NCBI GenBank assembly: GCA_945876285.1
Contig: CAMCNO010000007.1
Span: 1-64,000, forward strand
Length of the DNA: 64,000 bases
DNA from: an uncultured Clostridia bacterium
Lineage (GTDB): Bacteria; Bacillota; Clostridia; Oscillospirales; Oscillospiraceae
Direction of reading: 5' to 3'
Shown here: piece by piece, positions 1-64,000 of the stretch
How positions within the stretch are numbered: the first letter of the stretch is position 1
How the letters are laid out: every line of letters starts with the position of its first letter
Program-made: the position numbers and the translations under genes
The notes under the pieces: generated by a model
What the model saw: the letters and a program-made list of their open reading frames with translations, nothing else
The model's database searches: none
What the model was told of the DNA's origin: nothing

Positions 1-1869
1 ATTCCGGCGGACAAGGTCGTGCCCGAATTCACCGTGTTCTCTGTGATCCTCGGTGCATTGCTGGCTGTCCTGTTCGGCGGCGCAAACGCCTACCTGGGCC
101 TGCGCGTCGGCATGACCGTTTCCGCATCCATCCCCGCGGCGGTCATCTCCATGGGCGTCATCCGCTTTATTTTCAAGCGGGACTCCATCCTGGAGAACAA
201 CATGGTCCAGACCATCGGCTCAGCCGGTGAGTCCCTGGCCGCCGGCGCCATTTTCACCATGCCCGCCCTGTTCATGTGGGCCGCTGAAGGCCTGTGCGAC
301 GTGCCCTCCATGGTGGAGATCGGCCTCATTGCCCTGTGCGGCGGCGTACTGGGCGTAATGATGATGATTCCCCTGCGCTCTGCCCTGATCGTCAAGGAGC
401 ACGGCACCCTGGGCTATCCCGAGGGCAAGGCCTGCGCCGAGGTCCTGATGGCCGGCGAGGAGGGCGGCGCCAAGGCCTCCACCGTGTTCTGGGGCCTGGG
501 CATTGCTGCCGCTTATAAGTTCGTGGCCGACGGCCTGAAGCTGTTCCCCAGCGAGGTGGACTACACCATCGACGCCTATAAGGGCTCCGGCTTCGGCGTG
601 GACGTTCTGCCCGCTCTGGCCGGCGTGGGCTACATCTGTGGCCCCCGCATTTCCTCCTACATGTTCGCGGGCAGCACCATCGCCTGGTTCGTGCTGATGC
701 CCATGATCGCCCTGTTCGGCAGCGACCTGGTCATCTATCCCGCCACCGCCAGTGTGGCCGAGCTGTGGGCTGATGGCGGCACCTGGGCCCTGTGGAGCAA
801 GTTCATCCGCTACATCGGCGCCGGCGCCTTAGCTGCCGGCGGCATCATCAGCCTGATCAAGTCCCTGCCCATGATCGTCCGCACCTTCGTGGCGGCCTTC
901 AAGGATTACGGCAAGGGCAGCGCCGGCGTGCTGCGCACGGAACAGGACATCTCCATGAAGGTGGTCCTGGTGGTCTGCCTGGCCATCGCCGTGTTCATGT
1001 GGCTGTTCCCCACCATCCCCGTCAGCCTGGTAGGCGCTCTGATCATCCTGATCTTCGGATTCTTCTTTGCAACCGTTTCCTCCCGTATGGTGGGCCTGAT
1101 TGGCTCCTCCAATAACCCCGTTTCCGGTATGGCCATCGCCACATTGCTGATCGCCACCATCCTCCTGAAGGCCACCGGCTCCGCCGGCGCTTCCGGCATG
1201 GTGGGCGCCATCGCCATCGGTTCCGTCATCTGCATCATCGCCGCTATGGCAGGCGATACCTCTCAGGACCTGAAGACCGGCTTCCTGCTGGGCGCCACCC
1301 CCAAGAAGCAGCAGTACGGTGAACTGATCGGCGTCTGTGTCTCCGCTGTGGCCATCGGCGCCATTCTGTACCTGCTGAACGCCGCCTGGGGCTTTGGCTC
1401 CGAGGAGCTGGGCGCTCCCCAGGCCATGATGATGAAGATGGTCATTGAGGGCGTCATGGGCGGCGAGATGCCCTGGGCGCTGGTGTTCACCGGTGTGTTC
1501 ATCGCCGTGGCCATCGAGATCCTGGGCCTGCCTGTTCTGCCCGTGGCCATCGGCATCTACCTGCCCATTCACCTGAACGCCGGCATTATGCTGGGCGGTC
1601 TGGTGCGGCTGTTCGTGGAGAAGCGCAAGTACGCCTCTGAGAAGGAGAAGAACGACAGCATCCAGTCCGGTATCCTGTACACCTCCGGCATGATCGCCGG
1701 TGAGGGCGTGGTGGGCATCTTGCTGGCTGTCTTTGCTGTTCTGAACATCAACACCGATATCTCCGGCATCATTAACCTGGGCAATATCGGCGGCCTGGCG
1801 TTCTTTGCTCTGCTGCTGCTGACCATCGTCTTCTTCTGCAACAAGGGCCGGAAAGCCGCAAAAAATTGA
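1..1869 (+). CDS. OPT-family oligopeptide transporter, 5' truncated by window edge
   Basis: Integral membrane transporter of the OPT family, expected to import small peptides (or metal chelates) by proton coupling. The protein is almost entirely hydrophobic helices and carries the family's N-terminal block GGANAYLGLRVGMTVSASIP near the start. The track begins at an internal GTG (19), but the frame is open to base 1 and reads IPADKVVPEFT, which is the usual lead-in of this family, so the true start lies a few codons upstream of the window. It ends KGRKAAKN then TGA and is followed by a strong terminator hairpin. A peptide importer upstream of a dipeptidase (PepD) makes peptide utilisation a sensible shared theme, though the terminator separates them. 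Family call is confident; substrate is inferred. Confidence 0.93.
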   Translation: MPADKVVPEFTVFSVILGALLAVLFGGANAYLGLRVGMTVSASIPAAVISMGVIRFIFKRDSILENNMVQTIGSAGESLAAGAIFTMPALFMWAAEGLCDVPSMVEIGLIALCGGVLGVMMMIPLRSALIVKEHGTLGYPEGKACAEVLMAGEEGGAKASTVFWGLGIAAAYKFVADGLKLFPSEVDYTIDAYKGSGFGVDVLPALAGVGYICGPRISSYMFAGSTIAWFVLMPMIALFGSDLVIYPATASVAELWADGGTWALWSKFIRYIGAGALAAGGIISLIKSLPMIVRTFVAAFKDYGKGSAGVLRTEQDISMKVVLVVCLAIAVFMWLFPTIPVSLVGALIILIFGFFFATVSSRMVGLIGSSNNPVSGMAIATLLIATILLKATGSAGASGMVGAIAIGSVICIIAAMAGDTSQDLKTGFLLGATPKKQQYGELIGVCVSAVAIGAILYLLNAAWGFGSEELGAPQAMMMKMVIEGVMGGEMPWALVFTGVFIAVAIEILGLPVLPVAIGIYLPIHLNAGIMLGGLVRLFVEKRKYASEKEKNDSIQSGILYTSGMIAGEGVVGILLAVFAVLNINTDISGIINLGNIGGLAFFALLLLTIVFFCNKGRKAAKN

Positions 1870-1892
1870 TGGAATATTCGTTGTAAAATGAC

Positions 1893-1933
1893 AAACTGGG
1901 CTATATACTATGTGGTATATAGCCCAGTTTTTA
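1893..1933 (+). terminator. Rho-independent terminator after OPT transporter
   Basis: A perfect 16-bp inverted repeat (aaactgggctatatac / gtatatagcccagttt, loop tatgtg) is followed by a short T run. It ends the transporter transcript just upstream of the ribosome site of the next gene. Confidence 0.85.
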
Positions 1934-1946
1934 CAGGAGGGCCGTC

Positions 1947-2300
1947 ATGGCAAAAAAACAGGAAAACTATTTGGAGTTTATCCCGGCCATCTCTGAGAAA
2001 AACAGCTGGGACAAGGATGAAACCGGCAAAGTCACCATCCACATGGTCCACCGGGGCTTTTACGCCTGGATCGCCCAGAAATTCTTCCACCGCCCCCGGG
2101 TCAGCCACATCGACCTGGATACCATGGGCAGCTTCATCTTCCCCCTGATCGACGGCAAGCGGACGGTGGGCGACATCGCGGAGCTGGTGAAGGCGGAGTT
2201 CGGCAAGGACGCCGAGCCGCTGTACGAACGGCTGGCGAAGTATATGCAGATCCTGCGGAACAACGGCTTCATCTACTACGCCGGAAAGGACAGAGCATGA
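1947..2300 (+). CDS. PqqD-family protein
   Basis: 117-aa protein resembling PqqD, the small peptide-binding chaperone domain of radical-SAM RiPP maturation. The body HIDLDTMGSFIFPLIDGKRTVGDIAELV and the C-terminal QILRNNGFIYY fit the winged-helix PqqD fold. No radical-SAM enzyme or precursor peptide is visible nearby, so in this setting it is a stand-alone PqqD-like protein of unknown partner. ATG is preceded by AGGAGG at good spacing. The stop overlaps the next start (ATGA), so the two are translationally coupled. An in-frame alternative reading (1888..2148) is a shadow. Confidence 0.75.
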   Translation: MAKKQENYLEFIPAISEKNSWDKDETGKVTIHMVHRGFYAWIAQKFFHRPRVSHIDLDTMGSFIFPLIDGKRTVGDIAELVKAEFGKDAEPLYERLAKYMQILRNNGFIYYAGKDRA

Positions 2301-2641
2301 GCACGGGACAGATCATTCTGGACATTGCCCTGTTTGCCGTGGCGGGTGCCATTCTCTATGCCTGGGGCCTGAAAAAATCCCTGGACCAGCGGGAGGATCT
2401 GCAGCGGAGCCTGATGAGCGCCTGCGGCAGCCGGGTGGTCAGGCACCTGAAAAAGCACGGGACCGTTACAAAAGCGGAGGTCGCGGCGCTGGTGGACGGC
2501 TTGACAGTGGGGCCCTTCTGGTCCCGTCATAAGGTCCGGGTGCGGGACGGCAAAAAGGTCTCCGGTCAGGTCGTTGAGTTCCTGCTGGACCAGCAGTATA
2601 TCGAGCCTATTGACGGCGAAAGCTACCGCCTGAAGAAATAA
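2297..2641 (+). CDS. Small single-pass membrane protein with winged-helix-like tail
   Basis: 114 aa, not recognised as a named family. Residues about 6-23 form one hydrophobic segment (IILDIALFAVAGAILYAWG), followed by a charged region whose end (VVRHLKKHGTVTKAEVAALV ... VVEFLLDQQYIEPIDGESYRLKK) looks like a small winged-helix fold. It overlaps the PqqD-like gene by 4 bp and lies 24 bp upstream of pepD, so the three genes probably form one operon. No function can be assigned. Confidence 0.7.
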   Translation: MSTGQIILDIALFAVAGAILYAWGLKKSLDQREDLQRSLMSACGSRVVRHLKKHGTVTKAEVAALVDGLTVGPFWSRHKVRVRDGKKVSGQVVEFLLDQQYIEPIDGESYRLKK

Positions 2642-2665
2642 ATCACCTGTAAAGGAGCAAGTACC

Positions 2666-4105
2666 ATGTCGATTTTGGAACATCTGGAGCCCAAGGGCAT
2701 ATTCCGCTTTTTTGAAGAGCTGTGCGCCATTCCCCACGGCTCCGGCAATACCAAGGCCGCCAGCGACTGGCTGATGGCCTTCGCTCGGGAGCGGGGGCTG
2801 GAGGCCTATCAGGACCGGCTGAACAATGTCATCATCATCAAGGAGGCCACTCCCGGCTATGAGAACGCGGAGCCGGTCATCCTCCAGGGCCATATGGACA
2901 TGGTCTGTGAAAAGGCCCCCGACTGCGCCAAGGATATGGACAGGGATGGGCTGGACCTGGCGGTGGAAGGTGATACTGTCTATGCCAAAGGCACTACCCT
3001 GGGCGGCGATGACGGTATCGCTGTGGCCATGGCTTTGGCCATTCTGGACGCGGAGGACATTCCCCACCCCCGGCTGGAGGCTGTCTTTACCGTGGATGAG
3101 GAGATCGGTATGCTGGGCGCCGTGGGCATGGAGGACGTGTCCATGCTCCATGGCCGCAAAATGCTGAACCTGGACTCCGAGGTAGAGGGCGTCTTTACCG
3201 TCAGCTGCGCTGGCGGCAACCTGACCAAATGTACTCTGCCCGTCTGCCGGGAAGATTTTGGCGGAGAGCCCCTCACCGTCACCGTGGGCGGCCTGCGGGG
3301 CGGTCATTCCGGCGTGGAGATCGACAAGGGTCTGGGCAACGCCTGTATGCTGCTGGGCCGTGTCCTGAATGCCTGCGGTCTGGAAAGCGAGCTGCGCCTG
3401 ATCTCCGCTGACGGCGGACTGAAAGACAATGCCATTCCCCGGGAGGCTATGGCTGTGATATCCGCTGCGGATAGCCAGACTGTAAAAGCTGTCTGCGCCC
3501 GGCTGGATGCGGAGCTAAAAAATGAGTACCGAACCACGGACCCGGCGGTGTTCGTCTCCGTTACTGACGGCGGCGTCGGTTTACCCATGGACGAAGATTC
3601 CTCCCGCCGCATTCTGGCCTTTCTCACCTGTGCTCCCAACGGCATCCAGACCATGAGCGCCGACATGCCCGGCCTGGTGCAGACCTCCTTGAATCTTGGC
3701 ATTCTGACCACGGCGGACAGCGAGGTAAATGCCTCCTTCTGCGTCCGCAGCAGCGTGGACAGCCAGAAGCAGATGCTGGTGGAGCGGCTGGTTTGTCTGA
3801 CAGAGGTCATGGGCGGCACTGTGGAGGTCTTCGGTGACTATTCCGGCTGGGAGTACCGCCCCGACTCTCCCCTGCGGGATTTGCTGGTGGAGGTCTTTAC
3901 AGAGCAATACGGCCACGCGCCCAAGATCGAGGCCATCCACGCCGGTGTGGAGTGCGGTATTTTCGCAGGAAAGCTCCCCGGACTGGACTGCGTCTCCATG
4001 GGCCCGGACCTGACGGAGATCCACACCTGCCGGGAGCGGTTGCACATCGCCTCCGTACAACGCCTGTGGACCATGGTGCTGGAGACCTTAAAGCGCATGA
4101 AATGA
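2666..4105 (+). CDS. pepD: Aminoacyl-histidine dipeptidase (peptidase M20C)
   Basis: 479-aa cytosolic zinc dipeptidase that cleaves Xaa-His and other dipeptides. Metal-site motifs of the M20 family are intact: GHMDMV (H76, D78), TLGGDDGIA (D115/D116), FTVDEEIGMLGA (catalytic and bridging acids E145/E146), NLDSEVEG, and the late EAIHAGVECG segment. Length matches PepD of Clostridia and Enterobacteria. ATG has AAAGGAG upstream. It is the last gene of the run starting at 1947 and is closed by a terminator about 100 bp downstream. Confidence 0.95.
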   Translation: MSILEHLEPKGIFRFFEELCAIPHGSGNTKAASDWLMAFARERGLEAYQDRLNNVIIIKEATPGYENAEPVILQGHMDMVCEKAPDCAKDMDRDGLDLAVEGDTVYAKGTTLGGDDGIAVAMALAILDAEDIPHPRLEAVFTVDEEIGMLGAVGMEDVSMLHGRKMLNLDSEVEGVFTVSCAGGNLTKCTLPVCREDFGGEPLTVTVGGLRGGHSGVEIDKGLGNACMLLGRVLNACGLESELRLISADGGLKDNAIPREAMAVISAADSQTVKAVCARLDAELKNEYRTTDPAVFVSVTDGGVGLPMDEDSSRRILAFLTCAPNGIQTMSADMPGLVQTSLNLGILTTADSEVNASFCVRSSVDSQKQMLVERLVCLTEVMGGTVEVFGDYSGWEYRPDSPLRDLLVEVFTEQYGHAPKIEAIHAGVECGIFAGKLPGLDCVSMGPDLTEIHTCRERLHIASVQRLWTMVLETLKRMK

Positions 4106-4372
4106 CAAAAACAATGATGCCGCAGGCGGAAAAGACCTGATTCCGTGATATCGGGAAGATGCCTTGCGTTTGATTGAACAATATTCAAATTGTCCATGCT
4201 TTGCACTAAGAGAAGCCCTAGAACCTCAAAGGTTCTGGGGTTTTTCTTGTGTTTTCAACGGGTCTAGGCCTTTTAACAATGTTTCGATTATCGTACTAAT
4301 GTTTTATAGTGCATACTCATGTGCAATCAAAAATACAAAAATTGCACACGGATTTGCACACAAAAAACCGGG
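4105..4372. other. Non-coding stretch after pepD
   Basis: Holds the pepD terminator, then AT-rich sequence with no ORF of coding character; leads into the integrase remnant. Confidence 0.5.
4206..4247 (+). terminator. Rho-independent terminator downstream of pepD
   Basis: Hairpin ccctagaacct / aggttctgggg (one G-T pair) followed by TTTTTCTT. Confidence 0.8.
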
Positions 4373-4556
4373 TTATTCCGGCTTCATCAGGTCTTCAAAA
4401 TAGCTGTCTATCAGCTGGTCGTACTCAGCTTCTTTCTCTTTGATTGTATGCTGGTACGTTGTTTTCAGCATATTGTTCGTGGCGTGTCCCATACGCTTCA
4501 TGCTGTACTTATCAGGGATTCCTGATGCAAGCATCCTTCATGTGCTATACCCCGAG
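4373..4556 (-). pseudogene. C-terminal remnant of a phage-type tyrosine integrase
   Basis: Translating the minus strand gives GIPDKYSMKRMGHATNN and then MLKTTYQHTIKEKEAEYDQ, ending LMKPE and a TAA stop. This matches the end of phage/ICE integrases, including the H/R-G-H and catalytic Tyr region (TYQHT). Only about 60 codons remain and no N-terminal or core catalytic Arg region is present upstream. It is therefore a decayed integrase, probably marking an old integration site. The track lists only plus-strand shadows here. Confidence 0.65.
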
Positions 4557-4578
4557 TTTGCCACTTATGAAATGCGTA

Positions 4579-4612
4579 ACCCCAAGCCCGTCAAGGGCTT
4601 GGGGTATTTTAT
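4579..4612. terminator. Strong hairpin, possible terminator
   Basis: ccccaagccc / gggcttgggg with loop gtcaa, followed on the plus strand by TATTTTAT. It sits between the two mobile-element remnants and may have belonged to either. Confidence 0.55.
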
Positions 4613-4636
4613 GGCATAATTTTTTGTGCCTACAGA

Positions 4637-5060
4637 TCAGGACACGGTGGCAGAAGCCTTGAGGGCACGGAGGTCTCCACGCGTGAAGAGCTTGTAGGGG
4701 ATGGAGATACCGAAAGCCCGGAGAATCAGGGCAAGGTCATCAGGACAGGTATTGAGGATGCGGTAATAGTCACCCGGCAGCCTGTCTGACTGCCAACCGT
4801 TTAAGGCTTTAGCCAGGCGATTTCCTGGCAAACCATAAGACCAGTTGAGGTCCGTGTTGTCAGAAGATGGCAGCACGGATGTTATTTTGTGCTGCATCAC
4901 CCGCATCATGGTCAGGGCCATAAAGCAGATCACCAGATGTGCCTGAATGTGCTCTGGAGTATGAACATATACCGGTCGGGTTTCCAGGGTGCTTTTCATC
5001 TCCCGGAACGGAAATGCTCCGAAGAGGGTTTTCTGAACTCTGAAAATGTTACTGGATCTC
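4637..5060 (-). pseudogene. C-terminal fragment of an IS1634-like (DDE) transposase
   Basis: The minus-strand ORF carries LETRPVYVHTPEHIQAHLV and CFMALTMMRVMQ, the conserved C-terminal block of IS1634/IS4-type transposases (LESRPVYV...EHI.AHF...CF.AL). Only about 135 residues remain. The DDE core is missing, and the 5' end runs into the stop of the FKBP-fusion gene, so the element was cut at that junction. A relic, not an active insertion sequence; no terminal repeats were found. Confidence 0.7.
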
Positions 5061-5897
5061 CACCAGCTCAATGTGGAAGTTCAGTTCCTTGCCTGCCAGT
5101 TCATGGTTGGCGTCAAAGGTAATGGTCATATCATCACGGGCGGACACTTTGACCGGAATGGGCTGGCCGGCATTGGTGGACAGGACGACGTCCTCGCCCA
5201 CCTGCAGATCCTCGCAGCCGGGCATCTGGCTGATTTCCACGGTGAAGATGGCGCGGGGATCAGGGTAACCGTAGGCCTCGTCGGGGGTCAGGTGAATGTC
5301 GACACTCTGCCCAACCTCCATGTTGGCAACAGCTGCATCGTAGCCGCGGATCATCATGCCCACGCCGCAGATGAACTCCAGCGGTTCGCCGCGGTCATAC
5401 GAGGAGTCAAAGACCGTGCCGTCATTCAGCGTGCCGCGGTAATGGGTCCTGCAGAGTCTGCCCACATTGGGGCCCTCGATGGCGGGCGCGGAGTGGCAGC
5501 CACCGCCGCATCCGCCGCAGCCACCGCCGCAATGACTGCCGCAGCCCTCTTCCTCGTCATGGTCGTGGTGATGGTCGCAGTTGACACCGGCGGATTCCAG
5601 CTCGCCGCTCAAATAGGCGCTGACCGCTGCGTCTGCGTCGCCCGCTGCACCGGAGCAGATCTCAATGCCGGCGCCAGCCAGCGCGGCCTGGGCGCCGCTG
5701 CCGATGCCGCCGCACAGAAGGACGTTCACAGAGAGATCGGCCAGAAAGTCTGCCAGAGCCTCATGACCGCTGCCGTTGGTGGGAATGATCTCACTGGAGA
5801 CAACCTGACCGGCCTCGACCTCGTACAGTTTGAAGCTCTCGGTGTGGCCGAAGTGCTGGAAGACTTCGCCGTTTTCATAAGTAACTGCTATTTTCAT
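5049..5897 (-). CDS. NifX/NafY-like domain fused to SlyD-type FKBP peptidyl-prolyl isomerase
   Basis: 282 aa with two domains. Residues 1 to about 100 (MKIAVTYENGEVFQHFGHTE ... LLCGGIGSGAQAAL) match the dinitrogenase iron-molybdenum cofactor-binding fold (NifX/NafY/NifB C-terminal family). A His/Cys-rich linker follows (DHHHDHDEEEGCGSHCGGG and more CGG units). Residues about 140-282 are an FKBP with the SlyD-like order: GTVFDSSYDRGEPLEF, MIRGYD, DEAYGYPDP, then an insert-in-flap segment. The linker resembles the metal-binding tail of SlyD, so nickel, zinc or iron handling coupled to folding is likely. ATG has GGAGG upstream, with a sigma-A promoter in front. The fusion order is unusual. Confidence 0.88.
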   Translation of the reverse strand: MKIAVTYENGEVFQHFGHTESFKLYEVEAGQVVSSEIIPTNGSGHEALADFLADLSVNVLLCGGIGSGAQAALAGAGIEICSGAAGDADAAVSAYLSGELESAGVNCDHHHDHDEEEGCGSHCGGGCGGCGGGCHSAPAIEGPNVGRLCRTHYRGTLNDGTVFDSSYDRGEPLEFICGVGMMIRGYDAAVANMEVGQSVDIHLTPDEAYGYPDPRAIFTVEISQMPGCEDLQVGEDVVLSTNAGQPIPVKVSARDDMTITFDANHELAGKELNFHIELVEIQ

Positions 5898-5910
5898 GGA
5901 TACTTTCCTC

Positions 5911-5965
5911 CATTCTGTATTTCCACGAAGGATTGTACTCTAAAAAAGGGAAAATGGCAACTGTT
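5911..5965 (-). promoter_or_regulatory. Sigma-A promoter of the NifX-FKBP gene
   Basis: Minus strand TTGCCA, 17-nt spacer, TACAAT. The -35 overlaps the stem of the preceding terminator, so the end of one transcript and the start of the next are packed together. Confidence 0.55.
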
Positions 5966-5984
5966 GAAATGAAACAGTTGCCAT
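5943..5984 (-). terminator. Rho-independent terminator for the 76-aa gene
   Basis: Perfect 12-bp stem atggcaactgtt / aacagttgccat, followed on the minus strand by TTTTCCCTTTTTT. Confidence 0.8.
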
Positions 5985-5992
5985 TATGAAGA

Positions 5993-6223
5993 TCAGATAA
6001 GTTGTCCCATCTGCCACTGCCAAAGCTCGGCAGAGCAAACAGCCTCCGACTGATCCCAGGCAGGACAGCCTGTGGTATGATTTCGAATTGCCTCTGCTAC
6101 CGTCTCCGGGTCTTCATACCCCGGGGTCCACAGGGTGGGATCCTCCCCGAACAGGAAGTAATAGTTCTCATCGGCGCCTTCAATGATTTTCAGAAGGCCA
6201 ATGGAAGAGCGGAAAAACCACAT
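5993..6223 (-). CDS. Small hypothetical protein (76 aa)
   Basis: Not recognised. Sequence is acidic and aromatic (ENYYFLFGEDPTLWTPGYED) with two cysteines, with no membrane helix or signal peptide. A strong AGGAGGT lies 6 nt before the ATG and a good terminator follows the stop, which support a real gene. It lies 46 bp downstream of the membrane-protein gene and is probably cotranscribed with it. Confidence 0.65.
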   Translation of the reverse strand: MWFFRSSIGLLKIIEGADENYYFLFGEDPTLWTPGYEDPETVAEAIRNHTTGCPAWDQSEAVCSAELWQWQMGQLI

Positions 6224-6269
6224 AAAAACACCTCCTCTTGGAATCGCAGCATAAGCTTTGCCCTCGGAA

Positions 6270-7055
6270 TCAAGCTTTCACTAAAACCAGCCAGAAAACC
6301 GCAATGACCACCAGCTTTACGCCAATGGGCCAGCCCATATTCTTGGATTTCAGGATACCAATGGTCGCCGCCAGCGCAAAGACGAAGAACAGCAGCTTTG
6401 CCAGACCGCCATTCATCACGATGGCGTATGCGGCAGGGCCAAGGGCCTTGTACAGGAACACCAGCCCTGCAATGACAGCAACGACGATCAGAAGGGGCTT
6501 GAGCTTCACGTTCCGGAAGAAGCCGAAGCTGCCCCGGCGAATCAGATAGATGATGCCGAACAGGGCTGCCGCGCCCAGCGCGATGGGCAGCAGGCCGGAG
6601 ACCAGGCCGGAAACCAGGCGGGAGACCGTCCGCAGACCGCCCTTGGAGAGGAACATCAGCAGGGCGATGACGAGGATGATCAGCAGGAGGTGATCCTTGA
6701 TCCAGGGGAACAGCGAAACGGAGGGGAGATCAAAGCCGATGGGGTTGGGCCGGGGGTCGGGGTCAGGGTCGTCATCGTCATCATCAAAAATGGGGTCGGG
6801 GTCAGGGGTGCGCGGCTTTTTGATGACTTCCGGGAAGTACCTGATCAGCAGCGTTCTGGAATACGCCGCTGCATGCTCAATGTCATTGTCCAGAATGTTG
6901 TTGCCCTTCTGATCCAGAACAATGATATCGCCTCTCCAGCGAATGTACGCACGCAGTTGTTCTTCAAACTCCACAGAGCCGGCGTAATACCGCTTCGTCT
7001 GGGGCCAGTCGCGGAACATCATTCGAATGGCCTCCAGCTTTTTCACACGTGCCAT
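6270..7055 (-). CDS. Hypothetical multi-pass membrane protein with Asp/Pro linker
   Basis: 261 aa. The soluble N-terminus (1 to about 80, MARVKKLEAIRMMFRDWPQTKR) is followed by a low-complexity acidic linker (PDPDPIFDDDDDDPDPDPRP) and then about five hydrophobic helices, including HLLLIILVIALLMFLS and LKPLLIVVAVIAGLVFLY. No family recognised. The rigid acidic linker between a cytosolic head and a membrane part is notable. RBS AAGGAG precedes the ATG; a TTGACA-N18-TAATCT promoter lies upstream. Confidence 0.8.
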   Translation of the reverse strand: MARVKKLEAIRMMFRDWPQTKRYYAGSVEFEEQLRAYIRWRGDIIVLDQKGNNILDNDIEHAAAYSRTLLIRYFPEVIKKPRTPDPDPIFDDDDDDPDPDPRPNPIGFDLPSVSLFPWIKDHLLLIILVIALLMFLSKGGLRTVSRLVSGLVSGLLPIALGAAALFGIIYLIRRGSFGFFRNVKLKPLLIVVAVIAGLVFLYKALGPAAYAIVMNGGLAKLLFFVFALAATIGILKSKNMGWPIGVKLVVIAVFWLVLVKA

Positions 7056-7099
7056 GGGCTGTATTCTCCTTATTTCGACTGTAATCGCTATGTATCCAT

Positions 7100-7129
7100 A
7101 GATTACCCGAGTTTTACAGAAGTTGTCAA
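7100..7129 (-). promoter_or_regulatory. Promoter of the membrane-protein gene
   Basis: Minus strand TTGACA, 18-nt spacer, TAATCT, 45 nt before the ATG. Confidence 0.55.
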
Positions 7130-7218
7130 TATGTTATTCATGGAATGAACCCGATTGCCAAGGAGGGAGGATGATCCTGAGGTCAGCAACAATTATATGG
7201 TAAAGAAAAAAGTATGGA

Positions 7219-7247
7219 TTGAAATGCCTTTGAAGTCATAGTAAAAT
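7219..7247 (+). promoter_or_regulatory. Promoter of the 154-aa ORF / PLD-helicase operon
   Basis: TTGAAA, 17-nt spacer, TAAAAT in an AT-rich stretch, 33 nt before the ATG. Spacing is canonical, unlike the N12 element found in the 21.6-57 kb region. Confidence 0.5.
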
Positions 7248-7280
7248 GTTTGCAACAGCAAAGAGAAAGGGAGAGCTGCC

Positions 7281-7745
7281 ATGGATTTGCGTTTAGAGAA
7301 TTTATTATTTGATTGCAGTTTGGAAAGACCGAAACGGAACATAGAATCCAGTGAGAAATCGAAATTTCCGGGTATGGAGCAGGTTAAAGACGCACTGGAT
7401 CAAGCGTACCCTAACAGAGTTAAACTTACAGGTTCCAAGTTTACAATAGCGGATACGAATACAGATACGAATAAAAAGAAAACAGAACACATAATTGACA
7501 CACGATACAGAGACAGTAAGGATCCGTCCTTTACAAAAGCTGACAAAAACGCGGAAGTGGCTATCGGTATCTATAAAGATAAAAGTGACGATAGTAAGTA
7601 TGTTATAATAAAAGTCCTCAACCCTAAAAGTGGCGGAAAGTATACCGTTACCAAAAATGAAGCAACAAACATATGGGAAAATCTTTCTGAAAGTGATGCT
7701 GTTCAAAAAATTGTTGATATCATGAAAGCTCAGGTGGAGGGATAA
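7281..7745 (+). CDS. Hypothetical protein upstream of PLD-helicase, AT-rich
   Basis: 154 aa, not recognised; soluble, charged, Lys/Asp/Thr-rich (IADTNTDTNKKKTEHIID). Base use is clearly more AT-rich than the surrounding genes, which suggests recent acquisition. The RBS is AAAGGGAG. The stop TAA directly abuts the next ATG, so it is almost certainly translated with the PLD-helicase protein and may be its partner. Confidence 0.75.
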   Translation: MDLRLENLLFDCSLERPKRNIESSEKSKFPGMEQVKDALDQAYPNRVKLTGSKFTIADTNTDTNKKKTEHIIDTRYRDSKDPSFTKADKNAEVAIGIYKDKSDDSKYVIIKVLNPKSGGKYTVTKNEATNIWENLSESDAVQKIVDIMKAQVEG

Positions 7746-10700
7746 ATGACGATGGCAACCAATGAAAACTCATTTTTTGAGCGCCTGTTTGCGGGAAAAG
7801 AAGTGCTCTGGGCCCTTCACACCACCTATACATGTGAGCTGGGCTATGTGCAGTCCCTGTTGGCAACGCAGTATGCCTGCGAGACAGAGAAGGCTGCAAA
7901 ATACGTGGATAACCATGATACCGCTGTTTTCTATCACTCCAGCGATACGAGCCCCGGGTTGACCGGAAAATGGGTCGGCAACGGTTTTCCGGGGGATGCC
8001 GCCCAGGCGATGGTGTTTCCCGTGACAGGAGACCGCACCTTCCATGCCAAGATCTCGCTGGTTTGTTATAAGGACGCAAATGACCAGACACGATACCGCC
8101 TGGCCGTGTACAGCAAGAATCTGCAGTTTGATGATAACTGCGCCGAGATTGCACTGCTGTTTGACCTGATGGAATCAGAGCGGGAAAACGATATCGCTAA
8201 ACAAAATGCGCGGAATCTGCAAAACTATCTGGGATTCATTTGCGAGAATGCCAGCGACGAGGGAAAAACATGGCTGAAAGACCATAAGCTGCCTGACAGC
8301 CTTCCCAAATCATTTACTCTGGAAAGCGAATTCTCCGGAAAAGAGGCGGAGCTGCACTTTGGCGGCTTCGGAAAACTATCCTTGTCTGAACGCATGGACC
8401 TGGCAGGTGCGGATGCAGGCAGTATGGTACTTACGCCGCCGGAGTTTCTTCGGGGCACCGCTGCGGCCACATATTTCTCGCAGGGAGGAGCGGGTGCGGG
8501 GCGGCTGTATGATTTGGATTCGACAAAGGAACCGGGCCTGAAAAATGCATCCGGTGCTTCGATTTCCTCCAGTCATATCAAATTGTATCTGCTGAAGCAT
8601 GGCGAGCAATACACACTGTGGACAGGCAGTGCCAACGCCACGGCCCATGGCATCGGCTGGGATTTCTTCAACAAAAAAGCCTGCCCGGAAAACGCCAGTG
8701 TGGAATGCCTGGTGAAGTTTACCCTGGATAAAGCAGAATTTGTTGCTTTGCGGCAGCAGATCGGGCAGTATTACAAGTGTTTTGATGATTTTAAGAATGA
8801 AGAGGGGAGCTTTAAACCGGAACCGGACAGATTTGGAGCATGGGTGGTCTCCCACTACAAGGTTGTGAAGCTGCAATATCTAGATGCCTATAACCAATGT
8901 ATCAGTTCCAATAATACTTGGTCTAAAGCGGCAAAAATACAGGTTACATTGGGAGCTGAGAATCCAGACGGCGTTTCTACATTTTCTGGAAACGTTTCAA
9001 AACAGCCATGTTGGTATCCGGCAGAATACAGTGATCGTGATTACAAACCTGTTATTTCCCAAAAAGAAGTGAATAAGATTGCCAAACTGAAAAGCCCTGT
9101 TACAATACAGTGGCGTTTTGGCCAAAGAAATTTTAAACCCAGTCGGGGCATCCTGATCTTTGGCGAAGGCGGTTATGCGATGCCGATTCCTGCTAAGTTG
9201 CTGGAGAATATCCCAAAGGAGGAGGTAAAGGCCACCAAGAAGCGGGACACACGGCTGTCCACCATGCTGATGAATGACCCTCTGCCGGAGGAGTTGGTCG
9301 ATCCAAAGCTGAAAGCGGATCAGAAATTAGTGCAATATTATAATTTGCTGGCAAAGGGAACAAAACTCCAGCCGGTAAACCAGCAGGAGGGAGCAGATAC
9401 CGCTGCTGCAGCGAATGGTCAGGCATCTGCAGGAGCGGCAATCTCCCATGCAACGCTGCCGGATAAAGCGGACCTTTCGCAAACGCCGATGCCTTTCCAG
9501 AAGAAAGCTGCCGAACGCTTGGTAGAACTCCTGAAAAAGCGTTCCCGCGTCTTCCTGGCGGATGAGGCGGGGCTGGGTAAAACCTATTCCGCCGCAGCTA
9601 CGGTCTGCAAGCTGGCGGAAGCGCAGTGGATTGCGCAAAGCGAGCCAAGCCCCTTTATTGCCATCTATGTGGCGCCCAACAGGACCGTGCTGGAGAAATG
9701 CGCCGATGATTTTATAAAGAAAATCAAAGAGACGCCGCTGTTGAAATTTGATCAGCAGGAAAGCATCGAGTATGTTGACGCAGACCGTTTGACGAAGGCT
9801 GAGCTCCAGATGAAGGCTGAGCCCCAGAAGTATTCCGGAAAGACCATTGTGCTCCTTGCCGTTTCCGCGGAATGTGCATTGGGGAATGCAATTGCCGCAG
9901 AGGAACTTCATGCGATTCATCAGAAACAAAACTGTGAACAGAGAATGGATTATACCAGATGGTTCCTTAAGGAGTACAAGCCGGGCATTGTCATCTGGGA
10001 CGAGTATCACCGTTACGGCACAAAATTAAAGGACGGCAATAAAAAGGACGGCGAAAACGCCTTTTTCACCTGGGAAAAGGACAGCCATGACCCTCAAAAA
10101 TCCGAAAAGCCCATGAAGGCTCTGTTTATCTCCGCTACGCCATACCCCACCAATGTCTCCGGAAAAGAAAATCAGAAGGCACTGGACGATCTTTACGCGG
10201 CCAGCGAAAGGGATGAGCTGGAACCGTTACCCTCCTTCGAGAATGATTTTGCCGAACTGTTCTGCGGCGGGTGGAGCGACCACTCGATGCCGGAAGAACA
10301 ATTGATAGCGGCCTATCAAGCGTATATGGATAAACCAGAAAATGGCACAAAAACAGCCTTGCAGACGCTGCTGCAGGAAGGAATGGTCCGCAATGAGCGC
10401 ACCCGCCTGCAGGGTGAAATCGAGCGTTATCAGCGGCTGGATCCGCCCGCAGCGCTTTACACATCCGAGTATGAAGCGCCGCTGTGCAATACCCGCAAAC
10501 AATGTGTGGCGTTGAAAGAGGCGCACTATCCGGTTGGCGCATTGACATGGAGCCTCAGCCTGCCCTGGGTGCTGTCGTTTCCCACTGACCGGGGAAAGGT
10601 AACGCGCGAATTAAAAACGATCTTGGATACAAGGGGAGCCATTTCCTGCAAGAAAAGGAACGAAACTGCTCAAAAAGTATCTGAAAATGATGTGTATGAC

Positions 10701-12506
10701 TTGTATGCCGAGTTTTTGAAAAATGTTTCAAAGAATGGTTGGGACGGTACATTATGTGGTGCGTTTCATTATGATGCAAGAAAGGATATAGAAATCTTCT
10801 CTGGTACATATGAACGAGATGGGGACATCGAGGAGAAAACACTGGAACCGTCTGGCTATAAATCCATACTGCCAACGTTTTTCGACTGTTTGGACCCCAC
10901 CGGGAAAAAAGACTTGCCGGAAGACCTGTTTGCCTATGAGGATAGCGGCGAGCCAAAAGATATCCTAAAAGGATTGCCGGAGCAGAAAGGACTGCCGGAG
11001 CAGAAAGGACTGCCGGAGCAGAAAGGATTGCCGGATCAGAATCTGCCCTTCCACGAAATCTGTAAGTATCAGTTGGCGAAGGATGACAACGACGTTTCCA
11101 CCATGGCGCAGCTTCTGTGGCTGCCGCCTACCGTGCCGCTGTATCAGCCGAATGAAGAAAGTATTTTTGCCCGCCACAAGGACCACAGCAAGCTGCTGGT
11201 CTTTGCGGAATACAAGTATCTGCAGCGGGGCGGCGCGCTGCTGCTCAGCGATTACACGAAGCTGCTGAACCAAAGAGAGAATCATCCCGTTCCCGAGAAA
11301 TTTCCGCCGAAGCTGGATACGTTCCGGATGATGGACGGCGACAAATTGGAAGATGTTCTTTCTTTCCAGTTGACCCAAATTGACCACCGGAAGCAATCCT
11401 TGGACGAACTGCTGGAGAATATCCGGGCGGAAAAGGAATGGGATGAAGTGACGGCGCTGGCTGCGATTGCTTCTCCCGCTGCCGTGATCTATCACCTCGA
11501 AATGGATGGGGGAGCAGGCAGCAAAGCGGGAAAAGAAGCGGCGAGGGAAGTTGAGAGCGCTTTCCACGAATATCTCAGGCAGGACGGCGTGAAGGAGGCT
11601 TTATGGGCCTGGATGGTGGATCACGAATTCAACGGAACCCCAGAGGACTGGGGAAAAGGGCTCCTGCGCTACTGTGCCGAAGGCAATCTCTACGCTGTGC
11701 TGGAAGAGTGGTATGCTATTTGTAAGATTCCAGAGCAAAAAAAGAAAGGGACTATTCAGAAAAAGAGCAAGTCTGAGGCACTGTGCAGCTTGTTGAAGGC
11801 CGGGTTCAGGACAGAAGAGAATCAATTCTTCCGCGGCACGATCGTACACGTGCAGACAAAGAAAACGACTACGAATCCAGGAACCCCGCTGAACGGCTTA
11901 CCTCGCTGCTGCTCCTATGCCGACCGGCTGACCGGTGACGTCACCGATGTGGGAAGCGGCGCCAATGAAGAGAACTCTGCGATGCTGATGCAGCAGTTCA
12001 CCTCGCCTTTCTGGCCGATGATCCTCTTTGCCGGACGAGGCGCGCAGGAGGGACTGGATTTCCATCAGTACTGTATGCGGATGATGCATCTGACCCTGCC
12101 TCGGGGTGCTGTCAGCTATGAGCAGCGCCGGGGCCGCATCGACCGCTACCGGAGCCTGCTGGTGCGCCGCCGCGCCGCCGAGCTGCTGGCAGAGCTTCCT
12201 GTGGGCCAGACTGGTAGCGGGAACCTCATGATGCGGATGTTTACATACCTGAAAGATCATCCGGAGCTGCACCCGGACTATGACAGGACAACGGGGACAC
12301 TGGCGGATCAGCTCTACCCCAATTGGCATATCCCAAACAAAAACAGCCGTTTCTACTTTGAAGAGCTGATACCCGTCTGGGAGTATACGGACTTTGGCGA
12401 GCAGCTGAAATCCTATGATGCCATGCTGGAGAGCTATCGCCGCCCATTTGGCACAAGTCATACGGAATGCAGTGAGGATCTGACCTTGGATTTGTCTACC
12501 AAATAA
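7746..12506 (+). CDS. Phospholipase D-like nuclease fused to SF2 (SNF2-type) helicase
   Basis: 1586 aa. The N-terminal PLD-like module has two H-x-K half sites: FHAKISLV (H100, K102) with SKNL after it, and SSHIKLYLL (about residue 276) followed by GSANATAHG. This makes a pseudo-dimeric phosphodiesterase active site likely. The helicase core follows: Walker A LADEAGLGKT (about 604), Walker B VIWDEYHRYG (about 750), motif III ISATPYPTN (about 795), and late motifs GRGAQEGLDF and YEQRRGRIDRYRS (about 1459). A nuclease joined to a DNA translocase in an accessory island is typical of anti-phage or restriction-like systems, but I cannot match it to a named one. Residues about 1077-1098 hold an 18-bp tandem repeat encoding GLPEQK. 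The start ATG has GGTGGAGGG upstream. Confidence 0.85.
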   Translation: MTMATNENSFFERLFAGKEVLWALHTTYTCELGYVQSLLATQYACETEKAAKYVDNHDTAVFYHSSDTSPGLTGKWVGNGFPGDAAQAMVFPVTGDRTFHAKISLVCYKDANDQTRYRLAVYSKNLQFDDNCAEIALLFDLMESERENDIAKQNARNLQNYLGFICENASDEGKTWLKDHKLPDSLPKSFTLESEFSGKEAELHFGGFGKLSLSERMDLAGADAGSMVLTPPEFLRGTAAATYFSQGGAGAGRLYDLDSTKEPGLKNASGASISSSHIKLYLLKHGEQYTLWTGSANATAHGIGWDFFNKKACPENASVECLVKFTLDKAEFVALRQQIGQYYKCFDDFKNEEGSFKPEPDRFGAWVVSHYKVVKLQYLDAYNQCISSNNTWSKAAKIQVTLGAENPDGVSTFSGNVSKQPCWYPAEYSDRDYKPVISQKEVNKIAKLKSPVTIQWRFGQRNFKPSRGILIFGEGGYAMPIPAKLLENIPKEEVKATKKRDTRLSTMLMNDPLPEELVDPKLKADQKLVQYYNLLAKGTKLQPVNQQEGADTAAAANGQASAGAAISHATLPDKADLSQTPMPFQKKAAERLVELLKKRSRVFLADEAGLGKTYSAAATVCKLAEAQWIAQSEPSPFIAIYVAPNRTVLEKCADDFIKKIKETPLLKFDQQESIEYVDADRLTKAELQMKAEPQKYSGKTIVLLAVSAECALGNAIAAEELHAIHQKQNCEQRMDYTRWFLKEYKPGIVIWDEYHRYGTKLKDGNKKDGENAFFTWEKDSHDPQKSEKPMKALFISATPYPTNVSGKENQKALDDLYAASERDELEPLPSFENDFAELFCGGWSDHSMPEEQLIAAYQAYMDKPENGTKTALQTLLQEGMVRNERTRLQGEIERYQRLDPPAALYTSEYEAPLCNTRKQCVALKEAHYPVGALTWSLSLPWVLSFPTDRGKVTRELKTILDTRGAISCKKRNETAQKVSENDVYDLYAEFLKNVSKNGWDGTLCGAFHYDARKDIEIFSGTYERDGDIEEKTLEPSGYKSILPTFFDCLDPTGKKDLPEDLFAYEDSGEPKDILKGLPEQKGLPEQKGLPEQKGLPDQNLPFHEICKYQLAKDDNDVSTMAQLLWLPPTVPLYQPNEESIFARHKDHSKLLVFAEYKYLQRGGALLLSDYTKLLNQRENHPVPEKFPPKLDTFRMMDGDKLEDVLSFQLTQIDHRKQSLDELLENIRAEKEWDEVTALAAIASPAAVIYHLEMDGGAGSKAGKEAAREVESAFHEYLRQDGVKEALWAWMVDHEFNGTPEDWGKGLLRYCAEGNLYAVLEEWYAICKIPEQKKKGTIQKKSKSEALCSLLKAGFRTEENQFFRGTIVHVQTKKTTTNPGTPLNGLPRCCSYADRLTGDVTDVGSGANEENSAMLMQQFTSPFWPMILFAGRGAQEGLDFHQYCMRMMHLTLPRGAVSYEQRRGRIDRYRSLLVRRRAAELLAELPVGQTGSGNLMMRMFTYLKDHPELHPDYDRTTGTLADQLYPNWHIPNKNSRFYFEELIPVWEYTDFGEQLKSYDAMLESYRRPFGTSHTECSEDLTLDLSTK
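10973..11044 (+). repeat. 18-bp tandem repeat within the PLD-helicase gene
   Basis: About four copies of an ggattgccggagcagaaa-type unit encode (GLPEQK)n, the last copy diverged to GLPDQN. In frame, so copy number can vary without breaking the protein; likely a flexible linker. Confidence 0.85.
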
Positions 12507-12567
12507 GGCGGATGACCTTCATAGGTTTTGGCTGGTACGTAATATACAGGGCGTAGAAAACACAACA

Positions 12568-12603
12568 GCAGCCAGCTCCGACCGGAGCTGGCTGCACATT
12601 TTT
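12568..12603. terminator. Terminator between PLD-helicase and the convergent MORN gene
   Basis: Perfect 12-bp stem gcagccagctcc / ggagctggctgc, loop gacc, then ACATTTTT on the plus strand. It can serve both convergent genes. Confidence 0.8.
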
Positions 12604-12613
12604 GGGGCTGGAT

Positions 12614-13813
12614 TCAGTTGACGTAGATATTCGTTTCGAAGGTTTGCCAGTGGGTGCCGTCCCGCTTCTTGAAGCGGTGCTCGCCCTCCAGGGAGCCGGC
12701 GCCGGTTTCGTCGTAGTAATAATACAGAGAGGTGCCTTCGCCGTCCTCCAGGATGGAGTTATAGCCGCACTCCGTGACGCCCCAGTCGATCTCTGCCTCA
12801 TCACTGTCATAGAAGGCATAACCGTCTGGCTCAAAGTAGTACTCCACATCCCCGATCCGGATATAGCCCTCCCGGACGTAGGTGATGCCCTTGTAGGTGT
12901 TGTCCTTCATGGTCAGGGGCTTGCCGTTGGGCTTGTACCAGCCGTCCGCCTGCTTTTCGGCAATGACCTGCAGGGACTGGTCATATCCCAGGGCATCGGC
13001 TTTGGCGGATTTGAATTTGACCAGCTGCTCGCTGCCGTTTTCGTAGCGATAGCCGTAGCCGGTGGGTGCGCCCTTTTTGAACTTCGCCACATAGACGACC
13101 CCGTTACCCCGATAGATGCCGTAGCCCTGGAGCAGGGATTTCTTGAAGGTACCGATATTCAGGTAGTCACCCTGTTCCTTGACCACCATGCCGTAGCCGT
13201 TCAGATCGCTTCCTTCAAAATAGCCGATGGTGTAATCCCGACCGTCAAGCCGCATACAGACACCATCAGGCTTGTTGAAGCGCTGGTTTCCGATGTATTT
13301 CAGCCCCTCGTATTCAAAGGACTCCGCGTCATATTCGGCGGAAAGGAAGCTGCTGGCCTTGCCCACAAAGACCTTTCCTGCCCGGAACAGGGAGACACCG
13401 CCGTACAGCAGCGCAACGATCAGGAGCAAGGCCAGAATGGAGACAAAGTTTTCCCGGCCGCTGGATGCAGGCCCGGAGACTGCGCCGCCGATGCTGCCCA
13501 GAACGGCCTCTCCAAAGGAAGGCCCGCCACCCCCATTGCCGCCGTTGCCGTGAATATGGTAGGTATGGGATTTGGGGTCGTAATCCATCATGGACTGGAG
13601 GTCGGTGTTGTGCTTGTACAGGCTTCTGGTATACCCAACGCCGCTGTTCAGGCTGTTTTTGGAAATGTTCCGCCCAAAGCCGCGTACATTGTAGCCGCTG
13701 TTTTTGGCATACTGCTTGTATTCGGACTCCAGGTCTTTTTCGTGGATGACGCACTCGCCTTTGCTGCTGATGAAATCCATCAGGGTACTGGTCTTGCTGT
13801 CTCGTTTGGCCAT
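12614..13813 (-). CDS. MORN-repeat-like membrane-anchored protein
   Basis: 399 aa from the ATG at 13813 (MAKRDSKTSTL), which has AGGTGGG upstream; the longer track ORF adds 20 residues without a ribosome site. The N-terminus is soluble, then a Gly/Asn-rich linker (HGNGGNGGGG), one hydrophobic segment (FVSILALLLIVALLYGGVSLF), then repeats of MORN type such as DLNGYGMVVKE, LLQGYGIYRGNG and APTGYGYRYENG. MORN repeats bind lipids or partners; no enzymatic motif seen. Convergent with the PLD-helicase gene, with its own promoter. Confidence 0.75.
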   Translation of the reverse strand: MAKRDSKTSTLMDFISSKGECVIHEKDLESEYKQYAKNSGYNVRGFGRNISKNSLNSGVGYTRSLYKHNTDLQSMMDYDPKSHTYHIHGNGGNGGGGPSFGEAVLGSIGGAVSGPASSGRENFVSILALLLIVALLYGGVSLFRAGKVFVGKASSFLSAEYDAESFEYEGLKYIGNQRFNKPDGVCMRLDGRDYTIGYFEGSDLNGYGMVVKEQGDYLNIGTFKKSLLQGYGIYRGNGVVYVAKFKKGAPTGYGYRYENGSEQLVKFKSAKADALGYDQSLQVIAEKQADGWYKPNGKPLTMKDNTYKGITYVREGYIRIGDVEYYFEPDGYAFYDSDEAEIDWGVTECGYNSILEDGEGTSLYYYYDETGAGSLEGEHRFKKRDGTHWQTFETNIYVN

Positions 13814-13844
13814 GGCTCCCACCTCATTGGTATGTTCTGTTCCC

Positions 13845-13873
13845 AATATACATGAATGGGGAAAAATTGGCAA
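13845..13873 (-). promoter_or_regulatory. Promoter of the MORN-like gene
   Basis: Minus strand TTGCCA, 17-nt spacer, TATATT, 31 nt upstream of the chosen ATG. Confidence 0.5.
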
Positions 13874-13950
13874 GATAAACCATAAAAATGAAATGAATGG
13901 GAATCTGGAGGCAGCATGTCGTCTTGCTTGAAGGCCCTAAGAGGCACATG

Positions 13951-13979
13951 TTGACAAGGTCAATTTCGCATTCTATACT
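13951..13979 (+). promoter_or_regulatory. Consensus sigma-A promoter of the zinc-ribbon gene
   Basis: TTGACA, 17-nt spacer, TATACT. It lies upstream of the corrected start at 14070 and leaves a leader of about 85 nt. Confidence 0.7.
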
Positions 13980-14069
13980 GATGATGTTAGAATTTCTGCG
14001 GATTTTCGGATGCCGGAAACCGTTCGATGTTTTCGTGGGAAGAGCGAAAATAAAAGGAGGATCGTTTTG

Positions 14070-15449
14070 ATGATCTGTGTGAAATGCGGTGCAAGCATTC
14101 CCGAAAAGTCCTTGTTCTGCAATTATTGCGGCGCAAAGCAGGCACTGACTTGCTCTGCCTGCGGCGCGAAGCTGCCGCAAGGCTCTGCATTCTGCAATCA
14201 GTGCGGCACGCCGGTGAGTGCCGGAGCTGCTGCGCCGGAGAAAAAGCGCCGGGGGCGGCCGACCACAAAGACTGCCGAGGAGGCCAGTCCGGCTCTGGTG
14301 GGCTGCGTGCCTGTCATGCCTGCCGACCTGCGGCCCAGTTATTCCGCATGGAACCAGTTCTGCGACTGGAAGAACCCGTATAGGAGCAAGGTTACAGGCG
14401 GGGCGGAGTATCACTTTATCAGGAAAGGTGATAAACTGTACCGCCTGAGGCCTGAGGATACCAAGGCCAAGGCGGTCGACGGGCTGCCCTTTGTGCCGAG
14501 TGAGATGTTTTGGGGCGATGGTGTGCTCTGGTTGGTGGAATCAGACCGCGAGAGCAGGAGCTACCGCATCTATTCCCTGGACCCAGTGACCCTGGAATGC
14601 AGTCTTGTGGTCGATCTGTCCGAACTTGAGAAGAATTATTCAGTGGAAGCGCCTTATGTGACCCGCACATCCATCTGCTTTAAGGCATACCGCTCGGAAG
14701 GCGGATGTAAGCTGCTGCGCTGGAACCGGAAAAAGGGCACGCTGAGTACGCTGTATTCAGAAGTGACGTACATGGATATCCGTGGCTTCGGAGACGGTTG
14801 GGTATGGATAGCCGATCAGAATGACGAAGGCAAAAATGCGCAGCTCTGGATCGACGACAGCGGGAAGCAAAAGCCACTCTATGAGCATCCGGACGTCGCA
14901 CCCCTGCTGCCGTTGATTCAAGAGACGTTGGGACTGCGAACAGTGGAGGATGATAAGAACCGGCAGATGGAATGGGTGAGTCATTTCGTCGTTTTTCTGG
15001 AGCCTTCGGCACTGTATTTTAGCAAGAATGCGAGTGACGCGGGCGAGGGTGCTGTAAGGGATGACGAGTGCATTTACCGTCTGCCCTTTGGCGCGGCGGA
15101 AAGCAAGCAGGCGGAGATCATCTGGCAGAAGCCCCACGACCTCAGGAAAGTCTGGCGGGATTTTGAATGGCAGAAGAAAGTACGCGAAACGGAGCACTCC
15201 TGGTCCCAGGTAAGCCTGTTTAACGGCGAGTATGCCGCCGGAACGGGCAGTGGAAGCACGAACTATGATTGGTGCTATCAAAATGCCGCGGGTGAACGCA
15301 TCGATCTTGGCCGGTTTGATCGGTGTGAAGGAGCATGCGCCCTGCTGGGCAATATGCTGTACGTCATGGGCGACTGGGGCGTGGGCTGGTGTAAATTCCG
15401 CTTGGGGCATGATGTGCCGAAGTGCTGTCCAGTGGAATTTGAGGAATAA
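14070..15449 (+). CDS. Double zinc-ribbon, AT-hook and beta-propeller-like protein (copy 1)
   Basis: 459 aa from ATG 14070, chosen because AAAGGAGG precedes it; the track start at 14010 has none. Two zinc ribbons: CVKCGASIPEKSLFCNYCG and CSACGAKLPQGSAFCNQCG. A basic KKRRGRP segment then resembles an AT-hook, and a roughly 370-residue Trp/Asp-rich C-terminal part (YRLRPEDTK, RIYSLDPVTLE, VWIADQNDEG) looks like repeated beta-blades. It is a paralogue of the 52054..53430 gene in the same domain order. Possibly a DNA- or protein-binding sensor; catalytic function not indicated. Followed by tandem terminators. Confidence 0.78.
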   Translation: MICVKCGASIPEKSLFCNYCGAKQALTCSACGAKLPQGSAFCNQCGTPVSAGAAAPEKKRRGRPTTKTAEEASPALVGCVPVMPADLRPSYSAWNQFCDWKNPYRSKVTGGAEYHFIRKGDKLYRLRPEDTKAKAVDGLPFVPSEMFWGDGVLWLVESDRESRSYRIYSLDPVTLECSLVVDLSELEKNYSVEAPYVTRTSICFKAYRSEGGCKLLRWNRKKGTLSTLYSEVTYMDIRGFGDGWVWIADQNDEGKNAQLWIDDSGKQKPLYEHPDVAPLLPLIQETLGLRTVEDDKNRQMEWVSHFVVFLEPSALYFSKNASDAGEGAVRDDECIYRLPFGAAESKQAEIIWQKPHDLRKVWRDFEWQKKVRETEHSWSQVSLFNGEYAAGTGSGSTNYDWCYQNAAGERIDLGRFDRCEGACALLGNMLYVMGDWGVGWCKFRLGHDVPKCCPVEFEE

Positions 15450-15481
15450 TCACTGTTTATTCGGATAAATAAAACGAACAG

Positions 15482-15514
15482 AGCGGGGAATCCGGTATGG
15501 GTTCCCCGCTTTTT
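15482..15514 (+). terminator. Terminator 1 after zinc-ribbon gene
   Basis: Stem agcggggaa / ttccccgct then TTTTGG. Confidence 0.75.
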
Positions 15515-15551
15515 GGCGTTTCCTGCAGATGACCACTAGGAATATTGCCTG

Positions 15552-15588
15552 GAGGGTAATGCCGAAGTAAGGCATTGCCCTCGTTTTT
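15552..15588 (+). terminator. Terminator 2 after zinc-ribbon gene
   Basis: Stem gagggtaatgcc / ggcattgccctc (one G-T pair) then GTTTTTGTT. A second hairpin 40 bp after the first isolates the large minus-strand operon that converges here. Confidence 0.75.
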
Positions 15589-15611
15589 GTTGGCGCAGAG
15601 GTCTGCGTGGA

Positions 15612-17417
15612 TCATCTGCAAAAGCCGATGACGGATTGACCGCCGTCCTTTTCCTGCGCCAGCAGGCGGCTGGAGGCGGCCTCCAGGTCGGCGGAGGTCA
15701 GGGCGGAGCCCACCTCGGGCTCGCCCATGACCCGCAGGGCCATTTCCTCCTTGGCGGCCTGGAACAGGCGGCGGGCCTCACGGCCATTGCCGAAATTCTC
15801 GCCCTTGCGGCGGCGCAGGGGGGTGAAGAAGCGGCTGCAGATGTCCGCGGCGTCCTCGGGCAGAGTCAGATGCTCTTTGTCCGCGAAGGTCTTGAAGATG
15901 TCGAAGAGCTGGCCGTCCTCGTAGCCGGGGAACTCCAGCACCTGGGCCACGCGGCTGGACAGACCGGGGTTGGAGGAGAGGAGCTTTTTCATCTCGTCGG
16001 AGTAGGTGGCGAAGATGACCATGGTCTCCGGCTCCAGCTCCATGTGGCGCACCAGGGCGTTGACGGCCTCGGTGACGTAGATGTCCTGCCCGTCTTTGTT
16101 CAGCAGGGCGCCGGCCTCGTCGATGAACAGCACGCCGCCACGGGCCTGCTGGAACAGCTCCGCGATCATGTGGGAGGTCTGGCCCAGGTAGGCGCCGATG
16201 AGCTGCTCCCGGCCCGCCTCCACGAAGCGGCCGGTGCCGCAGCCCTCCTCCCGGAGAATCTGGGCGGCCAGACGGGCGGTGACGCTCTTGCCGGTGCCGG
16301 GCGCGCCGGAGAAGGCCATGTTGCGGCAGGAGGGAGCAATTTCCACACCGCTCAGACGGCGGCGGTCCTCCATGGCGGCAACGGCCAGTATACGGCTTAG
16401 GGCATCCTTGACACCGCTAAGCCCCACCATGGCCTGCAGAGCCTCCCGGCCCTGGGCTCCCTGGGCGCGGCAGGGGCGCATGATCAGGTCGGAGGTCTCC
16501 AGCGGCTTCCGGTCCGTCTTGGCCGCGGAGACACGGTGGAGCAGCAGCTCCAGATCGCTCTCCTCAAAGGCGGCGCCCCGGTAGCGGCGCAGCTGGGCGA
16601 TGGCCTTGTCCAGATCGGCGGCGGGGGAGAAGGTGAGCAGGGAGGAGCCGGCCATCTGGACCAGCAGGCGGCGCAGGTACGCCTGGTCCGCCTGGCCAAC
16701 CTGACAGGTCTGGAAGCCGTAGGTGAAGCGCAGCTCCTCCAGCAGCTCCAGGTCGGTCTGGCTGGCCTTCATGGCCACGAAGATGTCCTGGGGGTCCTCC
16801 TGACTTAAGAAGGCGTCCACTTTGTCCAGCACACCGTCGGAGAGAACGGGGCCGGAGGAGGCGGCAATCAGAATGCCGGCGCTCTCCAGACCCACCAGGT
16901 CCAGCTGCTTCTCCTCCGCCTTCATCTGGGCGATGACGCCCTGCTTGCCCGCGGCAGCGGCGCTCTGGGAGAGGACGGGGTCCAGCAGGGAGGAGGAGAC
17001 CACCACCAGCGCGTCCTTGACGGCCTTGGCAGGACTGCCGCTGTCCTCCAGGTCGATGTTGTCCAGGTCGAAGTCGTCCCAATAGCTGTCTACGGCGGGG
17101 GCGGAGCGGCTGGTGCGTCCCTTGTGGGACATGGCGGTGAGGTACACGGCGGCCTGGCGGAGGTAGTAGTCGTTCTCCCCCATCAGCACCACGCGGAAGC
17201 CGTTGTCGCCCTTGCCCTCCACCAGCTTTTCCAGCGAGATCTGCCGGAACTGGGGAGCGGCCTGGAAGGCCTGGATCAGCTGCTCCGCGGAGTCCCGCTG
17301 GGGGAGCGTGCAGTAGGCCAGCGCCTTGCGGGGCGCGCCGGACAGGCGGCGCAGGGGCACAGTGCGGCAGAGAGGGGCGGTCTGGGTCATTTCGGGAGCA
17401 GTCATGGTCTGTTTCAT
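15612..17417 (-). CDS. AAA+ ATPase, CbbX/SpoVK-like, with novel N-terminal half
   Basis: 601 aa from the ATG at 17417 (MKQTMTAPEM), which has GAGGAGG 8 nt upstream; the track start seven codons earlier is less likely. The C-terminal half is a classical AAA+ module: VGLSGVKDAL lead-in, Walker A FSGAPGTGKS, pore-like GAYLGQTS, Walker B GGVLFIDEAGAL, sensor ATYSDE, and Arg finger region NPGLSSRVAQ. This is the CbbX/SpoVK branch, which remodels protein complexes. The N-terminal 330 residues are unrecognised. It is the last gene of the minus-strand operon, 21 bp after the MoxR gene. Confidence 0.85.
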   Translation of the reverse strand: MKQTMTAPEMTQTAPLCRTVPLRRLSGAPRKALAYCTLPQRDSAEQLIQAFQAAPQFRQISLEKLVEGKGDNGFRVVLMGENDYYLRQAAVYLTAMSHKGRTSRSAPAVDSYWDDFDLDNIDLEDSGSPAKAVKDALVVVSSSLLDPVLSQSAAAAGKQGVIAQMKAEEKQLDLVGLESAGILIAASSGPVLSDGVLDKVDAFLSQEDPQDIFVAMKASQTDLELLEELRFTYGFQTCQVGQADQAYLRRLLVQMAGSSLLTFSPAADLDKAIAQLRRYRGAAFEESDLELLLHRVSAAKTDRKPLETSDLIMRPCRAQGAQGREALQAMVGLSGVKDALSRILAVAAMEDRRRLSGVEIAPSCRNMAFSGAPGTGKSVTARLAAQILREEGCGTGRFVEAGREQLIGAYLGQTSHMIAELFQQARGGVLFIDEAGALLNKDGQDIYVTEAVNALVRHMELEPETMVIFATYSDEMKKLLSSNPGLSSRVAQVLEFPGYEDGQLFDIFKTFADKEHLTLPEDAADICSRFFTPLRRRKGENFGNGREARRLFQAAKEEMALRVMGEPEVGSALTSADLEAASSRLLAQEKDGGQSVIGFCR

Positions 17418-17438
17418 AGAAAAGTCCTCCTCGTTCAA

Positions 17439-18911
17439 TCACATGTTGGAAGCAGTCCCGCCAAGCTGGTTCTCCAGCTCCCGGGCGGAGGCGGCAGGGT
17501 CAAAGGAAATGTCCTGGAAGAGCTTGCGGAACTGGGGGTCAGAGCTGCAGGCCAGGATATCGGTCATGGCCCGGCTGCCGCACAGACCGTTGAACAGGAA
17601 CTCCAGGTGGGGTTTGTCCTCCAGGGCCTTGCGGCAGACGGAGATCAGGTTGGAGATCTGGCGGGCCAGCTGGTCGTAGGCCTTCATGCGAGGCTCCTTC
17701 AGTTGCTGGTCGAACTGGGCCTTCAGGGCGGCCATGGTGCCCTTCTTGGTAATAAGGGGCACGCAGTCCAGCAGGAACTGGCGGGCGGGGCGGTCCTCCA
17801 TGGTCTCCGCTGCCTTCAGCAGGAGCTGATCCAGCTCCGTGTCGGGATGCTCTGCCAGCTCCGCCTTGATCTTGCTCAGCGCCTCAAAAGCCACCGCTGT
17901 GGTGGTGTCCAGGGCCAGGGCGTCCTCCGCCTGGGACTGCACATGGCGCAGCAGGGCGGAGACCATGCCCCAGGCCCGGTCGAAGCTCATCTTGCGAATG
18001 GCAGCCACAGCGGCAGGCTCCCGGTTCAGGGTCTTCTCCACCAGACCGGAGGAGATGATGGCGGCGTACTGGGTGTAGTAGCTGAAGAAGGAACGTGCCA
18101 CGTCTCCGGCCTGAATGTACTGGGCCACCAGGGCCAGGTCCGGCGTCTCACCGGCCAGCTCCAGCTCCGTCAGCATGATGGACAGGTCCTCCCAGCCACG
18201 GGCGGTGGTCAGGGCGGTGCCGCTGGCGTCCAGACGGTAGACATAGAAGTGGTCCTTGTGGTTGTCCAGATAGGACAGCACCACAGGGTGCACGTCACGG
18301 TGCTCCATGTAGGCCCGCCAGGCGGCGTAGTCCGGCTGAATGTGCAGCACCCGCATGCGGTCGGCGGTGACGGCGTCCAGATCGGTGGCGGAGCGGTTGT
18401 ACTCCGTGGGGTTGCCTGCCAGCACCAGCATCCAGCCGTCGGGAATGGGATGGGGGCCGAAGGACTTGTCCTGCAGGAGCTGCAGCATGATGGGCCGCAG
18501 AGACTCGCTGGCGCAGTTGAACTCGTCCAGGAAGAGGATGCCCTCCCGCTTGCCGGTCTCGGCCATGATCCGGTGCACCTGGGCAATGATCTCGCTCATG
18601 GTGTACTCCGTCATGGAGCAGAGCTTGCCGTCCACCTCGCCCTGCACCAGCCGGGGCAGGCCGATGATGCTCTGGCGGGTGTGGTGGGTGATGGAGTAGG
18701 AGAGGAAGGCCAGGCCGTTCTCCTCCGCCACCTGGCGGACGATCTCCGTCTTGCCCACGCCGGCGGGGCCCATCAGGCACAGAGGGCGGGCACGGCGGCG
18801 GTCCATGCAGTAATGGCCCAGCCGGTCCTTGCGGAAGTAGACCCGCACGGCCTGGGCGATGGCCTTCCGAGCCTGGGCGATGGTGACGGATTCAATGACT
18901 TGAGATCTCAT
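17439..18911 (-). CDS. MoxR-family AAA+ ATPase (copy 1)
   Basis: 490 aa. Walker A LMGPAGVGKTEIVRQ, Walker B GILFLDEFNCAS, sensor-1 MLVLAGNPTEYN and TADRMRVLHI define a MoxR/AAA_5 chaperone-type ATPase. Its start overlaps the stop of the VWA gene by 4 bp (ATGA). MoxR ATPases usually act with a VWA-domain partner to remodel or load metal into target proteins. Close paralogue of 26179..27411, sharing nearly the whole HHTRQS.IGLPRL block, but with about 80 extra C-terminal residues. Confidence 0.92.
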   Translation of the reverse strand: MRSQVIESVTIAQARKAIAQAVRVYFRKDRLGHYCMDRRRARPLCLMGPAGVGKTEIVRQVAEENGLAFLSYSITHHTRQSIIGLPRLVQGEVDGKLCSMTEYTMSEIIAQVHRIMAETGKREGILFLDEFNCASESLRPIMLQLLQDKSFGPHPIPDGWMLVLAGNPTEYNRSATDLDAVTADRMRVLHIQPDYAAWRAYMEHRDVHPVVLSYLDNHKDHFYVYRLDASGTALTTARGWEDLSIMLTELELAGETPDLALVAQYIQAGDVARSFFSYYTQYAAIISSGLVEKTLNREPAAVAAIRKMSFDRAWGMVSALLRHVQSQAEDALALDTTTAVAFEALSKIKAELAEHPDTELDQLLLKAAETMEDRPARQFLLDCVPLITKKGTMAALKAQFDQQLKEPRMKAYDQLARQISNLISVCRKALEDKPHLEFLFNGLCGSRAMTDILACSSDPQFRKLFQDISFDPAASARELENQLGGTASNM

Positions 18912-20245
18912 GTATGTGCCTCCTTCAAAGTAAAGGTGTCTTCATTCAGATACAGGCGGGTGATCCAGTTGACCCGGTCGGCCCAGCCGCCCCGGTCCTC
19001 CTCGGGAATGAGGAAGGCGGTGGGGTAGTCGGGGGGCTGGTCGGGGAAGCTGCCGTAGCCGTCGGACAGGTACAGCAGCCCCCGCACCCGGGGCAGGGAA
19101 CCGTCCCGGCGGCGTTCCTCCACCCGCTGAAAGACGGGGCGGAAGTCGGTGCCGCCGAAGCCCCGGGCGGAAAAGCTTCGGAACAGCTCCTCCACCTGCT
19201 CGGGGGTTTCCAGCAGGACCTCCTGCTGAATTCTGGTGTCGCACTGGAGGAACAGCACCCGGAACCGGGAGGTTCCGCCGGAGATGTCCCGCAGGATGCC
19301 CAGCGTCTCCTTGAGGAACCGCTTGCACACCTCGCCGCTGCAGGAGCCGGAGGTGTCCAGGGCGATCACTAGGTCATCCGGCAGAGGCGGCTCGCTGAGC
19401 TCCGAGGGCTCCAGCAGGGGAATGTCGCCGTAGTACTCCAGCCCCAAGTGGTACCAGCGCACGTCAAAGGAATCCGGGTCCAGCAGCATCCGCTCCTGGG
19501 GAGCGGCGAAACGGCGGAGGAACTGGGCGTAGGACATGCCCCGGTCGGGGACGGAGAAGCTTTCCTCCAGGAATCCGGCGCAGCTGCCGGGGAGCTTGCC
19601 GCCATTGCCGTCCAGCATGGACTGGCGAAGCTGGTCCCAGTTGGGGCCCTGTCCCTCCTGGCCTGCGCCGTCGCCGCTGCCGTCCTCCCCGGAGGAATCG
19701 CCGTCCTCCGTGAGCTCGGTCGAAGGCGGAGACCAGAGGTCGTGGTCGTCGAAGCGGGCGGCCTTTGCCAGGGAAGCGGTCATGCTGTCCACCCGCTTTT
19801 CCTCCAGCAGCGTGGCGTACAGGGACCGCAGGTGGGAAAAGTCGCGGTAGGAGTAGTGCGTCTGCCCTACTGCCGCAAGGCCGAGACTGCAGAGGGCCTC
19901 GGCAAGCTGGGCGGCCTTCAGGTCGGCGACCATATCGAAGAGAGATTCCTTTTCAAAGGAGGGCCGCAGCTCCAGATGGCCCAGCAGACAGTGAGAGGTG
20001 ATGTGGAGCAGTTGGCGGGCAACGGCGTCCCGGTCCTGCCGGAAGTCATCCACCACCTGCTGGGGGTCGAACCAGAGGGCGCGTCCGTCGGTGGACAGGG
20101 GGCCGGGAGTGGGCCGGACCTTGTCCGGCATGGCGTACACGCTCTCCAGCAGGATGGGCGCCAGATGGGTCAGGCGGCGCCGGGAGAAGAGCAGCACCTT
20201 GCGGGCCAGATCTTCCAGCTCCGCGGGCGTGTGTTCAGAGTTCAT
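18908..20245 (-). CDS. VWA-like protein with degenerate metallopeptidase domain (copy 1)
   Basis: 445 aa from ATG 20245 (MNSEHTPAEL). The N-terminal domain resembles the DUF2201/putative metallopeptidase fold, but the expected HExxH reads HITSH (in LLHITSHCLLGH): the histidines stay and the catalytic Glu is Ile. The C-terminal VWA domain has an intact MIDAS (ALDTSGSCSG, later GGTDFRP). A spacer rich in Asp/Gly (EDGDSSGEDGSGDG) lies between. The first 49 residues in the track ORF are readthrough of the upstream gene. It overlaps the ankyrin gene upstream by 11 bp and MoxR downstream by 4 bp. Paralogue of 24835..26148. Confidence 0.88.
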   Translation of the reverse strand: MNSEHTPAELEDLARKVLLFSRRRLTHLAPILLESVYAMPDKVRPTPGPLSTDGRALWFDPQQVVDDFRQDRDAVARQLLHITSHCLLGHLELRPSFEKESLFDMVADLKAAQLAEALCSLGLAAVGQTHYSYRDFSHLRSLYATLLEEKRVDSMTASLAKAARFDDHDLWSPPSTELTEDGDSSGEDGSGDGAGQEGQGPNWDQLRQSMLDGNGGKLPGSCAGFLEESFSVPDRGMSYAQFLRRFAAPQERMLLDPDSFDVRWYHLGLEYYGDIPLLEPSELSEPPLPDDLVIALDTSGSCSGEVCKRFLKETLGILRDISGGTSRFRVLFLQCDTRIQQEVLLETPEQVEELFRSFSARGFGGTDFRPVFQRVEERRRDGSLPRVRGLLYLSDGYGSFPDQPPDYPTAFLIPEEDRGGWADRVNWITRLYLNEDTFTLKEAHT

Positions 20246-21650
20246 AGTCGGTCTCCTTTCGGATGTGGGCCAGGACGACGCTGCGCCGGTTGGCGGGGAG
20301 CAGCTGGCAGGCGTCCAGCAGCTTCCCGGCCGGCTCCTCCGCCAGCAGTCCGCCGGGCTGCAGCAGCCGGGAGAGCTGCTCCTCCGGGGCATTCAGCAGG
20401 GCGGCTTGTGCCGCCTGGCTGAGCTTGTCGGGCTCCGGCGTGCCGACAAAGGTGACACGGTCCAGCAAAAGGCGGATGTCCTCCGGCAGAAGGTTGGCGA
20501 AGGGAGGCCCGCTTCTGCGGTTCAGAGTGGGGATCAGGCGGCTGCCCAACCGCTGGTCCCAGCGGGGGAAAAAGGCGGGGTCCAGCCGATGCTGCATCAT
20601 GCCCGGGAACAAGAGCGGTTCGTTGGAAAACGGGAGGAGGCAGGGCAGCTCCCTGAGGAGCACCGGGCCGTCCGCCAGCCGCTCCACCCAAAGGGCCAGG
20701 GCCTCATCCATCTCCGGGAGGGCCAGAGCCGTCTCTGCCACGGAGGAGCGGAGTGCCGGCTCCTCCAGGGTCTCCGGGTGGGTTTCCAGAAAGGCCAGCA
20801 GGAAGGTGAGACGGCTTTGCAGCTGTGACAGTGTCCAGGCATCGCTTCGGTCGGTCAGAGCGGAGAAGTGTCTGCTGCCGGGGCCGGAGAAATAGAATCT
20901 GGCATCCTGCAGCTCCTCGTCCGTCAGGGGGCGTTCCCGGCAGATGCGGGCCGCCAGATCGCCGTTGCTGCTGACGAGGACGTGCTTCAGCCGCAGCTCC
21001 GGGGGAATGGGGACGGGTCCCAGCGGACCGCCATCCGTGCCCGTCAACCGCTGTGCCATGGCCTGGCAGCACCACTTGAGCACCGGGTTTTCTGCCTGCT
21101 CCTGCAGGCTGCCCCAGATCTCCAGCATAGGCGGCGTCAGGGAGACCTCCAGGTCCGGGGCCTCCAACAGCCGCCACAGGCAGGAGATGAACTGGGAGGT
21201 GAAGGCGGTCTCCAGAGGGGAGACCTCTTGGTTCGGCCCCTGATTGGGGTCTGCACCCCGCAGCAGAAAACTCTGCAGTGCTTCGGGCAGGTCATGTGCC
21301 ACCGTCACCGCAATCAGGGACGACACCTTGCCCACGCCCCGGAACTGGAACTCCCGGATGGGAGGACAGTGGTCCAGCACCGTCTCCAGCAGCCGGCTTG
21401 TGGCGGTGATGGCACACAGGCAGGCGGCCATGGCGTCCTGGGGCGGCAGGGGTTCGGTCAGCTTTTTCAGGCGGTAGTAGGCTGCGGAGTAGTTGCGTTT
21501 GTACAGGTAATAGATCAGCTCCGGCTCCCGCAGGTTGGTGAAGCGGTCCTGAGAATCCGGGGGACGGGTGAGAAGGTCCCGCGGCTGGCCGCTGAGCAGG
21601 TCCAGGATATCGGAATCCAATAAGGAAAAGGAAGACAGCTCCGGCTTCAC
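20235..21650 (-). CDS. Divergent ankyrin-repeat protein (family member 1)
   Basis: 471 aa from GTG 21650 (VKPELSSFSL) with GGGGGG upstream. The track start at 21680 sits inside the TANNNT element of the shared promoter, so it cannot be the start. Ankyrin-like units: SSLIAVTVAHDLPEALQSFL then LRGADPNQGPNQ, and PLETAFTSQFISCLWRLLEAP. The C-terminal helical part (LSRLLQPGGLLAEE) is also seen in relatives. No catalytic motif. Role inferred: protein-binding component of the locus; it is translationally coupled to the VWA/MoxR/CbbX genes. Confidence 0.75.
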   Translation of the reverse strand: MKPELSSFSLLDSDILDLLSGQPRDLLTRPPDSQDRFTNLREPELIYYLYKRNYSAAYYRLKKLTEPLPPQDAMAACLCAITATSRLLETVLDHCPPIREFQFRGVGKVSSLIAVTVAHDLPEALQSFLLRGADPNQGPNQEVSPLETAFTSQFISCLWRLLEAPDLEVSLTPPMLEIWGSLQEQAENPVLKWCCQAMAQRLTGTDGGPLGPVPIPPELRLKHVLVSSNGDLAARICRERPLTDEELQDARFYFSGPGSRHFSALTDRSDAWTLSQLQSRLTFLLAFLETHPETLEEPALRSSVAETALALPEMDEALALWVERLADGPVLLRELPCLLPFSNEPLLFPGMMQHRLDPAFFPRWDQRLGSRLIPTLNRRSGPPFANLLPEDIRLLLDRVTFVGTPEPDKLSQAAQAALLNAPEEQLSRLLQPGGLLAEEPAGKLLDACQLLPANRRSVVLAHIRKETDYEL

Positions 21651-21678
21651 AGGTAAGCCCCCCTTCGTTTGTAAGTCC

Positions 21679-21707
21679 ATGATACCATGGGGCTTTTTTC
21701 AAATTTC
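21679..21707 (-). promoter_or_regulatory. Regulon promoter element, site A
   Basis: Minus strand AAATTTGAAAA, with TTGAAA separated by exactly 12 nt from TATCAT. The element ends 28 nt before the corrected GTG at 21650. Confidence 0.75.
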
Positions 21708-21720
21708 GCAACTGCGGCAA

Positions 21721-22356
21721 TCAGGCGGAAGCATTGCTGTGGATGGATTCTCCGCCGAACATCGACAGGGTCAGCAGGCAGTTTTCATCGTCGGTCAGCA
21801 GGGCGCAGTCCAGAGGGGCCACCGGCAGGATGCGGCCGTTGGGGAGATCGATGTAGCTCCAGCTCTCCGGCGTGTCCAGCCCGTGGGGGTCTACGCCGTA
21901 TTCCAGCAGGGCCTCCAGAGCGCCCACTGCCCCGGTCAGAGCGAACAGACAGGCGGCGCTGAGCTGGCCGGTCCGTGCAAGCAGGCAGCTTTGCAGTACC
22001 TCCGGGGTAAAGGGAGGCAGGCAGAGGTTGCTGAACCGGATGGCGTTGATGGAGTATTTCCGGCTCTTAAGAAACAGCTGGGGAAACCGGGGATAGAGCA
22101 GGTCAACCAGTGGGACCGCATCATGTTCGGCGATGTGGGTCAGAAGCTCCTCGGCGGTGGGCGGTTTCCTGCCGTCCAGGAGGGTCAACAGGTTTTTCAC
22201 CTCTTGTTCGGGGAGGTTTTCTTCCAACCAGAGGCGGGTGAGCCGAGACTCCATTTCCTTCTGCGTCTCGCCCCGGCCTTCCCCCTTGTACCAGGCGAAG
22301 CGGTTGGAGGCGTTGACGTCCAGACGGTCGTTATCAGGCACAATTTTACAGAGCAT
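21721..22356 (-). CDS. Short ankyrin-family protein (family member 2)
   Basis: 211 aa. One recognisable ankyrin-like unit near the C-terminus (CLFALTGAVGALEALLEYGV then DPHGL), followed by PLDCALLTDDENCLLTL. It looks like the C-terminal half of the longer family members, but has its own start, overlapping the upstream gene stop by 11 bp (TATGCTCTGTAA). A regulon element lies just downstream, before the next gene. Confidence 0.7.
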   Translation of the reverse strand: MLCKIVPDNDRLDVNASNRFAWYKGEGRGETQKEMESRLTRLWLEENLPEQEVKNLLTLLDGRKPPTAEELLTHIAEHDAVPLVDLLYPRFPQLFLKSRKYSINAIRFSNLCLPPFTPEVLQSCLLARTGQLSAACLFALTGAVGALEALLEYGVDPHGLDTPESWSYIDLPNGRILPVAPLDCALLTDDENCLLTLSMFGGESIHSNASA

Positions 22357-23746
22357 AGGAGACCTCCTTGCGGATATTCAGCAGATTCATCAGCGGCAGG
22401 GTCTGCTCCGGGGGGAGATCGGGCATGGAGGTCAGATAGGCCGCCACCATGGCGGGGTCCTCCGTTTTCAGGACCTGGGCGGCGCTGGGCAGGTGGAGCA
22501 ACTGCTCTACGGTCATGCCCTCGCCGTAGTGGGAGGTGCTCAGCAGGTCCAGCAGGGAGGCCGCCAGTCCGCTGAGTCCGTTTTCCGGGGGCGTGCCGGT
22601 GATGCGGAAGTGATTCAGCAGCTCACGCAGCTGCCAGATGGCCGTCTTTTCCGGGACCCGGCAGCGGTCCAGCGGCAGGGAAAACTGCTCCGCCAGCTCC
22701 AGATAGACGTCGTTCCGGGTGTCCTGGCACCAGGCCTCCCAGACCACGTCGCCCAGCAGCGCCGGGTCCACCAGAGAGAGAAGCTGGGCGCCGATCCCCT
22801 CCGGGGCGCTGTGGTAGTTCTTCGCCAGACACAGCGCCAGCTTCCGGGAGACCACAGGGCTGCGCCGCAGCACCGGGAGCAGCAGCGGGTGGTCCAGCTC
22901 GGGGCCGAAGTCCTCCGTCTGCAGCAGCTCCTCCAGCGGCGTGTCCAACCGCTGCGCCACCAGCGCCTGGGTCTCATTTCCCGGCGTGATGGCCAGCGCC
23001 CGGCGGACGGCGGGGGAGATGGGGACCTCCGGGACCTCCAGCAGCCGCAGGGCGCAGCGCTTGGCGTTGCAGAAGATGGCGGCGGACAGGGGGTCGGCAT
23101 TCAGCAGCACATGGCTGGTGTCATCCCCGGCGGGAACGCCCCGGAAGACCTTGTGCAGGCTGTAGGTGGGGGAGCCCAGCGCCCCCATGGTCACGCCGCC
23201 CATCAGCAGGTCACCGACGATGTTCCAGCGGTCCCGCTGGAAGTGGAAGTCTACCGGGTCGCCCCGGCGCAGCAGGACCTCCAGGGCGGGCAGGTCGTCC
23301 AGCGCGGCGGCAATCATCACCAGCGAGCCGCACAGCCGCAGCCGCTGGTTCCGCTCCCGGGACAGGGGGATCTCATGGCGCAGCCAGCAGAAGGGCCGGT
23401 CCGGCCCCAGGGACAGCACGCGGTCCAGCAGGTCCGGCGCCCATTGCAGGGTCAGCAGGGCGCAGCGTGCGGCTTCCTCCCGGGTGAGGGAGGGCGTCTT
23501 GTCCAGCAGAGCCGATGCCGCCCGGCGGTTCTTGGCCCGCAGGGCCATCCACAGGGGCGATTCGGGGTGCGCGTCCTGCTCCCAGCGGGGATAGACCGGC
23601 AGCGGGTCCAGCTCCCGCTTCCAGGCTTTGCGCAGTGCGGGGGCGTTCTGAGCCGGGACCTTCCAGGGCGCCGGGCCCCATTTGCGGTCAAAGGCCCGCT
23701 GCTGCGCGGGGGAGAGCCGGGCGTATTGCTGTATAAAGGTGTTCAT
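22346..23746 (-). CDS. Divergent ankyrin-repeat protein (family member 3)
   Basis: 466 aa. Repeat-like segments: SPLWMALRAKNRRAASALLD, GSLVMIAAALDDLPALEVLL, and PLSAAIFCNAKRCALRLLE, the last matching the ATPLAAAI.CG block of the larger paralogues. The end (LMNLLNIRKEVSYAL) parallels the ends of members 1 and 8. First gene of the minus-strand operon that continues to 15612. Promoter site B lies 42 nt upstream. RBS GGAGG in front of the ATG. Confidence 0.78.
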   Translation of the reverse strand: MNTFIQQYARLSPAQQRAFDRKWGPAPWKVPAQNAPALRKAWKRELDPLPVYPRWEQDAHPESPLWMALRAKNRRAASALLDKTPSLTREEAARCALLTLQWAPDLLDRVLSLGPDRPFCWLRHEIPLSRERNQRLRLCGSLVMIAAALDDLPALEVLLRRGDPVDFHFQRDRWNIVGDLLMGGVTMGALGSPTYSLHKVFRGVPAGDDTSHVLLNADPLSAAIFCNAKRCALRLLEVPEVPISPAVRRALAITPGNETQALVAQRLDTPLEELLQTEDFGPELDHPLLLPVLRRSPVVSRKLALCLAKNYHSAPEGIGAQLLSLVDPALLGDVVWEAWCQDTRNDVYLELAEQFSLPLDRCRVPEKTAIWQLRELLNHFRITGTPPENGLSGLAASLLDLLSTSHYGEGMTVEQLLHLPSAAQVLKTEDPAMVAAYLTSMPDLPPEQTLPLMNLLNIRKEVSYAL

Positions 23747-23788
23747 ATCAAAACCTCCAGTTCTTAGTCGTTTGCCTTGTCTGAGTGC

Positions 23789-23820
23789 AGGATATCACAG
23801 GGGCCTTTTCAAAATTGATA
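23789..23820 (-). promoter_or_regulatory. Regulon promoter element, site B
   Basis: Minus strand AATTTTGAAAA with TTGAAA-N12-TATCCT, 42 nt before ATG 23746. Confidence 0.75.
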
Positions 23821-23852
23821 AGTTCGAGGGGATCGTTTAAGCTGCGCACTTG

Positions 23853-23882
23853 TGAACTTTGAAAAGGACTATCCGGTAAGCT
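23853..23882 (+). promoter_or_regulatory. Regulon promoter element, site I
   Basis: Plus strand GAACTTTGAAAAGG, TTGAAA-N12-TAAGCT. It lies 140 bp upstream of the clpP element, so either clpP has two such promoters or this one drives a short separate transcript. Confidence 0.6.
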
Positions 23883-23993
23883 GTGTTCAGAAACGCTGGT
23901 GAAGGGGGACAGCGAAGCGATACCATGAAAAAAGACCGCCTGCCAACACCCATCTGCTGGCAAGCGGCGTGCAAGGCAATGTGCCCGACTAAC

Positions 23994-24022
23994 GAAATTT
24001 GAAAAAACGCCCCTGTTATCAT
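23994..24022 (+). promoter_or_regulatory. Regulon promoter element, site C (clpP)
   Basis: AAATTTGAAAAAACG, TTGAAA-N12-TATCAT, 33 nt before clpP ATG. The TTG that the track uses as clpP start is part of this element. Confidence 0.75.
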
Positions 24023-24055
24023 GGGGTCAGAACAAACGAATCGGAGGTAACAACC

Positions 24056-24649
24056 ATGTTTACAATGCCCTATGTGATCGAAGGCAAGGACGGCCGCGGG
24101 TACGACATCTTCTCCCGCCTGCTGAAGGACCGCATCGTACTGCTCACCGGTCAGGTGAACGACGAGACGGCGGCGGCCGTGGTGGCCCAGCTGCTGTATC
24201 TGGAGGCAGAGGACCCGGAGAAGGACATCTCCCTGTACATCAACAGCCCCGGCGGCTCCGTCACTGCGGGTCTGGCCATTCTGGACACCATGGAGCACAT
24301 CCGCTGCGACGTGTCTACCATCGCCGTGGGTATGGCGGCCTCCATGGGCGCGGTGCTGCTGGCGGCAGGCGCCAAGGGCAAGCGCCGGGTGCTGCCCAAC
24401 GCCGAGGTCATGATCCATCAGCCTCTGGGCGGCGCCGAGGGTCAGGCGTCCGACGTACTGATTCGGGCAAGGCACCTGGAGCGGACCCGCATCCGGCTGA
24501 CGAACCTGCTGGCGGAGTACACCGGCAAGGACCGGGAGCAGCTGGCGGCGGACATGGATCGGGACAACTTCATGAACGCAGAGGAGACGGTGGCCTACGG
24601 CCTGGCGGACGAGGTGGTGAAGCAGGGGACTGCCCCCAGCGCCGCCTGA
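24056..24649 (+). CDS. clpP: ClpP-type serine protease subunit, without a Clp ATPase neighbour
   Basis: 197 aa from ATG 24056 ([10 protein letters not shown]) with CGGAGG upstream. It has the complete ClpP core with the catalytic triad S96 (GMAASMGA), H121 (MIHQPLGG) and D170 (DMDRDNF), matching standard ClpP spacing, so it should form an active tetradecamer. It heads an operon with a small membrane protein, a VWA protein, a MoxR ATPase and ankyrin genes rather than with clpX. It shares the regulon promoter. Therefore probably a specialised second ClpP, possibly working with a AAA+ ATPase of the locus; that pairing is inference. Confidence 0.92.
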
Positions 24650-24668
24650 GAGAGAAAGGAGCGTACAT

Positions 24669-24851
24669 ATGGAACTGGATATCCTGTATCGGCTGAGCAT
24701 GCTGGTAGGTTTCCTGCTGGCGGGATTTCTCGCCCTGCTCATCGCAGGCGCTGCCGCGCTGATCTGCCATTGCAGCAAGAAAGCCTTCCGGGAGCTGGAC
24801 AAAGCCATGAAGGAGCTGGAGGAGGTGTGCAAGGATGAGCTTGAATCCTGA
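24669..24851 (+). CDS. Small single-pass membrane protein (60 aa)
   Basis: One long hydrophobic helix (MLVGFLLAGFLALLIAGAAALI) followed by a charged amphipathic tail (KKAFRELDKAMKELEEVCKDE). AAGGAG precedes the ATG. It overlaps the VWA gene by 17 bp. Not recognised; could tether the VWA/MoxR complex or ClpP to the membrane, but that is only a guess from position. Confidence 0.75.
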   Translation: MELDILYRLSMLVGFLLAGFLALLIAGAAALICHCSKKAFRELDKAMKELEEVCKDELES

Positions 24852-26148
24852 GCTGGACAAGCAGGCACGGGAGATCATCGAGTGGTCCCGGCGGAAGCTG
24901 GTGACCAGGCTGCCGGAGTTCCTGCCCGCCATCTACCTGCTGCCCCTGCGGTGCGCTGAGCCGGAGCAGTCCCTGTGGACCGACGGCGAGACCATCTTCT
25001 ACCACCCTGAGACGGTGGTGCGGGACTACCTGCAGCGCAAGGACTCCATCGCCGCCCAGCTCATGCACATCACGGCCCACGGCCTGCTGGGCCACATTCC
25101 CAAGCGGCGGGGACAGCAGCCCCAGCTCTTTGACGCCGTGGCAGATGCCCAGGCGGCCAGCCTGGTGGAGAAGCTGCCCGCATCTCTGACACCCTCGTGG
25201 AAGCGGGAGACCCGGGACCATGTGGAGGCCCTGAGCCAGCTGACCCTAGAGGCCGCCTACCTGACGCCGGAGACCCGGGAGGAGGCCGAGGAGCTGGTTC
25301 GCAAAAGCCAGCCCCTGCGCATGGACGATCACGAGGCCTGGACGGTGTCTGCCGAACAGAAAAGCGCTTCCGCGGCGGGGGAGCTGTGGAAGGCGGCTGC
25401 CCGCCAGGTGGCCGAGGCCATGGTCAAGTCCGGCAAGCGGGACCAGTACGGCGACGTGGCAGGCATGATCTGCGACGAATTCCGCAACGTGGAGGAGAGC
25501 GGCGTCAGCTACAAGGAGTTCCTGCGGCGGTTCTGCTCCAGACAGGAGCGGCAGGAGGTAGACCCGGACTCCATCAACGCCGTCTGGTACCGGGTGGGAA
25601 TGGACCTGACCGGCAGCGCGCCCTTCATCGAGCCGGAGGAGCTGCGGGAGGACGCCCCGGCATTGGACCTGGCGGTGGCGCTGGACACTTCCGGCTCCTG
25701 CAGCGGCGACACCATGAAGGGCTTTCTGGAGGAGCTGATGGCCATTGTGCGGGATGCCGGAGGCCCCAAGGTGGAGATGACCCTGATCCAGTGCGACGCG
25801 GAGATCCAGAAGGTGCAGACCATCGGCAAGGAGGACTCCGTGGAAGACCTGATGGAGAACTTCGAGGTTTACGGATACGGCGGCACGGACTTCCGCCCGG
25901 TGTTCGATTACGTGAATCAGCAGCGTGAGGAACCGGACGGCAGGCGCTTCAAGGGCCTGCTGTACCTCTCCGACGGCTACGGGGATTTCCCCGAGCAGGC
26001 GCCGGACTACCCGGTGGCCTTCCTGTTCCCCAGAGACGAGGACGAGTGGGAGGGCGGCTGGTTTGAGATCCCCGAGTGGGTCACCCAGGTACGCATCACC
26101 CCGGACGACCGTCTGGTGATCAGCGAGAACAGCAAGAAGAGAAATTGA
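24835..26148 (+). CDS. VWA-like protein with degenerate metallopeptidase domain (copy 2)
   Basis: 437 aa, paralogue of 18908..20245 along its whole length. The N-terminal metallopeptidase-like domain reads LMHITAHGLLGH, again with the HExxH glutamate replaced (HITAH). The VWA MIDAS is intact (ALDTSGSCSGD, GGTDFRPVFDY, LYLSDGYGDFPEQ). The Asp/Gly-rich spacer of copy 1 is absent. Located directly upstream of its MoxR partner, as expected for MoxR-VWA pairs. Confidence 0.88.
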   Translation: MSLNPELDKQAREIIEWSRRKLVTRLPEFLPAIYLLPLRCAEPEQSLWTDGETIFYHPETVVRDYLQRKDSIAAQLMHITAHGLLGHIPKRRGQQPQLFDAVADAQAASLVEKLPASLTPSWKRETRDHVEALSQLTLEAAYLTPETREEAEELVRKSQPLRMDDHEAWTVSAEQKSASAAGELWKAAARQVAEAMVKSGKRDQYGDVAGMICDEFRNVEESGVSYKEFLRRFCSRQERQEVDPDSINAVWYRVGMDLTGSAPFIEPEELREDAPALDLAVALDTSGSCSGDTMKGFLEELMAIVRDAGGPKVEMTLIQCDAEIQKVQTIGKEDSVEDLMENFEVYGYGGTDFRPVFDYVNQQREEPDGRRFKGLLYLSDGYGDFPEQAPDYPVAFLFPRDEDEWEGGWFEIPEWVTQVRITPDDRLVISENSKKRN

Positions 26149-26178
26149 CGTAAATGAAGTTCAGGAGGTAAGAACGAT

Positions 26179-27411
26179 ATGAAATCTCAGGTAACTGTGA
26201 CTGTGAATATTCAGCAGGCCAAGGAAGCCCTGGCCCAGACGGCGGAGCTGTACTTCGCCAAGGACGCAGTGGGCAACTGGCGTCTGGACCGCAGGCGCGC
26301 CCGCCCGGTGTGCCTCATGGGCCCCGCGGGCATCGGCAAGACGGAGATCGTCCGCCAGGTGGCGGAGGAGCAGGGACTGGCCTTCCTGTCCTATTCCGTC
26401 ACCCACCACACCCGCCAGAGCGCCATCGGCCTGCCCCGTCTGACGGAGCGGCAGGTGGACGGCAAGACCGTCTGCGTGACGGAGTACACCCTCAGCGAGA
26501 TCGTGGCGGAGGTCTGGCGGGTCATGGAGGAGAGCGGAAAGGAGAAGGGCATCCTGTTCCTGGACGAGTTCAACTGCGCCAGCGAGACCCTGCGCCCCGC
26601 CATGCTGCAGCTGCTGCAGAGCAAGTCCTTCGGCCCCCACGCCCTGCCTGACGGCTGGATGCTGGTGCTGGCGGGCAACCCCGGCGAGTACAACGCCTCC
26701 GCCACCGCCCTGGACCCTGTCATGGCAGACCGTATGCGCCTGCTGTGGCTGGCGCCTGACTACGCCGCCTGGCGGGCCTACATGGTGGAGCGGGGCGTGC
26801 ATCCCATGGTGCTGTCCTATCTGGATGACCACCGCAGCCACTTCTACGTCTTTGAGAAGGACGGCGACGGCACGGGTCTGGTCACCGCCCGCGGTTGGGA
26901 GGACCTGTCCATCCTGCTGCGCATGATGGAGGAGAAGAACTTCCCCGTGGACCTGACCTTCGTGTCCCAGTTCCTCCAGTCCTCCAAGGTGGCCCGGGGC
27001 TTCTACACCTACTACGAGCAGTACAGCGAGCTGCTGCACTCCGGCATCATTGACCGTATCCTGCAGGGCGAGCGTCTGAAGGAGGCGGAGCAGGAGGTGA
27101 CGGAGATGGGATTCCCCCGGCGCTGGGCACTGACCTGCGTGCTGCTGCTGCGGCTGGAGAACCTGTGCGCGGACAAGAAGCCCGAGGCCGGCACGGCCAT
27201 GGAGACGGTGCTGCGGTTCTATCAGCACTGCGAGGCATGCCGTCCCAACCTGGAATTCCTGCTGAACGGCCTGACCAACAGCGATCCCTGCGCTCTGTAT
27301 ATCGCCGCCAACGGCTGCGAGACCTACCGGGCGCTGGTGGAGGAGCTGTTCTTCCGCAGCGACACCCCCTCCACGCGGAAGCTGAAGAGCCTTCTGGCAA
27401 AGGTCAGCTGA
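26179..27411 (+). CDS. MoxR-family AAA+ ATPase (copy 2)
   Basis: 410 aa. Walker A LMGPAGIGKTEIVRQ, Walker B GILFLDEFNCAS, sensor region MLVLAGNPGEYN. RBS CAGGAGG. Close paralogue of copy 1; conserved stretches such as SVTHHTRQSAIGLPRL are almost identical, while the C-terminal helical part is shorter. The gene order (VWA then MoxR) is the same as in copy 1, so the pair was duplicated and inverted around the clpP promoter region, or both arose from one ancestral cassette. Confidence 0.92.
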   Translation: MKSQVTVTVNIQQAKEALAQTAELYFAKDAVGNWRLDRRRARPVCLMGPAGIGKTEIVRQVAEEQGLAFLSYSVTHHTRQSAIGLPRLTERQVDGKTVCVTEYTLSEIVAEVWRVMEESGKEKGILFLDEFNCASETLRPAMLQLLQSKSFGPHALPDGWMLVLAGNPGEYNASATALDPVMADRMRLLWLAPDYAAWRAYMVERGVHPMVLSYLDDHRSHFYVFEKDGDGTGLVTARGWEDLSILLRMMEEKNFPVDLTFVSQFLQSSKVARGFYTYYEQYSELLHSGIIDRILQGERLKEAEQEVTEMGFPRRWALTCVLLLRLENLCADKKPEAGTAMETVLRFYQHCEACRPNLEFLLNGLTNSDPCALYIAANGCETYRALVEELFFRSDTPSTRKLKSLLAKVS

Positions 27412-27438
27412 GGGCGCACAAGCACAGGGAGGAACGGT

Positions 27439-29475
27439 ATGTTCTGGAACATGGAGGAAGCCCGGACGTTGGAGCAGGCCATCAGTCGGGGGAGGTATCC
27501 CAGCGCCTACGCTATGCTGCGCAAGCGGACGGAGCTGTTGACCAGGAGTGAAGCGGAGCCCTGCTTGCAGGCGGCGCTGTATCGCTCGCCCCTGCTGTTC
27601 CGCAGCCTTCTGGAGAAGTGCGTGCCGGGAGAGCATACCGGCAGCGTTCTTGTCAAGCTGGGAGAGGACACCGAGGCCCAGGTGGAGGGGACCCTGCTGG
27701 TGCTGGCCGCGGCGCTGGACCGACCGGACCTTGTGCGGATTCTGCTGGAAGCGGGCTATGACTGCAACAGTGCCGGACTGGCTACCCAGGAGGCGTACCT
27801 GTACGACCCCCATGGCGACCCTGTCCCACAGCTGCGCCCCGGAAGCCGGAGCGGCATCAGAAACAACACCATCTCCGTGATGGGAAAACGGAATGCCATC
27901 ATCTCCTGCGCCACGCCACTGGCTGCCGCGGTGGCCTGCGGCAGCCGCCGGGCGGCATCCGTGCTGCTGGGCTGGCCCGGCGTCTGGAAGGAGGAGAGCA
28001 GCGCGGTCTGCCGTGCCGCTGTGCTGGCGCTGGAGCTGTATCGGGGCGATCCCCGTCAGACCGTGGTGGGACGGGTGTTCGGCGTTCCGCCCTCTGAAGT
28101 GGAGCGGCTGCCGGTGACTCGCTGCCTCCATGCAGGGAACTTCGTGGATTTCTGCGAAGCGGAGCTTCTGCAGAGCCAACTGGAGCATGGATTCTGCGGG
28201 GAGGAGGATGTCAGAGATGCCTTTCAGTTGATGGACGAGCGGATCGAGGTGCCGGACTTTGTCCCCAAGCTCCGCCTGCTGGAACGGCACTTTCCCCACC
28301 TGTGCCGGGAGCGGGCAGCCAGGGACATGGTGCTGCATTATGCAGTGCGGCACTTCCCAGACTGCGACTGGCAGGGCCCCCTGGAGGCATGGAAGTGCCT
28401 CAGCGGGGAAGAGGGGGACCTGAGCGTGGTCAGCATGCAGCTGCGGGAGCTGCCCGACACGCAGCTGCGGCAGTTTTTGCAGGCACTGGGACCGGACATG
28501 CGGCTGGTCATGGACGCGGACTCCTTTGCCCCCGGCTACGTGGAGTCCAAAACCGCTGTGATACGGCTGCTGAAACGGGTCCGCCTGCGGTATAACCAGG
28601 GGCTGGACGGCATCAGCAGCCTGACGCTGAATCTGGTGCAGGGCAGTGTCCGCCGGTTTTGGGAGGCGGCCCGCTTGGGCGCCCTCCGGGGGGAGGACCC
28701 GGTGCGCCTGACCCAGTATCTTCGGCAGGAGGACCGCCAGGACCTGATGGCCGCTGCACTGGCCTATGGCGGGGGACTGCAGGAGGAAGACGTGCCCTGG
28801 AAAACCGCGACATCCGTCACCCACTGGTCCCGCTGCTGGCTTATCAGTTGGGACGATTATCAGCAATGGCTGCAGGAACTGGCATGTCAGGAACTGCCGG
28901 AGGAGGAGTGCCTGCGCCGCCTGCGCATGATGTGGGACCCTGCCTTTTTCAACGCATACTACATCAATGAAGAGCTGCTTCTGCCGGGGGAATCTGGCGA
29001 AGTGCGACTCACGGTGACCAGGCCGGAGACGGCGCTGTTCTGCGGGACACAGGTGCAGCCTGTGCGGCTGGCCCTGCGATACATGCCGGAGGTTTTTCGG
29101 ATGCAGTATTTCCTGCGGCATGAGGATGCTCAACTGGACCTGCGAGGAACGCCTTTGTGCCTGGCAGCTGCCATGGGACGGACGACCACGGTCAGGTTCC
29201 TGCTGGACGCGGGTTTTTCGCCCGATGAGTACGGCAGCGGCGTGGCTTCTGCCGTCTACAGGCGTTGGGATGACGACCCCTGCTGTGTGACCCCGCTGAT
29301 GGCGGCGATGTTGTTTGGGCAGGAGGAGACCGCCCGGCTGCTGCTGGATGCAGGGGCGGAGATGTGTTTTCAGAGCCGGAAATACCAGCCGCTGCTGGAC
29401 CACTGCGGTCAAAAGGATCTGGCTGAGCGCCTGCTGAAAAACGCAGCGGCGCAGAGAAATGAGGTGAAGGAATGA
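27439..29475 (+). CDS. Large divergent ankyrin-repeat protein (family member 4)
   Basis: 678 aa. Family blocks in order: EHTGSVLV, ankyrin unit GTLLVLAAALDRPDLVRILL then EAGYDCNSAG, ATPLAAAVACGSRRAASVLL with WPGVWKEESSAVCRA, LQSQLEHGFC, LVMDADS, LLKRVRLRYNQG, then a C-terminal ankyrin pair GTPLCLAAAMGRTTTVRFLL and TPLMAAMLFGQEETARLLL. No enzymatic motif. GGGAGG precedes the ATG. Overlaps the next gene by 4 bp. Most similar to member 10 (56991..59120). Confidence 0.85.
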   Translation: MFWNMEEARTLEQAISRGRYPSAYAMLRKRTELLTRSEAEPCLQAALYRSPLLFRSLLEKCVPGEHTGSVLVKLGEDTEAQVEGTLLVLAAALDRPDLVRILLEAGYDCNSAGLATQEAYLYDPHGDPVPQLRPGSRSGIRNNTISVMGKRNAIISCATPLAAAVACGSRRAASVLLGWPGVWKEESSAVCRAAVLALELYRGDPRQTVVGRVFGVPPSEVERLPVTRCLHAGNFVDFCEAELLQSQLEHGFCGEEDVRDAFQLMDERIEVPDFVPKLRLLERHFPHLCRERAARDMVLHYAVRHFPDCDWQGPLEAWKCLSGEEGDLSVVSMQLRELPDTQLRQFLQALGPDMRLVMDADSFAPGYVESKTAVIRLLKRVRLRYNQGLDGISSLTLNLVQGSVRRFWEAARLGALRGEDPVRLTQYLRQEDRQDLMAAALAYGGGLQEEDVPWKTATSVTHWSRCWLISWDDYQQWLQELACQELPEEECLRRLRMMWDPAFFNAYYINEELLLPGESGEVRLTVTRPETALFCGTQVQPVRLALRYMPEVFRMQYFLRHEDAQLDLRGTPLCLAAAMGRTTTVRFLLDAGFSPDEYGSGVASAVYRRWDDDPCCVTPLMAAMLFGQEETARLLLDAGAEMCFQSRKYQPLLDHCGQKDLAERLLKNAAAQRNEVKE

Positions 29476-30596
29476 TTCGAGTCCGACTAGTCAGCGAGCC
29501 GGAATACCGGCGGATGCTGAAGGAGGGGACCTGCGCGGTATATGGAGAATGGCAGTTCTGCCGCTTGCTGGACGAAGGGCGAGATTTCTCCGATGAGGCC
29601 AGCCGGGCGCTGCTGCGGGAGCTCCATGGGGATACCATGGCGGACAAGTGCTGCCGGCGGGTGACCCAGGCGGGTAAGCCCTGCCTGCCAGCCCTCTCCT
29701 CGGAGGCGAAATACGGCCTGACCGCGCTGGTAAACTCGGCAGACGGGGTCTACACCATCATGGAAGCACGATTCTTTCCCTACGAGACAGGCGCCCGCCT
29801 GGACCACGTGGGCAAATTCCGAAACTACGGCTATCCCATGCTCTGGGATGTGTTTTCCGCTCTGGAACAGGATGTGCTGTTTGCGCTGCGGGCGAAGGAT
29901 ATTCCCTTCATGGGCACTGTTCATCTGGGCACTGACTTTCTGCTGGAGAACTATCCGTGGCACGGCGTGCCCACCATGGCGTGGGTGGAGGAGAGACGCC
30001 TGGGAGCAACGGAGCAGGACGGCATGCTGCGGGTGAGCAACAGCTTTCACCGCCTGCGCTTCGACTGGACACAGGACACGGAGGAGGTGTTGGACACGCT
30101 GCGCCGTCTGACCCATCCGCCCATGCCGCTGGCCTGCGGCGAGATGTCTCTGGACGGGTTTCGACGCATGTGCAGGGCGTGTCTGGGCGAGCCGGACGAT
30201 CCGAAAACAGATGGGGAGCCCGCAAGGCCGGACATGCGGGTGTTCAACCACATGGCCTATCTGCCGGACGCCCACCGCCCGGAGCTGATGGTCGTTGAGG
30301 CCCATGACGACGGGCGCTGCCGCCTGGACCGCTGTTTTTCGGAGAACCATCCGTCCTACCTGGACCTGCTGGCGCAGGTCATGGACCTCGCCATTCCCGA
30401 CGGTGAGGTGGTCGTGCTGGCGGTGGACACGGACGAGCCGATGCACTCTGCCAGAGACATCGAAAGAGCGATGTGCGCGTTTCGGCTTGTGGGCCGGACC
30501 GTGGAGACCTACGGGCGGCAGGAGGGCCTGCAGGTATTTGAGGAGACCCTTCGCCGGGCCTGCGGTCGAGCTGCAAAGGAAGCAGAGCCGGAATAA
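29472..30596 (+). CDS. Unknown ~375-aa protein, copy 1
   Basis: 374 aa, family not recognised. Begins MIRVRLVSEPEYRRML; conserved with copy 2 (36688..37827) in motifs such as AKYGLTA, DFLLENYP, VFNHMAYLP, VLAVDTDE and the end block SARDIERAMCAFR. No membrane segment or clear active site. In both copies it follows, with a 4-bp overlap, an ankyrin gene, so the two probably function together. Convergent with the WYL gene. Confidence 0.8.
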   Translation: MIRVRLVSEPEYRRMLKEGTCAVYGEWQFCRLLDEGRDFSDEASRALLRELHGDTMADKCCRRVTQAGKPCLPALSSEAKYGLTALVNSADGVYTIMEARFFPYETGARLDHVGKFRNYGYPMLWDVFSALEQDVLFALRAKDIPFMGTVHLGTDFLLENYPWHGVPTMAWVEERRLGATEQDGMLRVSNSFHRLRFDWTQDTEEVLDTLRRLTHPPMPLACGEMSLDGFRRMCRACLGEPDDPKTDGEPARPDMRVFNHMAYLPDAHRPELMVVEAHDDGRCRLDRCFSENHPSYLDLLAQVMDLAIPDGEVVVLAVDTDEPMHSARDIERAMCAFRLVGRTVETYGRQEGLQVFEETLRRACGRAAKEAEPE

Positions 30597-30605
30597 CGGA
30601 CGAAA

Positions 30606-30648
30606 AAAGTTCCCCCGTGATTCGCAGTAGTGATCACGGGGGAACTTT
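30606..30648. terminator. Bidirectional terminator between convergent operons
   Basis: 16-bp perfect stem aaagttcccccgtgat / atcacgggggaacttt, with A run on the left and T-rich right side, so it can stop transcripts from both sides. Confidence 0.85.
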
Positions 30649-30651
30649 CTC

Positions 30652-32115
30652 TCAATCTTCGCCGTATTGCTTTGCGGCGGCCTTCAGGGTCTTCTTGATT
30701 TCATCCCGGAGGGACTGGGGCTCCAGGACCTCCACCCGGTCCATATACTGGAGGGCAAAGAGCCGGGTGCCGGACTCCGAGGCCCGTACAAAGACCTCGG
30801 TGTACCCGTCCTTGGGCGTGGAATAGCTGGTGATGGTGGTGCCGAAGAAGTCCATCAGGGTGCTCAGAAGGGACGTCTCACAGCGCAGGCGGGTCAGCAC
30901 CGGCGTGCCGGGGTACATGACGGGGGAGCGGTCCCGGTATTCGTAGGCATCGAAGTTTTTATCCGGCTCAAAGGCTTCCGTGGTGGGGAAGACCTCCATG
31001 ATGCGGTCCAGTCTCAGGTTCCGCATGCCGCCGTCCTTCACCCGCTTGCAGACCAGGTAATAGTAGCCGTTGGACCACATCATGGCGTAAGGCTCTACCA
31101 CCATGGGACGGTCGCCCAGCGCCGTCAGCTCCGGCTGCCATTTGCCGCTCTTCATGGACAACTGGTACTGGCCGTACCGGATGCCCACCTTATGCTTGTC
31201 CCGGATGGCCTGGTCCAGCTGTTCAATATGCTCGAACTGCACGGCGGAGGGCGTTTTTTTCGCATAGCGGTTGCCGCTCCAGTTCCGTACGCCGGGGGCC
31301 ATCCGCTGCATGGCAGACAGGAACTTCTGGGTCTGGGCCTCGCTGATGTAGGGGTAGACCAGGATCAGATCGGAGAGCATCCGCCACTCCGCGGGAGACA
31401 GGACGCTGGACAGGTAGTATCTGCGGGGCGGACTGATGGGCTCGTTTTTCTTCCTGGAAGCGGCGTTCCGGTTTCCGGCTGTTTTGGGAGGGTCCGGCGC
31501 TTTGGCCTTCAGCTCCCATTGGGAGGCGGGGATGTACTGATAGCCGGTGCTGCCGCGGCGCACCGCCACCACGCCGGCCAGAGAGATGGGCGGGGCTTCC
31601 GGGAAGACCGAGTCATCCGTCTCCTCCTCGCCGTCCTGCACCCCGTTCGCCTCGCGGTACTGCTTCATCAGCTGGGGGAGCTTGTTGTTCAGCGTGTTCT
31701 GGGAAACAGGGTTGGCGGAGCTTTCCAGAAAGACGGCGTTCATTTCGTACTCGTCGGGGGACAGGGGCTTCCCGGTGGGGCCTTCCATCACCACATGGAG
31801 CTTGCCCTGGTGGGTATAGGCTTGGACGATGGTATCCTTGCCCGCCTCGCACAGCACAGTATTGGGGAACAGAGTGTTAAAGACATCCGCGTCGATGGGG
31901 AAGTGCTTGGCAAGGGTGTTTCGCCGGGTCCCCTCCGCGCCTTTGTCCAGATATTCCAGAATTTGTCCCGAGGTCAGGGGATGCTCCGCGGAGGCGTGGG
32001 CGGCCAGGACGTTCCAGATGTCCGTCAGGGTCTTGATGGTATTGCTGTAGGAACCGCGGCTGTTGTCCTGCTTTTCCGCTGGGGCTTCCTTCTTTTTAGG
32101 GGCCTTGTTATTCAT
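30652..32115 (-). CDS. WYL-domain transcriptional regulator
   Basis: 487 aa from ATG 32115 (MNNKAPKKKEAPAEK) with GGGAGG upstream; the 718-aa track ORF is an extension through the divergent promoter. The N-terminus is Lys-rich, then a helical part that could hold a winged helix (LTDIWNVLAAHASAEHPLTSG). The WYL domain (about 320-420) shows VVEPYAMMWSNGYYYLVC and MRNLRLDRIMEV, where the WYL signature residues sit in the ligand pocket; the C-terminal WCX-like extension ends LRDEIKKTLKAAAKQYGED. WYL regulators such as PafBC, BrxR and CapW control DNA-damage or defence genes. The only recognised transcription factor in the locus, and itself behind a canonical promoter. Confidence 0.85.
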   Translation of the reverse strand: MNNKAPKKKEAPAEKQDNSRGSYSNTIKTLTDIWNVLAAHASAEHPLTSGQILEYLDKGAEGTRRNTLAKHFPIDADVFNTLFPNTVLCEAGKDTIVQAYTHQGKLHVVMEGPTGKPLSPDEYEMNAVFLESSANPVSQNTLNNKLPQLMKQYREANGVQDGEEETDDSVFPEAPPISLAGVVAVRRGSTGYQYIPASQWELKAKAPDPPKTAGNRNAASRKKNEPISPPRRYYLSSVLSPAEWRMLSDLILVYPYISEAQTQKFLSAMQRMAPGVRNWSGNRYAKKTPSAVQFEHIEQLDQAIRDKHKVGIRYGQYQLSMKSGKWQPELTALGDRPMVVEPYAMMWSNGYYYLVCKRVKDGGMRNLRLDRIMEVFPTTEAFEPDKNFDAYEYRDRSPVMYPGTPVLTRLRCETSLLSTLMDFFGTTITSYSTPKDGYTEVFVRASESGTRLFALQYMDRVEVLEPQSLRDEIKKTLKAAAKQYGED

Positions 32116-32140
32116 GGGGATTCCTCCCTTCGTTTTCTCC

Positions 32141-32169
32141 AGTATAACGCCGCAGTCGCCGCAAAACAA
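32141..32169 (-). promoter_or_regulatory. Sigma-A promoter of the WYL gene
   Basis: Minus strand TTGTTT, 17-nt spacer, TATACT, 25 nt before the ATG. It lies back to back with regulon site D. Confidence 0.65.
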
Positions 32170-32179
32170 GACACTTGCC

Positions 32180-32207
32180 AAATTTGAAAATAGAAAGACA
32201 GTACACT
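32180..32207 (+). promoter_or_regulatory. Regulon promoter element, site D
   Basis: AAATTTGAAAA, TTGAAA-N12-TACACT, 25 nt before ATG 32233. Confidence 0.75.
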
Positions 32208-32232
32208 GAAGAAAAAGACCGGAGGGGACGTC

Positions 32233-34521
32233 ATGGATTTTCTCGATAGGCTGTTCAGCATGCCTGGAAACAGGTTTTGTTTCCATCCGCTGTACCACGT
32301 TCTGGAGGAAGGGGATGAGGCACAGGCGGAGGAGCTTCTGCGGGACCTGAAGGACCCTTTGCAGGAAGATGACGCCGCCTGCTGTCTGCGTCAGGCGCTG
32401 GAGTGCTCTCCGGGGCTGTTCCGGCGGATTCTGGAGCACTGCCTGCCGGGGGAGTACACGGAGGAGTATTCCTTTTCGCTGGAAACGGATGACTTTGGCA
32501 GCACGGCCTTTATCGTTGGCCACGGCTCGCTGCTGATGCTGGCGGCCATGGCGGACCGGCCCGAGCATGTCCGCATTCTGCTGGAGCAGGGCTATGACTG
32601 CAACGGAGCCGGGCTGGAGATGGCCTGCGGCCTGCTGCGGGACTGTAATGTTTCGTATCAAGTGCCCCTCCACGGAGAACTGATTGGCGCTTACGGCAAT
32701 CGGCTGGAGGTTTTCGAGCCGGGGCTGTGCGAAAACATCTCCGGCGCCACGCCCCTGTCCGCGGCACTGTTTTGCGGCAGTCTGCGGGCGGCGGAAGTGC
32801 TGCTGCACTGGCCGGGCGTCTGGAAAGGGGAGAGCAGCGCCGTCTGCCGTGCGGCCGGTATGGTGCTGGAGGGCTTCGGAGAGACCGTGCTGCTCAGGGA
32901 ACGGCGGGACGCGCGGATGGCGCTCCTGTGGCAGATCTTCTGCCCGGAGCTGCCGGACCGGGAGCCCCTGCTGCGGAGCTGCCGCCTGCAGAGCGTATCC
33001 TTCTTTGACCTGTGCAGCGTCAAAACCCTGCGCTGCCAGCTGGAAAGCGGCTTTTGCACAGAGGCAGAGGGGCGGGAGATGCTGCGGTTTGCGGGAGAGA
33101 TCGTCGGCTGGGACAATGAGGATGCCGGGCGGACGCTTGCCGGAAAGCTGCTGCTCCTGAAGCAGGCCTTTCCCTCCCTCTGCCGGGAGCCGTGGGCCAC
33201 AGGGGTGTTCCTGCAGGAGGTCCTGCGCCGCTATGTCAACGATAAGCCGTATAAGACACTGTTAAAAGCATGGAAACAGTTATCTGGCAAGGAGAGAGAC
33301 TTGACATGGGTGAATCCGGTTTTTTGGAGGATGAAATGCCGCGCCCTGGGGCGCTTTCTGGACGAGGCAGGTGAGGGCGGCACGCTGGTGATGGACGTGC
33401 CCGCGGTGAGCCTGGGAAATGTGAATATCTACGGCGGGGTGATGGGCATTAACGGCGCGGCCGGCAGCGGCTGGGCGAGAGCGTTTCTCAAGCGGGTGCG
33501 CCTGCGCCGCCGGGAGGGCGAAGGCTTCGGTCAGGCCGTGCGGCAGCTTTTGCACATCGGCGACGCCCGGACGATGCGCCTTGCCGCGCGGCAGGGCCTG
33601 CTGGACGGAGAGGACCCCCGGGAGCTAGTGCGCTATCTGGTGGACCATCCGGACATCAGCCAGAATGGACGCATGCTGGTGCTGACGCTCCCGGAAAGGC
33701 AGCTGGCTGAGGAAACTGACTACGCTGACTGGCAGGACATGCGGCGCTGGCCGTATTGGAGCGTCCCATACGCGGGAGAGGCCATCCGGGAGGATGTGAA
33801 GCAGTTGATGAACGACCAGCTCCCCCGGGAGGTATGCCTGCGGAAAATGTTTGCCTTGTTCAAGTATATGGACGGCTTTTGCGGCTGGGACTGCTTCTGG
33901 AGCCAGGCCGTACCGGCGTATGACGACCGGTATCCGCTGCTGCAGGTTCCGGCACTGGGGGAACTTGCCTGCTGCGCAAAGCATGGGCAGGTCATGGCGC
34001 TTCTGCTGGAGCAGATGCCCCATCTGCTTCGCAAGCGCATGGACATCTCCTGGGGCGAACATTTTGATTTTCGGGGGACGGCCCTGTGCCTGTCCGCGGC
34101 CCTTGGCCGGACGGAGCAGGTCCGTATGCTCCTGGATGATGGCGCACACCCGGACGACGCGGGAAGGGGAGATTTCTCCCAATTCATCGTGGGGGATTTG
34201 ACCCGGCAGGACCGCTTCCTCCCGGTGACGCCTGTGCTGGCGGCGATCCTGTTTGCCCAGGAGGAGACTGCCCGGCTGCTGCTGGAGCGGGGGGCGGTAT
34301 GCGACTTTACCCGGCCTGCCCACCGAAGAGTTCTGCTGTGGGGCAGCGCGGATACCCTGGCGCTGGCGGAGCGGCTGCCCGGCGTGGGTTTTGCGCAGAT
34401 CCCGGAGGGAGAGCTGGAGGCGCTGCGGGTCCATGTGGCGGAGGGCGGCGTGCAGGACCGCTTCTGGAAGCGCCTGCAGACGGGAGAATCGCCGGATACT
34501 TGGTGGAAGCCATTCGAATAA
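32233..34521 (+). CDS. Large divergent ankyrin-repeat protein (family member 5)
   Basis: 762 aa. Family blocks: LPGEYTEEY, ankyrin unit GSLLMLAAMADRPEHVRILL then EQGYDCNGAG, ATPLSAALFCGSLRAAEVLL with WPGVWKGESSAVCRA, LRCQLESGFC, VMDVPA, FLKRVRLRRREG, and C-terminal ankyrin units GTALCLSAALGRTEQVRMLL and PVLAAILFAQEETARLLL with GAVCDFTRP and PGVGFAQIP. Closest to member 7 (37837..40059). First gene of the operon driven by site D and divergent from the WYL gene. Confidence 0.85.
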   Translation: MDFLDRLFSMPGNRFCFHPLYHVLEEGDEAQAEELLRDLKDPLQEDDAACCLRQALECSPGLFRRILEHCLPGEYTEEYSFSLETDDFGSTAFIVGHGSLLMLAAMADRPEHVRILLEQGYDCNGAGLEMACGLLRDCNVSYQVPLHGELIGAYGNRLEVFEPGLCENISGATPLSAALFCGSLRAAEVLLHWPGVWKGESSAVCRAAGMVLEGFGETVLLRERRDARMALLWQIFCPELPDREPLLRSCRLQSVSFFDLCSVKTLRCQLESGFCTEAEGREMLRFAGEIVGWDNEDAGRTLAGKLLLLKQAFPSLCREPWATGVFLQEVLRRYVNDKPYKTLLKAWKQLSGKERDLTWVNPVFWRMKCRALGRFLDEAGEGGTLVMDVPAVSLGNVNIYGGVMGINGAAGSGWARAFLKRVRLRRREGEGFGQAVRQLLHIGDARTMRLAARQGLLDGEDPRELVRYLVDHPDISQNGRMLVLTLPERQLAEETDYADWQDMRRWPYWSVPYAGEAIREDVKQLMNDQLPREVCLRKMFALFKYMDGFCGWDCFWSQAVPAYDDRYPLLQVPALGELACCAKHGQVMALLLEQMPHLLRKRMDISWGEHFDFRGTALCLSAALGRTEQVRMLLDDGAHPDDAGRGDFSQFIVGDLTRQDRFLPVTPVLAAILFAQEETARLLLERGAVCDFTRPAHRRVLLWGSADTLALAERLPGVGFAQIPEGELEALRVHVAEGGVQDRFWKRLQTGESPDTWWKPFE

Positions 34522-34543
34522 CGGAACTACGGAGGAGGTACAG

Positions 34544-36691
34544 ATGGAACAGGGAACAACACCCAACGAGGCCATGGCGGCGCTGCTGGAGCGATATCAG
34601 GAAATGGTGGAGAACCCCGACCAGGAAGACCTAGAGCGAGAGATCTATGTGGAGGCCTGGCAGGGTAACTGGCAGGAAGCCCTGCGGCTTCTGCGCCTGC
34701 TGCCCGGCCCCGTCACCCGGGAAACGGCGGGGGTGTATCTGTTCCAGGCCCTTTGCTCCGCACCGCCCCAGACGTTCGCAGAGCTGCTGGACCGGCTGCC
34801 CCACAGGGAGTATACGGGTCAGGACACCGTCCCTGCCCCGTGGATGCCCGGCAACGGAAGACGCCGCCATCACCGCTGGGAGGTCCGCATACAGGGCACG
34901 CTGACCCTGCTGGCAGTGGCGAAGAACCGCCCCGCCCATCTGGCCATTCTGCTGGAGCGGGGATACGACGTGAACTGCGCCTCTCTGGCGGCTGCGGCGG
35001 CGCTGGAGGACGCCTTCGGCTACGAAACGGACCATTATGGGTCGGATTTTGCGCCCTACCATCCCTTCACCGCCCGGGTGGAGAGCCGCCTGTTTGTGAT
35101 GCGGCACGACGGAGACCCTCAGGACATTCCACCTCTGGAGCTGGAGGGGGCCACGCCGCTGGCGGCGGCCATCCTCTTTGGGCACGGGGAATGTGCCCGA
35201 GTGCTGATGGAGCACGGCGCATGGTGCATGGAGTCCCCGGGTGTCAGCCGGGCCATGTGGCTGGCGTGGCGGGAGAAGGACGAGACGTACCGCGCTGTCC
35301 GGGACAAGGTGCTGGCCCGGAGCGGAGGACGGCCCGTCCTGTGGGCGCTGTGCCCCACCTGCTCACCCAGTCAGCTGGACAGCGTGCTGCGCACCTGGGC
35401 TTTTCCCCGGGAGGAGATGGCCGCCGCTGCCCGGAAGATGATGGTGGAGTTCCAGTTTCAGGACGGCCTGTGGCAGCAGCCGGAGCAGGGCTGGAAGGAC
35501 CTGTGCTGCCGCCTGCGGCTGGTGGGCCGGACCTGCCCGGAGGCGCTGTGCGCCCCGGAGGCGGCGGGAGAGCTGCTGGACCGGTGCGCGGATGCGGAGG
35601 AATGGGAGCTGTCACCCTTCCTGCCCATTCTGGAGGGGAGGACGGTGGACCTGTCTCAGCTTCCCGGCCATCTTCTGCTGGGCCGAAGAGAGGAGTACCC
35701 CATGCTGGAGACGCTGGCCGCCCACTGCAGCCTTGTGATGGACCGGGAAGGCGTGTCGATGGTTACGCCGCCTCAGGCGCTCCGTCTGCTGGTGAAGCAT
35801 GTGACCTTCCTGCCGCCAACCATGGAACAGGGCGTCAGCAATCTGACCATTGCCCTGCTGCGGAGAGGGTCTCCCAAGCTGATCGCCCAGGCTCTGCGGC
35901 AGGGCGCCATCCCGCCGGAGGAGACCACGGAGGAGCTGCTGCACTGCCAGATGGCGCTGAAGCTGCCGCCGGTCTGCCGTGCCCTGCTGCTGACCGTACC
36001 CCGGCCCGCGGCTTCCCGCCCGCCGGAGCCCCGGAGGCTCATCCGCAAGGGGATGCCCCGGTGGTTCCGGGAGGAGGTTTCAGGCAATGCGGCGCCGATC
36101 CTGGAGGAGAGAGACTGGGCTAGGTGGTTTTACCCGCTGCTGTGCTGCGAGACGGCGGACTGTCGGGCGGAGGCTGTGGGTGAGCGCTGGCAGACGGGCA
36201 ATATCCTGTACGCCCTGTGTATGCGGGGAGAGACAGAGGTGGTGGCCCGCTGGCTGCGCTATTCCTGGGAGGAACTGTGGAATACGGATATCTTCTATTG
36301 CCGGAACCGGAAGTGGAGTGTGACGGCAACGCCCCTGTGTGCCGCGGCTTTGGCGGGGCAGACAGACACAGTCCGCCTGCTGCTGGACCACGGCGCCCCG
36401 GCAGCGGAGGAGCAGTGCGGCTGGCCCAGCGTCTGGAGCGTCTGGGGAGAGGAGACAAGGGACTGCACATTCCCCATCACGCCGCTGCTGGCGGCGCTGC
36501 TGGGAGGGCACTGGGAGACAGCCCGCCTGCTGCTGGACCACGGCGCCGGCTGTGATCTCCGGGAGGAGAGGACCCGGGAACTGTGTACACGGATTCATAA
36601 AGAGGATTTGGAGAGCGCGGCTGCGTCCCATCTGGAGGCGTATCTCTCCAGGGACGGTGTGCTGCGCGGAAAGGGAGGAGACAGCGTATGA
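34544..36691 (+). CDS. Large divergent ankyrin-repeat protein (family member 6)
   Basis: 715 aa from ATG 34544 (MEQGTTPNEAM), with GGAGGAGG upstream; the 812-aa track ORF begins inside the previous gene. Ankyrin units: GTLTLLAVAKNRPAHLAILL then ERGYDVNCAS, ATPLAAAILFGHGECARVLM with EHGAW, then C-terminal ATPLCAAALAGQTDTVRLLL and PLLAALLGGHWETARLLLDH. The middle has LPPTMEQGVSNLTIALLRRG, shared with member 9 (53977..56082), its closest relative. Overlaps the next gene by 4 bp (ATGA). Confidence 0.85.
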   Translation: MEQGTTPNEAMAALLERYQEMVENPDQEDLEREIYVEAWQGNWQEALRLLRLLPGPVTRETAGVYLFQALCSAPPQTFAELLDRLPHREYTGQDTVPAPWMPGNGRRRHHRWEVRIQGTLTLLAVAKNRPAHLAILLERGYDVNCASLAAAAALEDAFGYETDHYGSDFAPYHPFTARVESRLFVMRHDGDPQDIPPLELEGATPLAAAILFGHGECARVLMEHGAWCMESPGVSRAMWLAWREKDETYRAVRDKVLARSGGRPVLWALCPTCSPSQLDSVLRTWAFPREEMAAAARKMMVEFQFQDGLWQQPEQGWKDLCCRLRLVGRTCPEALCAPEAAGELLDRCADAEEWELSPFLPILEGRTVDLSQLPGHLLLGRREEYPMLETLAAHCSLVMDREGVSMVTPPQALRLLVKHVTFLPPTMEQGVSNLTIALLRRGSPKLIAQALRQGAIPPEETTEELLHCQMALKLPPVCRALLLTVPRPAASRPPEPRRLIRKGMPRWFREEVSGNAAPILEERDWARWFYPLLCCETADCRAEAVGERWQTGNILYALCMRGETEVVARWLRYSWEELWNTDIFYCRNRKWSVTATPLCAAALAGQTDTVRLLLDHGAPAAEEQCGWPSVWSVWGEETRDCTFPITPLLAALLGGHWETARLLLDHGAGCDLREERTRELCTRIHKEDLESAAASHLEAYLSRDGVLRGKGGDSV

Positions 36692-37827
36692 TGCGCATCA
36701 GACTGATTTCGGAACCGGAGTGGGGGAGCAGGAGGCAGGAAAACCGCCTCACCAGCTACGATGAGAGCTGTTTTTTCGATCTGCTGCGGGAGAAGGGGAC
36801 GTTCGACGACGAGGCCAGCATCCAGCTTCTGACGTATCTCCACGGTGAGGAGGCTGTGACGGAGCGGTGGTACAGCCGCGTCACGCCGGATGGAAAGCCC
36901 TGCCTGTCCGCCATCTCCCAGGAGGCCAAGTACGGCCTGACGGTCATTGCAAACTCCCGGAAGGGCATCTACACCGAGATTGAGGAGGAATTCACGGAGT
37001 TTGAGGTGGAGTCCCGAATGGAGAACTGCGTCAGCGCGGATTCCGGCCTCCCGCTGGTCTGGAACGCCTTTGCCGCTTTGGACATGGACATCCTGCTGGT
37101 GTTCCGAAAGAAGAATTTTTCCTTTGGTTGGGATATCCCCGTGGATAACGACTTTCTGCTGGAGAACTATCCCGGCGAGAACGGCCCCATGGAGGTCTGG
37201 GTGAAAGAGGCGCTTGTAGAAAAGGGAGAGACCCACAACGGACTGCCCTGCGTTCACAATTACTTCTATGCCCAGCGGTATGATTGGCGGAAGGAGACCG
37301 ACGACCTGCTGGAGGTGCTGGACGAGCTGAACTGCGGCAGACGGCCGCTGGCCAAGGGCATGTTTTCTCTGCAGGAGTTTTACACCATGATTGGCGAAGA
37401 CTGGACCTGCTCGGACCCCGACGATGACTGGGAGGAAACAGCGCGGACGTCCATGAAGATCGTCAACCACATGAGCTGCATGCCCGATGAGACGGAAGCC
37501 AGGCGGGTGCGGTATCTGCTGATCGAAAAGCGGATGAACGGCACCTACTGCCTGCGGAGCCAAAACTCGGTGAAGTATCCGGAGTACTGGGAGATGCTGG
37601 ATGAGGCAGAAACCTTTGCAGTTCCCGGCGGCGAGGTCTTGGTCCTGCCGGTGGATGTGAATGAGGTCGTGAGCTGCGCCAGAGACCTGGAGAAGGCCGT
37701 GTGCGCCTTCCGGGTTTCGGACGGCGTGGTGGAGCTGTTTGACAAGGCGGAGGGCCTGCGGGAATTTACGGCACTGCTGCAGGAGGCGCTGAACTCCGGC
37801 AAGTGCACCGTCCCGGAAGATGACTGA
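36688..37827 (+). CDS. Unknown ~375-aa protein, copy 2
   Basis: 379 aa, paralogue of 29472..30596: MMRIRLISEPEWGSR, QEAKYGLTVIANS, NDFLLENYPGE, IVNHMSCMP, and the closing CARDLEKAVCAFRVSDG. Function unknown. As in copy 1, it is coupled by a 4-bp overlap to a preceding ankyrin gene and followed by another ankyrin gene after 9 bp. Confidence 0.8.
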   Translation: MMRIRLISEPEWGSRRQENRLTSYDESCFFDLLREKGTFDDEASIQLLTYLHGEEAVTERWYSRVTPDGKPCLSAISQEAKYGLTVIANSRKGIYTEIEEEFTEFEVESRMENCVSADSGLPLVWNAFAALDMDILLVFRKKNFSFGWDIPVDNDFLLENYPGENGPMEVWVKEALVEKGETHNGLPCVHNYFYAQRYDWRKETDDLLEVLDELNCGRRPLAKGMFSLQEFYTMIGEDWTCSDPDDDWEETARTSMKIVNHMSCMPDETEARRVRYLLIEKRMNGTYCLRSQNSVKYPEYWEMLDEAETFAVPGGEVLVLPVDVNEVVSCARDLEKAVCAFRVSDGVVELFDKAEGLREFTALLQEALNSGKCTVPEDD

Positions 37828-37836
37828 GGTGGTTTC

Positions 37837-40059
37837 ATGGATCTTTGGGACTACAGAGAATTTCGCGAACCGGAACGGTTCTCGGAGGAAGAGGAGACGC
37901 TGCTGTCTGCCCTGGAGCGGGAGGATGAGGCAGAGGCCGGGAGACTGCTGGACGCGCTTGCCCAACCGATCTCAGACCCCTGCGCCCACATCGCCCTGCG
38001 GATGGCGCTGGACTGCCCTGCAGAACTGTTTCGCCGGGTGCTGGACCAGTGCTCTCCGGGCGAATACTCTGAGCTGTATGCCTGGAGGGGGGAGGGGCAC
38101 GAGACCACCATCCGGGCGCGGGGCTCCTTTTTGCTGCTGGCAGCGGCAAAGAACAGGCCCCAGCATGTCCGGGTGCTGCTGGAGCGCGGGTATGACTGCA
38201 ACGGCGCGGGGATCGGACTGGATTGGCGGCTGCAGGCCGCGCGGACGATCAACGGAGATGCCGTGCCGCCCTATGCCCGGTACTGCGCCGCCTGCGGCAA
38301 CCGGCTGGATGTGGACCGCGGCAAAGACACCTGGTCGGTTCCCTGTGCCACGCCCCTGACGGCTGCCCTGCTCTGCGGGAGCCTGGACGCGGCCCAGGTT
38401 TTACTGGACTGGCCCGGCGTCTGGAGGGCGGAGGGCAGCGTTGTCTGCCGTGCCGCTGTGCTGGTGTTGGAAAAAGCGGATATGTGGCTGTTTTCCCCGG
38501 AACAGCAGGCGGCGCAGCGGGAGATTCTGCGGCTCATCTTCTGCCCGGACCGGGCGGGACTGCCGGAGCGTGAGGCGTTTTTCCGGACGTACTGTTTGCA
38601 GCCCGCTTCCTTCGTGGATATCTGCACCGCCCCCACGCTGCGCTGCCAGTTGGAGGGCGGACTGTGTACGGAGGAGGACGCCCGGCAGATGCTGGAGATC
38701 CTCAGCAAAGAGGAGAAAGCGCAGTCCTTTGACCCGGCCAGGGCCGAAAAACTGTTGCTGCTCAAGCAATTTTTCCCCAAGGTGTGCCGCCAGCCCTGGG
38801 CCGCAGAGGCGTTCCTGCGGGAGGCGCTGCGGCACACCGTGGAAGGCCGGCCCTACCAGAAGATGCTGAAGGCCTGGATGGAGCTGTGCGGAGGGGAGCG
38901 GGACCTGACCTGGGCCGGGGAACGACTTTGGGAGATGGACCGGAAGACCCTGCGGCAGTTTCTGGAGGAGGCGGGCCATGGCGGAGAGCTGGTGATGGAC
39001 GCCGACGCAGTGCGGCCCGGAGCGGCCGGGGATCATCCGGACTGCTTGGCAGAGCTTTTATCCAGAGTGCGCTTTCGCCCCCGGGCCGGGGAGGGCGTCA
39101 GCGGCTTGATGCAGGAGCTGCTGGGGACCTCCAACCTGCGGCTGCTGCGTCTGGCGGCAAAGCGGGACGTGTTTTCCGGGGAGGACCCTACGGCCTTGCT
39201 GGAGCATCTGAAGCAGCAGCCTGAGACGGCGCCCGACGGGCGTGCGGTGATTTTGGCATATGCGGGAAAGTCCGAAGCGGTGCAGGCACCCTGGCAGGAG
39301 ATACACCGGTGGGCCGGGTGGAATGCCCGGTTCGGGGTGTCGGAGGAAGCTTGCCGGAGGACACTGGATACCCTGCTGCACGGAGAACTTGCGGAGGAGG
39401 AATATTTTCCGCATCTGTTTCGAGTCTGCTGCTATCAGAAGCAGCAGGCGGCTATGCCGCTTCCCGTAGGCAGTGCCCGATATCCAACGCTGGAGACGTT
39501 CTCACCGTGGGGCGTCGCCTGCTGCGCGGAAAGCGACGGGTTCATGCGGTTCCTGCTGCAGCACATGCCGGACGGCATTCAGGAGGAGGTGCGTATCTGC
39601 TGGAGAGCGGGGAACACCTGGAATGACCTGCTGTGCTTCCGGGGAACGCCCCTGGCGCTGTCCGCAGCACTGGGCCGAACAAAACAGGCGCGGCTGCTGC
39701 TGGACAGAGGCCTGGACCCTGACGAGACGGGGCAGGGTAATCTTGCCCGCTTTTTTGTGAGGCGGGGCTTTGTGGAGGACGGCTTCCTGGTGACGCCCGT
39801 GCTGGCGGCGATCCTGCTGGGGCAGGAGGAGACGGCCCGCCTGCTGCTGGACGCGGGGGCGGTCTGCGACTTTTCCCGCCCGTCCCATCTGCGGGTGCTG
39901 CGGCAGGGCAGCGAGGAAACCTTGCGCCTTGCCGAAAGTCTGCCTGGCGTGGGCTTTGAGGAGCTTCCGGAAGCGGAACGGGAAGTCTTGCGGCTGGCCG
40001 TGACGCAGGACAGACGGAGGCGGGAGTTCTGGGCGGAGCTGGAAATGGAAGCGCCGTGA
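37837..40059 (+). CDS. Large divergent ankyrin-repeat protein (family member 7)
   Basis: 740 aa. Blocks: SPGEYSELY, GSFLLLAAAKNRPQHVRVLL then ERGYDCNGAG, ATPLTAALLCGSLDAAQVLL with WPGVWRAEGSVVCRA, LRCQLEGGLC, LVMDADAVRPG, LLSRVRFRPRAG, then GTPLALSAALGRTKQARLLL and PVLAAILLGQEETARLLLD with GAVCDFSRP and PGVGFEELP. ATG with GAGGTGG upstream, 9 bp after the previous gene. Last gene of the site-D operon. Confidence 0.85.
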   Translation: MDLWDYREFREPERFSEEEETLLSALEREDEAEAGRLLDALAQPISDPCAHIALRMALDCPAELFRRVLDQCSPGEYSELYAWRGEGHETTIRARGSFLLLAAAKNRPQHVRVLLERGYDCNGAGIGLDWRLQAARTINGDAVPPYARYCAACGNRLDVDRGKDTWSVPCATPLTAALLCGSLDAAQVLLDWPGVWRAEGSVVCRAAVLVLEKADMWLFSPEQQAAQREILRLIFCPDRAGLPEREAFFRTYCLQPASFVDICTAPTLRCQLEGGLCTEEDARQMLEILSKEEKAQSFDPARAEKLLLLKQFFPKVCRQPWAAEAFLREALRHTVEGRPYQKMLKAWMELCGGERDLTWAGERLWEMDRKTLRQFLEEAGHGGELVMDADAVRPGAAGDHPDCLAELLSRVRFRPRAGEGVSGLMQELLGTSNLRLLRLAAKRDVFSGEDPTALLEHLKQQPETAPDGRAVILAYAGKSEAVQAPWQEIHRWAGWNARFGVSEEACRRTLDTLLHGELAEEEYFPHLFRVCCYQKQQAAMPLPVGSARYPTLETFSPWGVACCAESDGFMRFLLQHMPDGIQEEVRICWRAGNTWNDLLCFRGTPLALSAALGRTKQARLLLDRGLDPDETGQGNLARFFVRRGFVEDGFLVTPVLAAILLGQEETARLLLDAGAVCDFSRPSHLRVLRQGSEETLRLAESLPGVGFEELPEAEREVLRLAVTQDRRRREFWAELEMEAP

Positions 40060-40094
40060 GCGGAAGGCAATCCCTGGGAAAACCGCAAAAATGT

Positions 40095-40123
40095 GTTGAT
40101 ATAGTTTGCGGCATTTTGTATAA
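40095..40123 (+). promoter_or_regulatory. Sigma-A promoter of the 182-aa gene
   Basis: TTGATA, 17-nt spacer, TATAAT, in an AT-rich intergenic stretch about 70 nt before the ATG. Canonical, not the regulon element. Confidence 0.65.
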
Positions 40124-40192
40124 TACCAGTGTACACAATCGCGTACGATCATGCGCAATATGAACGAAAGAGCAAAGGACGGGGGAACAGAT

Positions 40193-40741
40193 ATGATAGG
40201 AAATCTGATGACAGTGACTGTTGATCAGTTTATTAAAGGAACGTTAAAAAGGGGCGTACCCGGAAGCTATTTGGCTGTTGTTTCAAGTTATGATGAAGCG
40301 TCCAGGCTCAGAGCCCTGCTGTGGGAAGAAATCCAAAAAATTGCGGAGGATGGGAACCATGTCATTGAGGAGATAGACTATTATCAGGCTCGTTTCCATC
40401 AATATAAGGTATGCGGTGCTGATATAAATAACAAAAAATCCTTGGTGCAGATTAACGGAGGTGCAAAAGCCTACTATTCCAACGAGGAATTGAAAATGCT
40501 TGTTGAGGAAACCATGGATATAAGCGCAAAGATGGAAGCAAAGCTGCCGGAGGGAAAGACAGGTATTGCGTTATACAAGAATCTCCGTCCTGATGGACAT
40601 TATCTTTCCCTGTTATCAACTGACGGTGTACCAAAGAACTGGATGGTTTTTGGCGTTCTTTGCGATGGGGACCCAGAGGAAGATGTAAGCGCAATCTGGT
40701 CGGAAGTGAAGCCTCTGTTTCCTATGAGAGTGACCCTGTAA
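40193..40741 (+). CDS. Hypothetical protein (182 aa), AT-rich insert
   Basis: 182 aa from ATG 40193 (MIGNLMTVTVDQFIKG); earlier in-frame ATGs lack a ribosome site. Not recognised; soluble, mixed alpha/beta look (GIALYKNLRPDGHYLSLL). Base use is more AT-rich than both flanks, and it has its own promoter and terminator, so it reads as an independent cassette inserted between the ankyrin operon and the helicase-nuclease operon. Confidence 0.7.
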   Translation: MIGNLMTVTVDQFIKGTLKRGVPGSYLAVVSSYDEASRLRALLWEEIQKIAEDGNHVIEEIDYYQARFHQYKVCGADINNKKSLVQINGGAKAYYSNEELKMLVEETMDISAKMEAKLPEGKTGIALYKNLRPDGHYLSLLSTDGVPKNWMVFGVLCDGDPEEDVSAIWSEVKPLFPMRVTL

Positions 40742-40794
40742 GGACGTCTCATACTCGTATCATACATCATACAGCGGCAGTCAGACGATGAATC

Positions 40795-40836
40795 TCCCCG
40801 TGCGGCGCAGAATCGTGCCGCATGGGGATTTTTTTG
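40795..40836 (+). terminator. Terminator after the 182-aa gene
   Basis: 14-bp stem tccccgtgcggcgc / gtgccgcatgggga with two G-T pairs, then a run of eight T. Confidence 0.85.
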
Positions 40837-40919
40837 ACTGGAAGGATGCCTGCAGAGCCGGCGGCCCTTCACGGCACATTTCCGGACAGGGACTTTTTGT
40901 CAAATACTGATGGAATTTG

Positions 40920-40948
40920 TTGCATCGAAGCGGCAATGTTCTTATACT
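40920..40948 (+). promoter_or_regulatory. Sigma-A promoter of the AddB-like/AddA-like operon
   Basis: TTGCAT, 17-nt spacer, TATACT, 34 nt upstream of the corrected GTG start. Confidence 0.6.
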
Positions 40949-40982
40949 GGAAGCAGACAATCGAAACGGGAGGAAACAACCT

Positions 40983-43721
40983 GTGAGAGAAGCATATTTG
41001 AAGAATTTGGCGTCAGCACTGCAGCAGCACCAGCCGCAGGAGACCATTCTGGTCATGGGAAGCCGTGCGGAGGGGCGCAGAGCGCTGGCCGCGTTGGCTG
41101 CTCAGGGCAATCTGATCATCGGCGTCCGGCCTGAGACCCCGTTTTCTCTGGCGCAGGAGCTGTGCGCAGACCAGCTCTCGGCAGCCGGAGCACCCCGCCT
41201 GCTTTCGGAGGCGGAGGCGGCGGACCTGGTGCGCAGCTGCATGAGAAAAAGCGCTGGTATTTACAGCGGTGCCAATGTAAGAACCTTGACAGCGGCGCGC
41301 ACCGTGTTCCGCACATTCCAGGAGATGGCCATGGCGAATGTCCCGGAGGAGCTGGAGGCGCATCCGGCCGTGCAGAGCTCCGGGAAGCTGCGGGAGCTGC
41401 AGGCCATCCGCAGCGCATACCGGGAAGCGAAGCGGGAGAAAAACCTGCTGGACCGGGCGGACCTGTTCCACCTGGCCATCGAGACAGCCAAAGCCCAACC
41501 GGGCAAGGCGCGCCGCCCCTGGTTCGTCACCGTGGGCGACTACGCCCCCACGCCCCTGGAGCGGGAGCTGCTGGATCTGCTGGCGGGGGACCGTCTGACG
41601 GTGGTGGAGCTGCCCTGCGCCGATGGGGTGAAGCTGCCCGCAGACGCACTGTCCCCGTCGCTTCCCCGGGCGGACGTGCTGGAGGCTGTGCGGAGCGCCC
41701 AACCCCGCTTTGCGGCCTGCCGGGGCGTGGAGACAGAGGTGCGCGCCCTGTTCCGGGATCTGCTGGCAGACAAGGAAATCAAGCTGGAGGAGTGCACCGT
41801 GGTGTATCTCTCCGGTAGCTATGCCCAGACGCTGTATGAGGAGGCGGCGCGGTTCCATATCCCTGTCTCCATGGGCGGGGGCCTGTCCATGGCGGGGAGC
41901 TTGCTCTATTCCACCTTGAAGGCGGTGGCGGAGCTGCCCCGGACAGACTTTTATGCAGAAGACGTGTGTGGCCTGCTGGAGTCCTTCTGCCTGACGCCGG
42001 AGTGGCCCGTCAAGCTGGCGGAGCGCATGCGGGCCAAGAAGGTGGGCTGGGGCAAGGCCCGGTACAGTCTGGCCTGTGACCCCGAAGACATCGACAAAGT
42101 CCGCCCCGAGACCATGGGCGACGAGGCGTGGAGACTGCTGGTGGAGGATTGGAGTGGCTTCCTCACGCTGCTGACGGAAGTGGCGGAGCCGACCGTCGGC
42201 TTGGAGCGGCAGCAGGAGGACTTGCTGAACTTCCTGCGTTACTGCAACCACAAGAGCATGGCGGAGGCCGCGGCTCTGGCCAAGGCCCGGGAGCTGGTGA
42301 CCCAGGTGTCCGAGCTGGACGAAGGCGAGACGCTGCTGCGCCGCCTGCTGGTGCTGATGGAGGGCGCCTCGTACCTGGGCGGCGCCCCGGAGCCGGGCAA
42401 GCTGTACTGCGCGCCCTTGTCTCAGGCGGCCTTTGCGGAGAGAAAGCGGCTGTATGTGCTGGGCCTGAGCCGGTACGCGGTGCGGGGAGAGCAGAAGGAG
42501 TCCCCAGTGCTGCTGGACGCGGAGCGGACGGCCCTCGGCGGTCTGAAGACCTCCGCCCAGCTGGGGGAGGAGCGGGAATACCGCCTGATGACCCTGCTGG
42601 CCCGCCATGCGGGTGAGCTGGTGATGACCTATCCGAATTTTGACAGCGACAAGCTGCTGGAGCAAGCTCCCGCGCCGTTCTTTGAGGAGGCCAGCAAGGG
42701 GTTCCCTGTTGTCCCCGTCTCTTACATTCCTGAAACGGACCTGATTCCCATGGACTGCATGGCCTCCGCACAGGAGTTGGACGCCATCACCGGGGCGAAG
42801 CCCTGGACGCTCCAGGATGGCGAGAAGACGGAACTGCAGGAGCAAAAGACCGTCAAGGAGCTGCTGGAGGGTATGACGCTGTCTCCCTCCGCGCTGGAGA
42901 CGGCGCTGCGCTGCCCGTATCAGTTCTATCTGCAATATCTGCTGCGTATCCGTACCCCGCAGGCGGTGGAGCGGAACGACCAGCGGTGGCTTGCCCCCAA
43001 TGAGACCGGCGACTTCGTCCATGTCGTGTTGCAGGAAATCTATAAGAAGGACCAGACGAAGCAGTGGGAGGAGGTCTTTGAGGAGAAATTTGAAGGCCTG
43101 GAAAAGACTGTCCCACTGCCCCATAAACGGTTGAAGGACGAGGCCAGGCAGACGCTGAAGGAGATGGTGCGGCGGGCCGTGAAGTGGACGGCTGACAACC
43201 AGCGGACTGTGGAGTCTGTGGAGCAGCGCTTCGAGGACCTGCCCCTGACCCTGGGCCAGTGGAACCTCCGGATGAAGGGCAGCATCGACCGGGTGGACAA
43301 GCTGCCCAACGGCGAGCTGGCAATTCTGGATTACAAGACCGGAAGAATAGAGAACTACACAGAGGCGATGTACCGTCACCTGCAGCATTACCTGTACACC
43401 CTGGCGGAGGAGCAGCTGCATGGCACCTCCATCACCCAGGCGGGGTATCTGTTCCTGAAGGAGGAGGCCAAGCTGGTGCCTCTGGAGGAGAACAAGGCTC
43501 TGCGGGAAGAGATGGAGGAGCGGATCACCTGGCTGCTGGACCGCATTTCCTACGAGGACTATGCCATGGAGTACCAGCCCTGCTTTGTGCCCCAGCGCGA
43601 TGACGACGGGAACCCCATCCCCGGGGCACTGGAGAGCAGCGATAACAAGGAAGCCTTGAAAAACTGTAAGAAGACTTGTGAGTTTGCGGCGCTATGCACC
43701 GCACAGCTGAGAAAGAGGTGA
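40983..43721 (+). CDS. AddB-like protein with PD-(D/E)XK nuclease and predicted Fe-S site
   Basis: 912 aa from GTG 40983 (VREAYLKNL), chosen for GGGAGG upstream; the track start at a TTG lies over the promoter. The N-terminal part resembles the inactive helicase half of AddB but has no Walker A lysine (VMGSRAEGRRAL). The C-terminal nuclease domain shows GDFVHVVLQEIY, SIDRVDKLPNGE and ILDYKTGRIENY (about 782). Cysteines in RCPYQFYLQYLL (about 643) and the end CKKTCEFAALC suit the AddB 4Fe-4S arrangement. It is shorter than usual AddB. Paired with the AddA-like gene 4 bp downstream, so they probably form a heterodimeric double-strand-end nuclease. Confidence 0.85.
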   Translation: MREAYLKNLASALQQHQPQETILVMGSRAEGRRALAALAAQGNLIIGVRPETPFSLAQELCADQLSAAGAPRLLSEAEAADLVRSCMRKSAGIYSGANVRTLTAARTVFRTFQEMAMANVPEELEAHPAVQSSGKLRELQAIRSAYREAKREKNLLDRADLFHLAIETAKAQPGKARRPWFVTVGDYAPTPLERELLDLLAGDRLTVVELPCADGVKLPADALSPSLPRADVLEAVRSAQPRFAACRGVETEVRALFRDLLADKEIKLEECTVVYLSGSYAQTLYEEAARFHIPVSMGGGLSMAGSLLYSTLKAVAELPRTDFYAEDVCGLLESFCLTPEWPVKLAERMRAKKVGWGKARYSLACDPEDIDKVRPETMGDEAWRLLVEDWSGFLTLLTEVAEPTVGLERQQEDLLNFLRYCNHKSMAEAAALAKARELVTQVSELDEGETLLRRLLVLMEGASYLGGAPEPGKLYCAPLSQAAFAERKRLYVLGLSRYAVRGEQKESPVLLDAERTALGGLKTSAQLGEEREYRLMTLLARHAGELVMTYPNFDSDKLLEQAPAPFFEEASKGFPVVPVSYIPETDLIPMDCMASAQELDAITGAKPWTLQDGEKTELQEQKTVKELLEGMTLSPSALETALRCPYQFYLQYLLRIRTPQAVERNDQRWLAPNETGDFVHVVLQEIYKKDQTKQWEEVFEEKFEGLEKTVPLPHKRLKDEARQTLKEMVRRAVKWTADNQRTVESVEQRFEDLPLTLGQWNLRMKGSIDRVDKLPNGELAILDYKTGRIENYTEAMYRHLQHYLYTLAEEQLHGTSITQAGYLFLKEEAKLVPLEENKALREEMEERITWLLDRISYEDYAMEYQPCFVPQRDDDGNPIPGALESSDNKEALKNCKKTCEFAALCTAQLRKR

Positions 43722-43725
43722 TCGT

Positions 43726-46700
43726 GTGAGCGAGTTAAGGATTTGCAGCCCCGAAGAGCTTGAGGAACAAGCGAAGGAATATAGCTGCCCGGAAGGTGAG
43801 GAGGGCACCAAGCCGGAAGGGGAACAGGCGGCTGAGCAGAATCCTGCGAAAAAGCGGGGAAGACCCAAGAAGGCGGATGCGGCGCCTGCGCTCAGCAAGG
43901 AGGAAAAGAAAGAGCAGGAGCGCAAAAAGAAGGAGGAGCAGAAGCGCAAGGAGCGGGAGGAACGGGAAAAGCAGACCCTCGAAAAGCTGAAGGCGGAAGC
44001 CGCGGCACAGGTGGACAAGACCAGCCCGGAGATTGAGGCGGAGGAGGCCCTCCGGAAAAAGCTGATGGGCGTGGACTTCACAAAAGAGGATTTCCGGAAC
44101 AGCCCCAACTATCTGGTGGAGGCCGGCGCCGGCGCGGGAAAGACCACCATTATGGTGGAGCGCATCGTCAACCAGCTGGTCAGCGGCTTTTGTAAGCCGG
44201 AGGAGCTAGTGGCCATCACCTTCACCAACAAGTCCACGCTGGAGATGCGGGAGCGGCTGGACAAGCTGCTGCTGAAGCGTCTGGAATCGCTGCGGTGGAA
44301 GGCCGCCGACGGGGAGACGCTGACCGGGGAGGAGCAGGCGCGGCTGGAGCGGCTGGAGACCCTGGTGCAGGAGAGCGGGCGGATGCAGGTCAGCACCATC
44401 CACAGCTTCTGCCAGACCATGCTGGAATCCATGCCCTTCTCCTCGCCGCTGGGCCTGGATATGCAGGTGATGGACGATGACGGGGAACTGGCAAAGGCGT
44501 TTTTGAAGCGCAAATGGCGGGAAAAGCAGCGCCCCTTTGATATCCCTCTCCGGCTGGGCGTGAAGTACCATGTTTTGGAGCAGGCTTATCTGGACTGCTG
44601 CAAGAGCGGATGCGCCGCAGGCTATTCGGATGTCAGCAGCCCGGAGGTCAGACAGTGGGAACAGGATGTGAGAAGCGGCCTGCAGAGCCTGCAGCAGGAG
44701 CTGTACGCCCTGACCGTGGATGTCCCCGAGCTGCGGGAGGAGCTGCGGGAGATCATGACCATGACGCCCGCGGCCTTTGCGGCGGATGAGGAAGCAAATC
44801 AAAGCCTGCTCCAGTTGTGCCTGTACAATCCGGAGCACTTTCCCCTGGATTGGGAGGTCAAGGAAACCGACGTCAAGACAGAGATCTGGTCCGGCGCGGA
44901 TGGCGTGGCCGTCGATCAGGTCTGGCTGGGTCAATCTGCGAACCACCTTCGCAATTCCGCCCGTCTGATGCTTCACAGCTGTGTGATGCGGGATGCGGCG
45001 GTGCTGGCGGAGGAATACCGCCGGGAGAAGCTGGAGCGCCATATCGCCACCTACGATGACCTGCTGCTCCACACCCGCGATATGCTGCGGGACAAGCCGG
45101 AGGCCCGGGCCTTTTTCCATAACCGCTACAAGGCGGTGTACGTGGATGAGATGCAGGATACGGATCCTGTCCAGACGGAGCTGTTGTTCTACCTGACCAC
45201 AGCGGAGGAAGATTATGACGGGACAAATTGGAAGAACTGCAGACCCGTTCCCGGCAGCCTCTTCCTGGTAGGCGACCCCAAGCAGGCCATCTACCGCTTC
45301 CGGGGTGCGGATATCGGTGTGTACAACGACCTGCTGGAGCTGTTCCGGAGTCGGGAGGACAATGACGGAAAGCCCGGCTCGGCAGGGGAGAAGGTCACCC
45401 TGCACTTCAACTTCCGCAGCTCCTCGGAGATCTGCGCTCTGGCGGACCGCGTTTTCGCACCAAACGCTGCGAGCCCGGACGAATACCGGTTCGTGGGCGG
45501 CAAATACCATGCGGAGTACGCGTCCATGCTGGCCAGAAACGGCAGTTGTTCCCGTGCCCGCACGCTGTATTGCGGAAAGGGCTTTAGCGTTGACCGGGTC
45601 GCCGCGTTTATCTATCTCATGATCGAAAACAGACAGTATGTGGGCATTCATCGGCCCAAATACGGCAGAAACGCCCATCCCGCACAGCCGGAGGACTTCC
45701 TGATCCTGACCCAGGAGAGAGATCAGGTGCAGAAATTTGAGAAGGCGCTGCAGAATTTAGGCATCCCGGTAGAGGGTACGGGTGTGAAAAGCTTCCGCGA
45801 TACCGCGCCCATCGGCCGGGCGGTGCTGCATTTGCAGTCCCTGCTGTCCCCCCGGGACGATCAGAAGCTGCTGATGGTCCTGCGCATGTGCTACGGAATC
45901 CAGGACCTGGAGGCCCTGGCCTTCCTGCAGCGGACAGGCTCCTTCTCTCTCACCGGCGCGGTCAGGAAGGAGCATCTGGAAAGGGCCCAGCGCGGGTTGG
46001 CGGCGGAGATTCTGAAGCTGAAGCAGGAACTGGATCAGACGCAGGACCAGGTCAAGAAGCTGGAGTTGGAGGACGAGAAGGAGCAGCTGGAGAAGCTGCT
46101 GCAGGTGTGCACCGCCCTGGAGGAGATCGTAGAGCTTCGGAAGCTGAGCAGAACACAGCCGGCTATGGCAGTGATCGAGCGGTTGCTGGAGGGCGGCTTC
46201 GGCGTTTGGGACGGTCAGGAGGTCTTGAACCTGATCCAGCGCCGACAGGCGGTTTCTGCCGTACAGCAATATCTGAATCTGGTGCGCGGCAGCAAAGAGC
46301 ACAGCTTCCGGGCCCTGGCGGCCTATGCCGTGGCCTGCGCCGACAAGGAGTTCGAGCATGCACTACCGCTGGAGTCCTCCGGGGGAGCGGTGCGGGTCAT
46401 GAATCTGCACAAGGCCAAGGGTCTGGAGGCGGAGATCGTGATTCTTGCCTATAGTGGCCGAGAGGAGCACCCGGTTACCGACCATGTGGAGCGGGCCGGG
46501 GGAATGGCTGCCAAATACCGTCTGCTGCAGGATGGATTTAAATATAGCCGTATTACGATCGGAGAGCCTGCCAATTGGGATACATACTGCGAGGAAGAGA
46601 CCCGGCACAAGACGGCGGAATATGCCCGGCTGCTGTATGTGGCCGCCACCCGCGCCAAGACCATGCTCATCGTCTGTGGCAATGATGGGGAGGAGGATAA

Positions 46701-47781
46701 GGACTACTGGCTGCCTCTGCGGAAGGGACTGCAGGTGTTAAGCGAGAGCGACGTGACATACGGCGCTGAACTCAAGGCGCTGGACCGCAAGCCAAGTGGA
46801 CTTCCGAACGCCGCGCAGGGAAAGCAGGCTGATTCACAGAATGGAACGAAGGTGGCCGTAGATTCCGACGCCATGGAAAAGGCACTTCGGGAGAGCGCCG
46901 CTTCGCTGGCGGAAAGCGGGTTCTATGCCATCACACCCAGCCAGCTCAACCACCACGCCCGGGGCGTCATCAACAAGCGGGACGAGGAGGAGTCGGACAC
47001 CACGGACACTGCCGCTGTGGCGGACCTGGTGGACCACAGCGATGCGGAGCAGGAAAGCGAAGCACTCCAGAAAGCTGTCCCGGAGCCTGCCGAAGCCGCG
47101 ACCCCGGGACCCTATGGCCCCGATTGGGGCACCATCGTCCACCGGGTCATGGAGCTGGCTGTGCGGGAAAACTGCTTTACAGAGCAGGAACTGGAGACCT
47201 TTGCCCGCAGAGCAGTCATCGAACAATTGCCAGACGGCCTTGTGAACGCCGCCCAGCGGAGGATGCTGCGGCTGGAGGAGGCTGAGACCGGCGCGGAGGT
47301 CATCGACCGGCTGACCGTTCAGGCCGCGCAGGCTGCCGCCTTCCTGCTGCAGGAGGACTGCCCACTGCGAAACCTCCTGACGGGCGGAGAGGGGTATCCT
47401 GAGCTGCCCTTCTTCCTGCAGGCCGGAGAGGATTCCGGCGAGCTGTACCGTCATCTGACAGCCCATGCCACCAGTAATCAGGCCCAGGGCCGCACGCTGG
47501 CGGTGGAGGGCGTCATCGACCTGGCCATCCGGAAAGACGGCGCCTGGTATGTGGTGGACTACAAGACCGACAAACTCCGCTCCGGAGAGTCGGAGGAGAA
47601 GTTCATCCAGCGGCTGAAGGACGAGTACACGCCCCAGATCACCGCCTACGCCCGGGTCCTGGAACGAATGAACATGGGCAGGACAGAGAAGGCGTGGCTG
47701 TGTTCCATTCCGCTGAAGGGCCGGCTCATCGAACTGGACATTGCCCCCAGAGGAGAGAGCGCCGCGAAAACGGCGGAATAA
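43726..47781 (+). CDS. AddA-like UvrD-type helicase-nuclease with Lys-rich N-terminal extension
   Basis: 1351 aa from GTG 43726. SF1A helicase motifs: Walker A VEAGAGAGKTT (about 134), Ia AITFTNKST, II VDEMQDTDPVQTE (about 473), III LVGDPKQAIYRFRGAD, V VMNLHKAKGLEAE, VI LLYVAATRAKTM. The C-terminal nuclease has GTIVHRVMEL, GVIDLAIRKDGAWYVVDYKTDKL (about 1278). The first 110 residues are unusual: an AT-hook-like KKRGRPKK followed by a highly charged coiled coil (EEKKEQERKKKEEQKRKERE). With the preceding AddB-like protein it should unwind and degrade DNA ends. Whether it is the housekeeping AddAB or an accessory copy cannot be decided here. Confidence 0.9.
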   Translation: MSELRICSPEELEEQAKEYSCPEGEEGTKPEGEQAAEQNPAKKRGRPKKADAAPALSKEEKKEQERKKKEEQKRKEREEREKQTLEKLKAEAAAQVDKTSPEIEAEEALRKKLMGVDFTKEDFRNSPNYLVEAGAGAGKTTIMVERIVNQLVSGFCKPEELVAITFTNKSTLEMRERLDKLLLKRLESLRWKAADGETLTGEEQARLERLETLVQESGRMQVSTIHSFCQTMLESMPFSSPLGLDMQVMDDDGELAKAFLKRKWREKQRPFDIPLRLGVKYHVLEQAYLDCCKSGCAAGYSDVSSPEVRQWEQDVRSGLQSLQQELYALTVDVPELREELREIMTMTPAAFAADEEANQSLLQLCLYNPEHFPLDWEVKETDVKTEIWSGADGVAVDQVWLGQSANHLRNSARLMLHSCVMRDAAVLAEEYRREKLERHIATYDDLLLHTRDMLRDKPEARAFFHNRYKAVYVDEMQDTDPVQTELLFYLTTAEEDYDGTNWKNCRPVPGSLFLVGDPKQAIYRFRGADIGVYNDLLELFRSREDNDGKPGSAGEKVTLHFNFRSSSEICALADRVFAPNAASPDEYRFVGGKYHAEYASMLARNGSCSRARTLYCGKGFSVDRVAAFIYLMIENRQYVGIHRPKYGRNAHPAQPEDFLILTQERDQVQKFEKALQNLGIPVEGTGVKSFRDTAPIGRAVLHLQSLLSPRDDQKLLMVLRMCYGIQDLEALAFLQRTGSFSLTGAVRKEHLERAQRGLAAEILKLKQELDQTQDQVKKLELEDEKEQLEKLLQVCTALEEIVELRKLSRTQPAMAVIERLLEGGFGVWDGQEVLNLIQRRQAVSAVQQYLNLVRGSKEHSFRALAAYAVACADKEFEHALPLESSGGAVRVMNLHKAKGLEAEIVILAYSGREEHPVTDHVERAGGMAAKYRLLQDGFKYSRITIGEPANWDTYCEEETRHKTAEYARLLYVAATRAKTMLIVCGNDGEEDKDYWLPLRKGLQVLSESDVTYGAELKALDRKPSGLPNAAQGKQADSQNGTKVAVDSDAMEKALRESAASLAESGFYAITPSQLNHHARGVINKRDEEESDTTDTAAVADLVDHSDAEQESEALQKAVPEPAEAATPGPYGPDWGTIVHRVMELAVRENCFTEQELETFARRAVIEQLPDGLVNAAQRRMLRLEEAETGAEVIDRLTVQAAQAAAFLLQEDCPLRNLLTGGEGYPELPFFLQAGEDSGELYRHLTAHATSNQAQGRTLAVEGVIDLAIRKDGAWYVVDYKTDKLRSGESEEKFIQRLKDEYTPQITAYARVLERMNMGRTEKAWLCSIPLKGRLIELDIAPRGESAAKTAE

Positions 47782-47810
47782 GAAACCAGCGTGAAACTGC
47801 GCTGACTTGC

Positions 47811-47839
47811 GAATTTTGAAACCACGCCTCCTGTATGCT
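47811..47839 (+). promoter_or_regulatory. Regulon promoter element, site E
   Basis: GAATTTTGAAA, TTGAAA-N12-TATGCT, 26 nt before ATG 47866. Confidence 0.75.
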
Positions 47840-47865
47840 ATGACCATAACGACAAGGAGGTACGG

Positions 47866-49173
47866 ATGATGACGCTTTCGGAACACGATAAAAAGGTTGT
47901 GGCGGCGGTAGAGCAGCAGAGGACGCTGCATGATATCCGGATGGCCATTATCGAACAGGACGAAACGGCGATATGTGCCTGCCTGCGGAAAACGACGGAG
48001 CCATTTAGCGGGGATGAGGCGTACAGCCTGTGTAAAGACATCATAGAGCGTCCATGCTCTCTGAAGGCTTTTCAGGCGATTCTGGAGCACTGCGAACCTC
48101 TGGAGACGTTCTGCTCCTATTCGCTGTTCAACTATGTAACGCCCTTCGGGACCGGCGGGCTGGTGCAGGAGGCGGCAGCCAATGACCGCCCTGAAATCCT
48201 GCAGTACCTGTTGGACCAGGGCCTCAGCCCCAATGGCAGGTCACAAAGCGAATCCTCCGCGCTGGAGGCCGCCCTGTGGTGCAGCTCCGTACGATGTGTG
48301 GATCTCCTGTGCAAGCGGGAGGACGTGGATACCAGAGTGACGGAAAGACTGCGGTGTGTCTGGGGACGTTTGGGGGTGTATCCGTGGGCGGAGGAGGGGT
48401 ACCGGATTGCGGCCCGGCGCATCCTGGGCTACGGCGAAGAGGGCCCCAACGGAGAGGTGCCGCTGCTGCCCGGTCTTTGTGTGAGACATGCTGTGAAGTG
48501 TGAAAACTTCACACTGATTGAGCGGCTCCTCCGGGATACCACGGTGACGGTGAACCAGGGAAAAGAGATCCTGGAGCTGCTGCTGTGCCACACGGAGGAC
48601 ATTTCCTTCTGCGCCTGGTGGCTGGACAGACTCTTCACGGCCTGCCCGGTACTGCTCCGCAATCAGACGGCCCGCGGCATGCTGGCACTGTGCATGCTGG
48701 GCTGCGAGGAGAAGTCAGACGAGCAGCTGCTGCGGCCCTGGGTCGACAAGCTGCCCGGCAGAGAGATCGTGCTGACCTTCCCAGTGGTTTCCTGCTTCGA
48801 AGCTGTGCTGGGGCTGCATCTGTTCCGGTGGGAGGATCGGCTCGGCAGCCGGCTCTACCCGTCACTGCGGCGGAACAAGCCTCTGTCGGACAGTGAGCTC
48901 TGGGGAATGCCCTGGGAGGATGTTGCTTACATCATGCTGACGCGGTGCAAAATCCGAAACGACGCGCCCAAGGGAGAGGTGAGCCGCCTGGCAAAGCAGA
49001 TCCTCAAATCCGTGTCTCCCGGTCTGGTGGCGGAGCTGTGCGACCAGGGAATCCTGTTTCCCCAGGAGAATCTGGAGGCGCTGCTGGAGTATTGCGGGGG
49101 CGTCGAGGACGGCAAAACCAAGCGGAATATCCTGCTGGTGTACATGAAGAAGGACGTTTTCTACGAGCTGTGA
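47866..49173 (+). CDS. Divergent ankyrin-repeat protein (family member 8)
   Basis: 435 aa. Repeat-like unit GGLVQEAAANDRPEILQYLL then DQGLSPNGRS, and SSALEAALWCSSVRCVDLLC, matching the paired blocks of the larger paralogues. The second half is helical and ends KRNILLVYMKKDVFYEL, like member 1 (RRSVVLAHIRKETDYEL). It thus belongs with the shorter 430-470 aa branch of the family. AAGGAGG precedes the ATG; own terminator downstream. Confidence 0.78.
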   Translation: MMTLSEHDKKVVAAVEQQRTLHDIRMAIIEQDETAICACLRKTTEPFSGDEAYSLCKDIIERPCSLKAFQAILEHCEPLETFCSYSLFNYVTPFGTGGLVQEAAANDRPEILQYLLDQGLSPNGRSQSESSALEAALWCSSVRCVDLLCKREDVDTRVTERLRCVWGRLGVYPWAEEGYRIAARRILGYGEEGPNGEVPLLPGLCVRHAVKCENFTLIERLLRDTTVTVNQGKEILELLLCHTEDISFCAWWLDRLFTACPVLLRNQTARGMLALCMLGCEEKSDEQLLRPWVDKLPGREIVLTFPVVSCFEAVLGLHLFRWEDRLGSRLYPSLRRNKPLSDSELWGMPWEDVAYIMLTRCKIRNDAPKGEVSRLAKQILKSVSPGLVAELCDQGILFPQENLEALLEYCGGVEDGKTKRNILLVYMKKDVFYEL

Positions 49174-49186
49174 CAGAATCGAGACG

Positions 49187-49212
49187 CGGCGGGCCGATGG
49201 CCCGCCGTTTTC
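49187..49212 (+). terminator. Terminator after ankyrin member 8
   Basis: Stem ggcgggcc / ggcccgcc, loop gat, then GTTTTCG. Confidence 0.75.
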
Positions 49213-49226
49213 GTTGTGTTTAGGTG

Positions 49227-49263
49227 AAAAAAGGCCCTCCGGCGCAGTTTTCAGCGCCGGAGG
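49227..49263 (-). terminator. Terminator after the NYN gene
   Basis: Stem cctccggcgc / gcgccggagg; on the minus strand followed by a C-rich stretch and TTTTTT. Confidence 0.75.
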
Positions 49264-49274
49264 CCGGACAAATC

Positions 49275-50096
49275 TCACGTGAGGCAGCGGTAGGACGCAA
49301 TGGTGACTCCGTTCTTGCCGAGATATCGTTTGATCTCATACAGATAGGGGAAGGCCTCCAGCAGCTGGAGCAGCTTGGCATAGCCGTGAGCGCGGCAGTC
49401 GAAGAGAGGCAGCTGCTTATGGAGGTGGTTGCCTGCCGCGGCAAGATTCACAAAACCGTCGGAGTCCTGCCAGGTAACCGAGGCTTCCCGCAGGAGGTCG
49501 TGGACCTTCTCCGGTACATCATCCTCCTCGGTCAGATCGTCTGTCTGCGGGGTGGGAGAATCCATTTGAAGGTCGATTTCCAAATCGGAAAAGGGATCCT
49601 CCATCTCGAAGGGACTGAACAAGTCCTCCACCGGCGGGTCGGAAAGAGCACCCGAAGGCTTCTGAGGCAGGTCGTCGAGAAACAGGAACTCATCGCAGGC
49701 ATTCCGGAAGGACTCCGTCGCCTGCCGGGAGCCTACGCCGATGACCTTGACGCCGGCTTCCCGGAGCCGAATGGCCAGCGGCGTATAGTCGCTGTCGCTG
49801 GCGACGATGGCGAAGGCGTGGTATTCATGGCTGTGGAGCAGGTCCATGGCGTCGATGGTCAGAGCCATGTCCGTGGCGTTTTTGCCGACGGCGCAGTCGA
49901 ATTGCTGTGCGGCCTTGATGGCGAAGCGCTTGATCTCGGGTTCCCATCCCTTCAGATACTCCTTGCGCCAGTTGCCGTAGGCGCGCTTGACCGCGATGCG
50001 GCCACGGGTGGAGATCTCCTGCAGAGCGTCTCCGATTTTAGAGCTTTGCGTGTTGTCTGCGTCAATGAGGACAGCGACTTTCTTCCAGTCTTCCAT
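49275..50096 (-). CDS. NYN-domain (LabA/DUF88-like) putative RNase with C-terminal OST-HTH/LOTUS-like domain
   Basis: 273 aa from ATG 50096 (MEDWKKVAVLIDADN) with AAGGGAG upstream; the track adds 12 residues. The NYN (PIN-like) core has conserved acids in VLIDADNTQ, NATDMALTIDAMDLL and IVASDSDYTPLAIRLREAG, consistent with a metal-dependent RNase. After an acidic linker (about 155-190) the C-terminus (VPEKVHDLLREA ... GYAKLLQLLEAFPYLYEI) fits an OST-HTH/LOTUS RNA-binding domain. NYN-LOTUS proteins act on RNA. It is the second gene of a minus-strand operon under regulon site G, 78 bp after the first. Confidence 0.88.
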   Translation of the reverse strand: MEDWKKVAVLIDADNTQSSKIGDALQEISTRGRIAVKRAYGNWRKEYLKGWEPEIKRFAIKAAQQFDCAVGKNATDMALTIDAMDLLHSHEYHAFAIVASDSDYTPLAIRLREAGVKVIGVGSRQATESFRNACDEFLFLDDLPQKPSGALSDPPVEDLFSPFEMEDPFSDLEIDLQMDSPTPQTDDLTEEDDVPEKVHDLLREASVTWQDSDGFVNLAAAGNHLHKQLPLFDCRAHGYAKLLQLLEAFPYLYEIKRYLGKNGVTIASYRCLT

Positions 50097-50174
50097 GGAA
50101 ACTCCCTTCTTTTGTTTGGCATGTTGCGCCATGCCTGCGATTTTTGTATGTACGGCTTTACCGGAGAGAGGCGC

Positions 50175-51044
50175 TCACGCCTCGTCCCCAGTGGTCACCA
50201 TTCCCAGAATGCTCATCTTTGCCATCTGCCTCTCCAGCGCTTCCCGGGTGTTGGCCTGCATCAGGTACAGCAGCACCTCCAGCACATCCGGCATGTCAGT
50301 GCCGACCGTGCGGCAGGAAACAGACCCGCCGTCAGCCAGGGACACGCTGATGTAGCTGCCCTTCCAGGAGTACTCCACGAAGTAGCTGCCGGAGTCTGTC
50401 TGGATGCTCAGGTCGAGAAAGTCCAGCCCATCTGCTCTGTAAAGTGAAGGAACTTGCCTCATAATCTCGCCAATGTCAAGCTGGTGCGCGCCGTGCAGCA
50501 GCGTTTCCACCAGCGGACGGAGCACTTCCTCGCTGGCGCTGGTGGTCGAGGAGAAGGACCGCCAGACGATACTCTGCACCTCCTGTCCGCAGACGGTCAG
50601 GGTCCCGGGAGCGAGGCGAAGCTCGGAGTGGTAGACCGAGATGTCCAGCCAGTAGCTGTGGGCCGTGGCGGAGCCGTTTTCCGTGGCGAGGAAGGTGTTG
50701 GACCAGAGTCCCAGACGTTTGCCCCATTGGAACTGCTCCGCGGAACAGGGGTGGCTTTCTCCGATGTGCTGCTGCAGAAAGTCCACGGCATCAAAGACCC
50801 GCTTGCCCTGCTTGTCCCGTTGCTCCGGGATGGGCAGGTCGACGAGATAGCGGACGGGGCCGTTCTTGTTCGTCCAGATGTTCGCCTTGAAGTGTTCGGG
50901 GAGCACCGTGATGTCCAGGAACCTCCGGGGGCCGACTTTGACACGGCAGGGCTCTCCACCCGGCTCATCGGAGCTGACACAGCCCTGCAGGTCGAAGATG
51001 GGAACGCCTTCGGTAAAGTGGGAAAGGCTGATTCGATGCATCAT
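50175..51044 (-). CDS. Hypothetical protein upstream of NYN RNase
   Basis: 289 aa, not recognised. Soluble; begins MMHRISLSHFTEGVPIFDLQ, with central beta-rich stretches (YWLDISVYHSELRLAPGTL) and a helical C-terminus (TREALERQMAKMSILGM). No catalytic motif seen. Promoter site G lies upstream, and the NYN gene follows, so the two are likely cotranscribed. Confidence 0.75.
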   Translation of the reverse strand: MMHRISLSHFTEGVPIFDLQGCVSSDEPGGEPCRVKVGPRRFLDITVLPEHFKANIWTNKNGPVRYLVDLPIPEQRDKQGKRVFDAVDFLQQHIGESHPCSAEQFQWGKRLGLWSNTFLATENGSATAHSYWLDISVYHSELRLAPGTLTVCGQEVQSIVWRSFSSTTSASEEVLRPLVETLLHGAHQLDIGEIMRQVPSLYRADGLDFLDLSIQTDSGSYFVEYSWKGSYISVSLADGGSVSCRTVGTDMPDVLEVLLYLMQANTREALERQMAKMSILGMVTTGDEA

Positions 51045-51105
51045 GAGACTGCCTCCTGTGATTTGTGTTTTGTGTTCTCGCGGGACGTCTCCCTGAGATG
51101 TTTAC

Positions 51106-51134
51106 AGCTTATCAGACAGGTTTTTTCAAATTTG
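51106..51134 (-). promoter_or_regulatory. Regulon promoter element, site G
   Basis: Minus strand AAATTTGAAAAAA, TTGAAA-N12-TAAGCT, 61 nt before ATG 51044. Divergent from site F, with about 35 bp between them. Confidence 0.75.
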
Positions 51135-51169
51135 GTGAGTATCATAGAAAGCGGACATGCCGGAGTGAC

Positions 51170-51198
51170 CAAATTTGAAAACGGCGTCATGGTATGCT
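51170..51198 (+). promoter_or_regulatory. Regulon promoter element, site F
   Basis: AAATTTGAAAACGG, TTGAAA-N12-TATGCT, 17 nt before ATG 51216. Confidence 0.75.
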
Positions 51199-51215
51199 CA
51201 GGGTGAAAGGGGCGG

Positions 51216-51899
51216 ATGCGCGTGAAAACCGATTACGAAAAGGAACTGCAGGAGGCGAAGGCCTTTCAGGACAAGCTGGTGGCCTACCAGCGGGACAATG
51301 GGCTCCGTGGCTTCTTTCCGCTGCCGTGGGCAGAGGAGGAAGGGCTGTGGTCGGCGTCGATTCTGGTCAAAAACGCCCGAAATCCAGACATCGTGGAGTT
51401 CGGTGGCATGAGCTACGTGCTGGGCGAGGCCATTCACGCCCTGGACGGCCGCCTGCTGGGGGAGTACTATCCCTACAAGGTCCGCGGCGCCCATGACCAC
51501 GACCACTGCTTCCTGGACGTGCTGGCTGCGGCTGTGTGCAGCGGCGGCCGGGTGGAGGCGGAGGAGGCCGACCGCTGGTATGCGCCCTGGATGCTGGAGC
51601 AGCTGAAGCGGGTGGCAGAGGACCGGAACCTGCGGTGCCGGCTGTACCCCTGGGCCAGCCGCATGGGGGTATCCGACAGGATTCTGCAGAAGTACGGCAT
51701 GGGCCAGCCGGAGATTCCCTGCTTCGCGGGCGGCAGGCGGGTCTGCTGCCGGGAGATGGACGAGGTCTACGGCCTTGCGGCCCTGTACCCCCAGGACTTC
51801 CGGCTGGAGAGGGCGGAGCTGTGCTCCCGGGAGCAGCGGGCCTGCATCGAGGCAGTCCGCCAGTACCAGCTGGCGGCGCTGGCCGGGGAGGCGGACTGA
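51216..51899 (+). CDS. Hypothetical protein (227 aa) of the regulon
   Basis: Not recognised. Soluble, Cys/His/Trp-rich (AHDHDHCFLDVLAAAVCSGG, LYPWASRMGV). Start ATG 51216 or GTG 51222; AAAGGGG fits the GTG spacing slightly better and would give a less tight leader. Head-to-head with the 50175..51044 gene, each with its own regulon element. Confidence 0.72.
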   Translation: MRVKTDYEKELQEAKAFQDKLVAYQRDNGLRGFFPLPWAEEEGLWSASILVKNARNPDIVEFGGMSYVLGEAIHALDGRLLGEYYPYKVRGAHDHDHCFLDVLAAAVCSGGRVEAEEADRWYAPWMLEQLKRVAEDRNLRCRLYPWASRMGVSDRILQKYGMGQPEIPCFAGGRRVCCREMDEVYGLAALYPQDFRLERAELCSREQRACIEAVRQYQLAALAGEAD

Positions 51900-51905
51900 T
51901 TATTC

Positions 51906-51935
51906 TTGACGATGCCTACGCTGCTTTTGTATAAT
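51906..51935 (+). promoter_or_regulatory. Sigma-A promoter of zinc-ribbon gene copy 2
   Basis: TTGACG, 18-nt spacer, TATAAT, leaving a leader of about 110 nt. Confidence 0.65.
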
Positions 51936-52053
51936 AAAGAGGTAAATATACCCATTTGGTCAGATTTATGCGCTGCGCAAGGCAACAAAGCGTTCCTGGC
52001 AGCGCTGAACGACTGATATCAGAATCTTTACACAGAGAAGGAGTGTGTCAATC

Positions 52054-53430
52054 ATGACAACTTGCAGCAACTGCGGCGCGCCGCTGAGAGAGGGCGCGGG
52101 CTTCTGCTCCGCCTGTGGTACCGCCGTCAACACAGCGGTTTTCTGCAGCCAGTGCGGAACGGAGCTGAGCGCGGGGGACAAGTTCTGCTACGCCTGCGGC
52201 GCCCCGGTGAAGGCAGCCGCGCCCAAGGCCGCCCCGGCTGCCAGAGAGCAGCCCCGCCGGCGGGGCCGTCCCCCCAAGAACGCCGCCCCTGCTCCCGCCG
52301 AAGAGGTCTCCATGAAGGACACCTATCCCAGCGTGCTGGGCTTTTATGAAAGCCGGTACAAAGCCGTCAGCATCAGCGACCGGGCAATCGTGTTTAGCCA
52401 TGGCGGAAGTATTTATCATTTGGACAAGGACCTGCATATGTTGTCTCATGATATTGGATATGGACCGTTCCGGGTTGTCCAGACCAAAACCGGACTTCGG
52501 GTGCTTTCGGAGGAATACGGTGATTCCGGGAGAACCTTGGAGCTGCTGGAGATGGATGACGGGTTGAAGATTCTCTCCCGGCGGCAGGTGGCCACCCTTC
52601 CCGGTGATGATATGCCGGAGGAGTGCGGCTATGCCATGAGTGAGCACTATCTGTTTGTTGTGCGGTATCTGCCGGTGGAAAATGAAGACGGTGACACCAT
52701 TCACCAGGATATCACCTTTACCAGACTTTGTTTGGACAGCGGTGAGGAGCTCGTCCTGTCCGGCAATGACGTGCAGGTGGAGGGCTGTCCGTTGAGCGGC
52801 TGCGGTCAATTGCTGGCTGACAGCGGTACTCTGTATGTTTATGGGGATGTGCAGGAGCGGGACGAGGACGGTGATGCCTCTTATCCGAGTGTCTTGATGG
52901 CGATAGACTTTGACACAGGTACATTCCGTCCTATTTGGAAATCAGAGCGCCGCTTTAGATATCGTGGCCGGCCACAATTCTTTGATTTCGCCAAGGGCAT
53001 TATGTGGACCTATCCCCGGGAAATGGAGATGAAGCGCCGGGGCTGGGAGAAATCTCCGGAGAAATACCTTGTCCCCAGAAAAATCGGGTGGAACACCCCC
53101 ATTCTGGCTAACTACAAGGTGTGGACTTTGAACGATCAGACAGATTGGAGCCGAAACTTCGGATACTTTGATGGAGAGCACGCCTATTTTGCTCCGGATT
53201 ATTGGCATTTCTATATGGTGGACGCATACGGCAACATTTCCGAGGACTGGAACCCCACAGTCCACGGGCGGACGGAAACCGCGGTGGTCTGGCCGCAGGG
53301 AGGCAAGGTCATTGCCGACCTGCTGGCAGATTACTACTACACCGCCTATCCGCTGGAAAGCTACGCCTGTCCCACATATAAAGAGACACAGATGCTGAAA
53401 GCGGAAGAAGTCCCTGCGTCTGACGACTGA
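52054..53430 (+). CDS. Double zinc-ribbon, AT-hook and beta-propeller-like protein (copy 2)
   Basis: 458 aa from ATG 52054 (MTTCSNCGAPL); AAGGAG is 10 nt upstream, whereas the track GTG is too close to it. Zinc ribbons CSNCGAPLREGAGFCSACG and CSQCGTELSAGDKFCYACG; then an Ala/Pro linker with RRRGRPPKN resembling an AT-hook; then a roughly 360-aa beta-rich part (ISDRAIVFSHGGSIYHLDK, WTYPREMEMKRRGWE). Same architecture as 14070..15449, so the two copies flank most of the locus. Has an ordinary promoter. Confidence 0.78.
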   Translation: MTTCSNCGAPLREGAGFCSACGTAVNTAVFCSQCGTELSAGDKFCYACGAPVKAAAPKAAPAAREQPRRRGRPPKNAAPAPAEEVSMKDTYPSVLGFYESRYKAVSISDRAIVFSHGGSIYHLDKDLHMLSHDIGYGPFRVVQTKTGLRVLSEEYGDSGRTLELLEMDDGLKILSRRQVATLPGDDMPEECGYAMSEHYLFVVRYLPVENEDGDTIHQDITFTRLCLDSGEELVLSGNDVQVEGCPLSGCGQLLADSGTLYVYGDVQERDEDGDASYPSVLMAIDFDTGTFRPIWKSERRFRYRGRPQFFDFAKGIMWTYPREMEMKRRGWEKSPEKYLVPRKIGWNTPILANYKVWTLNDQTDWSRNFGYFDGEHAYFAPDYWHFYMVDAYGNISEDWNPTVHGRTETAVVWPQGGKVIADLLADYYYTAYPLESYACPTYKETQMLKAEEVPASDD

Positions 53431-53497
53431 CAACGCCGTTTCCTCTTTCACCGCACCGTTCCTGACGGACAGAAACCGATTACATACCTGAAACAGC

Positions 53498-53525
53498 ACA
53501 CCCGTGGGAGATTTCCCACGGGTGT
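53498..53525. terminator. Terminator between zinc-ribbon copy 2 and the Ada-like gene
   Basis: 12-bp perfect stem acacccgtggga / tcccacgggtgt, loop gatt, then TGTTTGTTG. Placed between convergent genes. Confidence 0.75.
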
Positions 53526-53545
53526 TGTTTGTTGCAATGCAGTTG

Positions 53546-53797
53546 TTATCCCTGCTGTTCCTTCCAGCGGCGGTATGCTTCGGGCATGCACTTGGCGCAG
53601 GGACGGTAGCCTGCCGCGATAGCGGTCTCCTCGTCGGCAAAGAAGACCCGGTGGGCGACGTACTGGCCCTTGGCGATGTACCGCAGGGCGGAGGGGCAGT
53701 CCAGCCGACCGTAGATTTTCAGCTTCCGATGGCCGCCCAGGGTGCCGGGGGTCTCGGAGTCGTAGGGCTTGCCGTCTTTTCCAATGAGATGATACAT
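53546..53797 (-). CDS. Ada-type zinc-binding domain protein
   Basis: 83 aa corresponding to the N-terminal metal-binding domain of Ada alone. FFADEETAIAAGYRPCAKCMPEA is the family signature; four cysteine ligands would be C in RLDCPSA plus CAKC and one further ligand that I cannot assign with certainty. No methyltransferase or AraC part follows. Such stand-alone Ada-like zinc proteins are common, with unclear function. TTGACG-N18-TATCAT promoter lies upstream on the minus strand. Confidence 0.75.
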   Translation of the reverse strand: MYHLIGKDGKPYDSETPGTLGGHRKLKIYGRLDCPSALRYIAKGQYVAHRVFFADEETAIAAGYRPCAKCMPEAYRRWKEQQG

Positions 53798-53911
53798 ATT
53801 TCATCCACTCCTTTGCCGGATTTCGCCTTCATGATACCAACCGGGGACAGGCTCCGTCAAGGAAATTTGACCCTGCCGAGGCGGATGCCTGTCGAAGTCT
53901 GTCGCACTGAT

Positions 53912-53940
53912 GAAATTTGAAAACGGCCTTATGGTAAGGT
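53912..53940 (+). promoter_or_regulatory. Regulon promoter element, site H
   Basis: AAATTTGAAAACGG, TTGAAA-N12-TAAGGT, 36 nt before the TTG start at 53977. Confidence 0.75.
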
Positions 53941-53976
53941 GTTTCATGCAGAAAAGCGTGAAGGAGGAACAAGACC

Positions 53977-56082
53977 TTGACGAAGCTGAGAGCACGGATG
54001 GAGGAGATTGGAGAACACCTGCGGCTGTTCACGGAGGAGGAAGCCATTTTGGCGGCGGCGGAATTGGGCGATTGGGATCGGGTGTTTGCCCTGCTGGACG
54101 AAATGAAGCGCCCTATGGATCAGGGCGCTGCCGGACAGTGCCTGGAATGGGCGCTGCATCATGCGCCGTGGCAGACCTTCGACCGTCTGCTGGACCGTCT
54201 GCCGGGGGGAGAGTATGCGGGAAAAACCGTCATCAGAGGTCTCATCACAAACAGGGGAGACAACGACGCTTTGGAGGCCAGCGGCACTCTGGTCCTGCTG
54301 GCTGCGGCCTGCGGAAAGGCGGAGCATCTAAGGTGCCTGCTGGACCACGGCTGGGACGTGAACAGCGCCTCGCCGGACGCGGCCCGGAGCCTGCGGGCGC
54401 GAATTTCCGGAATTTATGCGTCTCAAAAGGTGTTCGCGCCGCCCGCCGAGCCGTACTCCGCCCGCAGAGAGAGTACGCTGTGCTTTTTGGCGGAGGATGA
54501 GGATGAGCACAAGCCCTGGCGCTATGCCCGCGGTGTCCTTCCGGGCGTTACGCCGCTGGCTGCTGCCGTGATCTGCGGACAGACGGACTGTGCGCGGCTG
54601 CTGATGGACTACGGCGCGTGGCGGGAGGAGGCACACTCCGTTGCCAGAGTGCTGATGATGCGCCTGCGGGAGGACGATGCGCAGTATCAGGCCTGCCGGG
54701 AGGCGGTGCTGTCCTACGGAGAGACGCCTCACCCTATGGAGCTGTGGTCGGTCATCCACATCTGCACGCCGGAACAGCTGCGGGCGGAGCTGAGCCGCTG
54801 CCGCTACAGCGACGAAGCCATTGCGGAAGCTGTGATGGAGCTGACGGGTGAGAACTGGCGGAATCCCTTTTGGCGCTACGGGCAGGAGGTGTCGATGTAT
54901 GACGGCGAACGGCTGCGCATCCTGGAGCAGTATGCGCCCCAGGTGTTCCGGCAGGAGAACATCGTGGGACGGCTGCTGTACTGGGGACTGATGCAGGGTG
55001 ATGAGGAGGACATGCAGGAGTTTCTGCCGCGCCTGTGTCCGGAGAGGGTGGACCTGTCCATGCTGAGGGGCGCGTTGATGTATCCGGGGGCCAGGAGGGT
55101 CAGCAGATTCCTGCGGTGTCTGGCCCAGGGACGGACCTGCGTCATGGACCGGGACAGTGTGCCGTGGCATACGTCGCCGCTGGTGCTGCAGACGCTGTTC
55201 AAGTGCGTGACCTTCCTGCCGCCCACTGTCCATGAGGGCGTCAGCGGACTGACCTATGCGATTTTGCGCACCAACAACCTCAAGCTCATCCGCGGCGCCC
55301 TGGAGACGGGCACGATCCCGCCGGAGGAATCCGCCCGGGACCTGCTGGCCTGCCATGCAGAGAGCGAAAGCGGCTCCGCTGCGGTTCGGGCGGCGATTTT
55401 GAGCACCCCACGCCCGGAGGTGACGGAGCACCCGGCTGTGCAGGACCAGACGTCCGCCGGACCGTACCGCTGGGGCGTGGAGGGAACATGGGAGAGGGCC
55501 GTGAAGTCCCATCAGCCCATGGGCGGCCTGCTGCCTCTGGGCTATCCCGGAAACCGGGAGGAGGTGACGCTGGAGTGCGAGGACGGCGTCTGGTACCTGG
55601 ATTCGGAATTTGCGGTGATGTGCGTGACTGGCCGCAGTGCCGACGCCGAACGCTGGGTGCGGGACAAAGCGGACAACGCGCTGCGGCAGGTCTTCTCCCT
55701 GCGCCCGGAGGAGCAGGATTATGAGCTGATGGGCACGGCGCTGTGCCTGGCCGCCTTCGCGGGACAGCGTGAGACGGTGGAGGCGCTGCTGAGTCTGGGC
55801 GCGGAGGCGGAGGAGCAGCACATGGGCATGCCCGGTATCCTGCGGCTCGACAACGGCGCCCGGGAGCTGCCCGTGACGGCTTTGGAGGCCGCAATGGTGC
55901 AGGGACACTGGGAGACGGCGCGGCTCCTGCTGCAGCACGGCGCTGTCTGCGATCTAGGACAGAACGCCGTGCAGGCCCTCTGGCGGCTCTTCCGGCAGGA
56001 CGACATGGAGGAGGCTGTGCGGCGTCATCTGGAGGGCTATGTGTCCTGTGCTGGAGGAAGGATTCTCTTGACGAAACAATAG
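53977..56082 (+). CDS. Large divergent ankyrin-repeat protein (family member 9)
   Basis: 701 aa, starting at TTG 53977 with AAGGAGG 8 nt upstream. Ankyrin units GTLVLLAAACGKAEHLRCLL then DHGWDVNSAS, and TPLAAAVICGQTDCARLLM with DYGAW; later LPPTVHEGVSGLTYAILRTN, GTALCLAAFAGQRETVEALL and ALEAAMVQGHWETARLLL with QHGAVCDL. Closest to member 6 (34544..36691) along its length. Transcribed alone from site H; converges with the 219-aa gene 9 bp downstream without a clear terminator. Confidence 0.85.
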   Translation: MTKLRARMEEIGEHLRLFTEEEAILAAAELGDWDRVFALLDEMKRPMDQGAAGQCLEWALHHAPWQTFDRLLDRLPGGEYAGKTVIRGLITNRGDNDALEASGTLVLLAAACGKAEHLRCLLDHGWDVNSASPDAARSLRARISGIYASQKVFAPPAEPYSARRESTLCFLAEDEDEHKPWRYARGVLPGVTPLAAAVICGQTDCARLLMDYGAWREEAHSVARVLMMRLREDDAQYQACREAVLSYGETPHPMELWSVIHICTPEQLRAELSRCRYSDEAIAEAVMELTGENWRNPFWRYGQEVSMYDGERLRILEQYAPQVFRQENIVGRLLYWGLMQGDEEDMQEFLPRLCPERVDLSMLRGALMYPGARRVSRFLRCLAQGRTCVMDRDSVPWHTSPLVLQTLFKCVTFLPPTVHEGVSGLTYAILRTNNLKLIRGALETGTIPPEESARDLLACHAESESGSAAVRAAILSTPRPEVTEHPAVQDQTSAGPYRWGVEGTWERAVKSHQPMGGLLPLGYPGNREEVTLECEDGVWYLDSEFAVMCVTGRSADAERWVRDKADNALRQVFSLRPEEQDYELMGTALCLAAFAGQRETVEALLSLGAEAEEQHMGMPGILRLDNGARELPVTALEAAMVQGHWETARLLLQHGAVCDLGQNAVQALWRLFRQDDMEEAVRRHLEGYVSCAGGRILLTKQ

Positions 56083-56091
56083 GTGTTCACT

Positions 56092-56751
56092 TTAGAAATC
56101 AGGCTCTTCATCCCCGAAGAGCTCGTGGAAAAAGCTGTCGAAGTTCACAGGGGAAGGGGAGGCCATATCCGCCTCCATCTCCAGTTTGGAAGCGAATTCC
56201 CGCTCTTTGAACAGCAGGCGGGAGGCCATCACCTTGTTTTCCGGTACAAACATGCTTGTGGGAGGCAGGAAGATCTCATCCAGCGGAGCTGCGGATTCCT
56301 CCAATTCCTCCGAACGGGAGTACCCGTCCTCTACTTCCATCCAGGCATAGCGGCGATACTTGCCGGCGCAGCGGCCGTAGGCCAGCCGGTAGCGCATGCG
56401 TACGCCAGTGAGAAGGATGCGTTCATTCTGCTCGGTTGTGAAGCTGGCGGCGTAGGGAGAAATCTCAACCGGCTCCGTCAGGTGGGATACCTGAATTGGT
56501 TGGATAAAGGGCTGTTTCCAGAATTTCACCTTCTGATCTCCAACCTGGTATTGCCGGTACAGCGACAGGATTTCGTGCTCGTAGCTATGGGGGTCCGGCT
56601 CATTGTCAGGTGCGCTGGGAGTTTGCTGCTCCAGGGAGGCAAAGAAATCGTCCAGCATGGCGGAAGTGCCTGCATAGGGGAAGAAGTAGCCGCCCGAAGC
56701 CAACAGCGTGATTTGGTAAAGCGGGGTATCGGTGGAGAGAGCAATCTTCAT
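56092..56751 (-). CDS. Hypothetical protein (219 aa)
   Basis: Not recognised. Soluble, with Tyr/Glu-rich beta-like stretches (RYRLAYGRCAGKYRRYAWME) and an acidic C-terminus (FDSFFHELFGDEEPDF). No motif or membrane helix. Behind a canonical TTGCTT-N17-TATAAT promoter on the minus strand, so not under the regulon element. Confidence 0.7.
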   Translation of the reverse strand: MKIALSTDTPLYQITLLASGGYFFPYAGTSAMLDDFFASLEQQTPSAPDNEPDPHSYEHEILSLYRQYQVGDQKVKFWKQPFIQPIQVSHLTEPVEISPYAASFTTEQNERILLTGVRMRYRLAYGRCAGKYRRYAWMEVEDGYSRSEELEESAAPLDEIFLPPTSMFVPENKVMASRLLFKEREFASKLEMEADMASPSPVNFDSFFHELFGDEEPDF

Positions 56752-56858
56752 GGCATCAACCCTTCAGCCGCGCGCTGTCCGCACCAATAGAGAATCGTGT
56801 GCGGAGGCAAACGGCCGCCTTTCTTGTGGAATTCTATTTCGGAGACTTCTAACTTTCG

Positions 56859-56887
56859 ATTATAAGGAGAAGCAATCAAAAAAGCAA
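56859..56887 (-). promoter_or_regulatory. Sigma-A promoter of the 219-aa gene
   Basis: Minus strand TTGCTT, 17-nt spacer, TATAAT. Confidence 0.6.
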
Positions 56888-56921
56888 GCCGGGCGCAGAA
56901 TGGTGCAGTGCTGCCGCTGAT

Positions 56922-56950
56922 CAAATTTGGACAGAACATGGGTGTACAGT
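56922..56950 (+). promoter_or_regulatory. Regulon promoter element, site J (diverged)
   Basis: CAAATTTGGAC, TTGGAC-N12-TACAGT, 40 nt before ATG 56991. Spacing kept although the GAAA part is altered. Confidence 0.65.
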
Positions 56951-56990
56951 ATAGCCAGAAACCTGAATCAAAAGAGAAAAGGAGACAGCC

Positions 56991-59120
56991 ATGTGGTTCA
57001 GTAACCATGATATCGAAACGCTGCACAAGGCCCTGGAGGAACGGAGGCATGCCAAAGTCTATGCTCTGCTGGACGGACTGAAGGAGAAGCTATCGGGAGA
57101 AGATGCGGCAGCGTGTCTGAAGGCGGCGCTGTCCTGCTCACCCGGGGTGTTTTGCCGGGTGCTGGAGCGGTGCAAGCCGGGTGAGTACGCCGGCTGGGTC
57201 AGGGTGGAGCTGGCCAGGGGCCGCGCCGCCTATGTTCGCGGCACCATGCTGACGCTGGCCGCGGCCCTGAACCGGCCGGAGCATGTGCGTATTCTGCTGG
57301 AAGCAGGCCATGACTGCAACAGCGCCGGGTTAGCTTCCGCACAGGCGTTTTTGGACGGTATGGGCTTCCCGGATATCACCATGATGGGGGACGCATCGCC
57401 GCTCGGAGACCGAAGCGGCGCCAGCTCCGGCGCGATCAATATCAGCGGGCGGGGCAACTGGCAGATCCCCTGCGCTACGCCGCTGGCTGCGGCGGTGGTG
57501 TGCGGCAGCAAGAGGGCTGCACAGGTGCTGCTGCGCTGGCCCGGCGTCTGGAGAGAGGAGAGCGGCGTGGTCTGCCGTGCCGCCCTCATGGCGCTGGAGC
57601 TGTATCAGGACGACCCGCGGCAGGACACAGCGGCACTGGTGTTCCGGGCATCCCGGGGAAAGCGCTTTGACCGGGAACGTCTAATGGAGACCCGCTGCCT
57701 GCGGGTGGAGTATGCCGGGGCCTTCTGCTCGGCGGAGGTCCTCCGCAGCCAACTGGAGGGAGGCTTCTGCGACGAGACCACAGCCCGGAAGCTACTGGAG
57801 CTGATGGATCAGGAGTCAAGGCGCATGGGGAAGTTTCCCATCCGCGCCTGCGCCGAAAAGCTGCGGCTGCTGGAGCGGTATTTCCCCCAGCTCTGCCGGG
57901 AATCCTGGGTGACGGGAATCCTGCTGCGGGAGGTGGTTGCCCGGTTTTCGCCCAAGAACACCTGCCCGCAGATGATCCGGCAGTGGAAGCGGCTTTGCGG
58001 GGAGGAGGGAGACCTGACCTGGGCCAGCCTGGAGCTACGGTGGATGCCCCGGAAGCAGCTGCGCATCCTGCTGCAGACGTTGGGGCAGGATACCCGGCTG
58101 GTCATGGATGCCGACGCCGCCGGATTAGGCCCCGCAGCGGAGCATCACACGGTCATGGAGCTTTTGCAGCATGTCCATTTTCGGCACAACCGGGGCTTGG
58201 AGGGGGTCAGCGCCCTTGCGGCGAACCTGACGGCCAGCGGCAATTTGCGGCTGCTTGTCAGAGGCGCGCAGCTGGGCGCATTTCAGGGCGAGGAGCCCCA
58301 GGCCCTGTTGGCGCATCTGGAGCGCCGGAACCAACCCAACCTGCGGGCGGCTGCGCTTGCCTACGGCAATGTGCGGGACGACGGGGAAGAACCGCCCTGG
58401 AAGACCTGCTGCCGGAGTCGTAGCTGGTATCGGAGCTGGTTCCCGGAGCCGGAAGCGTATCGGGAATGGCTGGAGGAGCTGGCTTTTGAAGAGCTTTCGG
58501 AGGAGGAGTGCCTGCGCCGCCTGCAGGTCATGGATTACCCGGAGTATGTCGGTAGCTTTTGGCTTGACGAATCGCAGATCAATCTGCGGAGAAGCGGGTC
58601 GGCTGGTGAAACGGAGTTCTGCGTCAGAAGTCCGGCAGCCGCCGTCTTCTGCGGAACGCAGGAGCAGCCGCTGCGGCTGATGATGAAGTATCTGCCGGAG
58701 AAGCTGGATAAGAGCTATTTCCTCTCTCTCACCGGGACGCAGTTCCAGCTGATGGGTACGCCTCTGTGTCTGGCAGCAGCCATGGGACAGACTGCGTTCG
58801 TCAAGCTGCTGCTGGATACCGGCCTCCAGCCTGATGAGCAGGGGCGGGGCGTGGTATCCGCCATCGCCCGGTGGGGATATTCGCAGCGGTGCCTGACGCC
58901 GTTGATGGCGGCGATTTTGTTCGGACAGGAGGAGACCGCCAGACTGCTGCTGGGCGCAGGCGCGCAGTGCGACTTTTCCAAGCCGGAGTACCAGCTCCTC
59001 CTGCGGATGGGAAATGAAGACGCCTACGAATTGGCGGCCTGCCTGCCGGGCGTAGGGTTCGAGAAGCTCACACCGGAACAACTGGATGCGCTGAAATACG
59101 AGCAAAACATCGATCTGTGA
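56991..59120 (+). CDS. Large divergent ankyrin-repeat protein (family member 10)
   Basis: 709 aa. Blocks: KPGEYAGWV, GTMLTLAAALNRPEHVRILL then EAGHDCNSAG, ATPLAAAVVCGSKRAAQVLL with WPGVWREESGVVCRA, LRSQLEGGFC, LVMDADAAG, LLQHVHFRHNRG, and GTPLCLAAAMGQTAFVKLLL, TPLMAAILFGQEETARLLL, PGVGFEKLT. Best match within the window is member 4 (27439..29475). Last gene of the locus. RBS AAAGGAG. Confidence 0.85.
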   Translation: MWFSNHDIETLHKALEERRHAKVYALLDGLKEKLSGEDAAACLKAALSCSPGVFCRVLERCKPGEYAGWVRVELARGRAAYVRGTMLTLAAALNRPEHVRILLEAGHDCNSAGLASAQAFLDGMGFPDITMMGDASPLGDRSGASSGAINISGRGNWQIPCATPLAAAVVCGSKRAAQVLLRWPGVWREESGVVCRAALMALELYQDDPRQDTAALVFRASRGKRFDRERLMETRCLRVEYAGAFCSAEVLRSQLEGGFCDETTARKLLELMDQESRRMGKFPIRACAEKLRLLERYFPQLCRESWVTGILLREVVARFSPKNTCPQMIRQWKRLCGEEGDLTWASLELRWMPRKQLRILLQTLGQDTRLVMDADAAGLGPAAEHHTVMELLQHVHFRHNRGLEGVSALAANLTASGNLRLLVRGAQLGAFQGEEPQALLAHLERRNQPNLRAAALAYGNVRDDGEEPPWKTCCRSRSWYRSWFPEPEAYREWLEELAFEELSEEECLRRLQVMDYPEYVGSFWLDESQINLRRSGSAGETEFCVRSPAAAVFCGTQEQPLRLMMKYLPEKLDKSYFLSLTGTQFQLMGTPLCLAAAMGQTAFVKLLLDTGLQPDEQGRGVVSAIARWGYSQRCLTPLMAAILFGQEETARLLLGAGAQCDFSKPEYQLLLRMGNEDAYELAACLPGVGFEKLTPEQLDALKYEQNIDL

Positions 59121-59195
59121 TGAAAAGGACCGTTGTGAAGGAGTATTGAAATTATCCGTTCAAAGTATTAGCAACTGGCCTTCTGGACAGAATCC

Positions 59196-59243
59196 TCGAT
59201 TTTAGCCGATTCTTGCAAAAACATAGAATCAAGGATATAATCC
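59196..59243 (+). promoter_or_regulatory. Duplicated promoter/operator, copy 1 (STAND NTPase)
   Basis: TTGCAA (59213), 17-nt spacer, TATAAT (59236). GATTC and GAATC arms form an inverted repeat around the -35, a likely repressor site. The 48-bp block matches 62313..62360 at 43 of 48 positions. A small hairpin (ttgggtg/cacccaa) follows in the leader. Confidence 0.75.
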
Positions 59244-59340
59244 CAGCAGGAGTCTGCCGGTTCGGAGCGTGTAGTTTAGTTGGGTGAAACACCCAATCCG
59301 GTAAAGCTAGACAGGCAGAAATGTCAAATGATAGGCAAGG

Positions 59341-62061
59341 ATGCGCAGGCGTGGTCAGGGAGCCGCTGACACGGCCGTGCATATCTCTGAGATGACCAAC
59401 GAGGAGATGACACGTATGATGATTCGAAGAGAGGAAATGGAGCCGTTCCGTAAACTGATGGATTCAGACGAAGTTTCTGTGGTGAATCTTTACGGAGAAG
59501 CCGGGATCGGCAAGTCGTCTTTTGTGAAGCATCTGATCAAAAGCGATGATGTGAAAAACCGGATGGTAGGCGGCTATCTTGACTTTGGGCATATAAAGAC
59601 GCCGGTGGAAGATGAGATGATCGACAGCCTGTATGATTTGTGCGATCAGCTGAAGATTATCAGCAATTTTAAGCCGGATGATTTTAATGTTGCGGATTAT
59701 GTGGACAGCAGACGCAGCAAGCGCATCCCCTACGCAGAGAGAAGTGAATCAGGCACAGGAATCGATCTGATCGACACTGCGCTGGACATTTCGGAAATTG
59801 CATCGCAGTTTATTGACCTGACTTATCTGGGTACCGGCCTGAAAGCATGGAAAATGCTGACAAATATCTATCAGAAATACAAAGCGGTCTCTGAGGAGGA
59901 AAAAGCCCGCTATCAGAAATATGAATCCATGGATGACCGTACGCTGCGGAACAGTCTTCCTGGAGCGCTGGCCACTGACCTTAACTCGCTTAAGGGCAAG
60001 GGACGCCGTAAGATCGTGATGGTTCTGGATCATGTGGACAGTCATGAGGGAGAACTGGGGAAAAGTGACCATTCGTGGCTGCACAAGCTGCTGGAGAGGA
60101 AGGACTCCGGAATAAAGTGGGTTGTGGTCACCAGAAAACCCCTGACTGATCCAATCGCTGGTATGGAAAAGCTGGAAATCAAGGCGATTCCTGACACCGA
60201 CATGCGGGACTATCTGGAGAAGCAGTCGATCCGCCCCGCTGATATTGACCAGATCATAACGTTAAGCGGCGGATCACCCTTCTATTTACAGCGCGTTCTG
60301 GCGCTCATCCAAGAAAAGAAATCTTTTACGGAGGATGACTGGATTCGCCTGCAGTCCAGAGATCGGTTGTACATTGCCCGTGAATATGTAGACAATCTGC
60401 CTGCTGAACTGTCGGATATCCTGTTCGTGCTGGCTTGTGCCGAAGAATTTGACCGGAGCCTGTTCCATATCCTGTTTCCCGAAAAATTGTTTGAACGACT
60501 GCTTCAGTGGTTTCTTGGTTCAACATTTGAGCACACAGGCGGGAGATACCGCGTACAAAGCAGCATGAAGGATATCATCCTGGATTACCTGGCCGAGTTG
60601 AATCCCAACATCGAGCAGGAATGCTATGACAAGCTCTTTGCTGCGGAGTGTCAGTGGGTTCGACAGTATTCGTCTGAGGCCGGAGCAGATCTTGATCATC
60701 ATCTGCGCAATCTGTGCCTTTACGCAAAGAAACGGGGAGATATCAGAACCAGCTTTGCCGCATTGAGCGAGCTGAAGGGAATCATGCTCTCCACCGGAAA
60801 TGCCACATTATACAGCAAAGAAGTGGAGGAACTTCTGACGGCATGTGAACAGCAGGATGGGGTGCAGTTGAGCATTCTTCTGGAGGCGGCGCTGCTTGCC
60901 TACTACTGGGCGGACTACCAACAAGCAGCACAGCGCTGTGTGCAGGGGCGTGACCTTGCCCGCCGGAATAAAAGTGCCGCCATGGAGCTCCAGTTTTTGG
61001 CGATTCAGATGGATGTTGCCCATATTGCGCCATCCGATGAGAAGGATGCCAGCCAGCAGGTGATCGATCTGGCCACTGCATTTCTCACGCTGCTGGAACA
61101 GCAAAGAGCCGCCATTCCGTACAGAATGTATCTTACCAACAAGATGAATGTGTACCTTCGGTTGGCCAGAGCATACACCACAAAGAGCAACTTCCCCAGA
61201 GCGCTTGCTTATCTGCAGGACTTCTTTAAAACCCTCACCGCCGACAAGGTCAGTGCGTTGGGCCTTCATGACCTGTATGCCCGCGCCCATGAAATGATGG
61301 GAAATCTGTATGGACAGATGGGGAAGCATGAGGATGAACTGGATATGGAGTATCGGGCCGTTGACGCCTATAACATTGCTGAGGTGATGCAGCGGATCTG
61401 GGATCCGGAATTCGAACTGAATTTCGGACTGGCCTGTAAGAGACTGGGGGAAAGCTGTCTCCGCGAGGGGAAGCTGGAAGAAGGGCTGGCGCTGATAGAC
61501 GATGCTCTGGCCAAATATCAGCTGGTAAAACAGAACGCTCCGGAGATCATAGATACCTATTGTAAGATAGGATTTGCCTGTAATGATGCGGCTCAGTATT
61601 TGCTGAAGTATGAGAGCTACAGAAAGAAGGCGGAGGAGTATCTTGCCTGTGCGGAGAATACCGCCAATGAAGCCATAAACTTCATGGAGAAGCTGAAGGG
61701 TACGGAGACCGTTGGAAACCGACAGATCTGCAGTATTCGCTGTACCGCAGCACGCCTTTCCGGTGTCCTGCTGTTTACCCAGAACCGGCATCAGGAAGCG
61801 GAAGGGGCATTCCAAAAAGCGTTGGAGTATGGACGCCAGTTTGTCCTTGCGGTACCGACGCATCCCTATTCCTATTTAGGGAATGCCAGAACTTATGTAA
61901 ACTATGCGGAATTTTTGTCGGAGACGGGTCGCCGCCAGGAAGCAGGAAAGGCTGCAGAATACGGCATGGAGGCATTGAGAATGGCTCGGAGTTATTCTGA
62001 TGACGCAAATGCATTCCAAAAGGAATTCGACAGACTGAAACAGCTGAGCTCACTTGCGTAA
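59341..62061 (+). CDS. STAND-type P-loop NTPase with TPR-like C-terminal repeats
   Basis: 906 aa. Walker A LYGEAGIGKSSFVKHL (52-60), Walker B IVMVLDHVDSH (about 225), then sensor VVVTRKPLTD and the helical GGSPFYLQRVLALI typical of STAND ATPases. The C-terminal half (about 430-900) is all helical with TPR-like units (QEAEGAFQKALEYGRQ, EEGLALIDDALAKYQ). STAND NTPases of this layout act as sensors and switches in bacterial immunity. Start uncertain: ATG 59341 has a weak ribosome site, while internal ATGs at residues 23-27 lie after GAGGAG. More AT-rich than the ankyrin locus. Confidence 0.83.
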   Translation: MRRRGQGAADTAVHISEMTNEEMTRMMIRREEMEPFRKLMDSDEVSVVNLYGEAGIGKSSFVKHLIKSDDVKNRMVGGYLDFGHIKTPVEDEMIDSLYDLCDQLKIISNFKPDDFNVADYVDSRRSKRIPYAERSESGTGIDLIDTALDISEIASQFIDLTYLGTGLKAWKMLTNIYQKYKAVSEEEKARYQKYESMDDRTLRNSLPGALATDLNSLKGKGRRKIVMVLDHVDSHEGELGKSDHSWLHKLLERKDSGIKWVVVTRKPLTDPIAGMEKLEIKAIPDTDMRDYLEKQSIRPADIDQIITLSGGSPFYLQRVLALIQEKKSFTEDDWIRLQSRDRLYIAREYVDNLPAELSDILFVLACAEEFDRSLFHILFPEKLFERLLQWFLGSTFEHTGGRYRVQSSMKDIILDYLAELNPNIEQECYDKLFAAECQWVRQYSSEAGADLDHHLRNLCLYAKKRGDIRTSFAALSELKGIMLSTGNATLYSKEVEELLTACEQQDGVQLSILLEAALLAYYWADYQQAAQRCVQGRDLARRNKSAAMELQFLAIQMDVAHIAPSDEKDASQQVIDLATAFLTLLEQQRAAIPYRMYLTNKMNVYLRLARAYTTKSNFPRALAYLQDFFKTLTADKVSALGLHDLYARAHEMMGNLYGQMGKHEDELDMEYRAVDAYNIAEVMQRIWDPEFELNFGLACKRLGESCLREGKLEEGLALIDDALAKYQLVKQNAPEIIDTYCKIGFACNDAAQYLLKYESYRKKAEEYLACAENTANEAINFMEKLKGTETVGNRQICSIRCTAARLSGVLLFTQNRHQEAEGAFQKALEYGRQFVLAVPTHPYSYLGNARTYVNYAEFLSETGRRQEAGKAAEYGMEALRMARSYSDDANAFQKEFDRLKQLSSLA

Positions 62062-62196
62062 ATCGGTTCTGGCAACAGAAAAGTCAGTGCGGCATGGGCA
62101 GCGGTGCTGGCACAGACCTGGCAGGCGCCATTTGGTTTCGTATGAGTAAGGGGCGGTCTGCACAACCGAAATAACGGATTTGGATTGAACAGGGAG

Positions 62197-62250
62197 CCTC
62201 GCAGAAGCGGAACAAGCCGTTCCGCTTCTGCGAGGTCTTTGATTTTTTAT
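62197..62250 (+). terminator. Terminator after the STAND NTPase gene
   Basis: 17-bp perfect stem cctcgcagaagcggaac / gttccgcttctgcgagg, then TCTTTGATTTTTT. Confidence 0.85.
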
Positions 62251-62312
62251 AAAGTGTCGGAGTGCTGTTTGCTCTCTATAAAAAACTCCAACGGATCACT
62301 GGGCGGAATGAT

Positions 62313-62360
62313 TCGATTTTGGTCGATTCTTGCAAAAAAACAGAATCAGGGATATAATCC
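62313..62360 (+). promoter_or_regulatory. Duplicated promoter/operator, copy 2 (dGTPase)
   Basis: TTGCAA (62330), 17-nt spacer, TATAAT (62353), with the same GATTC/GAATC arms as copy 1. Confidence 0.75.
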
Positions 62361-62432
62361 AAACAGAAATATACCGGAGCAGAGCATCCGGAAAGAAAAT
62401 GCCAAATCTGTGCAAACAGGAGAGAGAACACA

Positions 62433-64000
62433 ATGGAATGGAAAACATTATTGTCTACCCAGAGACAGGGAGAAAAGAAAGAGAAAGCGAAGCAGTTTAC
62501 CCGCTTTGACATCAATGACTTTGATGATGATTTTCTTGCAATCGTTTCCAGCCAGGCCTTCCGCAGACTGCAGGATAAGACGCAGGTGTTCCCGCTGGAC
62601 AAGAGCGATTTTGTCCGCACGCGGTTGACGCATTCCATGGAGGTGTCCACCATCGCGCGGCAGATTGGCGTAATGATTGCACAGGATCATTCCCAGTATC
62701 TAAAGGAGGATTTCAAAAACGATCCGGTGCTGGCGGCCAAGCTGCCCACAGTGGTATCCTGCGCCGGCCTGCTCCACGATATCGGCAATCCGCCCTTCGG
62801 TCATTACGGCGAGTCTGTACTGGGCAACTGGTTCCGTAAGAAATTCCAGGATGACAGCTTTACCTTCCGCGGCGTGAAGGTGGCGGATCTGCTGAACGAG
62901 CAGATGAAGGCGGATCTGGAGCATTTCGAGGGCAATGCCCAGGGCCTCCGCATTCTGGCCAAGAGCCGCAACAAGGAGAACGGATGCGATGTCAATCTGA
63001 CCTATGCGGTGATGAATACCCTGATCAAGTATCCTACCAGCTCTACAAACTTTGATAAAAAGCATCCGGATGTGAAATACCACAAGCTGGGCTATTATTA
63101 CGCGGAGAAGGAGATCATGGACCAGGTCTGTCAGGCCACCGGTACAAAGACCGAAAATGGCTATGTCCGCCATCCGCTGGTATTCATCATGGAGGCAGCT
63201 GACGACATCGCCTACGCCACGGCGGACCTGGAGGACGCCTTCAAGAAGGAGCAGTTCACGCTGGATCAGTTTATGGCGTACTTTGAGAAGAAGGCCGCGG
63301 CAGTCTTTAGCCGGAAGCTGGAGGAGTTCATTCACTCCTGTGAGGATGCGGAACTGCAGGCGAAGATGCGTCAGTATGTTGCGATCCGCAACCAGATGAA
63401 GACCGTGCTTGCCGAAAACGCCCCCGATGCTCAGGAGAAGGTGCAGGCGCTGGATTCAGAGAGAAGGGCGTTGTTTACCGAGGAGGAGCAGGGCGCACTG
63501 AACGCGCTTTCCCGCACCATCGACAATCTGAAAAAGCCGGAGGCACGTTTTAAGGTGCTGAAAAAGCTGGTGGCAGAGCAGGAGATTCGCTCCACGGAGA
63601 CGGATTTCAATGTGTTCTCCAACTGGCTGGAGGAGACGCGGCTGTGGCTGATGTACAGCGCTTGCTTTGCCTTCTCCATGCACTATCAGGAGATCATGGC
63701 AGGCACCTTTACCAAAGACCTGTTTGAGGGGACTTACAGCGAGGATCTGCTGGAGATCATGAAGAGCGTGATGCGGAAATTTGTGTATGACACCCATGAC
63801 ATGGTGCTGCTGCAGCTTTCTGCCAAGCGCATCGTGGAGACGCTGCTGGATGATTTCATCAGCGCCGCCATGTACTACGATGAGCCGGATGCGGATCAGT
63901 ACATCACGCTGATCGATGACCGCTTCATCCGTGTGATCCCGGATAATTTCAAAGAGGACTATAAGGCTGCCAAGCGGAATCTGCCGGCAGACATGGAGAA
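62433..64000 (+). CDS. dgt: dGTP triphosphohydrolase (HD domain), 3' truncated by window edge
   Basis: 522 codons visible from ATG 62433 (MEWKTLLSTQ), RBS CAGGAGAG; it is open to base 64000 and so missing from the track. HD-phosphohydrolase ligands: RTRLTHSMEVS (H), AGLLHDIGNPPFGHYGE (HD), and EAADDIAYATADLEDA (D). FRRLQDKTQVFPL is the dGTPase N-terminal signature. It hydrolyses dGTP to deoxyguanosine and triphosphate. dGTPases are known antiviral nucleotide depleters in some bacteria; the shared operator with the STAND NTPase makes such a role plausible here. Confidence 0.92.
   Translation, partial: MEWKTLLSTQRQGEKKEKAKQFTRFDINDFDDDFLAIVSSQAFRRLQDKTQVFPLDKSDFVRTRLTHSMEVSTIARQIGVMIAQDHSQYLKEDFKNDPVLAAKLPTVVSCAGLLHDIGNPPFGHYGESVLGNWFRKKFQDDSFTFRGVKVADLLNEQMKADLEHFEGNAQGLRILAKSRNKENGCDVNLTYAVMNTLIKYPTSSTNFDKKHPDVKYHKLGYYYAEKEIMDQVCQATGTKTENGYVRHPLVFIMEAADDIAYATADLEDAFKKEQFTLDQFMAYFEKKAAAVFSRKLEEFIHSCEDAELQAKMRQYVAIRNQMKTVLAENAPDAQEKVQALDSERRALFTEEEQGALNALSRTIDNLKKPEARFKVLKKLVAEQEIRSTETDFNVFSNWLEETRLWLMYSACFAFSMHYQEIMAGTFTKDLFEGTYSEDLLEIMKSVMRKFVYDTHDMVLLQLSAKRIVETLLDDFISAAMYYDEPDADQYITLIDDRFIRVIPDNFKEDYKAAKRNLPADME

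Follow-up and report, generated by a model that had tools for sequence, protein, structure and literature searches.

Single-stranded DNA (ssDNA) is the signal of the WYL proteins DriD, SiwR and PafBC, and an 8-nt spacing separates the PafBC motif from the TANNNT that follows it. DriD of Caulobacter crescentus is a homodimeric activator (PMC12340889). SiwR of Mycobacterium smegmatis is also a homodimer, which has a 19-bp imperfect palindrome as its site and needs the -26 region (PMC10693628). PafBC is a heterodimer with a -26 motif (PMC11804915, PMC10693628). BrxR and CapW are WYL regulators of defence loci which act as repressors (PMC9122601, PMC9122589, PMC9122588). Furthermore, MoxR-vWA pairs have been described as the core of proposed conflict systems (PMC7159879).

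The window analysed here comprises 64,000 nucleotides (bases 1-64000 of an 81.8-kb contig) of the genome of a gut bacterium (2.29 Mb, 85.5% complete). It includes an island of 36 kb in which ten promoters share one common unusual sequence, as well as one gene for a WYL regulator (Table 1). The original prediction saw in this WYL protein the probable activator of the whole locus. We keep this reading, with a probability of roughly 80%, as a prediction from the co-occurrence of gene and sites, the restriction of the sites to the locus and the absence of -35 elements.

Table 1. The WYL regulator, its promoter, the shared promoter sites and the AddAB-like pair, in window coordinates
Feature	Position	Strand	Context
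Site AGTTGCGAAATTTGAAA-N12-TATCAT	21679..21713	-	before 20235-21650, VWA (ORF 18908-20392), MoxR 17439-18911 and AAA 15612-17438
Site ACTTATCAATTTTGAAA-N12-TATCCT	23789..23823	-	before 22346-23746 and 21721-22356
Site ACTTGTGAACTTTGAAA-N12-TAAGCT	23848..23882	+	apparent tandem upstream promoter of clpP
Site ACTAACGAAATTTGAAA-N12-TATCAT	23988..24022	+	before clpP 24056-24649, VWA 24835-26148, MoxR 26179-27411, ankyrin 27439-29475 and 29472-30596
WYL regulator gene	30652..32115	-	ORF, ATG at 32115, 487 aa
WYL protein layout (residues)			HTH ~29-73; extra segment ~74-231; helical region from ~232; WYL 294-374; WCX 434-480
-10 TATACT of WYL gene	32141..32146	-	from sequence; layout repeated before both WYL paralogues of G211
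-35 TTGTTT of WYL gene	32164..32169	-	17 nt from the -10; 3 nt from site D
Site D, ACTTGCCAAATTTGAAA-N12-TACACT	32173..32207	+	before ankyrin gene 32233 and the same-strand run reaching the AddAB-like genes
AddAB-like helicase-nuclease pair, putative target operon	40917..47781	+	PDDEXK protein 40917-43721, UvrD+PDDEXK protein 43726-47781
Site ACTTGCGAATTTTGAAA-N12-TATGCT	47805..47839	+	before 47866-49173 (weak ankyrin match)
Site ACTCACCAAATTTGAAA-N12-TAAGCT	51106..51140	-	before 50175-51044 and NYN/LOTUS 49275-50132
Site AGTGACCAAATTTGAAA-N12-TATGCT	51164..51198	+	before 51216-51899
Site ACTGATGAAATTTGAAA-N12-TAAGGT	53906..53940	+	before ankyrin gene 53977-56082
Site GCTGATCAAATTTGGAC-N12-TACAGT	56916..56950	+	before ankyrin gene 56991-59120; tenth and weakest site

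The WYL domain (E 1.5e-9) was annotated by Pfam over its curated cut-off, and the WCX domain which follows it (E 2.6e-5) just over the cut-off. The N-terminal HTH was found by profile-profile comparison with hhalign against the HTH of ordinary WYL regulators (94.6% probability, pairwise E 7e-8). With WYL, WCX and the HTH helices all present, the protein belongs to class A, the WYL-domain transcription factors with an N-terminal HTH, which confirms the WYL-regulator identity given by the original prediction. Several further points of that prediction hold as well. No other scanned locus protein matches a transcription factor in Pfam, so that the WYL protein is the sole recognised one of the locus; the only other HTH that Pfam found in these proteins is the OST-HTH/LOTUS domain of the NYN nuclease. 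The WYL gene and site D are divergently arranged, and the gene is served by a canonical promoter of its own, TTGTTT-N17-TATACT, which precedes the WYL gene in the genome of the window (G000) and both copies in the family genome G211; in G236 the WYL gene is preceded by a canonical TTGACA-N17-TAAAAT. Since the WYL -35 and the divergent site are 3 nt apart in G000 and G211, an effect of the protein on its own gene is possible.

The expected structure of winged helix, WYL and WCX was recovered in part. In the AF2 model, WYL and WCX are confident (pLDDT ~80-94, with WCX at ~90), but the N-terminal half, modelled alone or within the whole protein, stays below 60 and its wing is not confidently modelled, so that we make no fold claim for the extra segment between the HTH and the WYL core. 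With this segment of ~150 aa, the helical region of the 487-aa protein begins at about residue 232, compared to residues 80-110 in other WYL regulators of the family, where it directly follows the HTH. It is shorter in the most distant orthologue, that of G247. For residues 74-205 (about 31500-31895), the low-confidence prediction gives two beta hairpins with a helix between them. The extra segment may serve as a second module for binding DNA or a partner.

Foldseek placed the WYL protein nearest to DriD (1e-10) and PafBC (1.4e-10), with BrxR/CapW at ~1e-5. The LRxDR arginines R368 and R371 are invariant in seven of seven orthologues; in the alignment they correspond to the arginine pair found in PafBC and DriD. 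Close relatives of the protein are found in Oscillibacter valericigenes An890 and in an uncultured Oscillospiraceae genome.

The ten sites, called A to J in the original prediction, are genuine. They read (A/G)CT-N4-AAATTTGA-like, then exactly 12 nt, then TANNNT. Allowing at most one mismatch, AAATTTGAAA occurs 12 times in the window versus 1.65 expected, and none of 100 shuffles reached 12. When site and -10 were scored together, all ten sites reached at least 28 bits and the next candidate 14.8; no site above 25 bits appeared in 20 random sequences with the dinucleotide transitions of the window. In pattern searches of the 2.29-Mb genome, AAATTTGAAA-N12-TANNNT was found without mismatch six times, always inside the window. 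Because the matrix was trained with the 12-nt spacing as a requirement, the unbiased test of the spacing is the plain 10-mer: TANNNT lies 12 nt after all six exact AAATTTGAAA copies of the window versus none of the 13 exact copies in the rest of the genome.

Eight of the ten sites are located 29-75 nt upstream of a plausible start codon of an ORF of at least 190 aa, and the site at 51164 is 18 nt before its start codon. Two sites stand in tandem before clpP (23848 and 23988), 140 nt apart. No ORF of at least 40 aa directly follows the site at 23848 or lies between the two, and the 23848 site has the look of an additional clpP promoter placed further upstream.

With the -10 hexamer numbered -12 to -7, the 17-bp site covers -41 to -25 with its centre at -33. 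It thus lies over the -35 element, at a distance to the -10 that is fixed in all sites, and its right half-site ends at about -26. The -35 hexamer at 17-nt spacing is AAAATT-like. Across 26 sites of six genomes, the best -35 at spacings of 16-18 matched on average 1.6 of six positions, versus 2.3 at random positions, and none of the sites matched four or more.

A site that overlaps the promoter could also belong to a repressor which, like BrxR/CapW, occupies the promoters and is released by a ligand, and most characterised WYL regulators beside defence systems do repress (PMC9122601, PMC9122588). A repressed promoter still needs a -35, however, and that of the 26 sites is worse than random; the operator of BrxR/CapW sits on an otherwise complete promoter, whereas the -35 is absent here. 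Repression would not need the rigid 12-nt distance to the -10 either, and the fold match is much nearer to the activators DriD and PafBC than to BrxR/CapW. For these three reasons we favour activation and consider repression unlikely.

We searched 401 genomes of the family for close WYL orthologues (above 180 bits) and found them in six, namely G000, G211, G129, G236, G183 and G247. The strict pattern CT-N4-AAATTTGA-N14-TANNNT was present in 28 of the 401 genomes, mostly as single hits, and a reversed control pattern also matched a number of genomes, so that a chance background exists for these counts. These 28 include five of the six WYL genomes (hypergeometric 6.7e-6), and in those five the sites share a contig with the WYL gene and precede homologues of the same genes of the island. 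In G129, which consists of one contig, all three pattern hits are at 135.7-140.0 kb and the WYL gene is at 140.0-141.3 kb, so that they are within ~6 kb of it. The sixth genome, G247, with a WYL protein 39% identical over the C-terminal part, was missed by the strict pattern. A matrix trained on the other genomes found there a single diverged site (26.1 bits), located between WYL and the VWA gene; its spacing is again 12 nt, and a ribosome-binding site is present.

None of seven other genomes of the same genus without a close WYL protein has the site, and six of the seven have neither a close nor a distant (>1e-15) one. The island MoxR (above 360 bits) is restricted to the same six genomes as the close WYL protein. 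Only a more distant MoxR (mostly 240-315 bits) occurs in ~60 genomes, including most of the same genus, generally without the site or a close WYL protein. The sites, the WYL gene and the island are thus inherited together. As the whole locus is co-inherited, co-occurrence alone does not single out the WYL protein among the island proteins, nor does it prove that this protein reads the sites.

Single pattern hits in G308, G331, G220 and G098 were read as chance, with no island genes around them and with low-scoring or intragenic sites. At the order level, WYL hits in G477 and G527 (~150 bits, C-terminal part only) had no site on the contigs examined, but gene calling worked poorly there and we draw no conclusion from these two genomes. 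No relatives of the WYL protein were found in viral contigs. G211 has a second WYL paralogue (L036:3021-6806, G211:C41), divergent from an ankyrin gene without a scoring site, and the binding specificity of this paralogue may have changed. One site of 33.6 bits in G014 (L079:6138-6172, G014:C53), a genome without a close WYL protein, precedes, together with a ribosome-binding site, a gene whose 250-aa product has no Pfam match.

The position of the motif in the -35 region and its strict spacing could be explained by an alternative sigma factor which uses it as its -35, or by a host factor with its gene outside the locus. The -10, though, has the ordinary TANNNT form, and no sigma factor was recognised among the scanned locus proteins. 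A host factor would leave unexplained why the perfect sites are confined to the island and why the pattern is absent from sister genomes without the WYL protein. We regard this explanation as quite unlikely.

Several co-inherited island proteins, among them 21721-22356, 50175-51044 and 51216-51899, have no Pfam or NCBIfam match, and one of them might bind the motif while the WYL protein has a different job. Such proteins were not seen in all of the site-bearing islands, unlike WYL, MoxR and VWA, which are present in every island with sites. Among WYL, MoxR, VWA and these candidates, the WYL protein alone has a DNA-binding domain, which makes a different island protein a very unlikely reader. 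The genome encodes a second WYL protein on another contig (G000:C10:69566-70336). It has the ordinary length of such regulators, but it is only 25% identical over the C-terminal part to the island protein, and proteins of that similarity are widespread in family genomes which lack the motif, so that it is hardly credible as the regulator.

Some evidence speaks against the island WYL protein as activator. The sites of the window form a weak inverted repeat, with 1.9 of 8 possible pairs, and those of G211 reach 1.8; the site is nearly palindromic in two relatives, with 5.0 pairs in G129 and 4.0 in G236. In addition, the strong G014 site is without a close WYL protein, and a scoring site is missing at the ankyrin gene of the second G211 paralogue.

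The original prediction likened the promoter layout to that of PafBC. This stands for the TANNNT, the lack of a usable -35 and the right half-site reaching -26; it does not stand for the position of the site, which is centred at -33, 12 nt before the TANNNT. PafBC resembles the system here in its HTH, WYL and WCX domains, its -10 without a usable -35, its arginine pair and its place as the second-best Foldseek match (PMC11804915, PMC6789036). However, it is a heterodimer which works at the -26 motif via sigma domain 4, and its two WYL subunits are encoded together, whereas the window has one WYL gene and the other is on another contig.

Judged by the sites, DriD comes nearest in layout, and the right half-site here extends into the -26 region on which SiwR and PafBC rely. 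DriD, the best Foldseek match, shares the HTH, WYL and WCX domains and the arginine pair, and likewise has sites centred on a very poor -35 at one fixed distance to the -10 (PMC12340889). Its half-sites are also separated by N7 (ATACGAC-N7-GTCGTAT, compared to GCTCA-N7-TGAGC in G129), and its gene is divergent from a target operon which it activates (PMC12340889). In contrast, the half-site sequences are unrelated, and symmetry is much weaker in the sites of the window. DriD controls a DNA damage response across the genome, with its sites spread among several promoters, whereas those described here are clustered in one island, and the ~150-aa segment after the HTH sets the window's protein apart. 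SiwR is comparable as a homodimeric WYL activator with a gene divergent from its target and a palindrome upstream of the -10, whose right half-site, as here, ends at about -26 (PMC10693628), but it is described for one two-gene operon.

We propose that the WYL protein would be a dedicated, locus-specific activator, expressed at a constant level from an ordinary promoter of its own. It would bind, with fair probability as a homodimer straddling the -35, to the ~17-bp site (centre about -33) which replaces the -35 element. The bound dimer would hold the housekeeping RNA polymerase at promoters whose sole core element is a -10, in many cases accompanied by a G at -14. In this way ten promoters would drive the ClpP, MoxR-VWA, AAA, ankyrin and AddAB-like island in parallel. 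Most likely, the conserved WYL arginines would bind a nucleic acid as the trigger, probably ssDNA arising through DNA damage or from invading DNA; the LRxDR arginines tip the balance slightly towards ssDNA as the ligand.

The island encodes ClpP, two MoxR-like ATPases, two VWA proteins, another AAA protein, several ankyrin proteins, an NYN/LOTUS protein and, as predicted for the neighbourhood of the regulator, the AddAB-like pair. AddAB-like genes are downstream of a site in G183 and G211 and, far downstream, in G000. Like the MoxR-vWA conflict systems, the island combines a conserved MoxR ATPase and VWA pair with variable partners, but the main text of that survey does not mention WYL regulation or ankyrin proteins, and the set with ClpP, ankyrin and AddAB-like proteins was not matched to a named subtype (PMC7159879). 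The scanned island proteins gave no more than weak PADLOC matches. A defensive or DNA-damage role of the island is plausible but unproven. At the end of the ankyrin cluster, 59341-62061 encodes a STAND-like protein of 906 aa with an AAA_16-type ATPase match and TPR repeats. A two-gene unit at 7281-12506, without such a motif site upstream, includes a 1586-aa helicase-like protein matching ZacC of PADLOC (E 4e-67), and a 47% identical partner adjoins the WYL gene in G129 (L033:1384-6123).

Tentatively, the locus could be a self-contained inducible island, in which one WYL activator with an added segment after the HTH reads a private promoter code that is absent from the rest of the genome, ssDNA switches on the ten promoters of a ClpP, MoxR-VWA, ankyrin and AddAB-like conflict system, and the island's own helicase-nuclease is able to alter the level of the signal; we consider this complete picture possible but rather doubtful. 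As regulator and sites travel together and the relative O. valericigenes An890 is a named strain, the prediction of the WYL protein as activator is cheap to test. If it is true, DriD-type activation, in which the activator straddles a missing -35, would extend to the Bacillota and to a dedicated island of multiple operons. The prediction would also provide a promoter code readable from sequence and point to the signal that turns on an uncharacterised ClpP, MoxR-VWA and ankyrin system.
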